A DNA stretch of 64,000 bases, taken from Eubacterium sp. An11 (GTDB lineage Bacteria > Bacillota > Clostridia > Lachnospirales > Lachnospiraceae). Each line of letters begins with the position of its first letter. Positions within the stretch are counted from its first letter, which is position 1. Positions 1 through 64,000 of this stretch are shown here, one piece after another. The stretch covers positions 1 through 64,000 of the forward strand of contig NZ_NFLV01000004.1 of NCBI RefSeq assembly GCF_002161065.1. The letters run 5' to 3'. A program made the position numbers and the translations under genes. The notes below the pieces were generated by a model, which saw nothing but the letters and a program-made list of their open reading frames with translations, was not told the origin of the DNA and did no database searches.

Positions 1-92
1 CAAATCCAACGAATCAATATCTTTTTAAAAATGATATTATCACCAAGGGGAAAGTCTGCCCTTTTTTCTGATGAAAAATATTTTTCATTTAT

Positions 93-476
93 CTATTGAC
101 ATTTATTAGCTGGACTTTTCTTTTTTGGTATATCCCTTCTTCTCATGATAAACACCCGGCCTATGTTTTCCGGCTGCTCTGCCGCTTGGTAAGAAATGCA
201 CTCTGTCCGATGGACGAACCACATCTCTTTTAACAGTTTCACCGGGGACTTCCCCTGATAAGTAAAAAATCCGATCACACAAAAAGGTACCATCACTGGC
301 ACCACGATATAGGTACACTGTACGATCGGCAAACCGGTGTAGTACCACAGGGCTGCGGCAGATCCAAATCCTGCTAACAGCCCAACGCCGGCAGCAATAC
401 ACTGCTTTAAGGTAAATCCGGCAAATATTTCATTTTGAAACGCCGAGTCAAAATCATCATTGATGTCAATCTTCAT
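93..476 (-). CDS. PrgI family conjugation membrane protein (VirB3-like)
   Basis: A 127-residue protein with two adjacent hydrophobic segments near residues 22-42 and 46-67, followed by a basic cytoplasmic tail. This matches the PrgI family of Firmicute ICEs, a VirB3-like inner-membrane part of the type IV secretion channel that normally precedes the VirB4 ATPase. It lies 33 bases downstream of the TrbL/VirB6-like gene, the usual order in Tn1549-like elements. I chose the second ATG (position 476) because a GGGAG ribosome binding site sits 8 bases upstream; the frame also allows a start at 494. VirB4 should follow to the left, but the 92 bases left in the window show no clear start of it. Confidence 0.82.
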   Translation of the reverse strand: MKIDINDDFDSAFQNEIFAGFTLKQCIAAGVGLLAGFGSAAALWYYTGLPIVQCTYIVVPVMVPFCVIGFFTYQGKSPVKLLKEMWFVHRTECISYQAAEQPENIGRVFIMRRRDIPKKKSPANKCQ

Positions 477-509
477 TGCATTTGCTCCCTTCATTTTTTG
501 TTCAAAAAT

Positions 510-1334
510 CTATAATGCCAAAGCTTTTGCCAGCAGACTGTTCACACCTTTCACGCTGGCCGTCATGAAGATCATCGTAAACAGAGCATTCAGTGCATCC
601 CAAAATCCATCGACCGCCTCTCCGATCAGGCCGGAGCCTTCAAAAACAGAAATACCGGCATGGATGATTTTAAAAGAAATGGCCATCGTCAGGGCAATGG
701 CCACAATCTCAAACGCATTCAGCAAAAACGTTTTCAGCCAGGCATAAAATGTCCGTTCTGTCTCCCTGCCGCCAATGAGTGCTGGGAGTGCAAACGGCGC
801 CAGCACAATAAGCAGGTAGATCCTGATATACCGGCTGTAGACTGTCAACAGCATCAAAAAACTACACACAATTGCTACCAGTACAAAAAAGATACCAAAG
901 AGCAGATAAAATAACGTAGAGCCAATATCCATCTCATCTACCATCAGGTCTGCATTCTGCGTCGTAAACACTTCCCCTACCATCGCTGCCGCAATGGACA
1001 GGATCAGCCGCATCAATAAAAACAGGTTCAGAAAGATCACGTTGGCCACTACAATCTTGATAAAAGCTTCTATTACCATTTCCAGGGTGATGTTGTGATG
1101 GAGGTCACTGACTGCCCGGCAGATGGCAATTAGGAAGAACAGATTCAGTAAAGAAATCCCGATGGCAAGCGACCACGGGTACAGCGTGCGCTCCACAAAA
1201 TTCCAGGCATCCGGGGAGAAATCCTGCGGCGACATTCCCAAAAGCCCGCCGATCAGAGCCATGGCGGCCTTCCAGATTGTATTTGCCAGACCAATGGAAA
1301 ATCCGCCAAAAAAGTTTGTCACCCAATCCGGCAT
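510..1334 (-). CDS. TrbL/VirB6-like conjugal transfer membrane protein
   Basis: A 274-residue polytopic membrane protein with about six hydrophobic stretches, beginning with an amphipathic N-terminus and a proline- and tryptophan-containing loop. Its size, topology and position between a VirB2-like gene and PrgI fit the TrbL/VirB6 (CD1107-like) channel component of Tn1549-type ICEs, which lines the translocation path of the mating pore. A strong AGGAGGTG site precedes the ATG. The assignment rests on topology and gene order; no catalytic motif is expected in this family. Confidence 0.8.
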   Translation of the reverse strand: MPDWVTNFFGGFSIGLANTIWKAAMALIGGLLGMSPQDFSPDAWNFVERTLYPWSLAIGISLLNLFFLIAICRAVSDLHHNITLEMVIEAFIKIVVANVIFLNLFLLMRLILSIAAAMVGEVFTTQNADLMVDEMDIGSTLFYLLFGIFFVLVAIVCSFLMLLTVYSRYIRIYLLIVLAPFALPALIGGRETERTFYAWLKTFLLNAFEIVAIALTMAISFKIIHAGISVFEGSGLIGEAVDGFWDALNALFTMIFMTASVKGVNSLLAKALAL

Positions 1335-1352
1335 AGGACAACACCTCCTTCC

Positions 1353-1691
1353 CTAGTTGCCTGTGTTAATGAGTGGGATGATCTGCGGGGCGATACAGGC
1401 AATAAGGCCGCCGCCCACCCGTTTAAAGGCCGATGACTGCGCCATACCATCCTGTGTATTCATGGATGCTGCCATTTCAAACACACCCCAAAGTAAAAAT
1501 AACTGTCCGATGTTGGATACGATGGATGCCACCACGTTATAAAGGGAATTAAACCCAGTCGTGATGATATTTCCATTGGTCGCCTGTGCATGGATAGATA
1601 TCAAAAATGCTGCAATACAGACGGACATTGCAGCCCTGGCTGCTTCCCTTCCTGCTTTTTTTATGTATTTGTTTATTTGCCCTTTCCGCAT
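1353..1691 (-). CDS. VirB2/TrbC-like (Maff2-type) small membrane protein
   Basis: A 112-residue protein with a basic N-terminus, a cleavable-looking signal segment around residues 18-36 (ending near Ala-Gln-Ala) and two further hydrophobic helices separated by a polar loop containing Met-Asn-Thr-Gln-Asp-Gly-Met. This layout is typical of VirB2/TrbC-like pilin-type proteins and of the Maff2 family that precedes the VirB6-like gene in Tn1549-like ICEs. The start has a GGAGG site 9 bases upstream. It probably acts in the envelope-spanning mating channel. The family name is an inference from length, topology and gene order. Confidence 0.62.
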   Translation of the reverse strand: MRKGQINKYIKKAGREAARAAMSVCIAAFLISIHAQATNGNIITTGFNSLYNVVASIVSNIGQLFLLWGVFEMAASMNTQDGMAQSSAFKRVGGGLIACIAPQIIPLINTGN

Positions 1692-1907
1692 TTATCTGTT
1701 CCTCCTTCCACTAATCCGTCCAATTACCAGCACGACCACAACAGATACGATGATCTGGATCAGTAATGCCAAGAGCCCTGTCATTGGCTGCAGCGTGGCC
1801 GGAAGTATCCGGGAAAGTAAAAAGGTACGGGCTGCCACGTTGGCAAGGAGCCCGATCAGGAACGCCGCGAGCACGGCGATATATTTGATAAAACTATGTC
1901 TTCGCAT
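1692..1907 (-). CDS. Small two-helix membrane protein of the conjugation module
   Basis: A 71-residue basic protein with two transmembrane helices and a short Arg-rich tail (ends Gly-Arg-Arg-Asn-Arg). I do not recognise the family. It starts inside the end of the preceding gene (14-base overlap) and its stop abuts the next gene, so it is translated as part of the transfer operon. A GTG at 1922 also opens the frame, but it overlaps the AAAGGAG site itself, so the ATG at 1907 is the better start. A role in the mating channel is inferred from position only. Confidence 0.55.
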   Translation of the reverse strand: MRRHSFIKYIAVLAAFLIGLLANVAARTFLLSRILPATLQPMTGLLALLIQIIVSVVVVLVIGRISGRRNR

Positions 1908-2331
1908 TATTTTCTTCTTCACTCCTTTTCTGCATGGGAAGCCTGCGGCTTTTGTAGGCTTCCTGCCATATCATATAGGAACATACCTCATCACACTCCC
2001 GGGAACCATCGGAAGCATAGGTAAACAGCGCCGTCTCATAATCCTGGTACCGGCTGTCCTTTAAATAGCTTATTGCCGCACGGAACCGTTTCCGTGCCTT
2101 TTTCTGCCGGCATTTCCGGGATACCAGAAAAAAGGTCCCTTCGATGCTCCCTGCTGTCCGGTAAGCCGTTTGCAGACTCTCTATCGTCTCCTGTTGATAC
2201 CGGACATGCGGCAGACGACGTTTGTATCTGGGTACTGCGTCCCGCATCCTCTGTACCCACAGGATAAACAGGGTCAAAAAGAAAGCAAACCCAAACGACA
2301 GACCCGCAATGGCAAGAATCTCCCGGCTCAT
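1894..2331 (-). CDS. Membrane-anchored hypothetical protein of the transfer operon
   Basis: A 145-residue protein with one N-terminal transmembrane helix (residues about 5-25) and a strongly basic cytoplasmic part rich in Arg, Lys and Tyr. It overlaps the coiled-coil gene upstream by four bases (ATGA), a sign of translational coupling, and also overlaps the next small gene. I do not recognise a family. Its position between the coiled-coil protein and the VirB2-like gene suggests a transfer accessory factor, but nothing in the sequence proves this. Confidence 0.55.
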   Translation of the reverse strand: MSREILAIAGLSFGFAFFLTLFILWVQRMRDAVPRYKRRLPHVRYQQETIESLQTAYRTAGSIEGTFFLVSRKCRQKKARKRFRAAISYLKDSRYQDYETALFTYASDGSRECDEVCSYMIWQEAYKSRRLPMQKRSEEENNAKT

Positions 2332-3677
2332 GCTTCTTCCCCATTCCGGTAACCAAAGTAAATGCGGGCTGCCTGATACACTTTGTGAACCAGATCTTCC
2401 GGAGATGTATTGAAAGAAAACTCTGCAGATCCGATCAGTTCTTCTTCATTTTCATCATAGATAAACGTGAGTCCCGCTTTATTCTCGTTATATCGTTTCA
2501 GAAGTTTTTTCATGCTCCATCCGCCTTTTTGTTTTTTGCGGATATCAAACCACGGTGATTCCCCAAAGGAAAACATGATCTGCAGTCCGCCAGCTGCGAC
2601 AGCGACCAGCTCCCCCTCCCGGGCATGGAGAAGCCGGGCATCCATGCCGGTTTCCTGCAGATACTCCTGCAGGATCTCCGCCGTCAAAGGGCCTTCCGCC
2701 AAAAGAACATCCGCCGGTTCCAGCTCTCTCTGGCTGGCGGATATGTCATCTGCTTTTATTTCTTCTGTACTTCGGAATGCCGCCCTATCTGCTTCCTCTT
2801 CTGGTTCTCCTTTTTCCTGCAAGCCGTCCCTATCCTGTGTTTTCAGCTGTGTACCCGCCATCAGTTTTTTGAACAACTCCCCCTTTTCTTCCTGCAGGCG
2901 CCGGTTGTCTTCCTTTAAATGGTTGTTCTCTTCTTCCAGTGCTTCTTTTTCTTCCGCTAATTTTTTTGCAAGCGCATGAAGGGATTCCATGTCCTTTTTC
3001 TGCTGTTCCGGCAGGTTCTTTTTCAGTTCTTCCAATTCCTGATTGGCTCTCGTAAGATACTCATTTTTTTCCTTTAACTGGCGGTTCTCTTCTTTGCTGT
3101 CTTCCAGTTCTTCTTTTTGGCTGTCCACTGTTCCCTGCAAGGCAGCGATCTTCTCCTCCATCTGTTTTCTGGCTGTCTGCCCGGCTGTCTCCTGCAGAGC
3201 AGACACGTATGAACTGTCCGCCGGAAGTTTAGATATCTTTTCCTCGTACTCCCCGGCCAGCCGTTGACTCCGAAGTTTTTCGTTGCGAGCCTCCTCCCGG
3301 AGCAAGGAGACCTGCATCCACTGTTCGGTCTTTTCTTTATCAATTTTTACCTGCGCTTCCTGCAGGGCAGCTTTCTCTTTTATCAGGCTTTCCATCCTCT
3401 CCTGCAGTTCCGTCTCTTTTTCTTTGATGGCTGCTTCCCGGGCAGTGACGGCCAAAAGACGGTCTTCCAGACCGGATAATGTTTCCTTCAGGGCTACCTC
3501 TTTTGCATCCAGACTCTCTTTCCTTTTTCGGTAGACTTCTTCCATCTGGATATATTCCGCATCCCTGTCCGCAAAGATCTGCCGCATCTGTACCAGCATA
3601 TCCGGCATTGTGGCTTCCTGAGATAGCCCTTCTTCTCTGTCAGACTGCCCTTTCTGATCCTTTTTTATTTCATCCAT
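2328..3677 (-). CDS. Long coiled-coil protein of the ICE
   Basis: A 449-residue soluble protein. Residues about 40-280 form an almost uninterrupted heptad-rich coiled coil dense in Glu, Lys, Gln and Leu. An acidic linker follows, then a C-terminal globular domain of about 130 residues containing aromatic motifs (Ser-Phe-Gly-Glu-Ser-Pro-Trp-Phe). There is no signal peptide or membrane helix. The gene sits between the PPQTG surface protein and the conjugation genes and overlaps the next gene by four bases. The C-terminal domain may bind a partner while the coiled coil spaces or oligomerises it; this is inference and I cannot name the family. Confidence 0.6.
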   Translation of the reverse strand: MDEIKKDQKGQSDREEGLSQEATMPDMLVQMRQIFADRDAEYIQMEEVYRKRKESLDAKEVALKETLSGLEDRLLAVTAREAAIKEKETELQERMESLIKEKAALQEAQVKIDKEKTEQWMQVSLLREEARNEKLRSQRLAGEYEEKISKLPADSSYVSALQETAGQTARKQMEEKIAALQGTVDSQKEELEDSKEENRQLKEKNEYLTRANQELEELKKNLPEQQKKDMESLHALAKKLAEEKEALEEENNHLKEDNRRLQEEKGELFKKLMAGTQLKTQDRDGLQEKGEPEEEADRAAFRSTEEIKADDISASQRELEPADVLLAEGPLTAEILQEYLQETGMDARLLHAREGELVAVAAGGLQIMFSFGESPWFDIRKKQKGGWSMKKLLKRYNENKAGLTFIYDENEEELIGSAEFSFNTSPEDLVHKVYQAARIYFGYRNGEEA

Positions 3678-3705
3678 CTATCCATCAACCCTCCTACTTC
3701 TATAT

Positions 3706-4275
3706 TTATCCAAAAAAATACCAGCGGAGAAATAAAAACAGGCACAAAAAGACGGATGCCAGGAACAATGCCGCATACTTTAGGAAACTGTTCCAGTCCC
3801 CGGTCTGCGGCGGCGTAGTCTTCTGCACTGTCTCTTTCCTCTCCTCCATCTGCTCTGCTTCCTCCTGTGTTTCCTGCACCTGTCTGTCTTTTTCCTGTTG
3901 CCCGGATATTTGTCCCTGAGCAATATTTTTCCCTTCTGCCGCCACCACGGTACAGGTAGTCTCGACCTCATGGGTGGTCCCCTGCACATCGGTATAACGG
4001 TAGATGACAGGGTATTTTCCGGCCATCCCCGTATCAACCGCGCTGGTGTCGATCTCCACCCGTTCCACCGCGTCATTAACACCCAGCCCTTCTTTTAGAT
4101 CAGGGATGGTATCCCCCACGCCGATGACAATATCCCGGATCCCGACCAGCCGGGGTTCTTCCTGCCGCAAAGCAGGCTGTGGCTCCGCACGAAAAAAATA
4201 ACCGGCAATGCCAGCTCCGCAGAGCAGGCATAAAAAAAGGAACAAGGCGCCGGGTAATACTTTTCTTATCTTCAT
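3706..4275 (-). CDS. Sortase-anchored Ig-like surface protein with PPQTG signal
   Basis: A 189-residue protein with an N-terminal signal or anchor segment (residues 5-28), one bacterial Ig-like domain of the DUF5011/HYR-like type (about 40-115, with the ending Gly-Lys-Tyr-Pro-Val-Ile-Tyr), a Gln/Glu-rich stalk, then PPQTG at residues 155-159, a hydrophobic helix and a short tail. PPQTG fits the (S/P)PxTG signals known for clostridial class B sortases, and such a sortase is encoded at 21947-22702 in the same element. The ribosome binding site is unusual: AGGAGG is 39 bases from the ATG but is separated from it by a perfect hairpin (see the regulatory entry). Confidence 0.68.
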   Translation of the reverse strand: MKIRKVLPGALFLFLCLLCGAGIAGYFFRAEPQPALRQEEPRLVGIRDIVIGVGDTIPDLKEGLGVNDAVERVEIDTSAVDTGMAGKYPVIYRYTDVQGTTHEVETTCTVVAAEGKNIAQGQISGQQEKDRQVQETQEEAEQMEERKETVQKTTPPQTGDWNSFLKYAALFLASVFLCLFLFLRWYFFG

Positions 4276-4320
4276 TTGTCACATCCAGCCCGTACGGAAA
4301 TTCAGTACGGGCTGCCTCCT
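4276..4320 (-). promoter_or_regulatory. Shine-Dalgarno separated from start codon by a perfect hairpin
   Basis: In minus-strand mRNA, AGGAGG (4315-4320) is followed at once by a perfect 10-bp stem (4305-4314 with 4286-4295, 9-base loop) and then by 10 bases before the ATG at 4275. Unfolded, the spacing is 39 bases. Folded, the hairpin brings the site to about 10 bases. There is no U-tract, so it is not a terminator. Confidence 0.55.
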
Positions 4321-4335
4321 TTTCGGTTTTTTGAC

Positions 4336-4364
4336 ACAAAAAAAGCAGGCCCTTATTTCCTGCT
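4336..4364 (-). terminator. Rho-independent terminator after the giant surface protein gene
   Basis: A six-base-pair stem (AGCAGG with CCTGCT), 9-base loop, followed by a run of seven U residues in the minus-strand transcript. It lies 12 bases after the stop of the 2051-residue gene. Confidence 0.7.
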
Positions 4365-4375
4365 ATTGTTGTTCT

Positions 4376-7300
4376 TTATTTCATTTTTTTCCGTCTTCTC
4401 CGGATAAGAAAAACGCCGGCCCCACCAAAGGCGGCTGCCGCCAGCGCAAACCATCCGGCATAACTGGTAACGCCGGTCTTTGCCCCTTTCGGTCCACTCT
4501 TTCTTTCCTCATTATTATCTTCAGACGAAGTTCCATCCGGATGAAATGTTTTTTCCACCGCTTTTTCCAGCGGGGATTTCGGGACCTTCACAGTAACGGT
4601 TGCCTCTTTTTCCGGCGTCTGGTCGGTGATGACTGTTGCTGTGTTGTTGATCTTCTGACCGGTCAGGTCTTCACTGGTAATGGTCGCGTGAAAGGTAATC
4701 TCTGACTGCCCGGACAGCGTTGGGTAAACTATTTTGAATCCGCCGTCCGTGCGTACCAGATGGATGGAATCGGTATTCCTCTCCACCTCGTCTTTTTCCG
4801 GCACGGCTGCGCCGTCTACCTGGATGGATGCGTAATCAATGTCCACACCTTTTGTCAGATCTTTATCTTCCACGATAACGTTAGTCGCTGTGGCTCCTTC
4901 AGTATTCTGGCTGACTGCAATCGTATACTGGATGGTTTCACCAACCGAATATACCGTGGCATCAGCTTTCTTCTCAATAGAAACATCCGGGGTTCCCACG
5001 CCGACTTCATGTTCTGTGATGATCCAGTTATCCAGTGGATGCAGGGTATCGTTTGTATCGTGGAATTTATCACTGTTCCAGGTTTCTTCCGGAACGGTTC
5101 CATCTTCCCCAATCTCTTCTTTGGTCGGTTCATAGACCTGTGCCACATTTTTGATGACTTCATCCTTATCCACATCTTCATTGACAGTCACGGAGAAGGA
5201 AACGTTCTGTGCTTCCCCTGCCGCGATGGATGGGAGGATAAAACGGACATAGGGCTGTTCGTCGATCATAAATACTTCTCCACCACTACTTTCCACATAA
5301 GTAGTATATTCCGGGACAGCATCACGGACGAGGATATTGGTTTTTTCTTTATCGGAGGTGTTTTTCACAGTAATGGTATACTGGATCGTCCCTCCGGCTT
5401 CCACAACCGTGCCGCTCACCGGGTCGGCTTCTTTTTTCGCAGTGAGGCCGTCCCCTACCGGGGTCAGAGGGACTTCATGGTCAGTCTCTGCATAGGCGTT
5501 ATCTGCCTTCGCTTTCGCCGTGTTTGGCACCATGCCGCCCATCAGACTTTCTTCCACAAATACGACATCATAAAGGACCTTGATGGCATCGCTGTCAGTC
5601 AGGTCCATGCCGGTATCGATCAGATAACCTTTGCTATCTGCAGTCACAGAAACTGGTGTGATCTCCGTATCATTGAAATATACCTTGATGGTATCCGGCT
5701 GGATTGTGGCGCCGTCTACCTGCAGGTTGTCTTTGACGATGATGTGTTTCGCGATAAGGTCTTCTTTGGTCTGGGTGACAGTGACCGTATAATGCCCGGT
5801 CTCTCCTACCTGGTAGACATCCTTATCTGACGTTTTTTCAATCGCCAGTGTCGGGGATACCACATCGACTTCATGGTCAGTTACCACCCAATCATCCAGC
5901 GGATGAGTAATAGTGTTGGTATCCTCAAATCTGTCGCTGTTCCAGATTTTTTCCGGTACTGTGCCATCCTCGCCTATTTCTTCTGCCGTTGGCTCATAGA
6001 CTTGTGCAGTATTTTTGATCACATCGTCTTCTGTTGCTTCCTCATTAACGGTCACAGAGAAAAATACCTGCTGTGCTTCCCCTGCCGCGATGACTGGGAT
6101 CACAAAGCGGACATACGGCTGTTCGTCGATCGTGAACAGTTCTCCGCCACTGCCCTCTACATAGGTTGTCAGTTCCGGTATCGCATCGCGGACAAGAACG
6201 TCGGTCTTTTCCTGATCGGAAATGTTCTTCACTGTGATAGTGTACTGGATGGTATCACCCGCCTTTACCACAGTGCCGCCTGCCGGGTTGGCTTCTTTTT
6301 TCGCTTCCAAACCATCTCCTACAGGAGTCAGCGGTACTTCCCGGTCAGTTTCCGTTTCCGTATTTTCCGCCTTTGCCTTCGCTGTATTCGGCACGGTCTG
6401 TCCATTGAGACGACCGGATTCAAAATAGACATCATAAGTGACTTTCAGGCTGTCCTTATCGGACAGGTCTTTTCCTGTCTCGATAGTGTATCCATTTACG
6501 TCTGAGATAATATTGGCAGGTGTGATCTCCACATCATTAAAATATAACTTGATGGTGTCCACCTGAATCTTTGCCCCTTCCGCCTGCAGGGCATCTTTGA
6601 TCACAACCTGTTTCGCAGTCATATCCTCTGTGGTCTGGGTGACGTTGACCGTATAATGCCCAGTGTCTCCCACCTGGTAAGTGTCTTGATCGGAGGTCTT
6701 TTCGATGGCCAGCTTCGGCACTTTTTTCTCCGGGATGAACGGCACACTGTCGTACTTCCATTCCGGATTATTGCTGCAGCTTACACCAGCAGTATTGACA
6801 AGCTCCACGTCCCCGGCTTCCGGCAGTACCTTTGCCCGGTATGTGACAACGAGGGTATCGTCTTCCGTCAGATCAAGGCCGGTATCCATGTCAAACCCAT
6901 CCATTGTCTCATTATAAGCGATCTGTACCTGTTCAGTAACATCTTCATTATTCAGCTTCACGGACATGGAATCCGCATAGATGGTGACCATGCCGGTCTG
7001 GTCCAGGGCATCCGTGATCTGCACATCTTCTGCGGTGGTGTTCTGGTTTGGATTGGTAAAAGTCAGGGTGAACGTCACGTCTTTCCCGACTACCGGGGAA
7101 GCATTGTCGATCTCTTTTTCTACTTTCGGGTTCGGGCCATCCGGGATGACTGTCTCATCCGTTGTGACCTTTAATGCTTCGTCAGAGACTGCAGTTGCCG
7201 TATTCAGGATTTCCTTTCCCGCCAGGTCTTTATCCGTAATCTTCATGTCATATTTGATGGACATTTTTGTCTCACTGGTGACGTTCACATACGGTGGGTT

Positions 7301-10300
7301 CCAGGTTCCCTGTTCCTCCGGATTCTTGCCGTTTTCCAGGTCATAGAGGTCATAATTGCCATCTACCACAAGGTGCTTATCGGAACGCAGGATAAACGCA
7401 TCGATCTTGGCGGTCTTTATATAATCGTCTTCTCCAGCCAGGTCGGTACCTTCCCGCAGCTCATAGCCGTTGGTATCATACAGGGCAATCGTTCCAGTCA
7501 GGAACTCCACGCCTTCGGTCTCCAACTTATCGGTGAAAACAAGGTTTCGGGCAATGGTTCCCTTATGAGTATTGATCACGTCGATGGTATAGGAGACATT
7601 ATCCCCGATCTCGTACTCGTCCGAATCGGCTTTCTTCACGATCTGCAAGCGAGGGGAATTGATATAAACGGTAGTGGTATCTTTAACCACTTCATAGCTA
7701 CCGTCTTCCGCCTTCTCCACGTTAGCCGCGGTCACCTTTGCCGTGTTAGTGATTTCTGTACCGTTGACGTCAACCTCTTCGTTCTCCAGAGCATTGGCGT
7801 CGTATTTAATAGTCAAAAACGCACCTTTTTCCAGGTAGGTATCTTTGACGATAAATCCATTCCCAGACTTTTCAATGGTGATGACCGGAGTGCGGTCCTC
7901 TGTCTCATCGTAAAGCTCCGGGTTCAGCGTATTGGTTTCGTCTTCGGTTCCGGCGATCTTATACTGGATAGTCTTGCCGTCTCCTCCGGACGCTTTCTCA
8001 AAGGTGAGGACAGTCCCGTCTGCGGCGGTCTCTGTGATAACAATGTCGTCATAATTTAATTCCAGGCCATCCGGCAGGGTCAGGTCATCAATGACCACAT
8101 CCTTTGCCACAGTGCCGTCAGCACCAGCGCTTGTTACGACTACCTGGTACTGGACTTTCTCATATCCCGTCTCTTCCTCGTAGATCCGGAACTCGTTATC
8201 ACACCGGTTGTCGTTCTTCTCCGTTTTATAGGGATTGATATAGGATTTGTCGATGGTGAGCTTCGCGGTGTTGATGTAATACTCCGCTTCATCCTGTACT
8301 TTTGGTGCATTATCGGCAGTTACCGTCACCATGTTCCGGGATTCCTCGCCATTGCCCTTCTCATTGGCTGCAGTTGTATAAGTGATGGTTGCTGTGGCTC
8401 CTGCCGGGAAATGATTGATGGTATATTTCCATCCGTTATCCCCGCTTTCTGCTTTGCCGGCTGTGACTTTCCGCGTTTCTGTCTCATTCCGGTATTCCGG
8501 ATTTAAGGTATTGGTCGGGTCGTTCGTACCTGCTACTGGTACCACGACAGTTTCCGGCAGGCCGGAAATCTTCACGGAATCATAATCCAGGGTCATGCCT
8601 TCCGGTACATCATCTGCGATAACAACGTTGTTGGCGGTACCTTTGCTTGTGTTGGTTACCTTGACCGTGAAAGTAGCGGTATCGCCAATCTCGTATTCAT
8701 ATCGGTCTACGGTCTTATCCACCGTCAGGACAGCGCTGTTGATGTAAGTCTCTGCATCATCATCCGCATGGCCGGATGGATTCTTGATGTTCCAGCAGGT
8801 TGCACTGGCGGTATTATACAGTTCTTTGGTATTTCCGGATTCTAAGGCTTTGCAGTTGACTTTTACCGTCAATGTCTGGTTGGCTCCCAGGTTTGCCCCT
8901 GTAACGCGGACATTTTGGCCATCCACCGAGCCAGATCCGGCACTCGGCGTTACTCCGTTTACCTGCAGATCAGACGGGATGGCATCGGTCATAACCACAT
9001 CGTAAGCGGTGGAATTGTCTGTCACGTTTTTCACTGAAATAGTGTAGGTTACGGTATCACCCACCTTATACTCGTAGGCATCTGCCACTTTATCAAAGGT
9101 CAGCTCTGCCAGCGGGACGCGGACAGTCACTTGATTGGATGTTTTATTATAAGTCTCATCGTCCGGGTCAACATACTGTAAGGAGCTGCTGTTCGGGATA
9201 ACCGCATAATTCCTTCCCGAATCATAGTATGGTGCCAGATTTGCGTCGGCCTTAATTTTAGCAGCGATATTGACAGACACTGTGCCGGTTGGGTTCGTTA
9301 CAAGATAACTGCTCTTTGCGCTCACTGTCACCGTCTGTCCATTGATACTGTAATCAAAGTTGCCTGTGGCATCGCCACCATTAACTGTGATGCCTGTGAT
9401 GCTCATTGGCGTCAAAACACCTTCCAATGTATCAGTGATAATGAAGGATTTTCCTCCTGCAGAACCGTCTGTAATGGCGGCCTGTAAGGTATAGGTAAAA
9501 ACTTCTTTTGCATTGGAAAGGGTGATATCTGTAGTGTCATTGACCTGTTTGAAGATATCGGCTTCAAAAAAACCTTCATCTAAATCCAGATTTCCGTCAA
9601 AACTAAAAAAAGCGCCGTTCGTCTGGGTACCGGTAGCATCCGCACCACCAGAGTAATAACGGACTTTAAAAGTTGTATTAGAAGTAGAAGATGGTGTAAA
9701 GCCTAATGCCAAGGTATATTTTTTAGCACTTTTATATCCAGGTCTGTCAGTACCTAACTGAATATTGTCATCCCGTTCATCATGCGGGCCATCATACCAG
9801 ACCGTGTTTCCTTCCGTTGCCCCGATCTGATTACACTTCGCTGCACCAGCCCAGGACAGCTTCGCTGCCTTATATGCCCAGTCTACCCGTCCTGGACTTA
9901 ATACTTCCACTGCCTGGTTACAATCAATGTCGATAAAACGCAAGTGCATCTTTGCATTGCTGCCCTCGACCATGTTTTTGGTGCCATGCTCATAAACATA
10001 AATGGAGCAGTCCAGGCTCTTATATCCACGGAACCGGACTGCGCCAAGCTGGCCGTCAAAGACTGCAATATCGCAGCCTTCCGCATTGCTGATGGTCCCT
10101 TTGGCATTGTCGAAGACAACCCGGACATCGTATTTCTGCCCATCATCTGTAATATCAATGTTATTATACTGAATCCAATATGTCCCACTGGTTGTCAGAT
10201 TAGAAATATAGGCATCTCCTAAATTTCCTAGAGCTCCTTCTGCCCCCTGATCACGATCCTCCCAAATCCAGTCTTTATCACCTGTCTTTTTGGCTTTCGT

Positions 10301-10531
10301 CAGATTATCCGAGGTTTCGATCTGAATGCCAGATGTATTAGATGGCAGATCCAAAGAATGGTATCCCTGCACATCCGTTGATTTCAGGCTGTCTACTTTT
10401 ACATCCCGAACGGTCGTCGCCGCATGAACTGTCAGTACATCCGACCACATGGAAGACATGGTGGAAAACACCATGAAAAAAGCAGCACATAGAGACAACA
10501 CTTTTCTTAATCTTCTTTTCATACTTCCCAT
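4376..10531 (-). CDS. Giant sortase-anchored surface protein with ten DUF11-like repeats
   Basis: A 2051-residue protein. Residues 1-38 form a signal peptide with a basic start and an Ala-rich end. Residues 39 to about 470 form a unique N-terminal region likely to hold any ligand-binding function. About ten DUF11-like beta-sandwich modules follow, starting near residues 472, 599, 754, 960, 1134, 1271, 1405, 1559, 1694 and 1848, each opening with a Lys-containing strand such as Leu-Thr-Phe-Asp-Lys and a Tyr-x-Val/Ile-Gly-Asp-x-Val turn. Modules 6-7 and 8-9 are a tandem copy of one 288-residue unit. The C-terminus has GAKTG at 2016-2020, a hydrophobic helix and a basic tail, so sortase anchoring is expected. 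It probably mediates adhesion between cells or to host surfaces during transfer. The start has AAGGGAG 8 bases upstream. The ligand cannot be told from sequence. Confidence 0.85.
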   Translation of the reverse strand: MGSMKRRLRKVLSLCAAFFMVFSTMSSMWSDVLTVHAATTVRDVKVDSLKSTDVQGYHSLDLPSNTSGIQIETSDNLTKAKKTGDKDWIWEDRDQGAEGALGNLGDAYISNLTTSGTYWIQYNNIDITDDGQKYDVRVVFDNAKGTISNAEGCDIAVFDGQLGAVRFRGYKSLDCSIYVYEHGTKNMVEGSNAKMHLRFIDIDCNQAVEVLSPGRVDWAYKAAKLSWAGAAKCNQIGATEGNTVWYDGPHDERDDNIQLGTDRPGYKSAKKYTLALGFTPSSTSNTTFKVRYYSGGADATGTQTNGAFFSFDGNLDLDEGFFEADIFKQVNDTTDITLSNAKEVFTYTLQAAITDGSAGGKSFIITDTLEGVLTPMSITGITVNGGDATGNFDYSINGQTVTVSAKSSYLVTNPTGTVSVNIAAKIKADANLAPYYDSGRNYAVIPNSSSLQYVDPDDETYNKTSNQVTVRVPLAELTFDKVADAYEYKVGDTVTYTISVKNVTDNSTAYDVVMTDAIPSDLQVNGVTPSAGSGSVDGQNVRVTGANLGANQTLTVKVNCKALESGNTKELYNTASATCWNIKNPSGHADDDAETYINSAVLTVDKTVDRYEYEIGDTATFTVKVTNTSKGTANNVVIADDVPEGMTLDYDSVKISGLPETVVVPVAGTNDPTNTLNPEYRNETETRKVTAGKAESGDNGWKYTINHFPAGATATITYTTAANEKGNGEESRNMVTVTADNAPKVQDEAEYYINTAKLTIDKSYINPYKTEKNDNRCDNEFRIYEEETGYEKVQYQVVVTSAGADGTVAKDVVIDDLTLPDGLELNYDDIVITETAADGTVLTFEKASGGDGKTIQYKIAGTEDETNTLNPELYDETEDRTPVITIEKSGNGFIVKDTYLEKGAFLTIKYDANALENEEVDVNGTEITNTAKVTAANVEKAEDGSYEVVKDTTTVYINSPRLQIVKKADSDEYEIGDNVSYTIDVINTHKGTIARNLVFTDKLETEGVEFLTGTIALYDTNGYELREGTDLAGEDDYIKTAKIDAFILRSDKHLVVDGNYDLYDLENGKNPEEQGTWNPPYVNVTSETKMSIKYDMKITDKDLAGKEILNTATAVSDEALKVTTDETVIPDGPNPKVEKEIDNASPVVGKDVTFTLTFTNPNQNTTAEDVQITDALDQTGMVTIYADSMSVKLNNEDVTEQVQIAYNETMDGFDMDTGLDLTEDDTLVVTYRAKVLPEAGDVELVNTAGVSCSNNPEWKYDSVPFIPEKKVPKLAIEKTSDQDTYQVGDTGHYTVNVTQTTEDMTAKQVVIKDALQAEGAKIQVDTIKLYFNDVEITPANIISDVNGYTIETGKDLSDKDSLKVTYDVYFESGRLNGQTVPNTAKAKAENTETETDREVPLTPVGDGLEAKKEANPAGGTVVKAGDTIQYTITVKNISDQEKTDVLVRDAIPELTTYVEGSGGELFTIDEQPYVRFVIPVIAAGEAQQVFFSVTVNEEATEDDVIKNTAQVYEPTAEEIGEDGTVPEKIWNSDRFEDTNTITHPLDDWVVTDHEVDVVSPTLAIEKTSDKDVYQVGETGHYTVTVTQTKEDLIAKHIIVKDNLQVDGATIQPDTIKVYFNDTEITPVSVTADSKGYLIDTGMDLTDSDAIKVLYDVVFVEESLMGGMVPNTAKAKADNAYAETDHEVPLTPVGDGLTAKKEADPVSGTVVEAGGTIQYTITVKNTSDKEKTNILVRDAVPEYTTYVESSGGEVFMIDEQPYVRFILPSIAAGEAQNVSFSVTVNEDVDKDEVIKNVAQVYEPTKEEIGEDGTVPEETWNSDKFHDTNDTLHPLDNWIITEHEVGVGTPDVSIEKKADATVYSVGETIQYTIAVSQNTEGATATNVIVEDKDLTKGVDIDYASIQVDGAAVPEKDEVERNTDSIHLVRTDGGFKIVYPTLSGQSEITFHATITSEDLTGQKINNTATVITDQTPEKEATVTVKVPKSPLEKAVEKTFHPDGTSSEDNNEERKSGPKGAKTGVTSYAGWFALAAAAFGGAGVFLIRRRRKKMK
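4990..6717 (-). repeat. Tandem 864-bp duplication inside the surface protein gene
   Basis: Two head-to-tail units (about 5854-6717 and 4990-5853), each coding for two DUF11-like modules. Both contain the same landmarks in the same order: Leu-Ala-Ile-Glu-Lys-Thr-Ser-Asp, Val-Pro-Leu-Thr-Pro-Val-Gly-Asp-Gly-Leu and Asp-Glu-Gln-Pro-Tyr-Val-Arg-Phe. They have diverged at many positions, so this is not an assembly artefact. Confidence 0.8.
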
Positions 10532-10628
10532 GTATACACTCCCTTTCTTTTCGATATCTAGTCTTCTTTGTAGTTTTTTAGGGCGGTGATCTGCATCGAT
10601 ACATTTGTGATTCCTCCTGTCTTTTCAC

Positions 10629-10661
10629 ATAAAAAAAGAGCTGAATAATCAACTCTTTTTC
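10629..10661 (-). terminator. Second terminator after the Ig-like secreted protein gene
   Basis: In minus-strand RNA an AAAGAG...CTCTTT stem with inner GA/TC pairs and a short AU loop is followed by seven U residues. It is the second of two tandem terminators between this gene and the giant surface protein gene. Confidence 0.7.
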
Positions 10662-10667
10662 CCAATG

Positions 10668-10699
10668 AAAAAACCCCGGAATTTTTATCTCCGAGGTTT
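10668..10699 (-). terminator. First terminator after the Ig-like secreted protein gene
   Basis: A GC-rich stem (AACCTCGGA with TCCGGGGTT, one mismatch) followed by six U residues in the minus-strand transcript, 31 bases after the stop codon at 10730. Confidence 0.72.
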
Positions 10700-10729
10700 G
10701 CAAAATAATAAGTTTAATTATCTAAGAAT

Positions 10730-11788
10730 TTAATTATACTCCCAACTATTATTTCTAATCAAATATGTTGGATATACTTTTTTTCCATCTAATGAATAAG
10801 TGTATGCAATTTGTGTAATTTCAGTAGGAGCCATCAGATATATCTCATTTTTATACATGATAGTCTTTGTCTCCCCACTCAAAACTGTAACGTCCTGATG
10901 ATCTGCTGTTTGAAATTCTATCCACATGTAACAATACAGACTCAAACCCTTTTTCATCACAATAGCTTTGTCAGAGTTATTTGTTACAGTGACCGTCACA
11001 TAATTCACTGCCGTATCATTAATTTGGCTCACCCTGGCAATCTTCTTTTTAGCACTTGCCGCCCATGTCGCATTATGACCAAATGTATAGGACAAGGATA
11101 CATTACCAACATCAATGACTTCTACAGATATCGTATTTGATGTTTTCCATTCATTTGTCCGGTTGCGATATTTATAATATAGCTTTACTTTACCAAGCTT
11201 ATTTGCTGTGGCAATACCATATTTATCAATGGATATCACACTGGAATCAGAACTATACCATTTATAGTAATTTGCTTTGATTGTATTGGATGGTGTCTTA
11301 ATGGCTTCACCAGCACACCATACATAAGGGAATAAATCTATTTGTTTTCCCAAGCCTATTCTATCAACATATCGAAAAACTAATGTATCCTTTCCGTATG
11401 GCAACTGTTTCTTCACAGTTTTACTGATTTTACTACCATCATCTTTTGAGCTACTGTTCTTTTTATTGCTATTTGCTTTCTTCACGACCACCTTGCATTT
11501 CAATTTTTTCTTACCTACTTTGGCAATGACGGTTGCCTTACCTTTTTTCTTGGCTTTTACCACACCTTTTTTATTAACGGTAGCCACTGTTTTTTTCTTA
11601 CTGGACCATTGGACTTTTTTCTTAGTATTTTTTATCTTCAGTTTCTTTTTTTGTCCAACTTTAAGTGTAATCGTTTTACTGCTAAGTTTTGGCGCTGCTT
11701 TTGCATTGGCCGGAACTGCTATGCCGATCAGAAAAACACTTATAAGTAACATACAGGATTTTAATATTATAGGTTCCCACCTCTTCAT
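10730..11788 (-). CDS. Secreted protein with a Big_2-type Ig-like domain
   Basis: A 352-residue protein with a signal peptide (about residues 1-31, ending Ala-Lys-Ala-Ala). A very Lys-rich bacterial Ig-like group 2 domain follows (about 35-105), with the family's typical ending of a glycine-lysine-alternating strand. After a Ser/Lys linker come a second Ig-like region (about 130-225) and a C-terminal domain with no match I recognise. There is no LPxTG-like signal and no C-terminal helix, so it is either released or bound non-covalently to wall polymers through its positive charge. The start at 11788 is set by AGGAGGGG 6 bases upstream; the frame extends to 11842 without a better site. Two tandem terminators isolate it from the next gene, so it looks like an independent cargo gene. 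Confidence 0.68.
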   Translation of the reverse strand: MKRWEPIILKSCMLLISVFLIGIAVPANAKAAPKLSSKTITLKVGQKKKLKIKNTKKKVQWSSKKKTVATVNKKGVVKAKKKGKATVIAKVGKKKLKCKVVVKKANSNKKNSSSKDDGSKISKTVKKQLPYGKDTLVFRYVDRIGLGKQIDLFPYVWCAGEAIKTPSNTIKANYYKWYSSDSSVISIDKYGIATANKLGKVKLYYKYRNRTNEWKTSNTISVEVIDVGNVSLSYTFGHNATWAASAKKKIARVSQINDTAVNYVTVTVTNNSDKAIVMKKGLSLYCYMWIEFQTADHQDVTVLSGETKTIMYKNEIYLMAPTEITQIAYTYSLDGKKVYPTYLIRNNSWEYN

Positions 11789-12419
11789 AATACCCCTCCT
11801 CTCACATACGAAATGACAATATATATTTTTTACTAACAACAAGAAGTTTTTCTTTCCTATATTTCTATAATTATACTATATCATCTCTATATGCGCTCTT
11901 CCACCTCCAGTTACCTCCAATCATGTTCCCTTACTGTTAAATAATCATTGGCAACTTTCTCTTTGATTTATCTTTTCTATCCAAGCAGTTCTTGTTCTGG
12001 TTTCTAATCCCCAGCCATGTACAGCAACCGTTTTCTCTCCCCCTGTATCTTTTCGTCCAAACCAACTACATGCCCTATTATTAGATACTAATAGCCTTTT
12101 CCATCTTTCTTTGGCGCTTTTGCTGTCATCAGAATTTCTCTAATTTAGCCTTGACTTTTTATTTGCATGCTTGAATGTTACGCTGTTTTACTTTATCATT
12201 GAACTCATCATACAGACTCCTTATGTTTTTTCTGGACAATTAAACAATAAGATAAATTTGTATGATTGGGAAAAGTTTCAATCTCTTTTCTCTATTTTTG
12301 CCAATGATAATTATTCTCTAAGAACTTAAACTGTCTCATAAAAGCTTTGGTGGTCAAATTTTATAGTGATGCGTATGGTTTACCGTGTACATTTTATTAT
12401 ACTATCTACTATCTTCTGA
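11789..12419. other. Non-coding, degenerate AT-rich stretch
   Basis: No intact gene. On the minus strand, short broken frames near 11900-12130 read like pieces of a decayed protein (for example a fragment with Lys-Lys-Asp-Gly-Lys-Gly-Tyr, then stops). They could be the remains of an integrase-type or transposase gene, but are too damaged to name. The bases just before 11788 contain a TATAAT-like box at about 11872 that could serve the Ig-like protein gene. Confidence 0.35.
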
Positions 12420-14879
12420 TTATTTCAATGATTCCATAACATTCAAAAGTGATTGATAACTGTCCACATCGTGATACCTTACATTGCTTGTAGACATCTC
12501 ATTAAACAGCTTTTTCGCACAAGATATTTTTGCTTGCTCAATTGGTCTGAGATTAAGGCTTTCCATTGTCCCCTTAGTTTCGGCAATAAAGAAGATATGC
12601 TTTACCGTTCCCTCATAGAAAGCAATAGCCCAGTCAGGGGAATAGTTACCCACTGGAGTGGGAATTTGGAATGTTCTCGGCAGTTTCGCGTACACGCATA
12701 CTTCTTCGGCAGCATCTAAGTCTTCAACAAATTTTCTTTCAATGCTCTTTTCCGCAGAACCATCCGTAAACACATAGTCTTGAATGGCTTTTTTTGCAAG
12801 AAACGCTTTTTCAAAACTCTGAGTATTTTTTTCGGCGGTAAAAATTGTGCTGTCATACTCGCCTTCAATATAGTCATAAGAGATATGTTCAACAATCATT
12901 GTGGCTTTCTGCTCATTAATAAGCCTACCAACCTTAGAAATAAATTCTTCCGGATTATTTCTGAACATATGGAATTTATCTGGTCTGATACCCTGCAAAA
13001 TCGACGCAATAGTTCTGCGAGTCAGGGTAGTGTCTTCAGCAATCTTTCCGATAAGATCATACTTAATTTGACTGGTTCCCGCATGCTTCAAAGTCTGTGT
13101 CCGTGTTTTCTCACCGCTAAAAGAAGCTCCACGTTCAACTTCATATTCGTTCATCTTATCTTTCTGACGACCAATCGTAGCGGTATATTGCAACTCGGAA
13201 ACAAAGAGCTTCTCATTGATATGATTTATCGACTTATCGATAAGCTCCTCACTATCAAAACTTACTGTATAAGCATACTTATGATTAATTTGCCTCCATA
13301 ATGTTTGGAATTCTTTTTTTGCGAAATTCTCATTGAGCGGATTATCCTTAATCTTTGAGTCATGACCATTGACAAACATGTCTTTAAGAACGTTGTCATC
13401 ATATACTGATTGAATAAGTGTATGTATCCCCTTTGTCATCAACCGCAATTCCTCCGGCAAAGGAGCAAGTGTACCAGAAGCCGCTTCATTTCGATATTTA
13501 TCTGTAACCTTACGATTCATATCCACATAGCCGTTGGAAATAAGGTAAAATTCTATTGTATTTGCCGCTTCATCATCAATGAGCGTGGGTACATCATTGA
13601 CTTTGACATATTTACCACTAAAATATTCGCTTGTAGCAACGGTCGGTCTGTCATAAAGAACCATTTTAATATCGCTCTGTAAGTCGGAAACAAACGTTTT
13701 ATAACTCTCACTGGCAATAACTGTCAGAATATTAATGTCGTGAACCATGTCGCCGCAGCTTTGAGCGTCCATTCTGTTACCGCTTTGATTAACACAAAGG
13801 CGAAGCCCACGTCCAACCTCTTGTCGCTTAGCTGTGTTACTGTCGGAATGTTTCAAAGTACAGATTTGGAATACATTCGGGTTATCCCAACCTTCACGCA
13901 AAGCGGAATGAGAAAAAATAAAACGGGTAGGTTCCTCAAAAGAGAGCAATCGCTCTTTGTTCTTCAAAATCAAGTCATATGCTGAAATGTCATCGGAAAA
14001 CTCACTTCCACGCTTAGTCTTACTGTCTATACTGTGTCCTGTCCTTTTATCAATGCTGAAATATCCTTTATGTATGGTGCTTACATCACTGCAGGTAGAT
14101 TTCAAATATCTTTGATATGGAGTATCAAAAATAGTGATATATTGGTTAAGAATGCTGAGGTATTCTTCTTCAAACATCTTTCCATATTCGCCTAAAATTT
14201 CGTTCCCATCTTCATCATACTGGCGGTATTTTGCAACTTCATCGATAAAAAACAGAGAAAGACACTTGATACCCATATTAAAAAGCTTCTCTTCCTTCTC
14301 AAAATGAGAAAGGATGGTCTCTCTGATTTGGATACGTCGCATATCCTTTTCGGTTACATCCCCCACTACATCACCAGCTGTAATAACTTCACCATTTGTA
14401 AAGGTCACCGTGCTGCGAAGTGGATCAACTTCGGAAATAGTATAACCTTTGTATTGTTCCATTTCCTGAGAAACATAGTAAAGATCGTCACCAACGCCGA
14501 GGATATGGGTTTCACGGTTAATAGATTTATTGTAACCAATCTCAAGTTCGATTTTTGCCATTGGCGGTTTCTTGCTGGAAAGCACAATCTGCTCAAGGTA
14601 CAGATAGCTGTCTGTACCTCTGAAATTCTTAACCTCAAACCCTTTGACCTCAATCTTTTTGACAAGCTTTTTATTAAAGGCATCCAATGCATCAAGCACA
14701 TAGATCATATTATGCTGTACAGCATGGGTAGCAGAATAATTTAAACTAAACAAAGGGTTGAAATTCTTCAACGCCTTCTGGGTAACTGCACCGCCCATTT
14801 TCTGCGGCTCGTCCAGAATGAGAATAGGCCTGTTGGCCTTGATCACATCAATCGGACGGCGGGAACCAAACTCATCACG
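12420..14879 (-). pseudogene. Type III restriction enzyme Res subunit, N-terminus lost
   Basis: The open part is 808 residues (from a GTG at 14846), and clear homology to the family continues to about 14879, where an in-frame stop and foreign sequence begin. Visible are helicase motif II (Asp-Glu-Pro-Gln), motif III (Ser-Ala-Thr-His), the Leu-Arg-Glu-Gly-Trp-Asp-Asn-Pro motif, motif VI (Gln-Glu-Val-Gly-Arg-Gly-Leu-Arg) and a C-terminal PD-(D/E)xK nuclease (Pro-Asp, then Glu-Thr-Lys near residues 750-775). The Walker A motif and roughly the first 160 residues are missing; full-length Res proteins have nearly 1000. No Mod methyltransferase is in the window. An IS3-family remnant abuts the break, so insertion plus deletion probably destroyed the gene. 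The protein cannot hydrolyse ATP as it stands. Confidence 0.85.
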
Positions 14880-15560
14880 TTTTCAGATAAATGGAATGGA
14901 TGTCCATTTTCTCCATGTAACAATGTGCTTTCTGACTCCCGATGGGATATCCCAAAAGTTTTCATTGCGCTGATATCTATCTGGAACCCCAAGTTAGATG
15001 ATCGATATGAAGAGGATCCATGATGGCTTTGATGGCCAATTTCTCTTCCGATATTGCATTTTCTTTATAATAAATGAGGGTACGATTGATCTCAAGGAGC
15101 CTCGTTCCAACAGCAGCAAGAAGTTCTATAATCATCAAAAAGTTTCGGACTAAATTGACTATCGTAGTCCGGCCCGCAAATTTTTTCAGATGTTTTTGAG
15201 CAAGTCCACCTGCATGGTTAACTGACCAATCTTTTTTTCTATGCTGTTTTCTTTTTTCGTTCTTCAACAAATTTTTCTTTGAGATTTTCCTCACATTTGT
15301 CATCGAAAATAACGGAGGTATTATTTAGGACTTCTTTTTCTCAGTTTCTCAACAGATTTAGTTGAATATTGTTTTCTGTTACAATGGTATTGAGATTTTT
15401 CTCACCTTTTAATAGTCTAATAACAAGGTCTAATTTAAATTTTGCACTGAAATTTCTTTTTTGTCTGGACATAATAATGAATCCTTTCTTTTATATTGAT
15501 TTAAGTATATCAGATTCATTAAAAATTGTCTTAAAAAGTTCCTTAATTTATGAGACCATT
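14880..15560 (-). mobile_element. IS3-family insertion sequence remnant
   Basis: Read on the minus strand from about 15560, this contains a start (ATG at 15472) and an OrfA-like frame beginning MSRQKRNFSAKFKLDL, typical of IS3-family helix-turn-helix proteins. A TGG-to-TGA change gives a stop at 15341-15343. Further OrfA pieces follow in shifted frames, then OrfB pieces: the fragment at 14977-15303 includes Ile-Asn-Arg-Thr-Leu-Ile-Tyr-Tyr-Lys, and one more frame reads Met-Asp-Ile-His-Ser-Ile-Tyr. It then ends abruptly against the Res gene. At least three frame breaks and the missing catalytic part of OrfB make it inactive. The outer boundary near 15560 is approximate; no terminal repeat pair can be seen because one end is gone. 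Confidence 0.7.
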
Positions 15561-15677
15561 ATAGTTCGTAAAATATAAAGAATTTATTTTCATAATTCAT
15601 ATATAATTTGTTTAAGGATTGTCCACATTATCATCGCATTTTCATGTGTTATGTTTTGTTTGATGACGTATAATAAG

Positions 15678-16878
15678 TTTCGCAAAAATAAAATTTTATA
15701 AATAGACATGGTCTATAGCCGTTTGGTAGAATTAAGTCACCACAACAAAATTTATCAAAGGAGGCTATAAAACCATGTCTGATAAGATTACACAGCTAAA
15801 TGAGGACTTAATAAAGCATGATTTAAAAGATCTTGTCCGCAGCAGTGTCGAAGAAACCTTAAATGCCCTGCTCGACAAAGAAGCGGATGAGTTAGTTAAT
15901 GCGGAGAAATACGAACGATCTGCTGACCCTCAAGGATACCGTTCCGGTCACTATAAGCGGAATCTTCATACAACAGCAGGGAAAGTGGAACTGAAAGTTC
16001 CCAAGCTCAAGGGTGTTCCTTTCGAAACTGCCATCATTAGACGGTATCGCCGCAGAGAATCTTCTGTTGAAGAAGCACTCATCGAGATGTATTTTGCCGG
16101 TGTTTCTGTCCGTCGTGTAGAAGATATCACCAAAGCTTTATGGGGAACAAAAGTGATTAGCAACCTCAATAAAAAAGAGTATGAACATATCGAAACCTGG
16201 CGGACACACCCTCTTTCCGGGAACTATCCATATGTTTATGTGGATGGTGTTTATCTGAAACGCAGCTGGGGCGGTGAGATCCAGAATGTTTCCGTTTTAG
16301 TTGCAATCGGCGTCAGCCAGGATGGATGTCGTGAAATTCTTGACGCTGCTGAAGGCATGAAAGAGGATCGTGAGATCTGGCGTTCTTTCTTTGTATGGCT
16401 GAAGGAACACGGCTTACTTGGTGTACGCCTGATTATCAGTGATAAGAATCTGGGGATGCTGGAAACCATTCCGGAAGTTTTCCCAGATGCCAAATATCAG
16501 CACTGTACTGTGCACTTTTACAGAAACATCTTTTCCGTTACACCCCGTAACAAGATGAAAACGGTAGCTCTCATGCTGAAAGCAATCCATGCCCAGGAAA
16601 GCAAAGAAGCAGCCCGGGAGAAAGCACTCCAGGTAGCTGAAAAACTGAAAGTAATGAAGCTGTCCAAAGCTGCAAAAAAGGTGGAGGATGGCATTGAAGA
16701 AACATTAACCTATATAGATTTTCCAAGCCAGCATTGGACTCGGATCCGGACGAACAATACGATTGAACGCCTCAACCGTGAAATCAAACGCCGAACCAAA
16801 GCAAAGGAGAATCTACTGTCTGATATCATAGCCGGTTGACTGCCGGTTACCAAACGGCTGAATTTAATTTTTGTGAAA
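15678..16878 (+). mobile_element. IS256-family insertion sequence with matching ends
   Basis: The ends carry imperfect inverted repeats of 19 bases (15678-15696 and 16860-16878, about three mismatches) and, just inside, a perfect 12-bp subterminal pair AGCCGTTTGGTA (15717-15728) and its complement (16848-16859). The total is about 1.2 kb, shorter than usual because the transposase 3' end is deleted. I see no clear 8-9 bp target duplication outside the repeats, which argues for later rearrangement. Confidence 0.75.
15775..16839 (+). CDS. IS256-family transposase, C-terminally truncated
   Basis: A 354-residue mutator-type DDE transposase; family members are about 400. All three catalytic acids appear present: Asp in Tyr-Val-Asp-Gly (about 160), Asp in Ile-Ser-Asp-Lys (about 223) and Glu in Asn-Thr-Ile-Glu-Arg-Leu-Asn (about 328). 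The His-Cys-Thr-Val-His-Phe-Tyr-Arg motif is intact. After Arg-Arg-Thr the normal end is replaced by an unrelated 15-residue tail, so the last 50 or so residues are lost. A four-residue gap also appears at Lys-Val-Ile-Ser-Asn-Leu, where relatives carry Ser-Pro-x-Thr. It has its own AAAGGAGG site and runs opposite to its neighbours. Probably inactive or impaired. Confidence 0.85.
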   Translation: MSDKITQLNEDLIKHDLKDLVRSSVEETLNALLDKEADELVNAEKYERSADPQGYRSGHYKRNLHTTAGKVELKVPKLKGVPFETAIIRRYRRRESSVEEALIEMYFAGVSVRRVEDITKALWGTKVISNLNKKEYEHIETWRTHPLSGNYPYVYVDGVYLKRSWGGEIQNVSVLVAIGVSQDGCREILDAAEGMKEDREIWRSFFVWLKEHGLLGVRLIISDKNLGMLETIPEVFPDAKYQHCTVHFYRNIFSVTPRNKMKTVALMLKAIHAQESKEAAREKALQVAEKLKVMKLSKAAKKVEDGIEETLTYIDFPSQHWTRIRTNNTIERLNREIKRRTKAKENLLSDIIAG

Positions 16879-16889
16879 AAATCTTGTCA

Positions 16890-17118
16890 CTATCGGCATT
16901 CTCTGATCTGTTCTGCCCATTCATTCAAACGAACCTGCTGTGCAACTAAACTTGTTTGGAATTTCATGACTTACCTCCAATCATTGGTCAAAAAAGTTGA
17001 ATACTCAACTTTTTTGACTGTATAGTAATAAATCTATTATCCCAAATATAGAAGATTTAGAAAAGATACCCGCTATTTTGCGTGTACATTAAGCGAGTAC
17101 GATGTACGCATTTTGTCT
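16890..17118 (-). mobile_element. IS66-type element left-end remnant with tnpA start
   Basis: On the minus strand, a GGAGG-preceded ATG at 16967 opens a 25-codon frame (16890-16967) reading Met-Lys-Phe-Gln-Thr-Ser-Leu-Val-Ala-Gln-Gln-Val-Arg-Leu, as in the first residues of IS66-family TnpA accessory proteins. It stops where the IS256 copy begins. Upstream, near 17090-17118, lies a terminal-repeat-like stretch with TGCGTACATCGTACTCGCTT. Only the promoter end of the IS66 element survives; the rest is not on the far side of IS256. Confidence 0.5.
16987..17018. other. Perfect 14-bp hairpin in the IS66 leader
   Basis: GTCAAAAAAGTTGA and its exact complement are separated by a 4-base loop, placed between the IS66-like end and the tnpA ribosome binding site. 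Such hairpins often shield transposase genes from outside transcription; that role is an inference. Confidence 0.55.
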
Positions 17119-17211
17119 GTTTTGCCATAATAAAAGGCCCTCCTATGAATTAGATTTTATCATAGAAGAACCTTTCAGTACATATTTACAGAAAAAGTTT
17201 CACACCACAGC

Positions 17212-17518
17212 CTTGTGTGGTCGTTTCAATGTCTATTGGCCGTCTCTGTCAAAAAATTGGTAATTTCTGCTTGTCGCGTTCCTGTATCTCACGTAGACGT
17301 TTAAATACTCTCGGCTTTTCGGACGGCCTGTGCTGTTCCTTAGTGGCGTCTGTCAGTTTTCTACTGACTTGGTATTCTCACTCGGCAAGATCACGGTTGT
17401 ACTGTTTCACAAGCGTTCCATTTCTCGTGAAGACAGTACGCATAAATATCTGAACATCGAGATAACCGTCCTCTTTGAACGTATCGGGAATGTTATCCAG
17501 AATTCTCTCTTGGCTACT
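17212..17518 (-). pseudogene. Degenerate gene fragment, family not recognised
   Basis: One minus-strand frame reads protein-like for about 100 codons (pieces such as Ile-Leu-Asp-Asn-Ile-Pro-Asp-Thr-Phe and Val-Phe-Lys-Arg-Leu-Arg-Glu-Ile-Gln-Glu-Arg) but is broken by two stops and has no start with a ribosome binding site. It may be the remains of a plasmid or transposon gene. It lies between the IS66 remnant and the AT-rich secreted-protein cassette. Confidence 0.3.
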
Positions 17519-17553
17519 ATTAGATGAGTGATGAGTTATCTTAAGTTTTATAT

Positions 17554-18042
17554 TTATGATACAGTTCCGTTAGCACTACATTTAATGGTCACAGATCTTG
17601 TATAAATGTTTTGCACACCAGAGACATCTTTATGAACAATAGTTGCTTTTGCAGTAGCAGAATTACCGCTTTTACTAGACGACGCATTTTTTATCGTCCA
17701 CGTTTTTCCTGGCGCACTAGCACTGTGTGAGCAACTAGTGCAAACAGCATTTTTCCCATTATAAGAAAAAGTTGCTTTAATTGAAAGAGACCACATTACA
17801 TTACCACTAGCATTTTTTGATGAGATTGTTTTAGTTTTTGTAATATACTTTGTATTGCTGAGCGTATGTAAATTAGAAGATGTTTCGTAATTTGTTGAGA
17901 TGCTAGTTTCAATATAATATCCATCTTCATAAAATCTATCAATAATTTCATAATTTTGAGGTGATTCAGCTGAGACAGTGAGAGAAGTGGCTAAAAACAC
18001 CATAATTAAGATAAGTAAATAGGTAAATAGATTTTTTTTCAT
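17554..18042 (-). CDS. Small secreted protein (cassette gene)
   Basis: A 162-residue protein with a clear signal peptide (Lys-rich start, hydrophobic core, cleavage after about residue 25 at Val-Ser-Ala-Glu). The mature part is Ser/Thr/Lys-rich and predicted mostly beta, with two Cys close together (Cys-Thr-Ser-Cys) and the ending Lys-Cys-Ser-Ala-Asn-Gly. I have a general impression of similar small secreted proteins in gut Clostridia but cannot name a family. It is the last gene of a minus-strand unit after PadR and a HAAS-like membrane protein, which suggests that those two control it. Base composition is much more AT-rich than the ICE backbone. Confidence 0.6.
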   Translation of the reverse strand: MKKNLFTYLLILIMVFLATSLTVSAESPQNYEIIDRFYEDGYYIETSISTNYETSSNLHTLSNTKYITKTKTISSKNASGNVMWSLSIKATFSYNGKNAVCTSCSHSASAPGKTWTIKNASSSKSGNSATAKATIVHKDVSGVQNIYTRSVTIKCSANGTVS

Positions 18043-18065
18043 ACCAAAACCTCCTTCTATTATTG

Positions 18066-18434
18066 CTATTCTAGAATTGTCTCTTCATATATTACTTGCT
18101 CTTCTTTAAAAGTTTTATGTGCTTCATAGGCATATATACTAAATAGCAACAGAGTAATTATCAAAACTAAAGAAATAACACTTATGCAGTATTTTATAAA
18201 TTTGGACTTTCTAATACGAGTGATTATATAGTCAGTATCTGCATAAACAAAGTAAAGATTCACTGTATCTTCAGGTGTACCAACGCTCATATAAAGTTCG
18301 TTAAGAGAAGTAACATGATTAAAATTATCTTCAAGATTTAACTTAAGTTTATTTATGTAATTCTTTTCATCTTTTCCCATAATAGGGAAAAGTATTTTTA
18401 CTTTTTTTATATATTCTTTACATATTTTATTCAT
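18066..18434 (-). CDS. HAAS/DUF1700-like membrane protein partner of PadR
   Basis: A 122-residue protein with an N-terminal helical region resembling the HAAS domain (Tyr-Ile-Asn-Lys-Leu-Lys-Leu-Asn-Leu, then Gly-Thr-Pro-Glu-Asp), followed by one transmembrane helix (about residues 80-103) and a short outer tail. HAAS proteins are commonly encoded directly after PadR-like regulators, as here, and are thought to link the regulator to envelope signals. The ATG at 18434 overlaps the stop region of the PadR gene; a GTG at 18449 is an alternative. The HAAS call rests on pattern and context. Confidence 0.6.
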   Translation of the reverse strand: MNKICKEYIKKVKILFPIMGKDEKNYINKLKLNLEDNFNHVTSLNELYMSVGTPEDTVNLYFVYADTDYIITRIRKSKFIKYCISVISLVLIITLLLFSIYAYEAHKTFKEEQVIYEETILE

Positions 18435-18798
18435 TGTTAGAATGTCCACCCATATTTAATTCATCATCCGTAAAAAGATCAAGTATATCATTAACTTTCG
18501 ATGTAATAATACGATAATTATTCATCAAATCATAAAGATACTCTAAACCGGCTTCCTCAATATGATAATAAACACGAGTTCTTTTTTTACCCACACGTTT
18601 ACTATATTCACTTATTTTGCGTTCATTTTCCAATTTGTATGTAGATGCGTAAATTGTATTAAGCGAAAGAGAAAAAGCATCCTGAGATTCGTTATTAATT
18701 ATTTTAACAATTTCATAAACATAAGCATCCTTTTTACTTAAAATTGCTAAAATGAGTAATTCAGTAACACCACTTAAAAAATAATTTTTTGTATTCAT
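18427..18798 (-). CDS. PadR family transcriptional regulator
   Basis: A 123-residue winged-helix protein: Leu-Leu-Ile-Leu-Ala-Ile-Leu then Tyr-Val-Tyr-Glu-Ile (helix 1-2), a recognition helix around Thr-Ile-Tyr-Ala-Ser-Thr-Tyr-Lys-Leu-Glu, and the wing Arg-Thr-Arg-Val-Tyr-Tyr-His-Ile that marks PadR proteins. The C-terminal helix should mediate dimerisation. It overlaps the HAAS-like gene downstream and probably represses its own operon and perhaps the divergent secreted-protein genes starting at 19020. Confidence 0.82.
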   Translation of the reverse strand: MNTKNYFLSGVTELLILAILSKKDAYVYEIVKIINNESQDAFSLSLNTIYASTYKLENERKISEYSKRVGKKRTRVYYHIEEAGLEYLYDLMNNYRIITSKVNDILDLFTDDELNMGGHSNNE

Positions 18799-19019
18799 AT
18801 CTGATCCAACTAATATATTTATTTACACATTATATCAAAAAAATTTTAATTATTCAATAATACATTCATCAAAATATTTATTTACAAAAATAATATGATA
18901 TGATATGATAAGACTATCAAATCTGACCTGTACATAACTCGAGTGGGACAGAATAATACGAAAGTTTTCGTATAGGAATCGTAGTTCTATTTTTAATAAA
19001 TGATAGGAGGAAGGTATAG

Positions 19020-19515
19020 ATGAAGTATGTAAAAAAATAATAGTAGGTATTATGTGTACTATTTTTACAGGATTGCCTGTTCGAACAGCTGTAAGTGGGA
19101 CTGGTGTTGAAGAATTAAATCCGGAAGATGAAGGTGAATGTTTAGTATTTGAAAGTACTGATGATAATCCAATAGCAGTTCCCAATGCAAGTTATTCAAA
19201 AGGTGACTTGATATATATACAATATTCGCGTTCTGAATTATTGGAAACTCTTTATAGAAGAGATGCATATTATTATTCGTTGTCAAATTTAGCTAAAAAA
19301 TTTGTCAAATATCTAACTGGATTATGGGCATATTCTGATGGCTATACATGGTCAAAAACAAATACTACAACTGTAACGGGTTCCAGTGAGTCAGGAGTGA
19401 CCTTTGCAAAGCAACTATGTGTTCAAGATCAAAAGCTAATTATTCAGCATCTGGAACATTTTACAAAAATAATGTAGTATGGGTGAGCTCAATTACTAGG
19501 AACCAAGAATTTTAA
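19020..19515 (+). pseudogene. Secreted protein gene with two single-base frameshifts
   Basis: AGGAGG precedes an ATG at 19020, but the frame stops after six codons in an A7 run (19031-19037). Restoring one A gives a perfect signal peptide followed by a continuous protein. Near 19408-19410 a second single-A loss ends the frame early, at 19477. Restoring it gives a reading ending Ser-Ser-Ile-Thr-Arg-Asn-Gln-Glu-Phe at 19515. The repaired product is about 165 residues, secreted, and similar in style to the 17554-18042 product. Both lesions are losses of one A in an A-run, so decay, phase variation and sequencing error are all possible. Confidence 0.6.
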
Positions 19516-19599
19516 ACTAATACATATTACTTTATCAGTCATACAGTCATTTATAATATACCAATGTCCAAAAACTATAATTAAAAGGAGGTAACTAGT

Positions 19600-20346
19600 A
19601 TGAATACAACTAAACGTTGGAGTGCTTTATTCATGACACTTGTATTAATATTCATGTGTATACCAATGAGCGCAAAGGCAGAAGAAACTACAATACCTAA
19701 TTTAGACGAAGAAATTCATCAACTCCAAATAACCATGAAGAATAAATTTGGTCAAGAAGTTACAGTTTTTTTTGCAAATACAAATACGGGAGCTACTTAC
19801 CGCGATGTACAATGCATTATCGATGATGATCCAGAGACGTCTGTATTTACCATTTATGAAGTAGGAGAGGACGAAAGTGATATAGATTCCTATCCAGAAA
19901 CTATGGATCCGGCAACAAGAGTTTGGAGTCCACCACTCGGAAGCACACACAAATATAAAACAGAAAAAACCATTACTACTCCATCTCGAGTTGTAAGAGA
20001 TGATTTTGTTATCTCCGTAGCGAAAGGACAGACAACGACATTGAAAAAAGAGTATGTAGGAACTTTAACTGGTAGCATCAATGGAAAATATTTTAACAAG
20101 GCAAATTTAGGAATAAAGCTAAATATAACATGTAGGTTTTCAGTAAAACACAAATTTACCGGACCAACAAGTGGTAAATATAATTCAAGAGAATATCGAG
20201 TAAAGTACTTTAGAGAAGATGGTAAATACATACAAAAGGACTATTGTTATAAGTTAAGTGGTGCTCTTTATGGCATTCGAACTCATGGCGGAACTTATCA
20301 GGAAACTGTGAAATATGCTTCATATAGCAAAGATTCCAAACAATGA
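19600..20346 (+). CDS. Secreted protein of unknown function (cassette gene)
   Basis: A 248-residue protein with a signal peptide (residues 1-28, ending Ala-Lys-Ala-Glu). The mature part starts with an acidic segment (Asp-Asp-Asp-Pro-Glu) and continues as a Lys/Tyr-rich beta-type region. There is no cell-wall sorting signal. AAAGGAGG precedes the start by 9 bases. I do not recognise the family. It shares the AT-rich composition and export signal of the other cassette proteins and is followed, 11 bases downstream of its stop, by a small membrane protein gene. Confidence 0.6.
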   Translation: MNTTKRWSALFMTLVLIFMCIPMSAKAEETTIPNLDEEIHQLQITMKNKFGQEVTVFFANTNTGATYRDVQCIIDDDPETSVFTIYEVGEDESDIDSYPETMDPATRVWSPPLGSTHKYKTEKTITTPSRVVRDDFVISVAKGQTTTLKKEYVGTLTGSINGKYFNKANLGIKLNITCRFSVKHKFTGPTSGKYNSREYRVKYFREDGKYIQKDYCYKLSGALYGIRTHGGTYQETVKYASYSKDSKQ

Positions 20347-20356
20347 GGAAAACATT

Positions 20357-20572
20357 ATGAAAAAATTTTTATTAGGACTTAGTTTCTTTTGGTTTGGAGC
20401 TATAGGTTTACTAATCAATTTTACGTATACTCTTTTTCATCAAAGTATTATTAATGGGAACGAAGGATGGTTAATTAATTTCATAGCAAATGACACAGCT
20501 ATTCCACTACTATTCTTTAGCCTATGGGAAATAATCGGAATAATAATTTGTATTAGGACATTGAAAGATTAA
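20357..20572 (+). CDS. Small two-helix membrane protein
   Basis: A 71-residue protein with two transmembrane helices (about 5-27 and 45-66) and a short Lys-rich end. The ATG at 20357 has GAGG 8 bases upstream; an in-frame ATG at 20315 lies inside the preceding gene and has no site. Its size and position right after a secreted protein gene would suit an immunity or export helper protein, but that is speculation. Confidence 0.5.
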   Translation: MKKFLLGLSFFWFGAIGLLINFTYTLFHQSIINGNEGWLINFIANDTAIPLLFFSLWEIIGIIICIRTLKD

Positions 20573-20639
20573 AGGTATATGAATATAAAGGAATGTATGA
20601 AGAAAAGTCTGTAAATAGGATTCTTTTGTGATAAGGCTT

Positions 20640-20690
20640 GGGGAGTGTCGCAAAATCATCAAAATAGATGATTGCGCGGCACTCCCTTTA
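20640..20690 (+). terminator. Long hairpin terminator of the secreted-protein genes
   Basis: GGGAGTG...CACTCCC encloses a further AATCATC...GATGATT stem (two small mismatches), followed by CTTTAAT. It lies 68 bases after the last plus-strand cassette gene and may end the AT-rich cassette. Confidence 0.6.
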
Positions 20691-20786
20691 ATCATGAAAA
20701 ACTTAATTTGTTTCAATTATTTACCTTTTGAAGGTATAATCCACTACTTTTTTTAATAAATATATATAAATACTAATACAAAAATG

Positions 20787-20898
20787 AGCGACTCACTTTC
20801 TAGTTTTGTCTACTTGACGGGTAGCACACCAAAATAAGGCTTTACAGGCTCTGACACCACAGGACAAAACCATCCCGAACGAGCAAGAAGTGAGTGCT
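20787..20898. other. Nested inverted-repeat element, 112 bp
   Basis: The outer arms are AGCGACTCACTT (20787-20798) and AAGTGAGTGCT (20888-20898, one base bulged). The inner arms are GTTTTGTC (20803-20810) and GACAAAAC (20863-20870). It is non-coding and much more GC-balanced than its AT-rich flanks. It could be a structured RNA, a single-strand origin or a miniature mobile element. The rest of the gap (20899-21037) shows nothing. Confidence 0.45.
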
Positions 20899-21037
20899 AT
20901 TTTTTTAATTTTAGAGAGCATTTGAAAATCTTAAATTTTAGTTAGGCTGAAAAAGTTTGATTCATAAAAAAATTGTTTTTTTCATTACTCTTACTATATA
21001 AAATTACTACGCATATATTACAGTACTTTAATCCTAT

Positions 21038-21430
21038 TTATAATGCTTCCTGTAACTCGTTCTTCCTTTTTTGGATAATATCTGATAATTTATCCAATGT
21101 TTCTATATCCATTTCTTCTTTCAGGATAGAATAAAGTATCTCTTCCAATATATTTCCAGAATCACTTTTTCCTTCCTTAAGCTGAAAAAGATTCCACTGT
21201 TCCCTTGTCATTGTCGGTTCAAAAACACGGGCAAAATTCTTTGTTGTCTGCTTAAAACCAGCTACTTTAATCATCTCTTTTTTAAGCAGTGAATTGATCA
21301 TGATGTGGATATAGCTTGGTTGCCATGTACGGTTCACACACATCCTCACGATTTCCGCAGAGGAAAGCGGACTTCCGGTATCCCATAATAGATTCAGGAC
21401 ATCTTTCTCACTGTCTGTTATTTTCTTCAT
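21038..21430 (-). CDS. BlaI/MecI/CopY-type winged-helix regulator
   Basis: A 130-residue protein opening with Ile-Thr-Asp-Ser-Glu-Lys-Asp-Val-Leu-Asn-Leu-Leu-Trp, the hallmark first helix of BlaI/MecI repressors, followed by a helix-turn-helix around residues 25-60 and a C-terminal dimerisation helix. No BlaR-type sensor protease or beta-lactamase is nearby, so it is an orphan regulator, probably of the element itself. GAGG stands 7 bases before the ATG. About 150 bases separate it from ssb. Confidence 0.75.
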   Translation of the reverse strand: MKKITDSEKDVLNLLWDTGSPLSSAEIVRMCVNRTWQPSYIHIMINSLLKKEMIKVAGFKQTTKNFARVFEPTMTREQWNLFQLKEGKSDSGNILEEILYSILKEEMDIETLDKLSDIIQKRKNELQEAL

Positions 21431-21588
21431 AAATTATCCTCTTCTTTCTCATTATATGTGCAGATATTTTTACATACTATTATATACATATTCTTGTTTT
21501 ATTCAATATTTTTTATGATACAAAATTTTTTCAATTGAAATATGAAAAAAGCAAACCTTGATATCCCATATTCCGGTTCTGTATCAAA

Positions 21589-21930
21589 TTATCCCTCTTT
21601 TCTGATTTTGTCATCTACATAATCAATGACCTGGCAGTCTTCCACAATGATTTCCGTAAAACAGACCCGTTTTCCCTCTTTATTGGTATAATCCCCATTT
21701 TTTACACGTCCCACAAGGAGCAGCCGTCCTCCTTTTCTGGCATAGGACACCAGGTATCTTGCCCTGCCTCCATACGCGACACAGTTAAAAAAATCTGCTT
21801 CCTTTTCTTTTGCGTATTCCCGGTCCACTGCGATCCGAAACCGGCACCAGTATGTCGTACTGCCCTCTTTTTCTTTTCTCTGCAATTCCGGCTCATATAC
21901 AAGCCTTCCCAATAAAACCGACAGATTCAT
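21589..21930 (-). CDS. ssb: Single-stranded DNA-binding protein (ICE copy)
   Basis: A 113-residue OB-fold protein with the sequence pattern of Ssb (Leu-Gly-Arg-Leu near the start, a Phe-Arg-Ile-Ala-Val-Asp strand, Phe-Phe-Asn-Cys-Val-Ala, then Gly-Arg-Val-Lys-Asn-Gly). It lacks the acidic Asp-Asp-Ile-Pro-Phe tail of chromosomal Ssb, which is common in mobile-element copies. It should coat the single strand produced during transfer and replication of the element. The start at 21930 has GGAG 6 bases upstream; the frame opens earlier, inside the sortase gene. Confidence 0.82.
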   Translation of the reverse strand: MNLSVLLGRLVYEPELQRKEKEGSTTYWCRFRIAVDREYAKEKEADFFNCVAYGGRARYLVSYARKGGRLLLVGRVKNGDYTNKEGKRVCFTEIIVEDCQVIDYVDDKIRKEG

Positions 21931-21946
21931 CCTAATCTCCTTCCAT

Positions 21947-22702
21947 TTAATCTTCATCTATGTCTTCTGTTCTCTCTTGTACCACACTGTGCACCGTATA
22001 TCTTGAATCTTCGCTTCGCCCCGTAGAACAGGTGGAGAGTGTGATTACCCTGTCTTCTTTGACAGGTACTACTCCCATGCCATAATAATTTTCTTCCACT
22101 GTCATTGTCAGCCAGGCCATCCATTCTTTCCCCGTTCGAAACTCTGTCTGATATGTCTCACTGGCATCTTCACAGTCATAGGTACTGTAGATCCGGGCGT
22201 GGGTAGTCCTTCCCTGCTCATAGATATATACATCGGGATGTTCCCGGCCAAACTCTTTTGATTCATAGTCATGGAGAGAACCGAACATTGCCCGGCTGGC
22301 CATGTTATGTCCATAGACCACGATATGCTGGTCTGAAAAACTCACGCCCGGCTGGATAAAAATAGAGCCGGGATAACTATACTCTCCTTTATAATCTTTA
22401 TGCAGGTATTCATTCCAGGTGGAACACTGCAGCACCGGATAATCGATCTTTGTCCCTGGTACTGTGATCCAGGCGACGATATCCGGATTGATCTTCTGCA
22501 GTTGATCCCAATGGATGTTATCCCTTCTCGTCTCTTTCCCATTGGGATCATGCTCTTCCGTCTTCACCTTTTCCCGCAGCTGCCGGATCTCCCATTCACT
22601 TTTTATAAAAGGGGCCACATCCTTTACAGCAAGCACCGCACAGGCCAGTGCCACCGCAAAGATTCCAAAGAGCAGCAACTGATACAATGTCCTTTTTACC
22701 AT
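21947..22702 (-). CDS. srtB: Class B sortase
   Basis: A 251-residue membrane-anchored transpeptidase with an N-terminal helix (residues 5-26) and the class B sortase fold. The catalytic residues visible are His132 (Val-Tyr-Gly-His-Asn), Cys225 (Thr-Leu-Ser-Thr-Cys) and Arg234 (Asp-Ser-Arg-Tyr-Thr). It should cleave Thr-Gly bonds in sorting signals and join the protein to peptidoglycan. Two candidate substrates are encoded on the same element: PPQTG at 3706-4275 and GAKTG at 4376-10531. The gene begins six bases after the preceding gene and is followed by ssb, as in other Tn1549-like ICEs. Confidence 0.92.
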   Translation of the reverse strand: MVKRTLYQLLLFGIFAVALACAVLAVKDVAPFIKSEWEIRQLREKVKTEEHDPNGKETRRDNIHWDQLQKINPDIVAWITVPGTKIDYPVLQCSTWNEYLHKDYKGEYSYPGSIFIQPGVSFSDQHIVVYGHNMASRAMFGSLHDYESKEFGREHPDVYIYEQGRTTHARIYSTYDCEDASETYQTEFRTGKEWMAWLTMTVEENYYGMGVVPVKEDRVITLSTCSTGRSEDSRYTVHSVVQERTEDIDED

Positions 22703-22708
22703 TTTTCT

Positions 22709-23260
22709 TTATTCCATCCTTTCCGCCTGATCTTCTTCCCTTTTTGTTATTTTCTGCAAAGAATGCTGCAAGAGATATTCATTAGGATATCCGCTGTCAT
22801 ACATCTTCTTGATATTCAGTAATCCCCTGTTCACAAGACGTAAAAAAGTGGACTTTGACTCTTTCGATTCTCCTTCCACCTTTTTCCACGGCTGCTTCTG
22901 GACATAGATCTCCGTGATCACCTGATACTGCCTTTCCGGCAGGAGCCGGTAACAGATCCACAGCCTGTGCAGCATCTCCTCTTTTTTCAAAAGGATATCG
23001 ATCTCATAAGATATCTCTTTGTACCAGTTCTTGAGCTGCCTTTGATGCCGCAGGACGATATCGGACAGATCCTGCCCTGCCCCGTTTTTTATTCCTGGCA
23101 TATCACTGTTCTTGTTTTTTCTGATGGAAATCACCTCAATGAGTACATCCGTATCATGCAGGTCCTGATACAGATCGAGGATCTGCTGTCTGGTCTGTTC
23201 CCGGATGCTTTTATATTCCATCAGGATTTCTTTGATATCTTTTACATCCAACTCATACAT
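22709..23260 (-). CDS. Sigma-region-4-like DNA-binding protein
   Basis: A 183-residue helical, charged protein. Its C-terminal third (about 125-165, Leu-Leu-Pro-Glu-Arg-Gln-Tyr-Gln-Val-Ile then Trp-Lys-Lys-Val and Ser-Lys-Ser-Thr-Phe-Leu-Arg) resembles a sigma-70 region 4 or ArpU-like helix-turn-helix. The N-terminal part is a coiled coil. Such proteins recur between rep and sortase genes in clostridial ICEs and may control expression of the block. The start is taken at the ATG at 23260; a GTG at 23272 is possible. Neither has a strong ribosome binding site. Confidence 0.55.
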   Translation of the reverse strand: MYELDVKDIKEILMEYKSIREQTRQQILDLYQDLHDTDVLIEVISIRKNKNSDMPGIKNGAGQDLSDIVLRHQRQLKNWYKEISYEIDILLKKEEMLHRLWICYRLLPERQYQVITEIYVQKQPWKKVEGESKESKSTFLRLVNRGLLNIKKMYDSGYPNEYLLQHSLQKITKREEDQAERME

Positions 23261-23343
23261 TTTTCTTACCACTGCATTCCATACTCAATGGCAGCATGCC
23301 TTTCCCCGGCATTTGCTGCCTGTTATCTTTTCTCCCATACCGC

Positions 23344-23368
23344 ACTTCGCGCCATGTTGGCGCGAAGT
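23344..23368. other. Perfect 11-bp palindrome, candidate oriT or operator
   Basis: Arms ACTTCGCGCCA and TGGCGCGAAGT flank a 3-base loop in the non-coding gap between rep and the next gene. On the minus strand the arm leads straight into AAGTGCGG, which resembles the nick-proximal AAGTGCG of MOBQ-type transfer origins. No relaxase is in the window, so this is a suggestion only. Confidence 0.35.
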
Positions 23369-23382
23369 CATTTCCCTATCAG

Positions 23383-23417
23383 AAAAAGCAGCCCGGTCTC
23401 CCGGCAGGCTGCTTTTT
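23383..23417. terminator. Bidirectional terminator downstream of rep
   Basis: A perfect 11-bp stem AAAAAGCAGCC/GGCTGCTTTTT with a 13-base GC-rich loop. It has U-runs in either direction and sits 40 bases after the stop of the initiator gene. Confidence 0.75.
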
Positions 23418-23456
23418 CCTGTTTCCGATATTAATTTTAAATTCCGATAAAATTTT

Positions 23457-24674
23457 TTACATCCCTCCATACAGGTCATGGTTCACTTCCGCCTGGTAAT
23501 AATGGCTCATCGTCATGGTCGCATTATAAAGCGTCGTCAAAAGATAGGCGCGGATATTTCCTACTTTTGTCGTATTTTTATGTAGGCAGGAAAGGATATA
23601 ATCCACATGGGAAAACCGTAGTTTCATAAAACGATTCTTTACGATTTCCGCCGCCTTATTCACCCCGGCAATCCTTACGACACTCTCATCAGGAAGGATC
23701 ATGATCTCCACCATCAATTCCACCAGTTCATCCACCTCTTCCCGTTCCAGCGGACTCCTTCCAGCGAAACTGTCATATTCGATATTTTCCCTTATTTTTG
23801 CTCTGTATGCTTCCATCTCATCCATCTTTTTCTTTCCGGCAGGATTTCCCCGTCCCCTCTTTAGCGATTGATAGGATATGATAGGTCTATCCTTATCCGT
23901 ATTATTATCCTCAGTATCATTACCGTTTGATTTTCGAACTTCTGAAAGTCCGTTTTTCATACTTCTAGAAGTTTGATTTTCATACTTCTGGAAGTTCACA
24001 TATGGTCTTTCCTGGGTGCCATCATCCATACCTACAGATCCCCCCTTTTCATACCTCTGCGCTTCTTTTTCTTGGATATCGCATCTTTTTCTTCCAGTTT
24101 TTCTATGAATAGGGTGATATTCATGCTGTTTTTCTACTGGTATTTGCTGACATCCGGCTTTCTCATTCCCTGAAATCCCGTCCCCGTCTTTCTGGCAGGC
24201 ACTTTCTGGTACTTCTGGAAGTTCGTTTTTCATACTTCCAGAAGTTTGATTTTCATACTTCTGGAAGTCCTCCTGAACTGCTCCATCTCCTGTCCCGGCA
24301 TCACAGCCCTCTATGACAAAATTTTTAACATAAATAATATTCGGCTTTCCCTGCCCCATTCGTTTCTTTTCGATCAGCCCGATGCCTTTTTCCCCATCGA
24401 GTTCCGCAATGCTCCTGACCGCTTTCTGCCGCCCGCATCCCAGCAGCTCCATGATCTCTTCAACGGTAAATATGATATAGACCCGGTTCTTTTCATCAAA
24501 CCACTGGTTCTTCACACTGAGCCCCATGCGGTCCAGCATGAGGCCGTACAATATTTTGGCCTCACAGGAAAGGGACTGAAAACATGTTTCCGTAAAAAGC
24601 ATCTTCGGGACCCGGTAAAAACTGTATTGATCTGCTTCCATTCCATAATAATATTCAAACTTCAGCCCCTGCAT
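23457..24674 (-). CDS. RepA_N family replication initiator
   Basis: A 405-residue protein. Residues 1-110 match the conserved RepA_N N-terminal domain (Tyr-Tyr-Tyr-Gly, Phe-Tyr-Arg-Val-Pro-Lys, Leu-Ser-Cys-Glu-Ala-Lys-Ile-Leu-Tyr-Gly-Leu-Met-Leu-Asp-Arg-Met), a winged-helix DNA-binding module of low-GC Gram-positive plasmids and ICEs. The C-terminal 120 residues form a helical domain. The middle is poorly conserved and holds two copies of a peptide with Phe-Gln-Lys-Tyr-Glu-Asn-Gln-Thr-Ser. The DNA coding for those copies carries the palindromic iterons described separately, consistent with RepA_N origins lying inside the rep gene. It overlaps parB by 20 bases. It should allow the excised circle to replicate. 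Confidence 0.85.
   Translation of the reverse strand: MQGLKFEYYYGMEADQYSFYRVPKMLFTETCFQSLSCEAKILYGLMLDRMGLSVKNQWFDEKNRVYIIFTVEEIMELLGCGRQKAVRSIAELDGEKGIGLIEKKRMGQGKPNIIYVKNFVIEGCDAGTGDGAVQEDFQKYENQTSGSMKNELPEVPESACQKDGDGISGNEKAGCQQIPVEKQHEYHPIHRKTGRKRCDIQEKEAQRYEKGGSVGMDDGTQERPYVNFQKYENQTSRSMKNGLSEVRKSNGNDTEDNNTDKDRPIISYQSLKRGRGNPAGKKKMDEMEAYRAKIRENIEYDSFAGRSPLEREEVDELVELMVEIMILPDESVVRIAGVNKAAEIVKNRFMKLRFSHVDYILSCLHKNTTKVGNIRAYLLTTLYNATMTMSHYYQAEVNHDLYGGM
23938..23995. repeat. Iteron cluster I inside rep
   Basis: Three 12-bp palindromes close to ACTTCTGGAAGT start at 23938, 23961 and 23984, a spacing of exactly 23 bp (about two helical turns). The sequence between them is also nearly constant, with TTTTCAT before copies two and three. 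They lie inside the initiator gene. Likely initiator binding sites of the element's replication origin. Confidence 0.65.
24211..24268. repeat. Iteron cluster II inside rep
   Basis: Three more palindromes of the same type start at 24211, 24234 and 24257, again with exactly 23-bp spacing. The cluster is a direct repeat of cluster I, 273 bp away. Both clusters encode the same short peptide, so the duplication covers about 60 bp each. Confidence 0.65.
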
Positions 24675-25554
24675 CTTCTTCCCCTTCCTTTCCTTTTTTC
24701 CACTGCTCCAGCAGTGTATAGATCACTTCTTCCATCTGTGCACTTGTATATGTCGGCGGGAAATACTCCCTGATCTTTTTTGGGGCCAGTGTCACACGGA
24801 CCGCCTGTCTTTCCTTTTTTGCCAGGATCCCATACACCGCTGTTTCTTCCAAGGTTCCATTTCCACTGTATTCTTTGAATTTCCCTGCCTGCGATGGGGA
24901 CGGATATCTGCCGGTGTCCTGACAGGCTTTCTGCACCCATTCCTGTTCCTGTCTTTTCAGATATGACAGTTTCTCTGCTGCTGTCATCCCTATATTCCCG
25001 GCATCTACCATAAAAAGCAGCCCATCAACCAGCTCTGCCAGACGGATATATCTTTGTACCGTCCGCCCGCTGTCCCCTGCTTTTTCCCCGACAACATCCG
25101 CGGTACGTTTTTCTCCCCAGCTCCCCTGGTGTTTCATCGCTTCATATTTCATCTTGTATGCCTTTGCCTTTTCACTGGGACGCAGATTCTCCCGCTGGAT
25201 GTTTGTATCCACCATAAGGACTGTGGCCGCATCGTCATCCAGTTTCCGGATGATAACTGGCATCTCTTCTATCCCTGCCAGTTCACAGGCACGCCACCGG
25301 CGGTGCCCGGCTATCACCTCATACCCATCGGCACAGGGACGGACAATCCCCGGCTGGATGACCCCATGCTGTTTGATGCTCTCCACCGTTTCCTGCATCT
25401 TTTCATCATCCAGAACCAAGAATGGGTGCTCTTTGAAAGGACGGAGCAAACGGAGCGGAAGAACCGTATACTCTCCCTGCACACTGTTTTCCCCGGCGCC
25501 AAACAACTCATCATAAGAAGTCAGCTTTATCTTTTGTGCACTCCTACTTTTCAT
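24655..25554 (-). CDS. parB: ParB/Spo0J-like partition protein
   Basis: A 299-residue protein. Residues about 35-125 form the ParB N-terminal nuclease-like/CTPase domain with Gly-His-Arg-Arg-Trp-Arg-Ala and Thr-Asn-Ile-Gln-Arg-Glu-Asn-Leu-Arg-Pro-Ser-Glu motifs. A KorB/HTH region follows with Gly-Arg-Thr-Val-Gln-Arg-Tyr-Ile-Arg-Leu. The C-terminal part is a helical dimerisation region. It should bind parS-like sites and work with ParA to keep the excised or replicating element in dividing cells. The start at 25554 has GGAGG 9 bases upstream and overlaps the end of parA by 11 bases; the frame runs upstream inside parA without a site. Confidence 0.88.
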   Translation of the reverse strand: MKSRSAQKIKLTSYDELFGAGENSVQGEYTVLPLRLLRPFKEHPFLVLDDEKMQETVESIKQHGVIQPGIVRPCADGYEVIAGHRRWRACELAGIEEMPVIIRKLDDDAATVLMVDTNIQRENLRPSEKAKAYKMKYEAMKHQGSWGEKRTADVVGEKAGDSGRTVQRYIRLAELVDGLLFMVDAGNIGMTAAEKLSYLKRQEQEWVQKACQDTGRYPSPSQAGKFKEYSGNGTLEETAVYGILAKKERQAVRVTLAPKKIREYFPPTYTSAQMEEVIYTLLEQWKKGKEGEEDAGAEV

Positions 25555-26329
25555 TGGCGAGCACCTCCCCTGTAAGCAGACGATATCCTTCGGCAACATT
25601 CCCTTTCGGGTCATGCAGATAGATGCTCTTCCCTTCTGCTGTCGTTTCGGCCGCCCGCACCGACATCGGGATGCAGTGGGCAAAAATATGTACATTATCC
25701 CCGTAGACTTCCCGGATCTGTTTTTCAATATCTTTTGCAAAGTTGGTCCGCCGGTCCACTTTTGTCAAAAGAATTCCCAGGATGGAAAGTTTTCTGTTCA
25801 GCTGTCTGTGTACTTTTCCGATCGTCTTAATCAGCTGCTGCAGCCCTTTCACAGGAAGGTATGCGGCTTCCACCGGTATCAGGACACTGTCCGCCGCCAC
25901 AAGGGCATTGATTGTGATCATCCCCAGGGACGGCATACAGTCGATAAGTATATAATCATATCTGTCTTTGATCTCTTCCAGATACAGACGCAGGATCTGC
26001 TCCCGGCTCATCACGTTCACCAGCGAAGTCTCCAGCCCGGCAAGCTCGATATTCGCCGGAATAAAGTCGACGCCTTCTTCATGATGACAGATTCCTTCTT
26101 CCAGATTAATTTCTTCCTCATTGATCACTTTTCCAAGAATCTGCACCAATGTCATCTCCAGTTCATCGGGTTCCTGTATTCCAAGGCTCACCGAGAGACT
26201 CCCCTGAGCGTCCGCTTCTACCAGAAGGACTTTTTTCCCTTTCCTTGCAAGTCCAATCCCTAAATTTACACACGTCGTCGTCTTTCCTACTCCGCCTTTT
26301 TGATTTGCAACTGCGATTACTCTGCACAT
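25544..26329 (-). CDS. parA: ParA-type partition ATPase
   Basis: A 261-residue deviant-Walker ATPase with Lys-Gly-Gly-Val-Gly-Lys-Thr-Thr at residues 10-17, Ala-Asp-Ala-Gln at about 39-42 (the usual Asp-x-Asp-Pro-Gln is modified) and Asp-Tyr-Ile-Leu-Ile-Asp-Cys as Walker B. It is a cytoplasmic partner of ParB in segregating the element. It is the first large gene of the operon, preceded by two tiny ORFs; its start is 2 bases beyond the stop of the 57-residue ORF, so translation is probably coupled. Confidence 0.92.
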   Translation of the reverse strand: MCRVIAVANQKGGVGKTTTCVNLGIGLARKGKKVLLVEADAQGSLSVSLGIQEPDELEMTLVQILGKVINEEEINLEEGICHHEEGVDFIPANIELAGLETSLVNVMSREQILRLYLEEIKDRYDYILIDCMPSLGMITINALVAADSVLIPVEAAYLPVKGLQQLIKTIGKVHRQLNRKLSILGILLTKVDRRTNFAKDIEKQIREVYGDNVHIFAHCIPMSVRAAETTAEGKSIYLHDPKGNVAEGYRLLTGEVLANEK

Positions 26330-26331
26330 AT

Positions 26332-26505
26332 CTATTCCTGCCTTTCTTCTTTTTCCACTTCTGCATAGGAACGGTAATACCTGTTTGTTCCTTTATTTGC
26401 AAACATATCTGATACTCCGAGAACCCGAATCTCCGATTGTCTCTGAAGAAACTTCCGGAACCATCGGATATCCTTTGCAGTTCCCTGCAGCCTAATTTTT
26501 AACAT
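26332..26505 (-). CDS. Small DUF3970-like ORF upstream of parA
   Basis: A 57-residue basic protein opening Met-Leu-Lys-Ile-Arg-Leu-Gln-Gly-Thr and containing Ile-Arg-Trp-Phe-Arg-Lys-Phe-Leu. It resembles the small DUF3970-type proteins encoded next to parA in Firmicute ICEs. GGAGG stands 7 bases before the ATG. It overlaps the preceding 53-codon ORF by 14 bases and ends two bases before parA. Function unknown. Confidence 0.6.
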   Translation of the reverse strand: MLKIRLQGTAKDIRWFRKFLQRQSEIRVLGVSDMFANKGTNRYYRSYAEVEKEERQE

Positions 26506-26653
26506 GGGAACATTCCTCCTTTACCAGAGCATTCCTGATCAGATAGTGGCATTTGAAAAGTAAGGCAGCAACCATCTTCTCATATCTTATCCCAGTATAA
26601 AACATTTTTTGCCTCTTACTGTCTTCTGCCCTTAACGCTGTGTTTTTTGCCAT
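26492..26653 (-). CDS. Small first ORF of the parA operon
   Basis: A 53-residue basic protein starting Met-Ala-Lys-Asn-Thr-Ala-Leu-Arg. AAGGAGG lies 7 bases before the ATG and the frame overlaps the next small ORF. It has no recognisable domain. It begins directly after a hairpin-plus-U-run, so it may act as a leader or as a small regulator of the partition operon. Confidence 0.5.
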   Translation of the reverse strand: MAKNTALRAEDSKRQKMFYTGIRYEKMVAALLFKCHYLIRNALVKEECSHVKN

Positions 26654-26992
26654 TATGCAACCTCCTTAAAAATATTTTTATACTAAAAAAAGGACGAAAC
26701 TCTTTATTTTCTCAGATATTCGTCCTTATATTGGAGTGTATTCTCCTTCCGTTTTATTACCAAAATATTCAATTATATAAAAACACCAGATAGCATGACA
26801 TATCCACCTGATATTTTCTTCTGCGGTAATATCACATGTTTTATTCTTTTTTCCCTTGTCTTGATTTCCTCCTTTCGGTATACTATGTTATTCTGTACAG
26901 ATATCTTTTCCCTTTCGTGGTTAATGAGTCGGGATATGCACCAGAAACGCCTTTTTCAAGGCTTTTCCCGTGTTGTCCCTATTATATCTCAC
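26654..26992. other. Terminal region of the ICE, no gene
   Basis: Besides the hairpin at 26684-26727 this stretch holds no ORF of note. On the minus strand it includes a weak GCCTT/AAGGC stem-loop near 26950-26963 and an AAAGGAGGAAATC stretch near 26865 with no start codon after it. It should contain the element's right end and the promoter of the parA operon. Confidence 0.45.
26684..26727 (-). terminator. Terminator-like hairpin ahead of the parA operon
   Basis: Perfect 9-bp arms AAGGACGAA (26719-26727 read on the minus strand) and TTCGTCCTT, 20-base loop, followed by a U-run in minus-strand RNA. It lies 31 bases upstream of the first ORF. Either it ends transcription entering from the chromosome side or it attenuates the operon. 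Confidence 0.6.
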
Positions 26993-27004
26993 TCACTCGC
27001 CCTG
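26985..27004. other. Putative ICE-chromosome junction (attachment site) in spoIVB
   Basis: The spoIVB reading frame matches its family up to Gly-Gly-Ile-Ile-Gln-Gly (codons to 26999) and then reads Glu-stop. The following bases code for no Met-Ser-Gly-Ser-Pro in any frame. The crossover should lie at or a few bases either side of 26990-26999. The partner site is outside the window, so the core repeat cannot be defined. Confidence 0.7.
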
Positions 27005-28030
27005 GATGATGCCGCCGGTCAGAGCGATGAGGTCCGGATCTGTGATCTTGATGCGGAGCGCCTTCTGGGCGTCTTTTTTGCTCAGGGAAATTTTTTCTAT
27101 CTCGATGGTATAATCTCTGCTCTCCCCGCTGATACTGGTTCTGACAAAGGCTTTTCCTGTTTTGATCTCCGAGGCGTCGGCCACTTCCATCAGCTGGCCG
27201 TTCCGGAAATTTTCCTGATGATTTTTTATGAGACCGAAGATGCCGCAAGTGCTGTTGATGCCGATGTTGCCCAGATATTTTTCCGGGATATAGTCGATGG
27301 TCCCGATGACCTGTCCCGGGTCTTTGGCTTTGCCCTTCATGATGGAAGCGATATCGGTCTCATAGATGCTTCCGCCGGCAATGTTTAACTGGACGCCCAG
27401 GTCACAGTCGCTGATTCCGTGGCCCAGGGCGGCAAAGTTTCCGTCTTCGGTGATATAGGTGACGGTTCCGATACCCTGGGTATCGTTGCGGATCCAGGCA
27501 CCGATCTGGTAACAATGATCTTCTTCGGAGTAGACCGGCTGTATTTTAATCTGCTGCTCTTCGCCGTTTCGGGAAATGGTGAGCACGGCTTCTTTCTCCT
27601 CGTTTTTCTGCAGGCAGGAAATAAACTGTGCCTTGGAAGAAATGTCTTCCCCGTTCATGGCCAGAATATAGTCCCCGGACTCCAGTTTATGTTCTGCCGG
27701 TGAGCAGGTTCTGTTGTCTGCCGTTTTTACATTCTGGATTCCCAGAACCAGAACGCCCTTGGTTTTGATGTATATGCCCACCGGCTCTCCGGAGGCATAT
27801 ACCTTGGTTTTTGTCTCCTTCTTATCCCCGCCCGCTGCCAGCGTCTCTCTTATGTCCTCTTCCCCTGCCGCGTCGTACAGTCGTTCCTCTACATGAAACA
27901 ATTCTCCCGCCTGCGCTCCGGCGGCAAATAATACTGCCGTCAGCAGTAAAAAATAGAATCTTCGCAGCCTGCTTTTTTGCTGCTTTTGTGTTATCCGCGG
28001 CTTTTGTGCCTTCAATGAATTTTCAGCCAT
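26993..28030 (-). CDS. spoIVB: SpoIVB stage IV sporulation protease, truncated before catalytic serine
   Basis: 345 residues from the ATG at 28030 (GGGGG 8 bases upstream; an ATG at 28045 is also in frame). It has an N-terminal membrane anchor, a PDZ domain (about 95-165) with Gly-Asp-Tyr-Ile-Leu-Ala-Met-Asn-Gly, then the S55 peptidase domain with the catalytic His in Leu-Gly-His-Gly-Ile. The frame stops right after Thr-Gly-Gly-Ile-Ile-Gln-Gly, where relatives continue Met-Ser-Gly-Ser-Pro with the catalytic Ser and about 35 more residues. SpoIVB triggers SpoIVFB/pro-sigma-K processing from the forespore side, so the truncated form should be inactive. The element between 1 and 26,990 follows the break. 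Normal neighbours are recN upstream and spo0A downstream; spo0A is absent here. Confidence 0.9.
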   Translation of the reverse strand: MAENSLKAQKPRITQKQQKSRLRRFYFLLLTAVLFAAGAQAGELFHVEERLYDAAGEEDIRETLAAGGDKKETKTKVYASGEPVGIYIKTKGVLVLGIQNVKTADNRTCSPAEHKLESGDYILAMNGEDISSKAQFISCLQKNEEKEAVLTISRNGEEQQIKIQPVYSEEDHCYQIGAWIRNDTQGIGTVTYITEDGNFAALGHGISDCDLGVQLNIAGGSIYETDIASIMKGKAKDPGQVIGTIDYIPEKYLGNIGINSTCGIFGLIKNHQENFRNGQLMEVADASEIKTGKAFVRTSISGESRDYTIEIEKISLSKKDAQKALRIKITDPDLIALTGGIIQGE

Positions 28031-28061
28031 AAAAAATACCCCCATGCTAAAGTACTGACCT

Positions 28062-28088
28062 TAGTATGGCGGGCATTTTCTGAATTCA
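28062..28088 (-). promoter_or_regulatory. Candidate sigma-G/F-type promoter of spoIVB
   Basis: On the minus strand a CATACTA -10-like box (28062-28068) is preceded by TGAATT (28083-28088) with a 14-base spacer, somewhat short for forespore sigma factors. It lies 31 bases before the start codon, in the gap after recN. Expected biologically, since spoIVB is forespore-expressed. Confidence 0.4.
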
Positions 28089-28129
28089 CACAGACAGATT
28101 ATTCTACATTTTTTTATTCGACAAAATTC

Positions 28130-29821
28130 TTATGGTTCTGACACGGCATGGTTGAGCCGTGAAGCGAATTTTTTCATTTCTCTGGCGTTGTCCAGGACGG
28201 TGCTGGTAATTTCTGCGCCTCCAAGCATTCTTGCCAGTTCTTCCACGGATTCCTCCTCCGAGAGCCGGTAGATCCGGCTGATGGTGGAATTGTTGTCGCT
28301 GGTCTTTTCGATCAGATAATGGGAATCCGCCATGGCCGCGATCTGCGGCAGATGGGTGATGGCGATGACCTGACGCTTTCCGGCAATCTGTGACAGCCGC
28401 TCCGATACTTTCTGGGCAGTCCTTCCGCTGATTCCGGCGTCGATCTCGTCAAAGATCAATGTCTCCACCTGTTCTTCGTCGGCCAGCACCGATTTGATGG
28501 CCAGCATGATACGGGACAGCTCACCGCCGGAGGCGGTTTCCTGCAACGGCCGGACGTCCATGCCCGGATTGGTGGAGATCATGAAGCACACGTCATCTTT
28601 GCCGTCCGCCCGGCAGGCCGGCGCCTCTGTGAAGGCGATCTCAAAGCGCACCTGATTAAAATTCAGGTCCAGGAGCGCATTTTTGATGGACTCTGCCAGA
28701 GGAACGGCGGCCTTTTTACGAAGAGCTGTGAGCTTCGCGCAGGCGTCGTTCAGCTGCACAGCCAGACGATCCCTCTTTGCTTTCAGTTCTTCCATCCGCT
28801 CATCAAAATGCAGCAGCGCTTCCAGACGGCTCTCCGCCCTGGCCTTATATTCCTTTATGGCCGGAATGGAATCACCGTATTTGGCCTGCAGACGGTGGAT
28901 CAGATCCAGACGTTCTTCCGTCTGCACAAAGGTTTCCTCGTCGAACTCCATGGAAGACATGTATTCCGACAAATCCCGGTTAAAATCATTTAAAAGACCG
29001 TCCACCGTGGAAAGCTCTTCCATCAGTGTTCCGACGCTCTCATCATATTTTGTCACATCGGACAGAGAGCGGATGGCCATTCCCAAAAGATTTTCCGCGC
29101 TGGAGGAACTGCCGCTGGTCATCTCATGGACGGACGCACAGGCCGTGAGGATGTCCCTGGAATGGGAAATCCTCTGGAAGAGTTCTTCCAGTTCCTCGTC
29201 TTCTCCTTCTTTTAAGGCCGCGCTCTCAATTTCCTGTATCTCATATTTTAAAAATTCGATTTCACGAATTCGTTCTTCTTCTCCCAGATTCTGTTCTTTC
29301 AGCTGCCGCTCTATTTCCTGATACTGCCGGAACAGACCGGCGACTGTCTCCTTCACCGGTGCGATCTCCGTTTTATTGTAATTATCCAGGATTCTCCGGT
29401 GATTCTGCGGTTTCAGCAACAGCTGATTCTCGTGCTGTCCGCTCAGATCCAGCAGAAACGGGGACAGCTCTTTCAGACGCGCCGCTGTGACGCTGCAGTC
29501 GTTGACTTTATTGATAACTCTATTATTTGTAATTCTTCTTGAAATAATGATTTCGCCGTCCTCAAAGGGAATGTCAAATTCTTCCATTTTTTGTTTTACC
29601 ACATCGCTCTCGGTGTGGAACACCAGCTCAATGAGGGCGCTGTCACAGCCATTCCGGATCATATCCTTCGGGATCTTGCTGCCCAGAGCCGACTGGATGG
29701 AGCCGATGAGAATCGACTTTCCGGCGCCGGTCTCTCCCGTCAGGATATTCAGGTGGCTGGTGAAATCAATATCCGTTTCCTCGATCAGTGCAAGATTCTT
29801 TACATGTAAGTTAATGAGCAT
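28130..29821 (-). CDS. recN: DNA repair protein RecN
   Basis: A 563-residue SMC-like ATPase with Walker A Gly-Glu-Thr-Gly-Ala-Gly-Lys-Ser at residues 29-36, a long central coiled coil (about 150-380), the ABC signature Ala-Ser-Gly-Gly-Glu-Leu-Ser-Arg (about 433) and Walker B Leu-Ile-Phe-Asp-Glu-Ile-Asp-Ala-Gly (about 460). It acts at double-strand breaks in recombinational repair. Length and order (argR before, spoIVB after) are as in other Clostridia. No abnormality seen. Confidence 0.96.
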   Translation of the reverse strand: MLINLHVKNLALIEETDIDFTSHLNILTGETGAGKSILIGSIQSALGSKIPKDMIRNGCDSALIELVFHTESDVVKQKMEEFDIPFEDGEIIISRRITNNRVINKVNDCSVTAARLKELSPFLLDLSGQHENQLLLKPQNHRRILDNYNKTEIAPVKETVAGLFRQYQEIERQLKEQNLGEEERIREIEFLKYEIQEIESAALKEGEDEELEELFQRISHSRDILTACASVHEMTSGSSSSAENLLGMAIRSLSDVTKYDESVGTLMEELSTVDGLLNDFNRDLSEYMSSMEFDEETFVQTEERLDLIHRLQAKYGDSIPAIKEYKARAESRLEALLHFDERMEELKAKRDRLAVQLNDACAKLTALRKKAAVPLAESIKNALLDLNFNQVRFEIAFTEAPACRADGKDDVCFMISTNPGMDVRPLQETASGGELSRIMLAIKSVLADEEQVETLIFDEIDAGISGRTAQKVSERLSQIAGKRQVIAITHLPQIAAMADSHYLIEKTSDNNSTISRIYRLSEEESVEELARMLGGAEITSTVLDNAREMKKFASRLNHAVSEP

Positions 29822-29837
29822 GTTTTCCTCCGCAAAA

Positions 29838-30296
29838 TTATTCCAGGCCTTTTATGATCAAATGAATCTCATCGATGACATCGCTCACCATTGCCGCGTC
29901 CTTTACCACGCAGAGAAGGGTATCGTCGCCGGCGATGCATCCCACGACTCCCTTCATGGCAATGGAATCAATAGCCGCGCCGCAGGCCATGGCCATGCCG
30001 GAAACGGTCTTGATGACGAGAAGATTGCCGGCGCCTTCCATATGTATGATGGCTTCCGAAAGCACTCTCCGGTATTTATCAGAAACATGCAGGTCCCTGG
30101 TGAGAATCGGTGCGTACTTCTGTTTTCCGCTCTCTCCTGCCACCTTCGTCAGTTTTAGCTCCCGGATATCTCTGGAAATGGTTCCCTGAGTAGAAGGAAA
30201 GCCCTCTTCCTGCAGACGTCTGGTCAGCTCTTCCTGGGTTTCGATATCATACTTCTCGATGAGTTCCAGTATTTTTTTCTGCCTCTTTCCTTTCAT
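29838..30296 (-). CDS. argR: Arginine repressor ArgR/AhrC
   Basis: A 152-residue protein with an N-terminal winged helix (residues 1-70; Glu-Glu-Leu-Thr-Arg-Arg-Leu-Gln-Glu-Glu-Gly and Gln-Gly-Thr-Ile-Ser-Arg-Asp) and a C-terminal arginine-binding oligomerisation domain with Gly-Cys-Ile-Ala-Gly-Asp-Asp-Thr. It is a hexameric repressor/activator of arginine metabolism genes. Located between nadK and recN, its usual clostridial position. Confidence 0.95.
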   Translation of the reverse strand: MKGKRQKKILELIEKYDIETQEELTRRLQEEGFPSTQGTISRDIRELKLTKVAGESGKQKYAPILTRDLHVSDKYRRVLSEAIIHMEGAGNLLVIKTVSGMAMACGAAIDSIAMKGVVGCIAGDDTLLCVVKDAAMVSDVIDEIHLIIKGLE

Positions 30297-30314
30297 AACA
30301 ACCTCTCTATATAA

Positions 30315-31151
30315 TCACAACAATTTTTCTTTTAATATTTTTACAAAACTCACTTCTTTCATCTTAATAAACGGCGTACTCTCCGTAGCCTTGTAAATGC
30401 GCACCTTATCACCCGGGCGCAGCACAATGCCCTCCCTGCCGTCCGGGGAAATCACTGCTTCCTCCCTCTGTCCGTGACGGATATTATCCAGAGTGATAGT
30501 CACCACATCGCTCTTGGCAAGAACCACGCTCCGGATAGCCAGCGAATGCGGACAGATAGGCGTCACCACAAAATTCTTACAGGTAGGGTTGATGATCGGC
30601 CCGCCGGCTGAAAGATTGTAGCTGGTGGAGCCTGTCGGCGTACAGACGATGACACCGTCGGCATGATACTGTTCAATGAGTACGTCATTGATCTCAATGG
30701 ACAGACCGATCATCCGGGAAAACGAACGACGGCTGATTACGAAATCGTTGAGTGCCGTAAACCCTCCGGAACGCTCGCCGCCCCGGTAAACTTCCCCCCG
30801 GAGCATCATACGTTTTTCCAGCTCATATTTATCATCCACCAGATCCTTTAAGGTCTCCGGCAGCTCTTTGAGATCCACATCCGCCAGAAAACCGAGGGTT
30901 CCCAGATTGATGCCGAGAAGAGGGATATTCTGTCCCACCAGGCGGCCGGCAGCCGCCAGAATGGTGCCGTCCCCGCCGATGACGAGGATACATTCCGTGT
31001 GTTCCGGCACCTTGATGGGCGTCACATCATTATAATATCCGTCATAGATGTGGCACTGGGCGCCCATGTCAGCCAGCATATCCTTAATCTGACTGGTCAG
31101 AGCCAGCCCCGCGTCCTTCTGTCTGTTTGGAATAATCAAAAAATTCTTCAT
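30315..31151 (-). CDS. nadK: NAD kinase
   Basis: A 278-residue ATP-NAD kinase. The Gly-Gly-Asp-Gly-Thr motif (about 59-63), Asn-Leu-Gly-Thr-Leu-Gly-Phe-Leu and the Thr-Pro-Thr-Gly-Ser-Thr-Ser-Tyr-Asn motif (about 176) form the nucleotide-binding and catalytic site. It makes NADP from NAD in the cytoplasm. Part of the tlyA-nadK-argR-recN run with short spacers. Confidence 0.95.
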   Translation of the reverse strand: MKNFLIIPNRQKDAGLALTSQIKDMLADMGAQCHIYDGYYNDVTPIKVPEHTECILVIGGDGTILAAAGRLVGQNIPLLGINLGTLGFLADVDLKELPETLKDLVDDKYELEKRMMLRGEVYRGGERSGGFTALNDFVISRRSFSRMIGLSIEINDVLIEQYHADGVIVCTPTGSTSYNLSAGGPIINPTCKNFVVTPICPHSLAIRSVVLAKSDVVTITLDNIRHGQREEAVISPDGREGIVLRPGDKVRIYKATESTPFIKMKEVSFVKILKEKLL

Positions 31152-31186
31152 AATATCTCACTCATTTCCCGTAATCTGTGAAACCA

Positions 31187-31996
31187 TCAATGGTCCAGCG
31201 CTCCATGGGAAGCCTGCACCACCGCCGGTATCATCGTTTTATCAATGGCGTGATCGCTTTCTGATTTCTGCAGATGCAGTAAATACTCAATATTGCCCTC
31301 CGGTCCCTTGATCGGAGAATAATCCAGATGAAGGAGAGAAAAACCGATGGACGCCGCATAGTCCATGACCATGGCGATCACTTCCTCATGCACCTTGGTA
31401 TCCCGGACCACGCCCTTCTTTCCAACCTTGTCCCGTCCGGCCTCAAACTGCGGCTTAATGAGACAGACCACCTGTCCATCTTCTCTCAGACAGTCTTTCA
31501 CCGGCAGTAAAATCTTAGTCAGAGAGATAAAGGAGACATCAATGGAAGTAAAATCCACCGGCTCTCCGATATCCTCCGGCTTCACATAACGCATATTTGT
31601 CTTTTCCATGCAGACCACCCGGGGATCATTGCGAAGCTTCCAGTCCAGCTGTCCCCGCCCCACGTCAATGGAGAAGACCTTCACCGCCCCGTTCTGGAGC
31701 ATACAGTCGGTAAATCCGCCGGTGGAAGCGCCCACGTCCATGCAGACTTTACCGGAAAGATCCAGGTCAAAACATTCCATGGCCTTTTCCAGCTTGAGAC
31801 CTCCCCGGCTCACATATTTGAGGGTCGCGCCCCGCACTTCCACGGTATCTGCAGCCCTTTCATCAAAAGTACTTCCTGCTTTATCTTCCTTCTGTCCGTT
31901 CACATAAACGATACCGGACATTATCATGGCCTTTGCCTTCTCCCGGGAAGGCGCCAGTCCCTTTTGTACTAAAATCATATCCAAACGCTGCTTCAT
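31187..31996 (-). CDS. tlyA: TlyA family rRNA 2'-O-methyltransferase/hemolysin-like protein
   Basis: 269 residues: an S4 RNA-binding domain (1-60) and a FtsJ/RrmJ-type SAM methyltransferase domain with Asp-Val-Gly-Ala-Ser-Thr-Gly-Gly-Phe-Thr-Asp (about 83-93). TlyA proteins methylate 16S and 23S rRNA ribose. The start overlaps the dxs stop by four bases, so the two are translationally coupled, as is typical of this clostridial cluster. Confidence 0.93.
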   Translation of the reverse strand: MKQRLDMILVQKGLAPSREKAKAMIMSGIVYVNGQKEDKAGSTFDERAADTVEVRGATLKYVSRGGLKLEKAMECFDLDLSGKVCMDVGASTGGFTDCMLQNGAVKVFSIDVGRGQLDWKLRNDPRVVCMEKTNMRYVKPEDIGEPVDFTSIDVSFISLTKILLPVKDCLREDGQVVCLIKPQFEAGRDKVGKKGVVRDTKVHEEVIAMVMDYAASIGFSLLHLDYSPIKGPEGNIEYLLHLQKSESDHAIDKTMIPAVVQASHGALDH

Positions 31997-33873
31997 AGTT
32001 CACTCACCTTTTCCATAATGCGGGCGGCCATGGAAGCCGCGTCAATGCCCATCTGCTGTCTCTGCCATTCCACACTGCCGTGCTCCACAAAACAGTCGGG
32101 AATCCCGAAGGTCAGCAGATGATTCTGATAGTCATTCCGGTGCAGGAAGGCCGATACCTCCTCCCCGAATCCGCCGGAAAGTACATTTTCTTCCGCAGTG
32201 ACCAGGAGCGGATACCGCTCCGCCAGATCGTGGAGCATTTCCTCGTCCATAGGACGGATAAAACGCACATTGACAAGCCCCGGCTGCATGCCCTGCTCTT
32301 TTAACAGATCGACTGTCTTCAATACTTCTTCCATCATATTGCCCACGGACAAAATAACCACAGTCTTCCCTTTGTAAAGGCTCTCACTTCTGCCAAGCTC
32401 CACCGGCGGCCGGAAATTCTTAAGTCCCGCAAAGGCCTCTCCCCGCGGATAGCGCATGGCGGCCGGCCCGTCGTAGTCTATGGCAAAATGCATCATATCT
32501 TCCATCTCGTATTTATTCTTCGGGGCCATCAGCACCAGGTTCGGGATATGAGAGAGATAGGAAATGTCAAAAATCCCCTGATGGGTCTCTCCGTCCGCTC
32601 CCACCAGCCCGGAACGGTCCACGCAGAAAAAGACCGGAAGCTTCTGAATACAGACATCGTGGAGAATCTGGTCATAAGCCCTCTGCAGGAACGAGGAATA
32701 CACCGCCACCACCGGCTTCATGCCGGAGGCCGCCATTCCCGCCGCAAAGGTTACCGCATACTCTTCAGCGATTCCCACATCAAAAAAACGCTCCGGACAG
32801 ACCTTCTTAAAAGCCGCCAGTCCGGTACCCGAAGGCATGGCAGCTGTGATGGCCACCACATTGTCTTTCTCCTTTGCAATCTCTAAAAGCGTCTTAGAAA
32901 ATACATCCGTGCAGCTGTCCGCTGTTTTTTTCTTCAGTGGCTTCCCTGTCTTCACATCGAAGGGCTCGATACCATGAAATTTCTCCGGATTATTCTCCGC
33001 GATGGGATATCCTTTTCCTTTTTTGGTCATCACATGAATGAGAATCGGTCCCTCCATGTTTCTGGCACGGTTGATGGCGTGTATCATGGCGAAAATGTCA
33101 TGACCGTCCACCGGACCGTAATAAGTGATTCCCATGTTTTCGAACAACATCCCCGGAATAAACAGCTGTTTGATGGAATCTTTGGAACGCTTGATGGTCC
33201 TCACCATACTGTCCCCCACACCCGGAATATTCTTGATGGCCTGCTCCACATTGTCCTTGAACTCACCATAACTTTTCCGGGAGCGGATATCATTCAGATA
33301 CCGGCTCATACCGCCCACATTTTCTGAAATGGACATCTTATTATCATTCAGAATGATAATGATATTTTTCTTTTCTTTCCGAAACAGCGCCAGATTGTTG
33401 AGCGCCTCATAAGCCATGCCTCCGGAAAGCGCGCCGTCTCCGATGACAGCCACGATGGTCTCCTTTGTCTTTTTGAGATCCCTGGCAACGGCGAATCCCA
33501 TGGCTGCCGCGATGGAAGTGGAACTGTGGCCGGTGCCAAAACAATCATACTCGCTTTCCTTTCGTTTCGGAAATCCGCACATGCCGCCGCTTTTTCTCAG
33601 GGTGGCAAAACCGTCCCGCCGCCCTGTCAGAAGCTTATGGACATAAGACTGGTGTCCCACGTCATAAATGATCTTATCTTCCGGCAGATGCAGACAGAGA
33701 TGCAGCGCCATGGTCAGCTCCACCGCTCCCAGATTGGAAGCCAGATGTCCGCCGGTCCTGCTGACATTTTCAATGAGGAAATCCCGGATTTCCTGCGCCA
33801 GCACCGGATACAGTCTCGCCGGTATTTTCTTTATATCATTGGCTTTTTGTATTCTGTTCAAAATTTGACCCAT
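31993..33873 (-). CDS. dxs: 1-deoxy-D-xylulose-5-phosphate synthase
   Basis: A 626-residue thiamine-diphosphate enzyme that joins pyruvate and glyceraldehyde 3-phosphate, the entry step of the non-mevalonate isoprenoid pathway. Visible are Gly-Asp-Gly-Ala-Leu-Ser-Gly-Gly (about 146) with Asn-Asp-Asn-Lys-Met-Ser-Ile (ThDP/Mg site), the Gly-His-Ser-Ser-Thr-Ser motif, and the transketolase pyrimidine domain with Asp-Arg-Ser-Gly-Leu-Val-Gly-Ala-Asp-Gly. It stands just after ispA, and the two feed the same pathway. Confidence 0.97.
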   Translation of the reverse strand: MGQILNRIQKANDIKKIPARLYPVLAQEIRDFLIENVSRTGGHLASNLGAVELTMALHLCLHLPEDKIIYDVGHQSYVHKLLTGRRDGFATLRKSGGMCGFPKRKESEYDCFGTGHSSTSIAAAMGFAVARDLKKTKETIVAVIGDGALSGGMAYEALNNLALFRKEKKNIIIILNDNKMSISENVGGMSRYLNDIRSRKSYGEFKDNVEQAIKNIPGVGDSMVRTIKRSKDSIKQLFIPGMLFENMGITYYGPVDGHDIFAMIHAINRARNMEGPILIHVMTKKGKGYPIAENNPEKFHGIEPFDVKTGKPLKKKTADSCTDVFSKTLLEIAKEKDNVVAITAAMPSGTGLAAFKKVCPERFFDVGIAEEYAVTFAAGMAASGMKPVVAVYSSFLQRAYDQILHDVCIQKLPVFFCVDRSGLVGADGETHQGIFDISYLSHIPNLVLMAPKNKYEMEDMMHFAIDYDGPAAMRYPRGEAFAGLKNFRPPVELGRSESLYKGKTVVILSVGNMMEEVLKTVDLLKEQGMQPGLVNVRFIRPMDEEMLHDLAERYPLLVTAEENVLSGGFGEEVSAFLHRNDYQNHLLTFGIPDCFVEHGSVEWQRQQMGIDAASMAARIMEKVSEL

Positions 33874-33897
33874 ATGTTTCGTCCTCCGGACTTCTCA

Positions 33898-34794
33898 TTA
33901 TTTTTTTCTTCCGCTCAAATGCAGCAGGAGGTCACGAAGAAATGCATTGTCCCGATGCAGAGAGTCAAAGGCATCCAGGGCCTCTTTGGTATATTGTATC
34001 ACATCTTTTCCGGACTGCTCCAGTCCCTTCATGGATACGTAAGTATTCTTTTGATTCTTCTCGTCACTGCCCACCGGCTTGCCCAGCTCCTCCTGGGTGC
34101 TGGTCAGATCAAGGATATCGTCCTGAATCTGAAACGCCATGCCGGTCTTCCCTGCGATCTGCTCCACGATACCCACTTCCTCCGGGGAAGCGCCGGCAAG
34201 AACCGCCCCGATCATCATGGCGCACTCAATGAGCGCCGCTGTCTTGTTCTGATGGATGAAGAGCAGCTCCTCGAAAGGAATCTCCCTGTGCTCCGACTCC
34301 ACATCGGCGGTCTGGCCGCCGATCATACCGTAAATGCCCGGTTTGGCCGAAAGGATCTGAAACGCCCTTGCCGTCCGGATATCTTCCTCCGTGCCCTTAA
34401 AGGCCTTCGAAGCCGTCTCAAAGGCATAATTTAACAGAGCATCACCAGCGAGGATCGCCATAGCCTCCCCGTACACCACATGGGCAGTCTTTCTTCCCCG
34501 GCGGTAATCGTCATTGTCCAGGGCCGGCAGGTCATCGTGAATCAGGGAATAGGTGTGGATCATCTCAATGGCCGCCATGAATGGCTCAATGAGACTGCGG
34601 TCGCTGCCGCCGAACATCCGGTAAGTCTCATCCATGAGCATGGGACGAAGTCTCTTGCCTCCCGCCCGTATGGTGTAATTCATGGCGCTGATCACCGTCT
34701 TCTGATATCCGGTCTCCTCCGGCAGAAAAGAGTAAATCACCTCTTCCACTTCTTTTGTTCTTTTTTCAATCTTCTCTTTCAGGGATACTTCCAT
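33898..34794 (-). CDS. ispA: Farnesyl/geranylgeranyl diphosphate synthase
   Basis: A 298-residue all-helical prenyltransferase with the first Asp-rich motif in Ile-His-Asp-Asp-Leu-Pro-Ala-Leu-Asp (about 85) and the second in Phe-Gln-Ile-Gln-Asp-Asp-Ile-Leu-Asp (about 225). It condenses isopentenyl diphosphate units for quinone, undecaprenyl and related lipids. The start at 34794 is set by AGGAGGG 6 bases before the ATG; the gene overlaps xseB by 29 bases. Confidence 0.94.
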   Translation of the reverse strand: MEVSLKEKIEKRTKEVEEVIYSFLPEETGYQKTVISAMNYTIRAGGKRLRPMLMDETYRMFGGSDRSLIEPFMAAIEMIHTYSLIHDDLPALDNDDYRRGRKTAHVVYGEAMAILAGDALLNYAFETASKAFKGTEEDIRTARAFQILSAKPGIYGMIGGQTADVESEHREIPFEELLFIHQNKTAALIECAMMIGAVLAGASPEEVGIVEQIAGKTGMAFQIQDDILDLTSTQEELGKPVGSDEKNQKNTYVSMKGLEQSGKDVIQYTKEALDAFDSLHRDNAFLRDLLLHLSGRKK

Positions 34795-34987
34795 CTTTTC
34801 CCTCCTGTAACACAATAATTTCTTTCTCTGTTTTATCCAGGGTCTGATTACATTTTTCCAAAAGCTTCACACCCTTTTTATAATACTCCATGGAATCAGA
34901 GAGACTGAGCTTTGGGTCATCCAGCCTCTCCAGAATCTCATCCAGTTCCTCAAATGCCTTCTCAATGGAAAACTTTGTCCTTGCCAT
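34766..34987 (-). CDS. xseB: Exodeoxyribonuclease VII small subunit
   Basis: A 73-residue helical-hairpin protein with the XseB signature Phe-Glu-Glu-Leu-Asp-Glu-Ile-Leu-Glu-Arg-Leu-Asp and Leu-Ser-Leu-Ser-Asp-Ser-Met-Glu-Tyr-Tyr-Lys-Lys-Gly. It forms exonuclease VII with XseA, whose gene ends three bases upstream. It overlaps ispA downstream. Confidence 0.94.
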   Translation of the reverse strand: MARTKFSIEKAFEELDEILERLDDPKLSLSDSMEYYKKGVKLLEKCNQTLDKTEKEIIVLQEGKDGSIPERED

Positions 34988-34990
34988 GCT

Positions 34991-36262
34991 CTATTCCTCT
35001 TTCTGCTCTGTGGAAATGTCTGCTCCGCCCTGTCCGTCTTCCGTCCGAAACGAATCATCCCGCCTTTTTGTGACAGATACCGGCGACACTTCCGCCTCTC
35101 CGTCGGAAAAAATCAGCTGAAATGTCCGGTGGAACTCCAGCTGATCCACAGACGCCACCGGATGTCCCTCTTTGTCCTGGGCAAACACATATCCTCCGGT
35201 GAGTCTCGCCGTGGGCGACAGCCCGTGGAGCCGCTCCGCCTGAAGATGCATCCGGTGTCTTGCCTCCCTGATCCGTGTATCCATGCTCTGGTGAAGACGC
35301 TCACCCAGGCTCTGGCAGAGCATCTTTTGCCGCAGAAGCTTCGTGCCGGGATGGCGGGCGTCCAATAACCGCCGGGCATCCAGCAGCCTCTGCCGGTACT
35401 CCTGCATCCGGTACTGCATCCGGCCATCCAGCTCGTCCCCATAGCGGTCAAACTGCTGGATGATGGAATAGACATCCGGAATGGCCAGTTCGCAGGCCGC
35501 TGACGGTGTCGCCGCCCGGACATCCGCACAGTAATCGGCAATGGTCATGTCAACCTCGTGGCCGGTGCCGGAAATGACCGGCGTCTCCGCCTCATAGATA
35601 CTGTCGGCCACAATCCTTTCATTAAAGGCCCACAAATCTTCTATGGAGCCGCCGCCCCGTCCGATGATGATCAGATCCACGCCGCTTTTGTCAAAATACC
35701 GGATGCCCCGGGCAATGCTCTCTGCCGCGCCCTCTCCCTGTACTTTCGCCGGGAAAAGATACAGCTGCACGAAGGGATTCCTCCTGGCAGCGATGCTCTT
35801 GATATCCTCAATGGCCGCTCCGGTGAGAGCAGTCACGATACCGATGCTCTCCGGATACGGCGGCAGGGGCTTCTTTTTCTCAAAATCAAAATATCCCAGC
35901 TGCAAAAGCTCCTGTTTTAACTTCTCATAACGGATATAAAGCTCACCGGCTCCCGACAATTCAATCTCTTTGGCGTAAAGCTGATAGGCGCCGTCTCTCT
36001 CGAATACAGAGATATTCCCCTGCACAACGACCATCTGCCCGTTCTCCATCTGAAAATGCAGTCCTTTCGGCCGGTCTGTGGCAAACATCACACAGCGGAT
36101 GGTGCTGCGTTCATCTTTCAGGGTAAAATAAATATGCCCGGAAGAATGATATTTGCAGTTGGATATCTCCCCTTTTAAAAAAATCTTTCTCAGGGCGTAA
36201 TCACTGTCAAAAATCCGTCGGATATATGAATTTATCTGTGAAACGGTAAAAATCTGCTTCAT
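34991..36262 (-). CDS. xseA: Exodeoxyribonuclease VII large subunit
   Basis: A 423-residue protein with an N-terminal OB-fold (1-100; Gly-Glu-Ile-Ser-Asn-Cys-Lys-Tyr-His-Ser-Ser-Gly-His) and the catalytic core (Arg-Gly-Gly-Gly-Ser-Ile-Glu-Asp-Leu-Trp, Gly-His-Glu-Val-Asp), then a C-terminal coiled coil. It degrades single-stranded DNA from both ends with XseB. The ATG at 36262 (Met-Lys-Gln-Ile-Phe-Thr-Val) is the family's usual start; the frame also opens at 36301, but that codon lies inside a terminator-like hairpin. Confidence 0.94.
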   Translation of the reverse strand: MKQIFTVSQINSYIRRIFDSDYALRKIFLKGEISNCKYHSSGHIYFTLKDERSTIRCVMFATDRPKGLHFQMENGQMVVVQGNISVFERDGAYQLYAKEIELSGAGELYIRYEKLKQELLQLGYFDFEKKKPLPPYPESIGIVTALTGAAIEDIKSIAARRNPFVQLYLFPAKVQGEGAAESIARGIRYFDKSGVDLIIIGRGGGSIEDLWAFNERIVADSIYEAETPVISGTGHEVDMTIADYCADVRAATPSAACELAIPDVYSIIQQFDRYGDELDGRMQYRMQEYRQRLLDARRLLDARHPGTKLLRQKMLCQSLGERLHQSMDTRIREARHRMHLQAERLHGLSPTARLTGGYVFAQDKEGHPVASVDQLEFHRTFQLIFSDGEAEVSPVSVTKRRDDSFRTEDGQGGADISTEQKEE

Positions 36263-36276
36263 GTTCTGTCCTGTAC

Positions 36277-36322
36277 AAAAACAGGCGGCGCAAAACTCCA
36301 TATTCCGTTTTCACGCCGCCTG
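36277..36322 (-). terminator. Terminator or attenuator between nusB and xseA
   Basis: The stem CAGGCGGCG/CGCCGCCTG (36282-36290 with 36314-36322) has additional pairing in the loop (GTGAAAAC against GTTTTG) and is followed by GUUUUUG in the minus-strand RNA. It ends 15 bases before the xseA start. It may separate asp23-nusB from xseA-xseB-ispA or attenuate read-through. Confidence 0.65.
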
Positions 36323-36398
36323 AATGCTTCTATCTTTGTCAATTCAAAGTACCACTACCGCAGGCCGCGCCAGTCTGGTGTCCGGGCCGCGTCCCCGG

Positions 36399-36800
36399 CT
36401 ATGCCAGCTTAGCCAGCACTCCGTTGATAAATCTTGGTGCATCTTCGCTGCAGTAAATCTTTGCCAGCTCGAGCGCCTCGTTAATAGCCACTCCCTTCGG
36501 AATGTCGTCATCTTTTAACATCTCATATACCGCAAGCCGGAGGATTGCCAGCTCAGTCTTACCAAGCCGTTCCAGACGCCATCCGGTACATATCTTCATG
36601 ATCGTCTGATCAATCTCTTCCTGAACATCAAGAATCGCATCCACCTTATTGCGGATATAGGAACTGTCCGCCTCGCTGATCTCCGGCTTCTCTTCCAAAA
36701 ACATCTCCGTCTGTTCCTGCAGTTCTTCTCTGGTATTAAATTCTATGCGAAAAAGCAAGAGAAAAATGTTCTTTCTCAGCTCTCTTCTGCTCATTTTCAT
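36399..36800 (-). CDS. nusB: Transcription antitermination factor NusB
   Basis: A 133-residue helical RNA-binding protein with the NusB features Arg-Arg-Glu-Leu-Arg-Lys near the start and Pro-Lys-Gly-Val-Ala-Ile-Asn-Glu-Ala-Leu-Glu-Leu-Ala-Lys near residue 100, ending Phe-Ile-Asn-Gly-Val-Leu. It joins the rRNA antitermination complex with NusE/S10. The start at 36800 is chosen for GGAGG 8 bases upstream. Confidence 0.93.
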   Translation of the reverse strand: MKMSRRELRKNIFLLLFRIEFNTREELQEQTEMFLEEKPEISEADSSYIRNKVDAILDVQEEIDQTIMKICTGWRLERLGKTELAILRLAVYEMLKDDDIPKGVAINEALELAKIYCSEDAPRFINGVLAKLA

Positions 36801-36902
36801 GTAGGAACCTCCATCTATCTTCCTGTGTATCTGATTTCTTACTGCCAAACCGGCAGAACAGTAATACGGCCGCCTGTCTTATTCCGGGGCGGCCTGCTGC
36901 GC

Positions 36903-37283
36903 TTATTCGTCTTCCGTCTGAATACCGGCAATGCGGATATTCACTTCGCCTACGGTAAGACCGGTCATGGTCTCAATGGCACCTTTCACCTTTTCCTGCA
37001 CTTCTCTGGACGTCTTCGGAATGCTGACGCCATATTTGAGAATCAGGTTAAGCACCACATCCACCTTCTCGCCGTCAATGCTCACCTTCACGCCCTTGGA
37101 AAGATTCTTCATGCCAAGCTTGCTGACAATCTCATTGGTAATATTGCCGGACATCTTCTGCACGCCCTCCACTTCTGTGGCTGCCAGCCCCGCAATCACC
37201 GCAATGACCTCGTCGGCAATCTGCACCTGTCCCACATCCTCTATCTCATAAACGGAATGACTCACTTTATTCTCTTTGTCCAT
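36903..37283 (-). CDS. Asp23/Gls24 (Amaf-1) family envelope stress protein
   Basis: A 126-residue protein with the Asp23 core (Ala-Gly-Leu-Ala-Ala-Thr-Glu-Val-Glu-Gly-Val near 37 and Val-Asn-Ile-Arg-Ile-Ala-Gly-Ile near the end). Members associate with the membrane and are linked to cell-envelope homeostasis; the gene precedes nusB in most Clostridia. Its start at 37283 has GGAGG 7 bases upstream. A GC-rich stem-loop lies between it and nusB (36868-36894) but lacks a U-run. Confidence 0.88.
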   Translation of the reverse strand: MDKENKVSHSVYEIEDVGQVQIADEVIAVIAGLAATEVEGVQKMSGNITNEIVSKLGMKNLSKGVKVSIDGEKVDVVLNLILKYGVSIPKTSREVQEKVKGAIETMTGLTVGEVNIRIAGIQTEDE

Positions 37284-37448
37284 GGGAAACCTCCTTCTGC
37301 CATACCTGTCTTTATGCATCTGCCTCTGTTCCTGCTGTCAATTCTTCCTATAGTATAAACAAATGACATAAATTTATTTCCTATATTATAACAGACATCC
37401 CATCTTTTGCAACTTCTTTTTCCTCTGGGGAAACGGGATGACTTACCT

Positions 37449-37994
37449 TTACATATATCCCAGTTCTTTCAACTGCTTCTTCAGCTGCTCCCTGGCCCGT
37501 TTTGCAATCTGTCTGACATTTTCCGGTTTTAAATGTAAGGTTTCCGCGATATCTCTGCCTTTCATTTTATTATAATACTGCAGGAGAACCACCTGCTTAT
37601 AGGGATACTCCATCTGCTCGATCAGATTTTTGACCACCTCGGTCATCTCTTTGCCGATGAACTCCGCCTCGATATTCTCTTCCGAAACATTCCAGGTATT
37701 TTCTCCCTCCATGTTGTGGAGCATGGTTTTCTTCTGCCTGCGAAGCACGTCAATACAGCGATGGCGCAGAATCGTGACAAGATAATTCCAGTTCTTCATG
37801 GGTTCCCGATCCATGACCTTGTCCATATTATCGATCAACGTCAAAAAAGTCTCATGAACCATATCCTCGGAAGCAGCGTGGTCTTTCATCATCTCAAAAG
37901 CCGCTCTGTAAAGAGGCTGTGAATACATTTCATACAATGTGACAAATTTGTCTTTCTCCTGCTGTGTATTTAATAATTGTAAATAATTTATCAT
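37449..37994 (-). CDS. ECF-type RNA polymerase sigma factor
   Basis: A 181-residue sigma-70 family protein with region 2 (about 20-90; Ala-Ser-Glu-Asp-Met-Val-His-Glu-Thr-Phe and Arg-His-Arg-Cys-Ile-Asp-Val-Leu-Arg-Arg) and region 4 (about 125-175; Gly-Arg-Asp-Ile-Ala-Glu-Thr-Leu with Val-Arg-Gln-Ile-Ala-Lys-Arg-Ala-Arg). There is no region 1 or 3. GGAG precedes the ATG. Its upstream region carries the same promoter-like sequence as the DUF4367 gene at 40859-41659, which suggests autoregulation and a shared regulon. Such sigma genes are usually next to their DUF4367 partner; here two leucine-rich repeat genes lie between. Confidence 0.88.
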   Translation of the reverse strand: MINYLQLLNTQQEKDKFVTLYEMYSQPLYRAAFEMMKDHAASEDMVHETFLTLIDNMDKVMDREPMKNWNYLVTILRHRCIDVLRRQKKTMLHNMEGENTWNVSEENIEAEFIGKEMTEVVKNLIEQMEYPYKQVVLLQYYNKMKGRDIAETLHLKPENVRQIAKRAREQLKKQLKELGYM

Positions 37995-38024
37995 AAGAGC
38001 TCCTTCATATATTTCCCCTCATAA

Positions 38025-38062
38025 TATATAAACGACCGAAGAAACCATTTGTGACAAAAAAA
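38025..38062 (-). promoter_or_regulatory. ECF-like promoter upstream of the sigma gene
   Basis: The minus strand reads TTTTTTTGTCACAAA, 13 bases, then CGTTTATATAT. Exactly the same arrangement with the same spacing is found at 41761-41800. The CGTTTA element resembles ECF -10 boxes. It ends about 30 bases before the sigma start codon. Confidence 0.65.
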
Positions 38063-38121
38063 TCCAAAAAAAATTTAGAAAAATTGAGAATCAAACTTCC
38101 CGGCAAAATCATTTTCAGCTG

Positions 38122-38151
38122 AAAAGGGCGGGCACGCCGCCGCATGCCCGC
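38122..38151 (-). terminator. Terminator after the first leucine-rich repeat gene
   Basis: A GCGGGCA/TGCCCGC stem with extra G-C pairing in the loop, followed by CCUUUUC in minus-strand RNA, 67 bases after the stop at 38219. Confidence 0.65.
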
Positions 38152-38218
38152 AATGTTACTTATCTATTTCCTTTTACTCGATTCATCAAACTATTCCCGC
38201 CATAATGAGAGCGAATGA

Positions 38219-39364
38219 TTATTTTGCGTAGGTCACCGTGACATCCGGGTCGCATTGAAGAGCAGATGGCTTACGGATTTTCGTGTTGGAGAGATTCAAC
38301 TTCGTTAAATCGGTATTTTTACAACGAAGCTTCCGCAAATTTACATTATTTTTCACATTTAACTTTTTCAGTTTGGTATTATTCACATGGAGGCTCTTTA
38401 ATTTTCTGCAGCCCTTCACGTTTAACTTCTCAAGTTTCGGATTGCTGTGACAGTCTACTTTTGTGAGATTTGTATTCTTACTTAAATCCAAAGAAACCAG
38501 CTCTGTTCGGTAGCACCACAGGAATGTCAGTTTCTTATTTTTGCTTAAATCCAGGGAAGAAGTGTTAGTCCCCCAGCCAAGCCGAAGTTCTTTTAACTGT
38601 GTATTTGTCTTTAAATCCAGTGATTTCAACGAGCGGCCGGAAACTTTTAATTTTTCCAGATTTTTAGCGCCCTTTAATTTTAATTTGGATAAACGATCAC
38701 CGCTGACAGAAACCGTTTCCAGGTTGGTACAGTTCTTCAGATTGAGTGTCTGTAAGACTTCTCTGTCATCAATAACAGAAACATCTGCCAGTTTTTTATA
38801 ACCAGACAAATTCAATTTTTTTACATTGGTCCAATTCAATAAGAGACTGCGTAAATTTGTGCATCCTTTCAGGTTAAGGGTGTCTATACAATCTTCACGC
38901 CGGCCTTCGATCGCTACATCTTTTAAATTGGTGCAATCCTGCAGGTTTACCGTTTTCAGATACGGATTCCGGCTATCTATAGTTACTTTGCTTAACTTTT
39001 TGAATCCGCTGAGGTCTATCTCGGAAGCGGTATCAGTCTCGTAGATATTTACGTCATCATAATCAGTAGTAGCGTAATCTGCCCGGTAATAAAATTCTTT
39101 CATGTCTGTAAAATATTCGATTCCCTTAAAAGAATCGATATTATACTGAGAGAAAAAATTTATTTGGGTTACTTTGGAAGCTTCCTTTTTGGAAAGATAT
39201 CCGTCTTTGTTGGTATCTGCTTTCTCCGCGTATTCTTTTACCGCTCTCGCAAAATTGGTATCATTGATAGCTACTTTGGACGCTGCCTCGGCGGAAATCC
39301 CTGCGCCCAGCAGAAATGTACCGGCCAGTGCCGTGACAATGAATGTTTTTAAATGTTTTCTCAT
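38219..39364 (-). CDS. Secreted leucine-rich repeat protein with EF-hand loop (paralogue 1)
   Basis: 381 residues. Signal peptide 1-28 (Met-Arg-Lys-His-Leu-Lys-Thr-Phe..., ending Ala-Glu-Ala), then a helical segment holding one calcium loop Asp-Thr-Asn-Lys-Asp-Gly-Tyr-Leu-Ser-Lys-Lys-Glu (about 45-56). From residue about 90 to the end run some 13-14 leucine-rich repeats of about 20-22 residues with Leu-x-x-Cys/Asn-x-x-Leu patterns. No wall anchor. It shares signal peptide, EF-hand and layout with the neighbour at 39545-40765, so they are tandem duplicates. Likely a surface or extracellular binding protein. The ATG at 39364 has AGGAGG 8 bases upstream; the frame opens earlier without a site. 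Confidence 0.75.
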   Translation of the reverse strand: MRKHLKTFIVTALAGTFLLGAGISAEAASKVAINDTNFARAVKEYAEKADTNKDGYLSKKEASKVTQINFFSQYNIDSFKGIEYFTDMKEFYYRADYATTDYDDVNIYETDTASEIDLSGFKKLSKVTIDSRNPYLKTVNLQDCTNLKDVAIEGRREDCIDTLNLKGCTNLRSLLLNWTNVKKLNLSGYKKLADVSVIDDREVLQTLNLKNCTNLETVSVSGDRLSKLKLKGAKNLEKLKVSGRSLKSLDLKTNTQLKELRLGWGTNTSSLDLSKNKKLTFLWCYRTELVSLDLSKNTNLTKVDCHSNPKLEKLNVKGCRKLKSLHVNNTKLKKLNVKNNVNLRKLRCKNTDLTKLNLSNTKIRKPSALQCDPDVTVTYAK

Positions 39365-39462
39365 AGTGTTTCCTCCTTGTTGTGTAAGTATATAGATAGC
39401 TATTTTCTCTGGCAAGTTTTTTTAAAAATCATAATTAATCATGACATCACCTCATTCATTAC

Positions 39463-39502
39463 AAACTTGACACCATTGTGTCATATGATATCAAGTTTGT
39501 AC
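39463..39502 (-). terminator. Hairpin after the second leucine-rich repeat gene
   Basis: The 10-bp arms ACAAACTTGA/TCAAGTTTGT are perfect and the loop can form a further TGACAC/GTGTCA stem. There is no U-run, so termination is likely but not certain. It lies 43 bases beyond the stop at 39545. Confidence 0.45.
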
Positions 39503-39544
39503 ATATTTTAATTGAGGATTCTGTTTTATAATAAAAAAGGGCAT

Positions 39545-40765
39545 TTATTCCGCGTAGGTAACTGTCACATCCGGATCGCATTTTAATGCCGATGGTTTAC
39601 TGATGCGAGTATTGGAGAGGTCCAATTTCTGGATATTTGTATCCCTGCATTTCAACATCTCTAATTTGTGATTCTTCCTCAGATTTAATTTTTTTAATCC
39701 GGTATTATCACAGTGAAGGTATCGTAAATTGACATTTTTCTTTACATTCAGTTTTGTCAGACTAGTGAGATAGCAACTAAGTGTTTCTAATTTAGGACAG
39801 TTGCTCACATCTATTTCTTCCAATTTTTCGTTAGCATGACAATCCAGTTTCCTTAAATTTTTATTCCTTACTTTTAATGAAGTAATGTTTGAATCATATA
39901 ATCTTAATTTTTTCAGATTCAAATTGTTTTCTAAATCCAAATCAGAAACATAGATTCCGTAGCCAAGATGTAACTCTTTTAGTCCTGTATTTGTATTGAA
40001 ATCCAGAGAGTCAAACGAACATGCTCCTGCCAAACTAAAATATTCCAGTTTTTTTGCTCCTTTTAATTTTAAATGACGGAGACTGCTGCTAATTATATCA
40101 ACTGTACGCAGGTTGGTGCAGCCTTTGACATTTAATGTTTTTAGTTTATCGTTGTCATCATCTATGGATAATTCTGTAAGCTTATTAAGATTAGAAAGGT
40201 TCAGTTTTTTTACATCAGTCATATATAAAGTAAGCGTACGCAGATTTTTGCAGCCTTTCAGATTCAGATCATCCACACATCCCTTGATATTCCCATGAAT
40301 ATCCACTTCCTCCAGATTCGGACAATTCTTCAGATTGACTTTTCTCAGATAAGCATTTCTGCTGTCAATATTGACCTTCTTCAATTTCTTGAATCCACTG
40401 AGATTTATTTTCGGTGCTGTAGAAGTTTCATGGATGACGATATCATCATAATCTGTATCAGAAGAATCAGCCCGGTAGTAAAAATCCTCGATTTCTGTGA
40501 AATATTTGATACCTTTAAAGGAATCAATATTACGGCCAGCGTTGAAAAAACGAACTTCTATTATCTTTTCCGCTTCTTTTTTTGAAAGATATCCGTTCTT
40601 GTTAGTATCTGCTTTTTTAGCATACTTCTTTACTGCCCAGGCAAAATTAGTATCATTGATGGCTACACCAGATGGCTTTGATACCGCCTCGGCGGAAATC
40701 CCTGCGCCCAGCAGAAATGTACAGGCCAGTGCCGTGACAATGAATGTTTTAAAATGTTTTCTCAT
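39545..40765 (-). CDS. Secreted leucine-rich repeat protein with EF-hand loop (paralogue 2)
   Basis: 406 residues, the longer paralogue. Signal peptide nearly identical to paralogue 1, then an EF-hand-type loop in which the second acid is replaced (Asp-Thr-Asn-Lys-Asn-Gly-Tyr-Leu-Ser-Lys-Lys-Glu, about 50-61), then about 14-15 leucine-rich repeats to the C-terminus. Both proteins end with the same kind of motif (Lys-Pro-Ser-Ala-Leu-x-Cys-Asp-Pro-Asp-Val-Thr). The two differ mainly in the repeats, so the binding surface has diverged while the export and calcium parts have not. Both lie between a DUF4367 gene and an ECF sigma gene and may belong to that regulon, but neither has the shared promoter motif directly upstream. 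Confidence 0.75.
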   Translation of the reverse strand: MRKHFKTFIVTALACTFLLGAGISAEAVSKPSGVAINDTNFAWAVKKYAKKADTNKNGYLSKKEAEKIIEVRFFNAGRNIDSFKGIKYFTEIEDFYYRADSSDTDYDDIVIHETSTAPKINLSGFKKLKKVNIDSRNAYLRKVNLKNCPNLEEVDIHGNIKGCVDDLNLKGCKNLRTLTLYMTDVKKLNLSNLNKLTELSIDDDNDKLKTLNVKGCTNLRTVDIISSSLRHLKLKGAKKLEYFSLAGACSFDSLDFNTNTGLKELHLGYGIYVSDLDLENNLNLKKLRLYDSNITSLKVRNKNLRKLDCHANEKLEEIDVSNCPKLETLSCYLTSLTKLNVKKNVNLRYLHCDNTGLKKLNLRKNHKLEMLKCRDTNIQKLDLSNTRISKPSALKCDPDVTVTYAE

Positions 40766-40858
40766 AGTATCTCCTCCCTGTTGTGTAAATAGTATTTGTT
40801 TCTTTATGTGCCGATTTTTTGAACGGCATAAATGCGCCGGTTCTCATGCACCGACATT

Positions 40859-41659
40859 TTAGTATTCCTGTTCCAATATCCCGGACATATCTATGTATTC
40901 CAATATCACCTCCTCCGGCTGGTCCGACATAAATCTAAACAAATATCCTTTCTTTTCATAAAAAATTGTATTTCTTCTGCCGTCGGAAATAGAGTAGGCT
41001 TCTAATTCATCTGTTAATTGAATTTGATGTTTATAGCCTTCTTTTTCATCATAAGTGATGGATGTCGTATACAATGATGCATCAGTTTGCATATAATCAA
41101 TAAAATTGCCTCCGATATTTTCATAAGAAATAGTATAATAGCCAAATTCCGCATTTTCTTCCTCATACACCACCCGATATCCTTCCGGCACTTCCTTCCA
41201 TTTATAAGGACGAAAATCTTCATTAGCAGCATCCTCGCCTTCCTGTCCGGTGGTGCTCTCCGGGGCCGCTTCGATGGTCACATTATCAGAGAAAAACTGA
41301 AGACTCAGACGGCGCAGTCCATTTCTGATATCATCGCTGGCCAGGGCAACGGCAGACATCCCCACCATGAGCAGCGCGGCGACGGCAATGTATCTGCGAT
41401 ACGACCACAAAGAAGAACGGCCTGTCCATCTTTGATTCAACTGTTCCAGGAAGGACTTGTCTTCATGGAAAGCGTCGCTCTTGTTATGTACAGTAAATGC
41501 GTCGGCCGATGCAAAGAGCCGGTTCATTTTTATCTGATATTCCGGGCGGAAGGTATGCGGGAATTCTAATGCTTTTTCATTTTGTCGCTGAAAATCTTCT
41601 TCCACTACCCTGCGAGCGGCTTCTTCCAGGATGGCATCATTTAATCTTCTTTTCTTCAT
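40859..41659 (-). CDS. DUF4367-type membrane protein, likely anti-sigma partner
   Basis: A 266-residue protein with a cytoplasmic N-terminus rich in charged helices (1-95), one transmembrane helix (about 92-108, Ile-Ala-Val-Ala-Ala-Leu-Leu-Met-Val-Gly-Met) and an extracellular DUF4367-like domain (about 150-266, with Pro-Tyr-Lys-Trp-Lys-Glu-Val-Pro-Glu-Gly-Tyr). This is the architecture of proteins encoded with ECF sigma factors in Clostridia and thought to sense envelope state and hold the sigma factor. It shares an ECF-like promoter with the sigma gene at 37449-37994, although two genes separate them. Confidence 0.72.
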   Translation of the reverse strand: MKKRRLNDAILEEAARRVVEEDFQRQNEKALEFPHTFRPEYQIKMNRLFASADAFTVHNKSDAFHEDKSFLEQLNQRWTGRSSLWSYRRYIAVAALLMVGMSAVALASDDIRNGLRRLSLQFFSDNVTIEAAPESTTGQEGEDAANEDFRPYKWKEVPEGYRVVYEEENAEFGYYTISYENIGGNFIDYMQTDASLYTTSITYDEKEGYKHQIQLTDELEAYSISDGRRNTIFYEKKGYLFRFMSDQPEEVILEYIDMSGILEQEY

Positions 41660-41760
41660 GGTTCCGGTATACCTCCCTTCTGTTGTATCTTTTTCGCTAT
41701 CTCTCTGACAAATGCGAATTGCCTGTCACAGAAATGATGTAACATTTTTTATCCTTTATA

Positions 41761-41800
41761 TATATATAAACGGTTGAGGTTGCATTTTGTGACAAAAAAA
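41761..41800 (-). promoter_or_regulatory. ECF-like promoter upstream of the DUF4367 gene
   Basis: TTTTTTTGTCACAAA, 13 bases, CGTTTATATAT on the minus strand, matching the copy at 38025-38062 in both boxes and spacing. It is about 100 bases before the start codon at 41659. Confidence 0.65.
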
Positions 41801-41881
41801 TTGAAAAAATATTTTTTTAATTTCATGATATATTTATACGTTACTTCTATATAAAATAATGTCCTCTCTTCGGCAACAGAC

Positions 41882-41942
41882 AAAATGGAGCCGTTGCTCC
41901 ATAGATACCATCCATGAAACAACAGCTCCACATATCATAATG
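41882..41942. repeat. Left copy of an imperfect repeat flanking the antitoxin gene
   Basis: About 60 bp related (roughly 70 percent by eye) to 42407-42465. Read on the minus strand, it can pair GGAGCTGTTG with CAACGGCTCC or form the shorter GGAGC-AACG-GCTCC hairpin followed by UUUU. The rest of the gap 41943-42032 shows nothing. Confidence 0.45.
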
Positions 41943-42032
41943 TTCTTACAAAAAGCAATATATCTTTCATTCGTTTTCTTTTATAATCTTCAAAAATTAC
42001 TCTTCGTAATGCCCTCTCCCACAAAAGCCGCA

Positions 42033-42299
42033 TTATTCCTCCTCAATCAAATCATGTTCAACAAGCTTTGCTGTCCCTGCATTAATTTCAGCAGCTATTT
42101 TTTCCAGGTGCTTCATATTGCTTTCAGAATAAAACGGATCGGCGGATACTTCAAAAGGAATCCGTCTTTCTCTGCCGACTTTTTTTGCAAAGATCGTGAA
42201 GGCGGCTGTCATGGATAACCCCATATCGGCACACGCCTGTTCCATTTTCTGTTTTACATCTGCATCTAATCGAAAATTTACGTTTACTGTCTGTGCCAT
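42033..42299 (-). CDS. RelB/DinJ family antitoxin, orphan
   Basis: An 88-residue protein with a ribbon-helix-helix N-terminus (Val-Asn-Val-Asn-Phe-Arg-Leu-Asp-Ala-Asp-Val-Lys) and the DinJ motif Met-Gly-Leu-Ser-Met-Thr-Ala-Ala-Phe-Thr-Ile-Phe-Ala-Lys, then an acidic toxin-binding tail. The family normally works with a YafQ or RelE endoribonuclease encoded next to it; none is found on either side. The gene sits between two related 60-bp repeats, which may mark an excision or mobility scar. It could also act as a solitary regulator or counter toxins of other elements. Confidence 0.85.
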   Translation of the reverse strand: MAQTVNVNFRLDADVKQKMEQACADMGLSMTAAFTIFAKKVGRERRIPFEVSADPFYSESNMKHLEKIAAEINAGTAKLVEHDLIEEE

Positions 42300-42406
42300 C
42301 TCTATTCCCCTTTCTTTTTTCCTTCTTCAAATTTGATTATTTAGATTATAGCAATTTGTAATGAAAAATACAAGTATTTTTCATTACATTTATTTTAGCA
42401 TAAATA

Positions 42407-42465
42407 AATGGAGCCCCTGCTCCACAGATGATATCTCATCTATAAAACATAAGCCCCACTTTTTA
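42407..42465. repeat. Right copy of the repeat flanking the antitoxin gene
   Basis: Related to 41882-41942 in the same orientation: both start AAATGGAGCC, share TGCTCCA-AGAT and end in an A-rich stretch followed by GCYCCAC. On the minus strand it contains GGAGC-AGGG-GCTCC and GATGA-GATA-TCATC hairpins. Confidence 0.45.
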
Positions 42466-42531
42466 CAGGAAACGTCATAATAATTTTTATTATGATGTTT
42501 CCTGCGCCTATTTTTGCTGCGCAAAGCGCAG
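42466..42531. terminator. Two hairpins after spoIIIAH
   Basis: Right after the spoIIIAH stop are CTGCGC-AAA-GCGCAG (42517-42531) and a longer stem CAGGAAAC-TCATAATAA with its complement (42466-42504, one mismatch). U-runs are weak on the minus strand. They probably end the spoIIIA transcript. Confidence 0.5.
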
Positions 42532-42539
42532 GTTTTCTG

Positions 42540-43157
42540 TCAGCTTCCGGATACGTTCATCCGGCTGATGACAATCTGGCTGACGGTGCAGCCGGTCTTT
42601 CTGGTGACGATGTCTTCAATCTGTGCCCGGTCCGCCTGGCTCAGTACGTCGTAGTTTAAAACCACGTCGACGCTGTCGTCGCCGATGGATACCACCGAAT
42701 CTCCGTAGCCTTTGGTGTCGAGGAGCTGTTCGGTGGCCGCCTCTTTTTCAATGACTTCCGCCAATTTTGTAAGTTTGGCCACGGCGTCCTCTTTTTCGCT
42801 GTCGCTCAAGGATTCATTTTCAATGATCTCGTTGAGGGAATCCCGGGTTTTGGAGTGGGTCTGTTCCCGCTCCATCTTTGCGCCGGCCACGTATTCTCCC
42901 ACCTGCGCCTGGGTGAGCACGGCGTCGCCGATGGTCTCCGTATCCTCGGTGGGGATCTCATCGTCCACCTTTTCGCTGATGAGGGAGTCGCCGTCGGAGA
43001 TGTCCATGGTGTCAATGGTATCCAGAGAGTCCTCCGCCGTCTCATAGCTGACAGTGGACGGCGCCTCTGATTTGGTAAAGTTCAGATACCCTGCCACGGC
43101 AATCATAATTGCCAGCGAGGTGATCGCAATCTGATTGCTTTTAAATATTTTTTTCAT
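42540..43157 (-). CDS. spoIIIAH: Stage III sporulation protein SpoIIIAH
   Basis: 205 residues: an N-terminal membrane helix (about 10-27), a Glu/Asp-rich linker and a C-terminal ring-building domain of the YscJ/FliF type (about 115-205; Asp-Ser-Val-Asp-Val-Val-Leu-Asn-Tyr and Gly-Cys-Thr-Val-Ser-Gln-Ile-Val-Ile). It is the mother-cell half of the channel that pairs with forespore SpoIIQ across the intermembrane space. It overlaps spoIIIAG by four bases. Confidence 0.92.
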   Translation of the reverse strand: MKKIFKSNQIAITSLAIMIAVAGYLNFTKSEAPSTVSYETAEDSLDTIDTMDISDGDSLISEKVDDEIPTEDTETIGDAVLTQAQVGEYVAGAKMEREQTHSKTRDSLNEIIENESLSDSEKEDAVAKLTKLAEVIEKEAATEQLLDTKGYGDSVVSIGDDSVDVVLNYDVLSQADRAQIEDIVTRKTGCTVSQIVISRMNVSGS

Positions 43158-43729
43158 TGATGAACCTCCATTTTCAACACTTTGATGCGATTGACTGATA
43201 TTCCGAAAAGAACCTGTGCGGCCTCGGTCACCGCCGCTGCCACTGTATTATTGTCTGCTCCCTCGCAGGCAATGACAACGCCGGCAATCGCCGGTTCCAG
43301 CTCCTTGATGACGTAAGGCGCCGATTCGCCGCTTTCATCGGCGAGGACGGTCTCATTTTCTCTTCTGCTGCTCTGCCGCTCATTTTTTGTCCCGTCGGAG
43401 GTCTCCGTCTCTGTTTCCAGTTCCTCCGTATCATCTTTATTTAACACTGATTCTCTGGACGCTTCTAAAGTGATCATCACCTCCACCTGTCCCACCCCGT
43501 CTACATTTTCCAGGATATGTACTAATTTATTTTCAAGTCCCTCAATATATGCTTCATTTTCACTGACTGACGCTGTATTTTGTACCTCGGTGTTTTCTTC
43601 CGGTTCTGCTCTCGCCCTCCATTCGGAAAGATTAGTCACAAGAAGGATGACTCCGGCGATGGCGATCAGAAGAATCTTTTCCACACCAAAATCCTTCAGC
43701 GTTATTTTTTTCCGTTCTTTCTTTTCCAT
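43154..43729 (-). CDS. spoIIIAG: Stage III sporulation protein SpoIIIAG
   Basis: 191 residues with a basic N-terminus, one membrane helix (about 19-36) and a ring-forming domain interrupted by a long acidic stretch (Asp-Asp-Thr-Glu-Glu-Leu-Glu-Thr-Glu, about 95-125), as expected for SpoIIIAG. It builds a large oligomeric ring in the sporulation channel. The last four bases overlap spoIIIAH. Confidence 0.92.
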   Translation of the reverse strand: MEKKERKKITLKDFGVEKILLIAIAGVILLVTNLSEWRARAEPEENTEVQNTASVSENEAYIEGLENKLVHILENVDGVGQVEVMITLEASRESVLNKDDTEELETETETSDGTKNERQSSRRENETVLADESGESAPYVIKELEPAIAGVVIACEGADNNTVAAAVTEAAQVLFGISVNRIKVLKMEVHQ

Positions 43730-43772
43730 ACCGGCCCCACTCTCCTTTTCTCCTGCAAAAGGTTTCCTGTCC

Positions 43773-44282
43773 TCAGTCTTTTACTGTTATATCTATATTC
43801 GATGCCTCCAGATTATAGACTTCCATAAGCGCCTCCCGGAAATCGTGAATCTGCGGAGTCTTTCCCTCCTCCCCGCTCTCCCTGCCTTCCACCTTAAGGC
43901 TCCTTATGGCGTCGCCCTCCGGCTTCCAGCGGACGCGGACTTTGGTCACTTCAATGAAAAAAGAAGCGGCGAGCTCTGTCACCTGCTTCTGTATCGTCTG
44001 GTCGTATTCTTCCTGTATATCTTTTTTCATTTTTTTCAGATCTTCTGACTGCTCGATGATCTGCCACTCATTTTTCAGCTGATTGAGGATATAGGAGGCG
44101 TCCATGTACTGCCCCGCCCCCGCAAAGTCAATGAAAGGTTTGACCAGGCAGAGCATCATGAGGAATCCGGAGAAGAAACGCAGATAGCTTTCGTATTTTG
44201 TATTCCGGATAAAGCTGTCGCAGACAAGCAGAAGGACATTCATATAGAGAATGGTTTTCAGCCAGTCTTTTAAATATTCCAT
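43773..44282 (-). CDS. spoIIIAF: Stage III sporulation protein SpoIIIAF
   Basis: 169 residues with two N-terminal membrane helices (about 8-25 and 33-50) and a soluble domain (about 60-169) with alternating beta/alpha pattern. Start preceded by GGAGG. Located between spoIIIAE and spoIIIAG in the standard order. A component of the mother-cell channel complex. Confidence 0.88.
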   Translation of the reverse strand: MEYLKDWLKTILYMNVLLLVCDSFIRNTKYESYLRFFSGFLMMLCLVKPFIDFAGAGQYMDASYILNQLKNEWQIIEQSEDLKKMKKDIQEEYDQTIQKQVTELAASFFIEVTKVRVRWKPEGDAIRSLKVEGRESGEEGKTPQIHDFREALMEVYNLEASNIDITVKD

Positions 44283-44306
44283 GGAACGCGCCTCCTCTCT
44301 TCGTCT

Positions 44307-45620
44307 TTATATTTTGTTGGTCGCCAGGGAGGTGACCGCTATGGTGAGGATGAACAGGGCCGCCGTGATCCCCAGGGTATACACCAGCAGTATGCCGCCT
44401 TTCTGCGCCGCGCTGATACACCGGATGAACCGCTCGTCGGCCACCGGCTCCAGCAGAATGGACAAAAGCAGATAAAACAGACAGTACAGCAGCAGTTTGA
44501 TGATGGGCACGGCCAGAAACAGCAGGATAAAGATGATGGCCGCAGCTCCCATGGTATTTTTTATCATCAGGGCGGAACCAACCACCGTTCCCGCCACCGA
44601 CTGCACCACCGACCCGACGCCGGGGATCATTCCCACAATCCGGTTGAACACCGCATTTTTTGTGGTGTCAAAGGACGGGACCACCATAGTCTCCAGCAGG
44701 TGAAAGCCGAAAAACAAGACAAAAAGGAACTTCATGCTTTTGGATAAAAGCAGATAGAGGCTTTCGCACAGCCTGGAAATGTTAGGCCGGGCGGAAAAGT
44801 TATTGAGCAGTTCCAGCAGCAGATAATACTGGATCATGGGCAGCACCACCGTCAGACAGATCCAGTTGACCACCAGCACCACGATCATAAAATATTCATA
44901 AAAGACCACTCCCACCGTCAGATTGCCGCTTAAGGTGACCGCCAGAGTATATGCGGGTATGAGCATCTTGAGCAGTTTTGACAGCGTTTCCACCGTATGG
45001 GAGAAAAGATTCGCCATGATGGTGAAGTTGGAAAAAATGATGGTAAAAGTAATAAAGTACGAGATCAGAAAGCCGCTGTCCCCGATGGCAAACTGCCGGA
45101 AAGAGGAGGAAATGTTATTGAACACGGCGGCAAAAATGATCACTCCGATCAGTTCCCCCATGAGCACCCAGGAAGTGGATATCTCATAAGTCAGCGTTTC
45201 TAAAAGCCACATCCCGGCTTCTTCCAGGGCGTCCGTGAAGCGGAAGTCCAGCAGAGCGTCAAATATGGCGGAGAAATCCGGGTATTCGTAGTCTTCCTCC
45301 AGACCATGAAGCTCCCTGGTCAGTTCATCAATATCCAGCTGACTCTCCGCTTCTTCCGCGTTCTCCCGGCCATCGGTCTGCTCCTCTTCTGCCTGTCCTG
45401 TTTGTCCATCCTCTGCCTCCTCAGACCGGCTGTCTTCCTGCTGCTCCCCCTGCCTGTCCCGCTCAGATGACCCCTGTGCCGTTCCTGACGCCGCCTGCAC
45501 GGGCAGCGGTCCCCAGGATGCAAACCACAGAAACGTCAGCCACGCAAACGTCAGTGACAGAAACACACCCGGCCGTATTCTTTTTTTCTTTTCCTTTTTC
45601 CTTCCCGCTGTCCTCTCCAT
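44307..45620 (-). CDS. spoIIIAE: Stage III sporulation protein SpoIIIAE
   Basis: 437 residues with a signal-like N-terminus, an acidic, Gln-rich low-complexity segment (about 45-105) longer than I would expect, then a polytopic membrane region of about eight helices (about 150-437) with the family's Met-Ile-Pro-Gly-Val-Gly-Ser-Val-Val loop. It is the largest integral membrane part of the SpoIIIA channel. The start at 45620 has GGAGG 7 bases upstream. Confidence 0.92.
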   Translation of the reverse strand: MERTAGRKKEKKKRIRPGVFLSLTFAWLTFLWFASWGPLPVQAASGTAQGSSERDRQGEQQEDSRSEEAEDGQTGQAEEEQTDGRENAEEAESQLDIDELTRELHGLEEDYEYPDFSAIFDALLDFRFTDALEEAGMWLLETLTYEISTSWVLMGELIGVIIFAAVFNNISSSFRQFAIGDSGFLISYFITFTIIFSNFTIMANLFSHTVETLSKLLKMLIPAYTLAVTLSGNLTVGVVFYEYFMIVVLVVNWICLTVVLPMIQYYLLLELLNNFSARPNISRLCESLYLLLSKSMKFLFVLFFGFHLLETMVVPSFDTTKNAVFNRIVGMIPGVGSVVQSVAGTVVGSALMIKNTMGAAAIIFILLFLAVPIIKLLLYCLFYLLLSILLEPVADERFIRCISAAQKGGILLVYTLGITAALFILTIAVTSLATNKI

Positions 45621-45659
45621 GGTGTTCCTCCTCTCTTTCCGGCAGCCGGGAAACATTTT

Positions 45660-46043
45660 TTACATGACGGATTCAATGGTTTCCAGCAGGGAATTGATGA
45701 TCGGTATGCTCAGAATAAATATGGATATCTTTCCGATGATCTCCACCTGGAAGGAGATGGACTGATAGCCCAGGTCCTGGCAGATATTAGAAGCCACCTG
45801 ACAGATAAAGGCGATGGCCAGCAGTTTAAACAGGATGTTGATATAAGTGTCGCTTACGTGTATTTTTCCTCCCAGATTCTCCGCGAAATCCACGATGACC
45901 GATACATTTGACGTGAGGTAGGCGATGAGGAAGAGACAGACGGCCAGAAGAACAAATACGCTGTACTCTTTGCCGAACTGCCGGATCACCACCGTGAGGA
46001 TGGCTCCTCCTATACCTATGAGCGCGATTTTTAAAATGACCAT
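45660..46043 (-). CDS. spoIIIAD: Stage III sporulation protein SpoIIIAD
   Basis: 127 residues, three or four membrane helices, with Leu-Ile-Gly-Ile-Gly-Gly-Ala at the start and Ala-Ser-Asn-Ile-Cys-Gln-Asp-Leu-Gly-Tyr in the middle, both typical of the SpoIIIAC/AD family. Paralogous in part to SpoIIIAC upstream. Confidence 0.9.
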   Translation of the reverse strand: MVILKIALIGIGGAILTVVIRQFGKEYSVFVLLAVCLFLIAYLTSNVSVIVDFAENLGGKIHVSDTYINILFKLLAIAFICQVASNICQDLGYQSISFQVEIIGKISIFILSIPIINSLLETIESVM

Positions 46044-46108
46044 ATGAATACCCCCGTATCCTTCTGCCGCAGCAGGCGGACTGCCCGCACATTTTCATGC
46101 CTGTGCAT

Positions 46109-46303
46109 TTACAATTGAAAGAGACTGTATATCTGATTAAACAGATCATTGATGCACGGAATGATCCATGACAGCACAATAAACAGTCCCGACAAACTGA
46201 TCAGGAAAGCCTGCTCCTCCCGGCCGGCGTGTTTGAGCACCTGGTTCAGGATGGTCACGAGAATTCCCACGGCTGCAATTTTAAAAATAAGCTGAATGGT
46301 CAT
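46109..46303 (-). CDS. spoIIIAC: Stage III sporulation protein SpoIIIAC
   Basis: 64 residues with two membrane helices and a basic turn (Lys-His-Ala-Gly-Arg-Glu-Glu), the normal size and layout of SpoIIIAC. It lies ten bases after spoIIIAB and has AGGAG before its start. Confidence 0.9.
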   Translation of the reverse strand: MTIQLIFKIAAVGILVTILNQVLKHAGREEQAFLISLSGLFIVLSWIIPCINDLFNQIYSLFQL

Positions 46304-46312
46304 TGGTCTCTC

Positions 46313-46825
46313 CTATATCAGAAAAATAACAATCAGTGCGCTCATGGACAGACACAGAGCCTGGTATACTTTCCTCTGGCTGTCCAGCTGTTTTTTCATG
46401 ACACTCACGTGCTCCTCTATCTCCCGGGAAAGCTGTTCCGACGTGTCCTTATGAAATACCAGATCATCGGACAGCAGATTCCGCCCCGCACGAAGGAACA
46501 GGTACTGTTCCTCGTCGGTGAGATTCTCCGCCAGATGATGAGTCAGCAGCCGTTCAAATTCATCGGAAAAAGTAAAGTCCCCGCCCTCTCTCATCTCCTC
46601 CGACAAATCCGAGAAAAAATCTTTCCAGCAGGAGCTGGTGCGGCGGCTGATCTCCGCAAACAGTTCCGGCAGCGGGATCTTTGCGTTTCTGATTTCCGAT
46701 TCCAGCAGGCGGAACAGATACTCTCCTTCTTCCAAAAGCTCCACGTGCCGCATGCCGGGCTCCGCCATCCGGCGGCTTAAAAGATAACCGGACACCAGCA
46801 AGAGAAAGGCTCCCAGCCACTTCAT
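46313..46825 (-). CDS. spoIIIAB: Stage III sporulation protein SpoIIIAB
   Basis: 170 residues with an N-terminal and a C-terminal membrane helix flanking a helical soluble domain, and the family motif Leu-Glu-Ser-Glu-Ile-Arg-Asn-Ala-Lys-Ile-Pro-Leu. It resembles type II/IV secretion GspF-like assembly proteins and is thought to work with the SpoIIIAA ATPase. Overlaps spoIIIAA by four bases. Confidence 0.92.
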   Translation of the reverse strand: MKWLGAFLLLVSGYLLSRRMAEPGMRHVELLEEGEYLFRLLESEIRNAKIPLPELFAEISRRTSSCWKDFFSDLSEEMREGGDFTFSDEFERLLTHHLAENLTDEEQYLFLRAGRNLLSDDLVFHKDTSEQLSREIEEHVSVMKKQLDSQRKVYQALCLSMSALIVIFLI

Positions 46826-47784
46826 ACAACTCCCCTCCAGACCCGGTTCTTCCGGGCATCCAGGATGTCGATGCGACGCTGTCCGGTTTTCTCCGCATGA
46901 ATCTGAACATACCGTTCAAAGGGATATTTTTTCAGATAATCCCCCAGATACGGCCGTTCCAGAATGTCTTCCACATCTTTTCCATGAACGGTCATGAGCA
47001 GCCGGCAGCCGCAGTTTCGTATGTAGCGCAGCGCTTCAATGTCTCCCGAGTCGCCGATCTCATCGGCGGCGATGATCTGGGGCGCCATGGTGCGCAGCAT
47101 CATCAGCATTCCGTCTGCCTTGGGACAGTGATCGAGAAGATCAGTCCGCTGTCCCAGATAGAAACCTTCATAGAGTCTTGTCCGATTTCCAATCTCGCTT
47201 CTTTCATCCACCACCGAGACATTCTGCCCCTCAAAGTAGTCCGTTCCGTCGGACAGCATGCGGATGATATCTCTCAGATACGTGGTCTTCCCTCCGCCCG
47301 GCGGTGAGATCAGGAGCGTATTGTAAAAACAGCCGTCTTCCGTCAGGTAAGGAAAAAATGCACGGCAGCAGCCGGTGATTTCTCTGGCAATCCGCACATT
47401 CATGGAAGAAATCTGCTGCATCTGCCGTCTGCCTTCCCCGTCATAGTACACTTTGCCGCAAAGGCCGATGCGGTGCCCGCCCTTTAAAGTGATAAATCCT
47501 TCCCGTACCTCCTCCTTATAGGCAAAGAGAGAATACTGGCTGACTTTCTGAAAAATGATACGGATATCTTCCGGGGTGACCACATAGGCTCCGGTGTCTT
47601 TACAGGACAGCTCGCCATCTTCCGTCAGATAATATTCCTGCCTGAGCGTCCGAACCATCAGGGGCAGATAGACCCGCAGACGGATTTCCGTTATATCCGG
47701 GCGGGATATCACCCTCTCCATCCGCTTTCTTATACTGTCGGAAAAAATGTGAAGGATTTCTCTGGAAAGTTCTGTTTTCTCCAC
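46822..47784 (-). CDS. spoIIIAA: Stage III sporulation ATPase SpoIIIAA
   Basis: 320 residues of the secretion-ATPase type, with Walker A Pro-Pro-Gly-Gly-Gly-Lys-Thr-Thr near residue 163 and Walker B followed by Ala-Ala-Asp-Glu-Ile-Gly near 240. It powers the SpoIIIA-SpoIIQ channel from the mother cell. The start is a GTG at 47784 with AGGAGG 4-5 bases upstream. First gene of the eight-gene operon, which is preceded by a sigma-E-type promoter. Confidence 0.94.
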   Translation of the reverse strand: MEKTELSREILHIFSDSIRKRMERVISRPDITEIRLRVYLPLMVRTLRQEYYLTEDGELSCKDTGAYVVTPEDIRIIFQKVSQYSLFAYKEEVREGFITLKGGHRIGLCGKVYYDGEGRRQMQQISSMNVRIAREITGCCRAFFPYLTEDGCFYNTLLISPPGGGKTTYLRDIIRMLSDGTDYFEGQNVSVVDERSEIGNRTRLYEGFYLGQRTDLLDHCPKADGMLMMLRTMAPQIIAADEIGDSGDIEALRYIRNCGCRLLMTVHGKDVEDILERPYLGDYLKKYPFERYVQIHAEKTGQRRIDILDARKNRVWRGVV

Positions 47785-47817
47785 TGGTCCTCCTCCTTCC
47801 TGCCTTCTTATGCTTTA

Positions 47818-47845
47818 TATATATGAGACAACCCGGAAGATATGA
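47818..47845 (-). promoter_or_regulatory. Sigma-E-type promoter of the spoIIIA operon
   Basis: On the minus strand TCATA (47841-47845), 15 bases, CATATATA (47818-47825). This fits the mother-cell sigma-E consensus in both boxes and spacing, 33 bases before the spoIIIAA start, and agrees with the known control of this operon. Confidence 0.7.
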
Positions 47846-47860
47846 TTCGCAATTTTTTCC

Positions 47861-47916
47861 TTGTGGCAGAGAAGTTTCCGTAGTATAATCAAAATTAATA
47901 ACGATTCCTGTTATTA
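47861..47916 (+). promoter_or_regulatory. Sigma-A promoter and operator-like repeat of the flavoprotein gene
   Basis: TTGTGG (47861-47866), 17-base spacer, TATAAT (47884-47889). Just downstream is a 7-bp inverted repeat TAATAAC/GTTATTA with a 7-base loop (47896-47916), at the expected transcription start, where a repressor could bind. Confidence 0.6.
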
Positions 47917-47960
47917 GAAAATATGTAATAATGACAGACATAAAAAAGGAGGAGAATATT

Positions 47961-49424
47961 ATGTATGACGTATTAATCATCGGCGCCGGCATCGTCGGCA
48001 CAGCCATCGCCAGGAGACTGTCCCGCTATCAGCTTTCCGTCTGTCTCGTGGAGAAATCCAATGACGTGGCCATGGGTTCCACCAAGGCCAACAGCGCCAT
48101 TGTCCACGGCGGATACGCTGAAGCCAACGCCAAGTTAAAAGGACGTCTGTGCTACAAAGGCCGGGTACAGTACGAGCAGCTTAACAAAGAGCTGAATTTC
48201 GGCTTCCGGAAGACCGGCAGTCTCGTCATCACCACCGATGAAAACGACCTGCCAAAACTTCAGGATATGATGGAAAACGGTAAAAAGAACGGTCTGACTG
48301 ATCTGAAGATCTTAAATCACGATGAGATTCTCGCCCTGGAACCAAATATCAACCCGGACGTTTTATACGCGCTGTATTGTGAGGGCGCCGGCGTCTGTTC
48401 CCCGTATGAGATGGCCATCGCCATGGCGGAAAATGCCATTCACAACGGCGTGGAACTGTTTTTGTTCTCTGAAGTGGTGGGAATTGATAAGGAAGAAGAC
48501 CATTTCGTGGTCCACATGACCAACCGGGATTTCAAAGCCCGCTATGTCATCAATGCCGCCGGTCTTTATTCCGATAAGATCGACCAGATGGTCAATGAGA
48601 AGACCTTTGACATCCGCCCGCGTTCCGGCGAATACATCTTGTTCGCCCCGGGTACCGGAAAGGCTTTGAACACCGTTGTGTTCCAGATGCCTTCCAAGAT
48701 GGGAAAGGGCATCCTGGTGACCAGCACTTATCACGGCAATCTTCTTCTTGGACCAGACGCCATCGATGAGGACGGCGCCGTGGACAGAAGCACCCATGTG
48801 GAACGACTCTATAAGATTTACAAAGAAGGCCTTCTCACCACCGACAAGATGGATATCGAGACCTTCATCCGAAGCTTCACGGGCATCCGCGCCGTGGCCA
48901 GCACCGACGACTTCATCGTGGGCGCCACCGCCACACCTGGTTTCTTAAACGCTGCCGGCATCCAGTCTCCGGGTCTCACTTCCTCCCCGGCCATCGCTGA
49001 TATGATCACGGAGGAACTGGCCGCTCAGGGTCTGGTCCTCGAGGAAGATCCTTCCTACGATCCGTACCGGGCGCCGATCATAGAGCGGAAAGAAGAAATG
49101 CGTCCGTACTCCGAGATCGCACCACTTCTGGATATCCCGTCCTGTCCGGAAAAGATCATCTGCCGCTGCGAACAGGTGGAAGAAAAAACCATCGTAGACT
49201 GCCTGCACCGGGGCATTCCGGTTCTCTCGGTGGACGGCGTCAAGAGAAGAACCCGTGCCTCCATGGGCTACTGCCAGGGCGATTTCTGCCGGCCGCGGAT
49301 CAAGGCCATCATGGAGCGGGAATACGGCGTTCCTATCGACATCCGCACCGACATCCAGAAAGAAGGCGCCAAACGGGTGACCAGAGAAGAATTCCTGGCC
49401 TACTGCCGGGAGCAGGAAAAATAG
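47961..49424 (+). CDS. GlpA-like FAD-dependent oxidoreductase with BFD-type Fe-S domain
   Basis: 487 residues. N-terminal FAD-binding Gly-Ala-Gly-Ile-Val-Gly at 9-14, a DAO-type fold to about residue 370, then a BFD-like [2Fe-2S] domain with Cys-Arg-Cys near 408-410 and Cys-Gln-Gly-Asp-Phe-Cys near 443-448. This is the architecture of anaerobic glycerol-3-phosphate dehydrogenase A-like proteins of Clostridia. Relatives often stand next to a second flavoprotein and a small DUF1667 protein; here the gene is alone, ended by a strong terminator. AAAGGAGGAG precedes the ATG at 47961. The exact substrate is inferred from the family. Confidence 0.82.
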   Translation: MYDVLIIGAGIVGTAIARRLSRYQLSVCLVEKSNDVAMGSTKANSAIVHGGYAEANAKLKGRLCYKGRVQYEQLNKELNFGFRKTGSLVITTDENDLPKLQDMMENGKKNGLTDLKILNHDEILALEPNINPDVLYALYCEGAGVCSPYEMAIAMAENAIHNGVELFLFSEVVGIDKEEDHFVVHMTNRDFKARYVINAAGLYSDKIDQMVNEKTFDIRPRSGEYILFAPGTGKALNTVVFQMPSKMGKGILVTSTYHGNLLLGPDAIDEDGAVDRSTHVERLYKIYKEGLLTTDKMDIETFIRSFTGIRAVASTDDFIVGATATPGFLNAAGIQSPGLTSSPAIADMITEELAAQGLVLEEDPSYDPYRAPIIERKEEMRPYSEIAPLLDIPSCPEKIICRCEQVEEKTIVDCLHRGIPVLSVDGVKRRTRASMGYCQGDFCRPRIKAIMEREYGVPIDIRTDIQKEGAKRVTREEFLAYCREQEK

Positions 49425-49472
49425 GGAAAGATTGATTATATTCAACGAATTTCATATAGCTGACTGACGAGA

Positions 49473-49520
49473 AAAATCTCCTGCCGGAGCCATCACATGG
49501 TCATCCGACAGGAGATTTTA
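49473..49520. terminator. Bidirectional terminator between convergent genes
   Basis: AAAATCTCCTG and CAGGAGATTTT form a long stem with further pairing (GGA-CCAT against ATGG-TCC) in the loop, with A/U-runs on both sides. It separates the flavoprotein gene from the convergent ABC permease gene. Confidence 0.8.
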
Positions 49521-49532
49521 TTCTGTCTGTAT

Positions 49533-50321
49533 TCAGCTCTCCAGCCCCCGCCTGCGAAGCACCCGCTTCTCCACGGTGCGGAAAATCGCCTGGTCGATGA
49601 AGATACCCACCAGCACGATAACGACCATGACCAGCATGACCTGATTGATATCGGCCAGGTTCCGGCCGGTGATCAGCGTCTGACCCAGTCCGATGGATGT
49701 GGTCATGACCTCACCGCTCATCAACGCTCTCCACGCGAAGGACCAGCCCTGTTTCATGCCGGCGATGAGTTCCGGCAGGGCGGCCGGGAAGACAACTTTC
49801 CAGTAAACCTGTTTCTGGTTTGCGCCCATGGTCAGCGCAGCCTTTTTATAAATCGGCGGCACATTGTTGATGGCGTTATCCACGGCGATGGCAATGCTGA
49901 AAGCGGAGCCCATCACAACGACGAAGATGATGGCCGTCTGGGACAGGCCAAACCAGAGGATGGAAAACGGCACCCAGCAGATACTCGGCAGGGTCTGTAT
50001 ACCCATGATGAGTGGCCGGAGATTCCGGTGAAGGAACCCAAAATGATTCATCAGAATTCCGAGGATGCCTCCCAGCACCAGGGAAATCACATATCCGACG
50101 GCTCCCCGCAAAAGACTGTATCCGATGGCGGACAACAGACTGCCGTTTTCCATCAGTTTAAGAAAACTTTCCCAGACGCCGGCCGGTGACGGCATGGCGT
50201 AGGATTTCCAGATGGATAATCCGTCCACGCCCATCAGGTAAATAACCTGCCACAAAACGACGATAGCTGCCAGAAAGATGATTTCCTGTATGACTGCTGC
50301 TTTTTTGCTTCTCTTTTTCAT
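49533..50321 (-). CDS. ABC transporter permease, sulfonate/taurine/nitrate type
   Basis: 262 residues, about six membrane helices, with the permease-ATPase contact loop Glu-Leu-Ile-Ala-Gly-Met-Lys-Gln-Gly-Trp-Ser-Phe-Ala-Trp-Arg (about 185-200) of the SsuC/TauC family. Stands downstream of its ATPase with a four-base overlap and with a matching binding lipoprotein first in the operon. The substrate (aliphatic sulfonate, taurine or another small organic ion) cannot be fixed from sequence. Confidence 0.88.
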   Translation of the reverse strand: MKKRSKKAAVIQEIIFLAAIVVLWQVIYLMGVDGLSIWKSYAMPSPAGVWESFLKLMENGSLLSAIGYSLLRGAVGYVISLVLGGILGILMNHFGFLHRNLRPLIMGIQTLPSICWVPFSILWFGLSQTAIIFVVVMGSAFSIAIAVDNAINNVPPIYKKAALTMGANQKQVYWKVVFPAALPELIAGMKQGWSFAWRALMSGEVMTTSIGLGQTLITGRNLADINQVMLVMVVIVLVGIFIDQAIFRTVEKRVLRRRGLES

Positions 50322-51067
50322 GCCTTCTCATCCTCCTCCTGTATTTCATCGAGAATCCTGTGGCGGTATTCGATAAATTTGTCATCATAAACGTGTCTCG
50401 GACGTTCCAGTTCCACATCGACGATATTGCGGATGCAGCCTTTCGTGGCGGACATCACCGCAATCCGGTCACCTAAAAAGACCGCCTCTTCCACGCTGTG
50501 GGTAATAAAAAAGATTGTCTTCTTTGTCTGCATCCAGATATCCTGCAGTTCTTTTCTCAGACGGTTGGACGTCTGTTTATCCAGGGCAGAAAACGGCTCA
50601 TCCATCAAAAGAATCTCAGAATCCATGGTAAAGGCCCTCGCCAGGGCCACTCGCTGGCGCATACCGCCGGAAAGCTGGTGGATGGCGTACTCTCTGTAAT
50701 CATTGAGCTGCATCATTTCCAGATATTTATCGGCCCGTTTCTCCTGTTCCTCCTTCGGCACTCCGGTCATCTCCATGCCAAACTTCACATTCTGGATCAC
50801 ATTGAGCCACGGAAACAGCGCATGTTCCTGAAACATGACCGTGCGGTCAGCTCCCGGTCCTGTGACCGGTTTTCCGTTTAAAAGGATCTCTCCGGATGTC
50901 GGCTTTTCCAGCCCGGCAATGAGGTTCAGAAGGGTACTTTTTCCGCAGCCGCTCCGTCCGACCACGCAGAGGAATTCCCCCTGTTTTATCTCCAGATCCA
51001 CATTTTTCAATGTGGCCTGATTGGTATCATCAAAGGTCTTGCTTACATTTTTTAAAACTAATGACAT
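50318..51067 (-). CDS. ABC transporter ATPase, sulfonate/taurine/nitrate type
   Basis: 249 residues with Walker A Gly-Arg-Ser-Gly-Cys-Gly-Lys-Ser-Thr (about 38-46), signature Leu-Ser-Gly-Gly-Met-Arg-Gln-Arg (about 134), Walker B Leu-Leu-Met-Asp-Glu-Pro-Phe (about 158) and the switch His. Member of the SsuB/TauB group. Seventeen bases follow the lipoprotein gene and the end overlaps the permease gene. Confidence 0.93.
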   Translation of the reverse strand: MSLVLKNVSKTFDDTNQATLKNVDLEIKQGEFLCVVGRSGCGKSTLLNLIAGLEKPTSGEILLNGKPVTGPGADRTVMFQEHALFPWLNVIQNVKFGMEMTGVPKEEQEKRADKYLEMMQLNDYREYAIHQLSGGMRQRVALARAFTMDSEILLMDEPFSALDKQTSNRLRKELQDIWMQTKKTIFFITHSVEEAVFLGDRIAVMSATKGCIRNIVDVELERPRHVYDDKFIEYRHRILDEIQEEDEKA

Positions 51068-51084
51068 AAGATTTTCCTTTCTGC

Positions 51085-52074
51085 TTATTCCACAGTGACG
51101 ATCAGGTTATCTCCCGGCAGTTCATCGATGAATTTCTGTTCCAGAGACACCTGCGCGAAATCATCCATGGCGTCCTGATTGATGTCCGTGGACACGATAA
51201 TCTTCTGGAAAGCACTGTTAAGCACATCCAGTTCCAGGGACTTGCCTGTGGCCGTATTGATCTCATCGTTGATGGTCTGGGCCGCCGTATTCACATCTGC
51301 GTTGATGGCTTCCGTGGCCGCCTCATGCTGTGCCAGGAACTCGTTGACAATGTCCGGATGTTCTTCCATAAATTCATTTCTTACCACCACAACAGCCACC
51401 GGATAATTGCCGTCCATGTAAAGCTCGTTGTAATCAAGGACGATCTCTGCACCGTTCTGCACCAGCTGAGATCCCCAAGGCTCCGGCACCACCGCCGCGT
51501 CAATGTTTCCCTGATCCATCAGATTCTGCACATCGGCGTTTTCCACGGCGGTCACTGTGACCGTTCCGCCATCTTCCACAGTAGATAATCCGTTATCAGA
51601 TAACAGTTTCAGCAGGCACAGATGCTGGGTGTTTCCAATCTGCGGCACAGCCACCGTCTTGCCATCCAGGTCTGCCACGGACTGGATATCGGAACCCGGC
51701 GCTTTCACCAGCTCCGCTCCCGCCTGGGTGGACCCGGAAATTACAGATACATCGCCTTCAGAATTCACATTGGCGCTGATGGCCGGCACCGGACCGATAT
51801 ATCCGATATCGATATCGCCGGAAAACAGCGCTTCCACCTCGGCCGGACCTGCGTTGAAGGCCGTCCAGGATACGGTAGTATCATCGCCAAACGCTTCCTC
51901 CAGCGTTCCGTTGGCCTTCATATATAACGCCTGGGCGTGGGTCACATTGTTAAAATATCCGATATTGACATCGTTATCTCCGCTGCCGCTTCCACCGCCG
52001 CAGCCTGCCAGTCCGGTCATAGCCGCGATCACTCCCGCTGCTGCAATCATTTTCTTTAATCCTTTTATTCTCAT
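51085..52074 (-). CDS. ABC transporter substrate-binding lipoprotein (SsuA/TauA-like)
   Basis: 329 residues with a lipobox Leu-Ala-Gly-Cys at about 22-25 and a Gly/Ser linker, then a two-lobe NMT1/SsuA-type binding fold (Val-Asn-Ile-Gly-Tyr-Phe-Asn-Asn; Asp-Ile-Gly-Tyr-Ile-Gly-Pro-Val-Pro; Ala-Ala-Val-Val-Pro-Glu-Pro-Trp-Gly). First gene of a three-gene import operon. No cysteine-metabolism genes or riboswitch nearby help name the substrate. Confidence 0.88.
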   Translation of the reverse strand: MRIKGLKKMIAAAGVIAAMTGLAGCGGGSGSGDNDVNIGYFNNVTHAQALYMKANGTLEEAFGDDTTVSWTAFNAGPAEVEALFSGDIDIGYIGPVPAISANVNSEGDVSVISGSTQAGAELVKAPGSDIQSVADLDGKTVAVPQIGNTQHLCLLKLLSDNGLSTVEDGGTVTVTAVENADVQNLMDQGNIDAAVVPEPWGSQLVQNGAEIVLDYNELYMDGNYPVAVVVVRNEFMEEHPDIVNEFLAQHEAATEAINADVNTAAQTINDEINTATGKSLELDVLNSAFQKIIVSTDINQDAMDDFAQVSLEQKFIDELPGDNLIVTVE

Positions 52075-52413
52075 ATTGACCTCCGTTTTCTTATTCTTTA
52101 AAATTTTTTGATGCCCTACTATTCATGATGTTAAGCTTCATGAATTTTTTGATTTTTCTTCATCATGTAGTTTGCATCATTTTTCTTTCCTGATACCTGA
52201 ACATATGCGCTTCATTTGCTCCCGCATTATCTGCGCTCCCGTATCTTACTTATATCTTATGAAAAAATACTTTTTCTCACAACCAGCTTTTTTGAAAACG
52301 TTTTCTCATTTTTTCCGTTGAATTTATGGGGTTTTTCCTGTATACTGAAAAAAGATGAAACACGTTTCATCTTTAATAACACATTTTTAAGAAAACGTTT
52401 TCAGGAGGTTCTT
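52075..52413. promoter_or_regulatory. Divergent control region between the importer and the LacI gene
   Basis: The right half holds the LacI gene's promoter: TTGAAT (52318-52323), 17 bases, TATACT (52341-52346). Three palindromes surround it: GAAAACGTTTTC at 52294-52305, AAAGATGAAAC-AC-GTTTCATCTTT centred near 52361 (overlapping the start of transcription), and GAAAACGTTTTC again at 52391-52402. The left half contains repeated ATCATG/TTCATGA stretches that may carry the importer's promoter; no clear boxes are seen. Confidence 0.7.
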
Positions 52414-53448
52414 ATGTCTTTAAAAGAAATCGCCCGACGTGCGGGTACGTCCGTTTCCACGGTTTCCCGTGTATTAAACAGTGAAAATTATAAATGTTCT
52501 GACCCGGAGCTGGAAAAAAGAATCTGGCAGGCCGCTCAGGAACTTTGCTACATTCCCAATTCCGCCGCCAGGGCTTTACAGAAAGGAGAAAATGGTAACC
52601 AAACAGCAGAAGAAAAAGCCTGTCTTTTTGATATTTTCCTTACCCGCTTTCCTTCTCTGGACCAGGATCTGTTCTTCCGGGAGCTTTATGATGCTCTGAA
52701 AAAAGAACTTTTAAAACAGCGCTGTCTTCTGGGCCGTTTTCTGACCGTCCCGGATATCACCACCATGATGCAGGCATCCACACCTTTTTCAGAGGATGGT
52801 TCCCGCGCCGACGGTCTGATTCTTCTGGGCAAATGTCCTTCGGAGCTGATTTCTCCGCTGAAAAACTACTATCATCATCTGGTGGGCATCGACCGGAACC
52901 CAACGGACTTTGATTATGACGAGGTGGTGTGCAGCGGCACGGACGCCGCCGTCACCGCCATGGATTATCTCATCTCCCTGGGGCACAAAAAAATCGCCTA
53001 CATAGGAGACTGCTCCTATGAGGCGAGGTATATCGGTTATTATCAATCTTTGATCAATCACAATCTGCCGCTGGATTACTCCAACATCTATCCCACCAGC
53101 CAGACCAGGCAGGAGGGCATGCAGATGATGCAGGTGATTCTGCAGAAAAAGGAGCTGCCGTCCGCCATCTTCTGCGCCAACGACAGCACCGCCCTGGGCG
53201 TCTTTGACTGCCTGAAGACCCACCGTAAGAAGGGATATATTCCGTCCGTCATCTCCATCGACAACATTCAGGGATCCCAGGAGACAAAACCCATGCTCAC
53301 CACCATTGACATCCCGAAAAAGGAAATGGCCCACCACGCGGTTCTCCTCCTCCTGGACCAGGTCCGCGGCGGTCACAAAGATGCGGTGCGCATGGAGCTG
53401 CCCTGCCGGCTCATCGTCCGGGAGAGCTGCTCCTGGTGCGCCGGGTAA
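52414..53448 (+). CDS. LacI family transcriptional regulator
   Basis: 344 residues: an N-terminal helix-turn-helix (Leu-Lys-Glu-Ile-Ala-Arg-Arg-Ala-Gly-Thr-Ser-Val-Ser-Thr-Val-Ser-Arg-Val-Leu-Asn) and a periplasmic-binding-protein-like effector domain with Gly-Ile-Asp-Arg-Asn and Phe-Cys-Ala-Asn-Asp-Ser-Thr-Ala. This is the GalR/EbgR-like group that responds to sugars. Two identical 12-bp palindromes and a longer one lie before the gene, as in autoregulated LacI genes. No sugar gene is adjacent; the divergent importer could be a target, but this is untested. The start is set by AGGAGG 7 bases upstream. Confidence 0.9.
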   Translation: MSLKEIARRAGTSVSTVSRVLNSENYKCSDPELEKRIWQAAQELCYIPNSAARALQKGENGNQTAEEKACLFDIFLTRFPSLDQDLFFRELYDALKKELLKQRCLLGRFLTVPDITTMMQASTPFSEDGSRADGLILLGKCPSELISPLKNYYHHLVGIDRNPTDFDYDEVVCSGTDAAVTAMDYLISLGHKKIAYIGDCSYEARYIGYYQSLINHNLPLDYSNIYPTSQTRQEGMQMMQVILQKKELPSAIFCANDSTALGVFDCLKTHRKKGYIPSVISIDNIQGSQETKPMLTTIDIPKKEMAHHAVLLLLDQVRGGHKDAVRMELPCRLIVRESCSWCAG

Positions 53449-53454
53449 AACATT

Positions 53455-56067
53455 TTATCCGTTGAACCGCCGCAGCCGTTCCACCACGCTCTCCCGTTTG
53501 AAGAACCGGAAAGCCGCCGCCGGAACTAACGCTCCCAAAATAAGGAGAACCGGGAATGTAATCGCCATCGGCCAGATGACAAAGTGATATTTCAGGAACC
53601 ACATGCCTCCGGAGAGCACCCGCAGCGCCGTGAGGGAAAACAGGGTGCCGAATACCAGGGAAAATCCGATGGTGGCAATGGCGTAGTACAGACCTTCCAT
53701 GATGAGCATCCGGCGAAGCTGCCGTTTGGTCATACCGATGGCTTCCAGCATGGCAAACTCGCCCTGTCTGGTCACAATGCCCGTGAGGATGGAATTGACG
53801 AAATTCAAAATACCGATAATCCCGATCACCAGAGACAGAACACCGCCGATCAGGGTAAACAGACCGATCATTCCGTCAAACTGTTCCAGCCAGTACCCTT
53901 TGGATTCAAAGTCCATGGTCGGTTCCACCTGGGAGGTATACGCTTCCAGCTCATCGGCAATCGCTGCTTCCTTATCGTCTTCCGCATTAAAAGAGAAGCA
54001 CATCAGATACTTATCTGACTCCATCTCTTTAAATACTTTGGAAGGTACATAATAGAAAAACGGCGTCATAAAACTACGGTTGGTCAGGGCATAACTGTTA
54101 TCTTTGATGAGAGCCAGCACTTCAAATTCTCTGGTCCGTCCATCGGCGCAGGTGAGCGTCACCTTGTCGCCCGGCTGGTGGACAATGGTGTCTTCTTCCA
54201 CTTTCCCATAATCATCCGTTCCCACACTGGCAAGAATATATTTTCCGGTATTCATCTTTTCTTTCAGCACTTCCGGATCAGACTCCCCTTTGTACACCTC
54301 GATGATGGAGTAGAAAAAGTCGTCTATACCATAGAAAGATACCAGCCAGTTATCGTCGTCAAAGGAGTTCAGTTCCATGACTTCTCCCCCGAACTCCTCG
54401 CCCGGCTCGCCGTCTGCCGTCCTTGGAAAATAATCCGGCGCTTCCCAGGAATCTTTGCGCAGACCAAAATTCTGCGTCATATAAATCCGTCCGCCATCCT
54501 GATAACCGTCCAGGGACTGACAGTACTCCACGAAAGACTCCGTCAGATTTTCCTCATCAATGGTGTCATCTGATGCGCCGTTATATCCTGCCATAACGTT
54601 AAAATAATTGGCGTTGGCCACCTGAAAATCCGTGGCAATAAATCGTTTCAGATACGTATCCAGGTCAAAGGAGTGGGTCACGGTAAATACACTGTTCAAA
54701 AGAACAATGGCAAGAGACAGGGAAAAAATGACCAGAACCGTCCGCTTTTTATTCCTTCCCAGATTGGAAAGGGCCATCTTCGGCAGCTTGCCGCCGTCGG
54801 TGGATTTCTTGCCTTTTTTCTTTCCCCCGGCGTTGTCCGCATAACGTACCGCCTCCACAGGAGAGACTTTTGCCGCGATCCGGGCCGGTTTTCCGGTGGA
54901 TATCCATACGGTAATGAGAGTAAATACCGCGGAACCGACGAAAATCAGCGGGTGGATGGACACAGTCACATCATTACCCACATAAGATGTCATGGCCATC
55001 ACTCTCGGCATCATGGCTCTTCCGATGAGATAGCCGAAAACCAGTCCTGCCGGAATTCCCATGATTCCAAGGAAAAGCGCCTGCCGCCGGATAATTTTCT
55101 TAATCTGACGCCCCGTGGCTCCGATGGTTTTCAGCAGCCCATAGTACTGGATGTCCCGGATCACGGATATCTGGAAAATGTTATAAATGATCAGATATCC
55201 CGTCAGGATGATCAGGAGCAGTCCGCCTGCCACAGCTCCCATCGTAAACGGATCTGACTCGGTGCTGCCGGACACATAGGCCCAGTTTACATTGCTTGCC
55301 ACATAATCCGGACTGGACTCGTCCGTGGAATATCCGGCATTTTCTATCACCTTATCTAATTTTTTCTGGATAGAAAAAGAATTGGAAAACATCACATCCA
55401 TGCGGATGACTCCCGTCGGGGAATAATCTTCGTCATAAGTGTAGACCAATTCATCGGCATGAGCGCTTAAATAAGCATCGGACACAATGGCAAATCCCAC
55501 GTCAAGAGCCGGGTCGGCCTTGATGACGCCGGACACCGTAAAGGTACGCTCCGTCACATTTTCATCAGACGATTTGATTCTTAATTGCAGCGTCACCTGC
55601 TGTCCGGCTTCCGGCGAAAGCCCCAGCAGATCCATGGATACATCATCCATGAGAATCTCATCGGCTGCTTCCGGCGCCCGTCCGTCAATGATATCAATAA
55701 AACAGTGCGGATAATGATACTGCGGGTAATACCAGATCTCCATATGCCGTTTAAGGAACTCCTCATTTTCCACACGGTCCGCCATAAGCATACAATCTGC
55801 CGACTCCACGATGGACGGATCTTTGCTCAGCTTCTCGTACTGCTCTTTGGTAAGATTCTTAATGACGCCGTGACAGTCACTGCCCGACTGGCGCATGGTC
55901 GCCCGCTGAAAATTCTCCACTGTACCGATGCCCAGTGTAAACAACGTGGTAAACAACATGGCCGTAAGGGCGATGGCCAGCACCGCAATGATATTTCTTG
56001 TCCGGGACGCCCGGAAGCTCCGGTCCGCCAGCCGCCGGATCACCTTCTTATTCTTCACCTTACGCAT
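53455..56067 (-). CDS. FtsX-family ABC exporter permease
   Basis: 870 residues with an N-terminal membrane helix, a large extracellular region, two blocks of three helices (about 250-400 and 740-865) and a helix near 460, the layout of long FtsX/MacB-type permeases. Both extracellular parts are mixed alpha/beta and Asp/Glu-rich. Pairs with the ATPase at 56060-56740, which it overlaps by eight bases. Such pairs move lipids, peptides or antibiotics, or signal to peptidoglycan hydrolases. Ends six bases from the convergent LacI gene. Confidence 0.85.
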   Translation of the reverse strand: MRKVKNKKVIRRLADRSFRASRTRNIIAVLAIALTAMLFTTLFTLGIGTVENFQRATMRQSGSDCHGVIKNLTKEQYEKLSKDPSIVESADCMLMADRVENEEFLKRHMEIWYYPQYHYPHCFIDIIDGRAPEAADEILMDDVSMDLLGLSPEAGQQVTLQLRIKSSDENVTERTFTVSGVIKADPALDVGFAIVSDAYLSAHADELVYTYDEDYSPTGVIRMDVMFSNSFSIQKKLDKVIENAGYSTDESSPDYVASNVNWAYVSGSTESDPFTMGAVAGGLLLIILTGYLIIYNIFQISVIRDIQYYGLLKTIGATGRQIKKIIRRQALFLGIMGIPAGLVFGYLIGRAMMPRVMAMTSYVGNDVTVSIHPLIFVGSAVFTLITVWISTGKPARIAAKVSPVEAVRYADNAGGKKKGKKSTDGGKLPKMALSNLGRNKKRTVLVIFSLSLAIVLLNSVFTVTHSFDLDTYLKRFIATDFQVANANYFNVMAGYNGASDDTIDEENLTESFVEYCQSLDGYQDGGRIYMTQNFGLRKDSWEAPDYFPRTADGEPGEEFGGEVMELNSFDDDNWLVSFYGIDDFFYSIIEVYKGESDPEVLKEKMNTGKYILASVGTDDYGKVEEDTIVHQPGDKVTLTCADGRTREFEVLALIKDNSYALTNRSFMTPFFYYVPSKVFKEMESDKYLMCFSFNAEDDKEAAIADELEAYTSQVEPTMDFESKGYWLEQFDGMIGLFTLIGGVLSLVIGIIGILNFVNSILTGIVTRQGEFAMLEAIGMTKRQLRRMLIMEGLYYAIATIGFSLVFGTLFSLTALRVLSGGMWFLKYHFVIWPMAITFPVLLILGALVPAAAFRFFKRESVVERLRRFNG

Positions 56068-56740
56068 CCCGCTCACCACCTTTGATCTTTCCATCCTCAA
56101 TACGGACAATCCTGTCAGCCAGCTGCGCGATCTCCTCATTGTGCGTGATCATCACGATGGTCTGCCCGAACTTTTCTCCGGTCACCTTTAAAAGACTCAG
56201 CACATCCTGACTAGTCCGTGAATCCAGATTTCCCGTCGGCTCATCGCAGAGCAATATCGCCGGCTTCGTCGCCAGCGCCCTGGCGATGGCCACCCGCTGC
56301 TGCTGTCCGCCGGAAAGCTGGTTAGGCATACTGTGAAGCCGGTCTTTAAGGCCCAGCACCTCCGCCACCTGATTCACATACTCCGTATCCACCTCGTTGC
56401 CGTCCAGCTCGATGGGCAGAACGATATTCTCGTAGACATTTAATACCGGCACCAGATTATAACTCTGGAACACAAAACCGATCTTCCGCCGCCGGAAAAT
56501 ACACAGCGCATCCTCCTTTAGTCCGGAAATGTCCTTCCCATCCACAAAGACACTGCCCTCTGTGGGATAATCCAGTCCTCCTAACATATGAAGCAGCGTG
56601 GATTTTCCGCTGCCGCTGGTACCTACAATGGCCACGAATTCCCCTCTGTCCACACTGAGATTTACCCCATCCAGCGCCTTCACAAGACTTTCTCCATTTC
56701 CATAATATTTCTTTAAATCCTTCGTCTGCAATACCTTCAT
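56060..56740 (-). CDS. ABC exporter ATPase, MacB/LolD type
   Basis: 226 residues with Walker A Gly-Thr-Ser-Gly-Ser-Gly-Lys-Ser-Thr, signature Leu-Ser-Gly-Gly-Gln-Gln-Gln-Arg, Walker B [10 protein letters not shown] and the switch His. The Asp-Glu-Pro-Thr-Gly-Asn-Leu form marks the LolD/MacB/FtsE group, in keeping with the FtsX-type permease next door. The start at 56740 has GGAGG 9 bases upstream. Confidence 0.93.
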
Positions 56741-56820
56741 TATCAATCGCCTCCCTGTTTGCTTCATATTGTTATTCTATCATTTCATTCTTTCCACAAT
56801 CTTTCCGGAATCTAACATAT

Positions 56821-57147
56821 GTGAAAGAATTGGGGACGCTCTCTTTCCTTCTTTTGAGAAAACTCAAAATTTTCCATGTTTTATATTTTATTCTTTCAAA
56901 AGATAATTGTAGAGGAACTGCTGACTTTTCTAACAGCGATGTTGATTTGCATGAAATCTGTGAACGCGCTTATGAAGAGTTTCACAGAATAAGCTATCAA
57001 CTTCAAATATCTAATCAATGCCTCGTTGATTTAAGACTGGATCTCAACATCTTTAAGGACGATGTCTCTAAAGAATTCCATTCCCTGAACGATAAGATGG
57101 ACACCGTGATCGAAGTCCTGCGTGAAAAGGAACTGCTGCCGCGGTAA
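56821..57147 (+). CDS. Hypothetical small protein between two exporter operons
   Basis: A 108-codon plus-strand frame from a GTG. The last 70 residues look protein-like and helical (His-Glu-Ile-Cys-Glu-Arg-Ala-Tyr-Glu-Glu-Phe, then an amphipathic coiled coil). The first 30 are less convincing and there is no good ribosome binding site, so it may be the 3' remnant of a longer gene. I do not recognise the family. Confidence 0.4.
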   Translation: MKELGTLSFLLLRKLKIFHVLYFILSKDNCRGTADFSNSDVDLHEICERAYEEFHRISYQLQISNQCLVDLRLDLNIFKDDVSKEFHSLNDKMDTVIEVLREKELLPR

Positions 57148-57179
57148 ACACGGCAGCAAAGTCTGCTTATTCTGCACAT

Positions 57180-57884
57180 CTACTGCAGTATGGCGACCTT
57201 TTTCTGAAAGGTCACATATGTGGCGATTGCCGTGACAGCCGCTGCCATGGCAATCTGCCCGATGCTTTCATGCATGACGGAATCTCTGGTAAGCATCAGC
57301 TGGCGCAGGAAAAATACAACCAAAGCGCTTATGATAGCGGATGGCACTGATTTTTTTATCATACCGATGATAAATGGCCACAGAGATAAGATGGCGCAGG
57401 TCAGAATACTGCTTCCCGCTGAGATCAGCCAGAGGGCCGGAAAAGATGGAAGAAATGTATCTTCCAACATGTCAAAGGCAGCATCGGCCCCCACGAGCCA
57501 GCCGCAGCAGCACAGATAACCCAGCGCCATGGCAGCCGCTGTGAACAAGATGATGATCATAAGTTTTGCTGCAATGAGCCGTTTCTTGTTCAGCGGACAG
57601 GTAAATAAGATCATGATGGTTCTGTTATTGTATTCTCCGATGACAAAGGAAGACGTCTGTACCGATGCATATACGAGAAAGAGCAGCGGCAGCAGGATTT
57701 CCGTCACCTGAAACATGGACATAAAACTATCTCTTGTCTGTTCCGGGTCTGTCATACTGTCCACCATAGAAACGGTCAGAAACAACAGACAAAACAGATA
57801 TAAAAATATGGTGATTAATATATTTCTTTTCAGATTGAATTTCCGAAACTCCAGACGGAGCAGATGAGTCATTGTGTTTTCCAT
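57180..57884 (-). CDS. ABC-2 type exporter permease (bacitracin/lantibiotic-resistance type)
   Basis: 234 residues with six membrane helices and an N-terminal Leu-Arg-Leu-Glu-Phe-Arg-Lys-Phe, as in BcrB/LanE-G-type permeases. The start lies one base after the stop of the ATPase gene and is preceded by GAGAGG. Together with the ATPase and the two-component system directly upstream it forms a self-contained peptide-antibiotic resistance module; the peptide is unknown. Confidence 0.82.
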   Translation of the reverse strand: MENTMTHLLRLEFRKFNLKRNILITIFLYLFCLLFLTVSMVDSMTDPEQTRDSFMSMFQVTEILLPLLFLVYASVQTSSFVIGEYNNRTIMILFTCPLNKKRLIAAKLMIIILFTAAAMALGYLCCCGWLVGADAAFDMLEDTFLPSFPALWLISAGSSILTCAILSLWPFIIGMIKKSVPSAIISALVVFFLRQLMLTRDSVMHESIGQIAMAAAVTAIATYVTFQKKVAILQ

Positions 57885-57885
57885 C

Positions 57886-58800
57886 TCAGTCCTCTCCTCT
57901 CGTATACGCAAAAAAATAATCTTCCAGGGTACTCTGCTTTCGGACAAGTTCTTCCAGTCCGATTCCATGATTCACGAGCATTGCCGCAATCTCCCTGGGG
58001 GAAAGCTCCGGGTCAAAAATCTGAATCCTGTTTTCCTGGAGTATTTTCATCCCGGATATCTGCTTCTCTTTTTCCAGCAGAGCGGCCGCCCGGCTCACAT
58101 CATCCACTTTGATTTCCAGGTAATCCGACCGGTATGCATGAATTTCATCCATGGAAATTTCTTTCCGCAATATTCCGCCGGATAATATGCCGATTGTATC
58201 CGCCATTTGTTCCACTTCCGCTAAAATGTGGCTGGAAATAAAGATGGTGACACCTTCTTCCCGGCTGAGTCTCTGAAACAGCTGGCGCATCTCGCGGATC
58301 CCTTCCGGATCCAGAGCATTGATGGGTTCATCCAGAATCAGGAGCTGTGGACGGGTAAGAATGACCCTGCCGATGGCCAGCCTCTGTTTCATTCCCAGTG
58401 AATACTGGGAAACTGGTTTGTTTTCCACATGATGAAGCCGCACTTCTTCCAGAACTTCTCCAATACGTTCCCGGTTATGATACCCTATGTAATCGCAGTA
58501 CATTTCAAGATTTTGCCGCGCCGTCATCTTTTCATAAAAATATGGATTCTCAATAATCGAACCCATACGTTTCAGACATTCATAGCTGCTATCTGTGAGT
58601 TTTTCCCCGAAGAGAAAAATCTCCCCGCTGTCCGGAGCAATGAGATTCAGCAGCATTTTCATTATGGTGCTTTTCCCTGCTCCATTGGGCCCCACACATC
58701 CGTAGATTTCTCCCTGTTTTACATGAAGGCTGACCGACTTCACCGCTGTCTTTTTCTTATAAGATTTTGTCAGATGATTTGTCCTGATCACATCATTCAT
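57886..58800 (-). CDS. ABC exporter ATPase (BcrA/LanF-like)
   Basis: 304 residues with Walker A Gly-Pro-Asn-Gly-Ala-Gly-Lys-Ser-Thr, signature Tyr-Ser-Leu-Gly-Met-Lys-Gln-Arg, Walker B Leu-Leu-Ile-Leu-Asp-Glu-Pro-Ile-Asn-Ala-Leu and a C-terminal domain of about 90 residues typical of BcrA-like proteins. AGGAGG precedes two adjacent ATG codons (58803 and 58800); the second has the better spacing. Confidence 0.92.
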   Translation of the reverse strand: MNDVIRTNHLTKSYKKKTAVKSVSLHVKQGEIYGCVGPNGAGKSTIMKMLLNLIAPDSGEIFLFGEKLTDSSYECLKRMGSIIENPYFYEKMTARQNLEMYCDYIGYHNRERIGEVLEEVRLHHVENKPVSQYSLGMKQRLAIGRVILTRPQLLILDEPINALDPEGIREMRQLFQRLSREEGVTIFISSHILAEVEQMADTIGILSGGILRKEISMDEIHAYRSDYLEIKVDDVSRAAALLEKEKQISGMKILQENRIQIFDPELSPREIAAMLVNHGIGLEELVRKQSTLEDYFFAYTRGED

Positions 58801-58874
58801 CATCAAGACCTCCTTTCGCAAAACAGTATACAAAACGGACTTCTCTTTTTTGTGCCAAAATTCTCACTTTTTTC

Positions 58875-59885
58875 TCACTTTTCCGGGCAGGCGTTAAAAA
58901 CCAGCCGGAACACCGCTCCCCGGCCTTTTTTGCTGTGAACAAAAAGGTCTGCCTGCATCTGCCCGGCCAGGTTCCGGGCGATGGAAAGACCGAGACCGCT
59001 GCCGCGCCCCTTTGTATAAGTTCTTAAAAATATTCTCTCCTGATCTTCCACGGGGATGCCTTCTCCATGGTCTTCCACCTCTATCTGAACGTTTTCTTCA
59101 TTCTGGCTGAGACGAACGGCAAGATATTGGCCGCTGTCACCATATTTCACCGCATTATCCAGCAAATTTTTGAGAATCCTCGTCACCGCCTCCCCGTCAG
59201 CCATCACATGACAGGGCTCTTCCGGTATCTCTATGTCAACGTGAAACTGCTTTTCTTCCAGCAGATTGTAGTAATCCAGCAACACTTCATGACAAACCCG
59301 CACGAGGTTTATTTTTTGAATGTGGAAAATGCTGTCGCCGGATTCCAGCTTGGACAGCGTAAAAAAATCTTCCATGAGCGACGCCATTTCATCGGCTTTC
59401 TGATAAATCTTCTCCGCCATCTCTGAGAGATTCCCGGGGGACGCCTTTTCCGTCAGATGTTCCTGCCGGGTTCCTTTTTCCCGGATCTCATTCTGCGGAA
59501 TTCCTCCTCCCTGAATTTCTCCTCGCCGGGTTTCTTTTTGCAGCATCTCACTGTAACCTTTCAGCACGGTGAGCGGCGTCCGCAGATCGTGAGAGACGTT
59601 TGTCAGCACCTGCTGCATGGATCTTCGGGTGCGGTCATAGTCTGTTTTTTGCCGATAGTATTTCTCCAGCATCCGGTTTACCTCCGCCGCCATGCTCTTT
59701 ATGGCCGGATTGTCAGAGGGGACAAGGATATAGCCTCCCTCTCTGCCCTGACGTACCTGCCTGAGCCGTTCATCGAGATACAGAAGCTCCCGGTGAAGAT
59801 GCAGATATTTTCTTCTTTCCCACAGATACAAAGAAAAAAGGCAGAGGGACACAAACATCCATCCTGCCATCATCCAGATATTCAT
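58875..59885 (-). CDS. Membrane sensor histidine kinase with unusual DHp insertion
   Basis: 336 residues: one N-terminal membrane helix (about 3-20), a short linker, DHp domain with the phospho-acceptor in Val-Ser-His-Asp-Leu-Arg-Thr-Pro (about 97), and an ATPase domain with Asn-Leu-Leu-Asp-Asn-Ala, Asp-His-Gly-Glu-Gly-Ile and Gly-Leu-Gly-Leu-Ser. About 30 Gly/Glu/Lys-rich residues (about 117-147) are inserted between the two DHp helices, which is uncommon. It lacks an extracellular sensor domain, like kinases that sense through a partner transporter. Starts one base after the response regulator stop. Confidence 0.9.
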   Translation of the reverse strand: MNIWMMAGWMFVSLCLFSLYLWERRKYLHLHRELLYLDERLRQVRQGREGGYILVPSDNPAIKSMAAEVNRMLEKYYRQKTDYDRTRRSMQQVLTNVSHDLRTPLTVLKGYSEMLQKETRRGEIQGGGIPQNEIREKGTRQEHLTEKASPGNLSEMAEKIYQKADEMASLMEDFFTLSKLESGDSIFHIQKINLVRVCHEVLLDYYNLLEEKQFHVDIEIPEEPCHVMADGEAVTRILKNLLDNAVKYGDSGQYLAVRLSQNEENVQIEVEDHGEGIPVEDQERIFLRTYTKGRGSGLGLSIARNLAGQMQADLFVHSKKGRGAVFRLVFNACPEK

Positions 59886-60596
59886 TTATTCTTCCTCCAT
59901 CTTATAGCCGATTCCCCAGAGTGTCTTGATGTAAGTCTTGTCCGGGTTCCGCGGATCTCTGAGTTTGGCACGGAGCCGGTTCATGTGGGAATTCACCACA
60001 TTTTCTTCCCCATAATAAGGCTCCTTCCATATCTGTTCGTAAAGGCTTTCCTTGGAAAAGGCCCGTCCCGGATTGGACGCCAGCAGCGAGAGAATATCAA
60101 ACTCAGTTCTGGTCAGATTCAGGGAACGCCCACTCTGTGTGACTGTACGTTTTGACACATTTATCTTCAAATCTTTATAGGTCAGAACCTCTTCTTCCTG
60201 ACCGCTCTTATCATACTGCAGTGCCCGCCGGAGATTTGCCCGGATCCTAGCCGTCAGCTCAATGAGAGAAAAAGGCTTGACCACATAGTCATCGGCCCCC
60301 AGATTCAGTCCCATTACCTTGTCGGTATCATCATCTTTGGCCGTGATGATTATAATGGGAAGACTGCTTTCCTTCCGGATCGCTTTGATCACTTCCATTC
60401 CGCTCATGTCCGGCAGCATCAGATCCACCAGCGCCAGGACGTATCTTTCACCGTCAAAAGAAGAAAGGGCGGAATCTCCGTCGTGAAACATCTCCACCTG
60501 AAAAGATTCCCCCAGCAGATAATTTTGTATCATCGCACCGATCGCCGGATCGTCTTCCACCAGGAAGATTCTCTGCCGGATGCTGTTATTCATCAT
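59886..60596 (-). CDS. OmpR/PhoB-type response regulator
   Basis: 236 residues: receiver domain (1-118; Glu-Asp-Asp near the start, phospho-acceptor Asp in Leu-Val-Asp-Leu-Met-Leu-Pro, Lys in Val-Lys-Pro-Phe) and a winged-helix DNA-binding domain (140-236; Arg-Thr-Glu-Phe-Asp-Ile-Leu and Val-Asn-Ser-His-Met-Asn-Arg-Leu-Arg). First gene of the four-gene resistance module (regulator, kinase, ATPase, permease), which it probably controls. Confidence 0.94.
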   Translation of the reverse strand: MMNNSIRQRIFLVEDDPAIGAMIQNYLLGESFQVEMFHDGDSALSSFDGERYVLALVDLMLPDMSGMEVIKAIRKESSLPIIIITAKDDDTDKVMGLNLGADDYVVKPFSLIELTARIRANLRRALQYDKSGQEEEVLTYKDLKINVSKRTVTQSGRSLNLTRTEFDILSLLASNPGRAFSKESLYEQIWKEPYYGEENVVNSHMNRLRAKLRDPRNPDKTYIKTLWGIGYKMEEE

Positions 60597-60620
60597 CTCT
60601 CACTCCTCCCATGAAGGAAA

Positions 60621-60721
60621 TCGCTTCCCTTTATGTAAATCTATTTCTTTTATGCAAATTAATTTCCCTTATGCAGATACATCACAAATTTTGTGCGAAT
60701 CAATTTCCCTTATGCAGATAC
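60621..60721 (-). repeat. Tandem repeats of the kinase 3' end
   Basis: Four imperfect copies of a 19-21-base unit (60621-60640, 60641-60659, 60661-60680, 60701-60721). Read on the minus strand, the first is the end of the kinase gene (Tyr-Leu-His-Lys-Gly-Asn-stop); the next is almost identical and also ends in a stop. A perfect CACAAA-T-TTTGTG palindrome (60683-60695) separates copies one and two. Confidence 0.65.
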
Positions 60722-61560
60722 AGCAGAAATTCCGAACCATTTCCCGGCCGGGATTTTACCTTAACATATCCATTTTCTTTCTTTAGGATCTCCCTCGTCA
60801 GATAAAGACCGATGCCCACGCCTTCTTCCTGGCTCACCTCCACCGCCCGGTAGAATCTGCCAAAGATTTTAGGGATTTCTTCTTCCCGGATCCCGATGCC
60901 GGTATCTTTCACGCCGATTGCCAGATACATTTCATATTCCGTGACAGAAAGGACCACTACGCCGCCATTGGGAGAATATTTCACCGCATTATCCACCACA
61001 TTTCCAAGGGCCTCTTTTGTCCATTTAAAATCAAAAGAAGCCTCCGCGTTTCCCATATACTCATTCCGCAAATGTACTCCTTTTTTCTCTGCTTTCATGG
61101 CGGCCTCTTCCAGCACCTCCGAGAGCAGCGGTGCGATTTTCTGCCGCTCCGGGCGCACTGTCACGATATTACTCTCCAGCCGGGACATTTTTGTAAGAGA
61201 CTGGATGAGGAACTCCAGCTTCTCCGTCTGGCGGATGAGTTCTTTTGTCATGACGAGCGCCTCCTCCTGCCGGAACATGTTCTCTTCCTTGTGGATCAGT
61301 TCTTCCAGCAGGGAAGCGTACAGCCGGATATTGGTCATGGGCGTCTTCGTCTGATGAGAAATGTCAGAAACCAGGCTTTTTACATTTTCTTTTTCCCGGG
61401 TCAGCGCATCCTTTGACAGCGAGGACGCCACCAGAAACCGCTTCCATTTGGTCTCCAGCCGGGAAAGTTTCGTCTCATCATAGTCACTTTCCCGAAAATC
61501 ACCGGTCAACGCCGCGTCAAGCATTTTGTCCAGACGATCAATGGTTCTGTTTTCAAACAT
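60700..61560 (-). CDS. Cytoplasmic sensor histidine kinase
   Basis: 286 residues with no membrane helix from the chosen start (61560; GGAAG upstream). DHp with Ile-Ser-His-Gln-Thr-Lys-Thr-Pro (about 69) and ATPase motifs Asn-Val-Val-Asp-Asn-Ala, Asp-Thr-Gly-Ile-Gly-Ile and Gly-Ile-Gly-Leu-Tyr-Leu. The acceptor motif has Gln in place of the usual acidic residue, as in many Clostridial kinases of this group. Frame continues to 61653, but those codons overlap the response regulator gene. The lack of a sensor domain suggests input from a partner, perhaps the FtsX-type exporter at 53455-56740. Confidence 0.9.
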   Translation of the reverse strand: MFENRTIDRLDKMLDAALTGDFRESDYDETKLSRLETKWKRFLVASSLSKDALTREKENVKSLVSDISHQTKTPMTNIRLYASLLEELIHKEENMFRQEEALVMTKELIRQTEKLEFLIQSLTKMSRLESNIVTVRPERQKIAPLLSEVLEEAAMKAEKKGVHLRNEYMGNAEASFDFKWTKEALGNVVDNAVKYSPNGGVVVLSVTEYEMYLAIGVKDTGIGIREEEIPKIFGRFYRAVEVSQEEGVGIGLYLTREILKKENGYVKVKSRPGNGSEFLLYLHKGN

Positions 61561-62374
61561 GGGAACTTCCCTGCCCTTCTTCTTTTTTCTTCCACATATA
61601 TCCCTGACCATAAATGGTCTGAATATAAGATACCCTGTCCCTTTTATCTTCAAGCTTTCGGCGGAGACGGTTCACCGTCACAGACAACGCATTCTCATCC
61701 ACATACTCCCCGCTGTCTCCCCAGAGCCGGTCAAAAAGCAGATTTCTGGTGAGAAGCCTGCCGGGATTCTCCACAAAAAGCCGCAGCAATTTCTGTTCAT
61801 TGACGCTTAAAGAGATTTCTCTGTCATTCTTAAAATATTCCAGCCGGTCAAAATCAAACCGGAAAGAATCTTCCTCAAATACGACCTTCTCCGGCACGGC
61901 ACCTTCAAAAGTGCCATTTCCGCTTCCCTGGCCGGCTGTGCCATTCCGGGAAGCGGAACCGTCGTTCTTTTGGGAACAGGCGTTCAGACTGCTTTGTCCG
62001 GCATCGGCCTTTCGGACGGCGATACGTTTCCTGAACAGTGTGATCCGCGCCCGGAGCACCGCCAGACTAAAAGGCTTCGCCATATAGTCATCCGCTCCCA
62101 GCGTCAGCCCCATAACCTCATCCGTTTCCATATCATTGGCCGTGAGGATCAGAACGAGGGCATCCGACCGCTCTTTTACCCAGCAAAGATAGTCATAGCC
62201 GCTGCCGTCGGGGAGATTAATGTCAAGAATCACGATATTCGCCGCCTCTTTTGAAAAGTCCTCCCGGGCCTGCAAAAGGCAGGCGCTCTGTACAAAAGCA
62301 AGCCCCGTCTCCTGCAAAGCCAGGCGGATACCGTCACTCAAAGCCCTGTCATCCTCCACAATCTGAATCCGCAT
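61553..62374 (-). CDS. OmpR-type response regulator with long linker
   Basis: 273 residues, about 45 longer than usual. Receiver (1-112; Glu-Asp-Asp, phospho-acceptor in Leu-Asp-Ile-Asn-Leu-Pro, Lys-Pro-Phe) and winged-helix domain (about 170-265) are joined by a Gly/Ser/Asn-rich linker at about 117-163. The winged helix has the usual Val-Asn-Glu-Gln-Lys-Leu-Leu and Val-Thr-Val-Asn-Arg-Leu-Arg-Arg. Overlaps the kinase gene by eight bases. AGGAGG lies 8 bases before the ATG at 62374. Confidence 0.92.
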   Translation of the reverse strand: MRIQIVEDDRALSDGIRLALQETGLAFVQSACLLQAREDFSKEAANIVILDINLPDGSGYDYLCWVKERSDALVLILTANDMETDEVMGLTLGADDYMAKPFSLAVLRARITLFRKRIAVRKADAGQSSLNACSQKNDGSASRNGTAGQGSGNGTFEGAVPEKVVFEEDSFRFDFDRLEYFKNDREISLSVNEQKLLRLFVENPGRLLTRNLLFDRLWGDSGEYVDENALSVTVNRLRRKLEDKRDRVSYIQTIYGQGYMWKKKEEGQGSSHV

Positions 62375-62472
62375 GTCATTTTCCTCCTGTTTTTCCATCC
62401 TGCCCGTTATTCTTATCCACTATAGCACATTTTCCACGGTCTTCACAAGGACGGAGTTTCCGGATTCCATCG

Positions 62473-62733
62473 TTATCTCCTGCCCCGGCCAAACCATCCT
62501 TTTTTCTCATACGGACCCGCTTCAAAAGACAGTACACGGTACCCGGTCTCCCCGATGACATCCCGGAGCTTTTGTTCATCCGGGACCTGCTCTGCCAATA
62601 TGACCGTCTCCCCCTTGCTGTGGGAAGAAGTCACCTTTTTTACCGGAAATGTTTTGCGGATTACGTCGTTTATGTGGCTCTCGCACATACCGCATGCCAT
62701 ACCGTCAATTTTCAATGTTATTTTCTGCATCAT
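62473..62733 (-). CDS. Heavy-metal-associated (HMA) domain protein
   Basis: 86 residues with the ferredoxin-like HMA fold and the metal-binding motif Met-Ala-Cys-Gly-Met-Cys near residues 11-16. Such stand-alone HMA proteins act as copper chaperones or metal sensors. No copper ATPase or CopY/CsoR gene is next to it. The C-terminus carries an added aromatic/Lys/Gly/Arg-rich tail. The start is taken at the first of two adjacent ATGs (62733), with AGAGG upstream. Confidence 0.82.
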   Translation of the reverse strand: MMQKITLKIDGMACGMCESHINDVIRKTFPVKKVTSSHSKGETVILAEQVPDEQKLRDVIGETGYRVLSFEAGPYEKKGWFGRGRR

Positions 62734-62939
62734 TGTTACCTCTTTTCTCAAACTCAACTATTGGTTGCACACTTCTTATTATAGATAGTTGTATCTAACT
62801 TTTCAACAGCAATCCGTAAATTTCTGTAAAAGATGACCCCTGGCGCTTGCCTTGCCATGGCAGGTGTGGTATATTGAGACGTATTGCGGGCGTTATGACC
62901 GCATATACTCATATCAATGGAAGAAAGGACAGATTTTTT

Positions 62940-63782
62940 ATGAAAGATAAGCACCCAGGCATCCTGCACCTGATTCTCCGGGTACTTCAGGGTATTCTCA
63001 TCGGTGTGGGCGCTGTGCTGCCAGGCATTTCCGGCGGCGTTCTCTGTGTTGTTTTTGGTATTTATAAACCGGTCATGGAGCTTCTGGGAAGCCCGTTTAA
63101 AAGATTTAAAACCCATGTTCCCATGCTGCTTCCGGTTATCATAGGCGGAGTGGTCGGTTTCCTCGGCGTGGCGAAGATTCTGGCATTTTTCCTGGAAAAA
63201 TATCCGGATCCGTCCGTGTGTCTGTTCATCGGACTGATCACCGGCATGCTGCCTTCTCTGTTCCGGGAAGCCGGCGAACAGGGCCGTCCGAAAAACTGCT
63301 GGATTCCTCTGGTGATTGCCTTTGTCATCATCATGGCACTGTTAATCTCCCTGAATCTGTTTTCCGTGACCATCGCTCCAAACTTTGGATGGTACATTTT
63401 CTGTGGTTTCTGCCTGGCACTGAGCGTCATCGCTCCGGGTATGAGTTTCTCTACCCTGTTGATGCCCCTCGGACTCTATACTCCGTTTGTGGACGGACTG
63501 GGCAGCCTGGAAATCGGCGTTTTGATTCCGGCCGGCATTGGCGCCGTGGTGACTGTCATCTGCCTGGCACGGGCTGTGGATGCGCTGTTTGACCATTTTT
63601 ATCCTTACGCCTTCCACGCCATCATCGGTATTGTCATCGCAGCTACCATCATGATCATCCCGGTGAAGAGCTTCACTGTATCGGCAGGCTCTGCCATCAT
63701 CAATATCATCTGTATCGTGGTGGGGATCGTGGCCGCACTGGCGCTGGACGCTTTTAACTCACGGATTCCGGTGGAAGATTAA
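62940..63782 (+). CDS. DUF368 membrane protein (PopT-type undecaprenyl-phosphate translocase)
   Basis: 280 residues with seven to eight membrane helices and the DUF368 signature Gly-Ala-Val-Leu-Pro-Gly-Ile-Ser-Gly-Gly near the start, repeated as Ile-Ala-Pro-Gly-Met-Ser-Phe-Ser in the second half, an internal pseudo-repeat. DUF368 proteins have been reported to return undecaprenyl phosphate across the membrane for cell-wall synthesis. The start at 62940 has AAAGGA 11 bases upstream. Transcribed alone and ended by a perfect hairpin terminator. Confidence 0.88.
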   Translation: MKDKHPGILHLILRVLQGILIGVGAVLPGISGGVLCVVFGIYKPVMELLGSPFKRFKTHVPMLLPVIIGGVVGFLGVAKILAFFLEKYPDPSVCLFIGLITGMLPSLFREAGEQGRPKNCWIPLVIAFVIIMALLISLNLFSVTIAPNFGWYIFCGFCLALSVIAPGMSFSTLLMPLGLYTPFVDGLGSLEIGVLIPAGIGAVVTVICLARAVDALFDHFYPYAFHAIIGIVIAATIMIIPVKSFTVSAGSAIINIICIVVGIVAALALDAFNSRIPVED

Positions 63783-63858
63783 AAAAGAGTGAATGTTTCC
63801 AGACATCCAAAGAGACCTTTTTGTTTCTTTGGATGCATCCGTACATTCACTCTTTTTT
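63781..63858. terminator. Strong bidirectional terminator
   Basis: Perfect outer stem of about 16 bp (AAAAAAGAGTGAATGT with its complement), plus an inner CATCCAAAGA/TTCTTTGGATG stem; A/U-runs at both ends. It separates the DUF368 gene from the convergent gene at the right edge. Confidence 0.85.
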
Positions 63859-63863
63859 CGTTC

Positions 63864-64000
63864 TTATACCTGTTCTTCTGCAAGGCGTTCCTTCAGATAT
63901 TCTTTTACTTCCAGCAAGGAAGGAAGTATACAGCAGGCCAGCTCCCGCATCTCCTCATCCGGCTGTTTGATGTCCGGCACCATGATGCAGGAAAGTCCTG
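63864..64000 (-). CDS. HAD-like hydrolase, C-terminal end only (partial)
   Basis: Only the last 45 codons are in the window. They read Met-Val-Pro-Asp-Ile-Lys-Gln-Pro-Asp-Glu-Glu-Met and Leu-Leu-Glu-Val-Lys-Glu-Tyr-Leu, the typical C-terminal end of HAD family IA phosphatases (beta-phosphoglucomutase-like) in Lachnospiraceae. The catalytic part lies beyond the right edge. Confidence 0.55.
   Translation of the reverse strand, partial: GLSCIMVPDIKQPDEEMRELACCILPSLLEVKEYLKERLAEEQV

Follow-up and report, generated by a model that had tools for sequence, protein, structure and literature searches.

The sporulation gene spoIVB of Eubacterium sp. An11 is split immediately before the codon for its catalytic serine by a putative conjugative element (ICE), which very probably used the gene as a specific attachment site, with attL and attR made by large serine recombinases (LSRs), so that excision would rejoin the gene. 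In the window (the 64,000-nucleotide stretch analyzed here, on contig C39), the first-pass annotation had SpoIVB ending with Glu-stop after TGGIIQG, and this truncation is confirmed: the frame encodes 350 aa, 349 of them SpoIVB residues followed by a Glu, ends in TGGIIQGE, and matches Pfam Peptidase_S55 over profile positions 2 to 174 of 210 (173.8 bits) and the SpoIVB model TIGR02860 over positions 82 to 360 of 402. The missing 3' part, which had been expected at the far junction, is present elsewhere in the genome, on a second contig (C83:123548-123652, minus strand), where it starts SGSPIIQDGK and covers S55 positions 176 to 210. A profile search (E <= 10) found no S55 gene in the genome beyond these two pieces and hence no second intact spoIVB. 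Both halves are open frames free of inner stops, and when joined in silico they give 391 aa matching S55 positions 2 to 210 of 210 at 252.9 bits, versus 173.8 for the 5' half. Coordinates in the window are collected in the table below.

Features of the split spoIVB locus and the inserted element in the window
Feature	Position	Strand	Remarks
spoIVB 5' part	26993-28045	minus	chromosome ends at about 26996-26998; the element supplies the stop codon, 26995-26993
attL	26972-27004	minus	spoIVB half CAGGGCG 27004-26998, core AG 26997-26996, half-site P' TGAGTGAGATATAATAGGGACAAC 26995-26972
Element part in window	1-26995	minus	C39 starts at window position 1; remainder on C9 (inferred) and C83:123654-132810
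ParA-type ATPase	25544-26329	minus	PF13614, 204 bits; first clear gene inside attL
ParB-type protein	24655-25740	minus	PF02195; open reading frame as listed, true start probably further in
Replication initiator RepA_N + DUF6017	23457-24674	minus	PF06970, PF19481
Sortase	21947-22702	minus	PF04203
Single-strand binding protein	21589-21957	minus	PF00436
IS256-type (mutator) copy	15661-16894	plus	93.5% and 91.8% identity to L033 9206-10363 and 10476-10573
PrgI-type T4SS protein at contig edge	93-494	minus	PF12666
Host spoIIIA cluster (context)	42540-47784	minus	SpoIIIAA above its NCBIfam cut-off; AB, AE, AF, and AG below theirs; 42540-43157 without match; AH assigned by position

The two pieces are taken as the two sides of one gene because both flanks match a single intact locus. 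In the relative G022, spoIVB is uninterrupted; one side aligns to the window (recN and the spoIVB 5' part, up to the break point), and the other aligns to the C83 region, where the spoIVB tail is followed by genes for an oxidoreductase, a 3D-domain protein, and an iron-dependent repressor. All 12 loci of the genus that fit the spoIVB motif (L002 to L013) lack the insert and have Leu before the serine, and three more distant loci fitting the motif (L014, L017, and L023) have Met there; the residue was read at motif-fitting loci only, 12 other distant loci lying outside the motif. In the genus member G007, the spoIVB frame is broken upstream of the insertion site. The host has retained other sporulation genes, namely, spoIIIA-type genes in the window and Spo0A-type genes on contig C28. 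The suggestion that the element had also displaced spo0A therefore fails; in G020 and G022, too, spoIVB is followed by a gene other than spo0A. Two Spo0A_C matches lie about 1 kb apart on one strand of C28 (156659-157942), and a third is on C61.

At the other end of the insert, the C83 junction (attR) reads GTTGTCCCTGTCTTGACACACTCC-AG-AGC GGC AGT CCC, and integration thus lies between defined att sites, attL in the window and attR on C83, with half-sites like those of other elements. A direct repeat shared with 26990-27004 had been predicted; common sequence does exist at the two ends, but it comprises merely the 2-bp core AG (26996-26997). The sequence TCCAG was rejected as a crossover repeat, as it would remove two residues (Gly-Leu) compared to the relatives. 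Tn916-like coupling sequences, considered for the unlike junctions, were dropped; other junctions show fixed half-sites and a 2-bp core.

When the element ends are joined, they form in this genome, G622, and G741 an imperfect palindrome of 24+2+24 nt (50 bp), as would be expected of an LSR attP. Within each of the three genomes the core is identical at both ends, and the attP half-sites agree at 17/24, 15/24, and 16/24 positions, respectively, a level reached by 2, 36, and 7 of 100,000 shuffles. The spacing (24 nt, 2-nt core, 24 nt) is constant across junctions, and the attL layout of the window recurs in L309, L322, and L323, there with core TG. Both junctions of our strain have AG as the core, as opposed to TG at each of the 12 others read (two of them in an array in G183, described below). 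LSR recombination requires the core to match between the two sites. Precise excision in silico leaves the empty site in frame in each of the three genomes tested. The predicted product is GGIIQGMSGSP for G622 and G741; our strain would have GGIIQGESGSP, with Glu before the serine because the core is AG rather than TG. The pre-insertion codon of this strain may have been GAG, or the core may have been altered later.

The gene content of the insert, its putative C9 part included, fits an ICE, which, together with the split, supports the earlier proposal of a conjugative element placed just before the catalytic serine. The partition and replication block named in the first-pass annotation is indeed found directly after the break, with ParA, ParB, and RepA_N/DUF6017 genes to the left of 26993. 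Contig C9 carries, from its edge, genes for a CD1110-family VirB4 (above its cut-off), a CHAP peptidase, a MobA-type relaxase, an ArdC-like protein, a DUF5688 protein, and a T4SS coupling protein, and the relaxase, coupling protein, and T4SS ATPase all fall within C9:1-16062. Three successive LSR genes with intact frames follow at C9:24218-29219, each with the Resolvase, Recombinase, and zinc-ribbon domains (PF00239, PF07508, and PF13408). From gene content, order, and orientation (PrgI edge to VirB4 edge), we infer that C9 is part of the same element as the window. The facing edges share no exact overlap at either C39-C9 or C9-C83, and both joins are therefore putative.

The C83 end lies near an HTH_Tnp_1 transposase gene, and the C9 end appears by eye to be IS3-type sequence. 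If C9 joins C83, about 85 kb would lie between the LSR trio and attR, including a stretch that looks phage-like by eye. The 9 kb inside attR on C83 contains an Abi_2 gene with a broken frame, an HTH_17 protein gene, and IS copies; the scans detected no recombinase there. The IS256-type element of the window has a second copy on the C83 side of the insert, from which its Pfam name was taken. None of the 13 tyrosine-integrase matches in the genome was linked to the element. The phage-like genes at about 38 to 82 kb of C9, accompanied by two further serine recombinases (names by eye), possibly represent a prophage nested in the element. Near the sortase gene, the window also encodes (4376-10531) a 2,051-aa secreted repeat protein with a hydrophobic and basic tail (by eye), probably a surface adhesin of the element.

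Related elements occupy the same site in other genomes. A pattern built from the C83 junction and the repeated spoIVB tails of G183 matched one viral contig (L263/L264), on which the spoIVB tail (L264) comes directly after a three-serine-recombinase operon. LSR1, LSR2, and LSR3 of C9 are 69, 61, and 65% identical to the members of the L264 trio, versus 27 to 33% for paralogues. Searching for LSR3 orthologues (>= 50% identity or E < 1e-200, own genome excluded) gave 15 loci, and in all 8 with a readable junction the insertion is in spoIVB at the codon before the catalytic serine (attR in L264, L266, L267, L319, L320 [G622], L321 [G741], and L336; attL in L265/L309); these eight are not all independent, since L266 and L267 have one element sequence in common and the L320 and L321 elements are similar. 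The other seven loci reach contig ends (L268, L330, and L335) or are followed by other genes (L331 to L334, among which L332 to L334 are one common sequence where compared by eye). Four further loci with 31 to 32% identity (L269 to L272) were treated as paralogues, and their junctions were left unread.

The element sequence is identical in L266 and L267, and the two diverge exactly after the core into two different spoIVB genes. All three LSRs are present, at 46 to 61% identity, in L319, L320, L321, and L336. In G622 and G741, S55 is represented solely by a 5' half that stops at position 176 and a tail that starts from position 175, on separate contigs; just inside attL, G622 carries a gene for ParA, like the window. 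The trio adjoins the junction in eight other loci but is not adjacent to attR in our strain. Because related three-LSR elements occupy the same codon in other bacteria, spoIVB appears to be a dedicated landing site for LSR-trio elements, and the trio would be linked to integration at spoIVB by this association. Upstream of LSR1 in L320 (369-617) and L336 (5177-5437) is a gene for a small DUF6870 protein, a candidate directionality factor or regulator. A small gene following LSR3 in L265 and L332 is a further candidate directionality factor.

Among the matches listed from 392 genomes of the order (own excluded), LSR3 reached no more than 38% identity over most of its length, with shorter matches at 45 to 46%; at E <= 1e-120 it was found in 3 of 391 genomes of the class (our strain, G622, and G741) and 3 of 398 genomes of the phylum (our strain, G845, and G871). 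The trios of G845 and G871 are more distant (36% identity for LSR3 and 43% for LSR1) and end ACTTGACACAGGC-TG-ATGA inside ResIII-/SWI2/SNF2-type helicase-type genes, at the DE(C/A)H motif (L342 7565 and L341 8335, respectively). Therefore, the wider LSR-trio family is not confined to spoIVB, whereas the closer clade seems to be, as far as its junctions can be read. The DE(C/A)H motif is a second catalytic motif serving as a landing site.

In the mechanism that we favor, one or more of the three LSRs would insert a circular form of the element at attB, which is the codon preceding Ser-Gly-Ser-Pro, to produce attL and attR, and excision with a directionality factor would rejoin spoIVB without a scar. 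The integrated state would leave a SpoIVB without the serine and the last 41 residues, and failure late in sporulation would therefore be expected. Excision would be mostly under the element's own conjugative control, with sporulation lost to the host until the element leaves; once excised, the RepA/ParAB circle may be maintained as a plasmid. In five of seven trios, the region upstream of LSR1 has sigmaA-like matches, and in none does it have a sporulation-type match (consensus matches, without a shuffled control); this lends weak support to control by the element itself. Functional recovery on excision is doubtful in our strain, since with an AG core the residue preceding the serine would be Glu, whereas all 12 readable genus relatives have Leu there. 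The AG core counts against attachment-site use of spoIVB, as do the putative nature of the contig joins, the distance of the trio from attR, and the helicase-type genes occupied in G845 and G871.

A competing reading, whose probability we place somewhat short of even, is that a single insertion has become fixed and decayed, leaving a nonsporulating lineage in which nothing is switched. The broken genes and IS copies inside attR, the displaced trio, and the Glu that an AG core would place before the serine all fit such a history, and the G741 element also looks eroded, since both the stretch inside attL and the one preceding the trio appear chromosomal by eye. Against decay stand the three intact recombinase frames on C9, the two open spoIVB halves, the retained spoIIIA and Spo0A-type genes, and the exact excision predicted for G622 and G741.

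It is unlikely that the element works as a skin-like switch, in which a recombinase or directionality factor controlled by a sporulation sigma factor would drive excision in sporulating cells and rebuild spoIVB on time. The scarless site and in-frame empty sites would suit such a switch, and the gin element, which also has three serine recombinases, does this for gerE (PMC5595907). In B. subtilis, though, spoIVB is transcribed by the forespore factors sigmaF and sigmaG (as described in PMC3789822), so that excision in that compartment would cost the spore its copy of the element; the promoter matches upstream of LSR1 and the Glu before the serine in our strain also argue against a timed switch. 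A variant that we regard as similarly improbable holds that integration and spore formation are mutually exclusive: excision before or within the forespore would rebuild an inherited spoIVB, and the RepA/ParAB circle would enter the spore as a plasmid and reintegrate after germination. If true, this would be the first case of an intervening element that lies in a gene of the forespore. That the junctions are artefacts of a fragmented assembly (104 contigs and 1.89% contamination) is scarcely credible: the two junctions are independent and reciprocal, their half-sites match, and unrelated assemblies show these half-sites at the same codon.

The most closely comparable system is gin, an element in gerE of Bacillus cereus ATCC10987. 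As described in PMC5595907, gin is a nonphage element with three serine recombinases that splits a sporulation gene and is excised during sporulation, and its att inverted repeat surrounds a central dinucleotide, where the Discussion of that paper places cleavage. In contrast to our element, gin interrupts a mother-cell gene, its girC lies apart from girA-girB, their mutual identity is low, and it carries no conjugation genes; the two trios are likened by description. Skin (sigK), SPbeta (spsM), vfbin (spoVFB), and yin (yabG) likewise interrupt sporulation genes with a serine recombinase and a restorable frame, but they are described as (pro)phage-like and from mother-cell genes, whereas here an ICE sits in a forespore gene. 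Excision of SPbeta is confined to the mother cell, and the spore retains the prophage (as reported in PMC4191935). An ICE in a forespore gene differs from these cases because excision in the forespore would be inherited.

Tn1549/CTn-type ICEs share with our element, its putative C9 part included, the CD1110-family VirB4, PrgI, the relaxase, and the RepA_N/ParAB backbone. Unlike those elements, which have TndX-like recombinases, it has three LSRs with orthologues elsewhere and one conserved target codon in spoIVB; the nearest named recombinases in plasmids are TndX, at 33% identity. Searches of the literature, with most subscription papers outside their scope, found nothing linking spoIVB with a serine recombinase or peptidase S55 with a recombinase and nothing on sporulation, ICEs, and serine recombinases in Lachnospiraceae. 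Gene-intervening elements themselves are already known; what would be new here is LSR-trio elements at spoIVB, with orthologous trios at every readable locus. An attachment site common to several elements, with matched attL/attR sets and recombinase trios in hand, raises the question of how such elements persist in spore formers despite disabling a gene needed in the spore compartment, where excision is inherited. This question touches on the limits that conjugation and sporulation set to one another, and also on the origin of sporulation-negative lineages.

Broader surveys covered other breaks in spoIVB. At least 275 of 392 genomes of the order match S55, and 12 genomes with odd S55 matches were examined, of which G183 and G043 were informative. 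The odd matches proved to be contig edges in G249 and G260 and, by coordinates, in G047, G170, G317, and G345, and a stop inside the gene in G327; the remaining three of the 12 were G265, G305, and G209, candidates of the same sort as G183, and the two-match genomes G111, G216, G250, G276, and G300 lay outside the 12. ParA also served as a probe for further insertions; it led to 160 loci, and none of the 59 scanned for the spoIVB 5' part had it. The SpoIVB 5' protein had no relative among viral contigs, and the attL pattern had four matches there, one in spoIVB (L309) and three without a spoIVB reading.

In G043, an S55 copy is broken at GAVTH-V (L255, contig C21, 7213-10039), and the junction is flanked by one large serine recombinase gene. 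The tail of this S55 copy lies in L256 (contig C50, about 8123-8230), and an intact S55 gene is present on C76. In G183 (L254, contig C132, 592-4313), two units resembling each other come after an intact spoIVB; both encode a barnase-like RNase (PF00545), the first together with a barstar (PF01337). Each unit ends in an element half-site and a further spoIVB 3' copy, and a fourth tail is degenerate. The arrangement suggests an array of cassettes, with each new arrival supplying a spoIVB end of its own. It resembles, in layout only, the tandem arrays at one att site formed by SCC at rlmH (mentioned in PMC5595907), and it differs from SCC in the gene used and in that no recombinase was seen on the 4.7-kb G183 contig.
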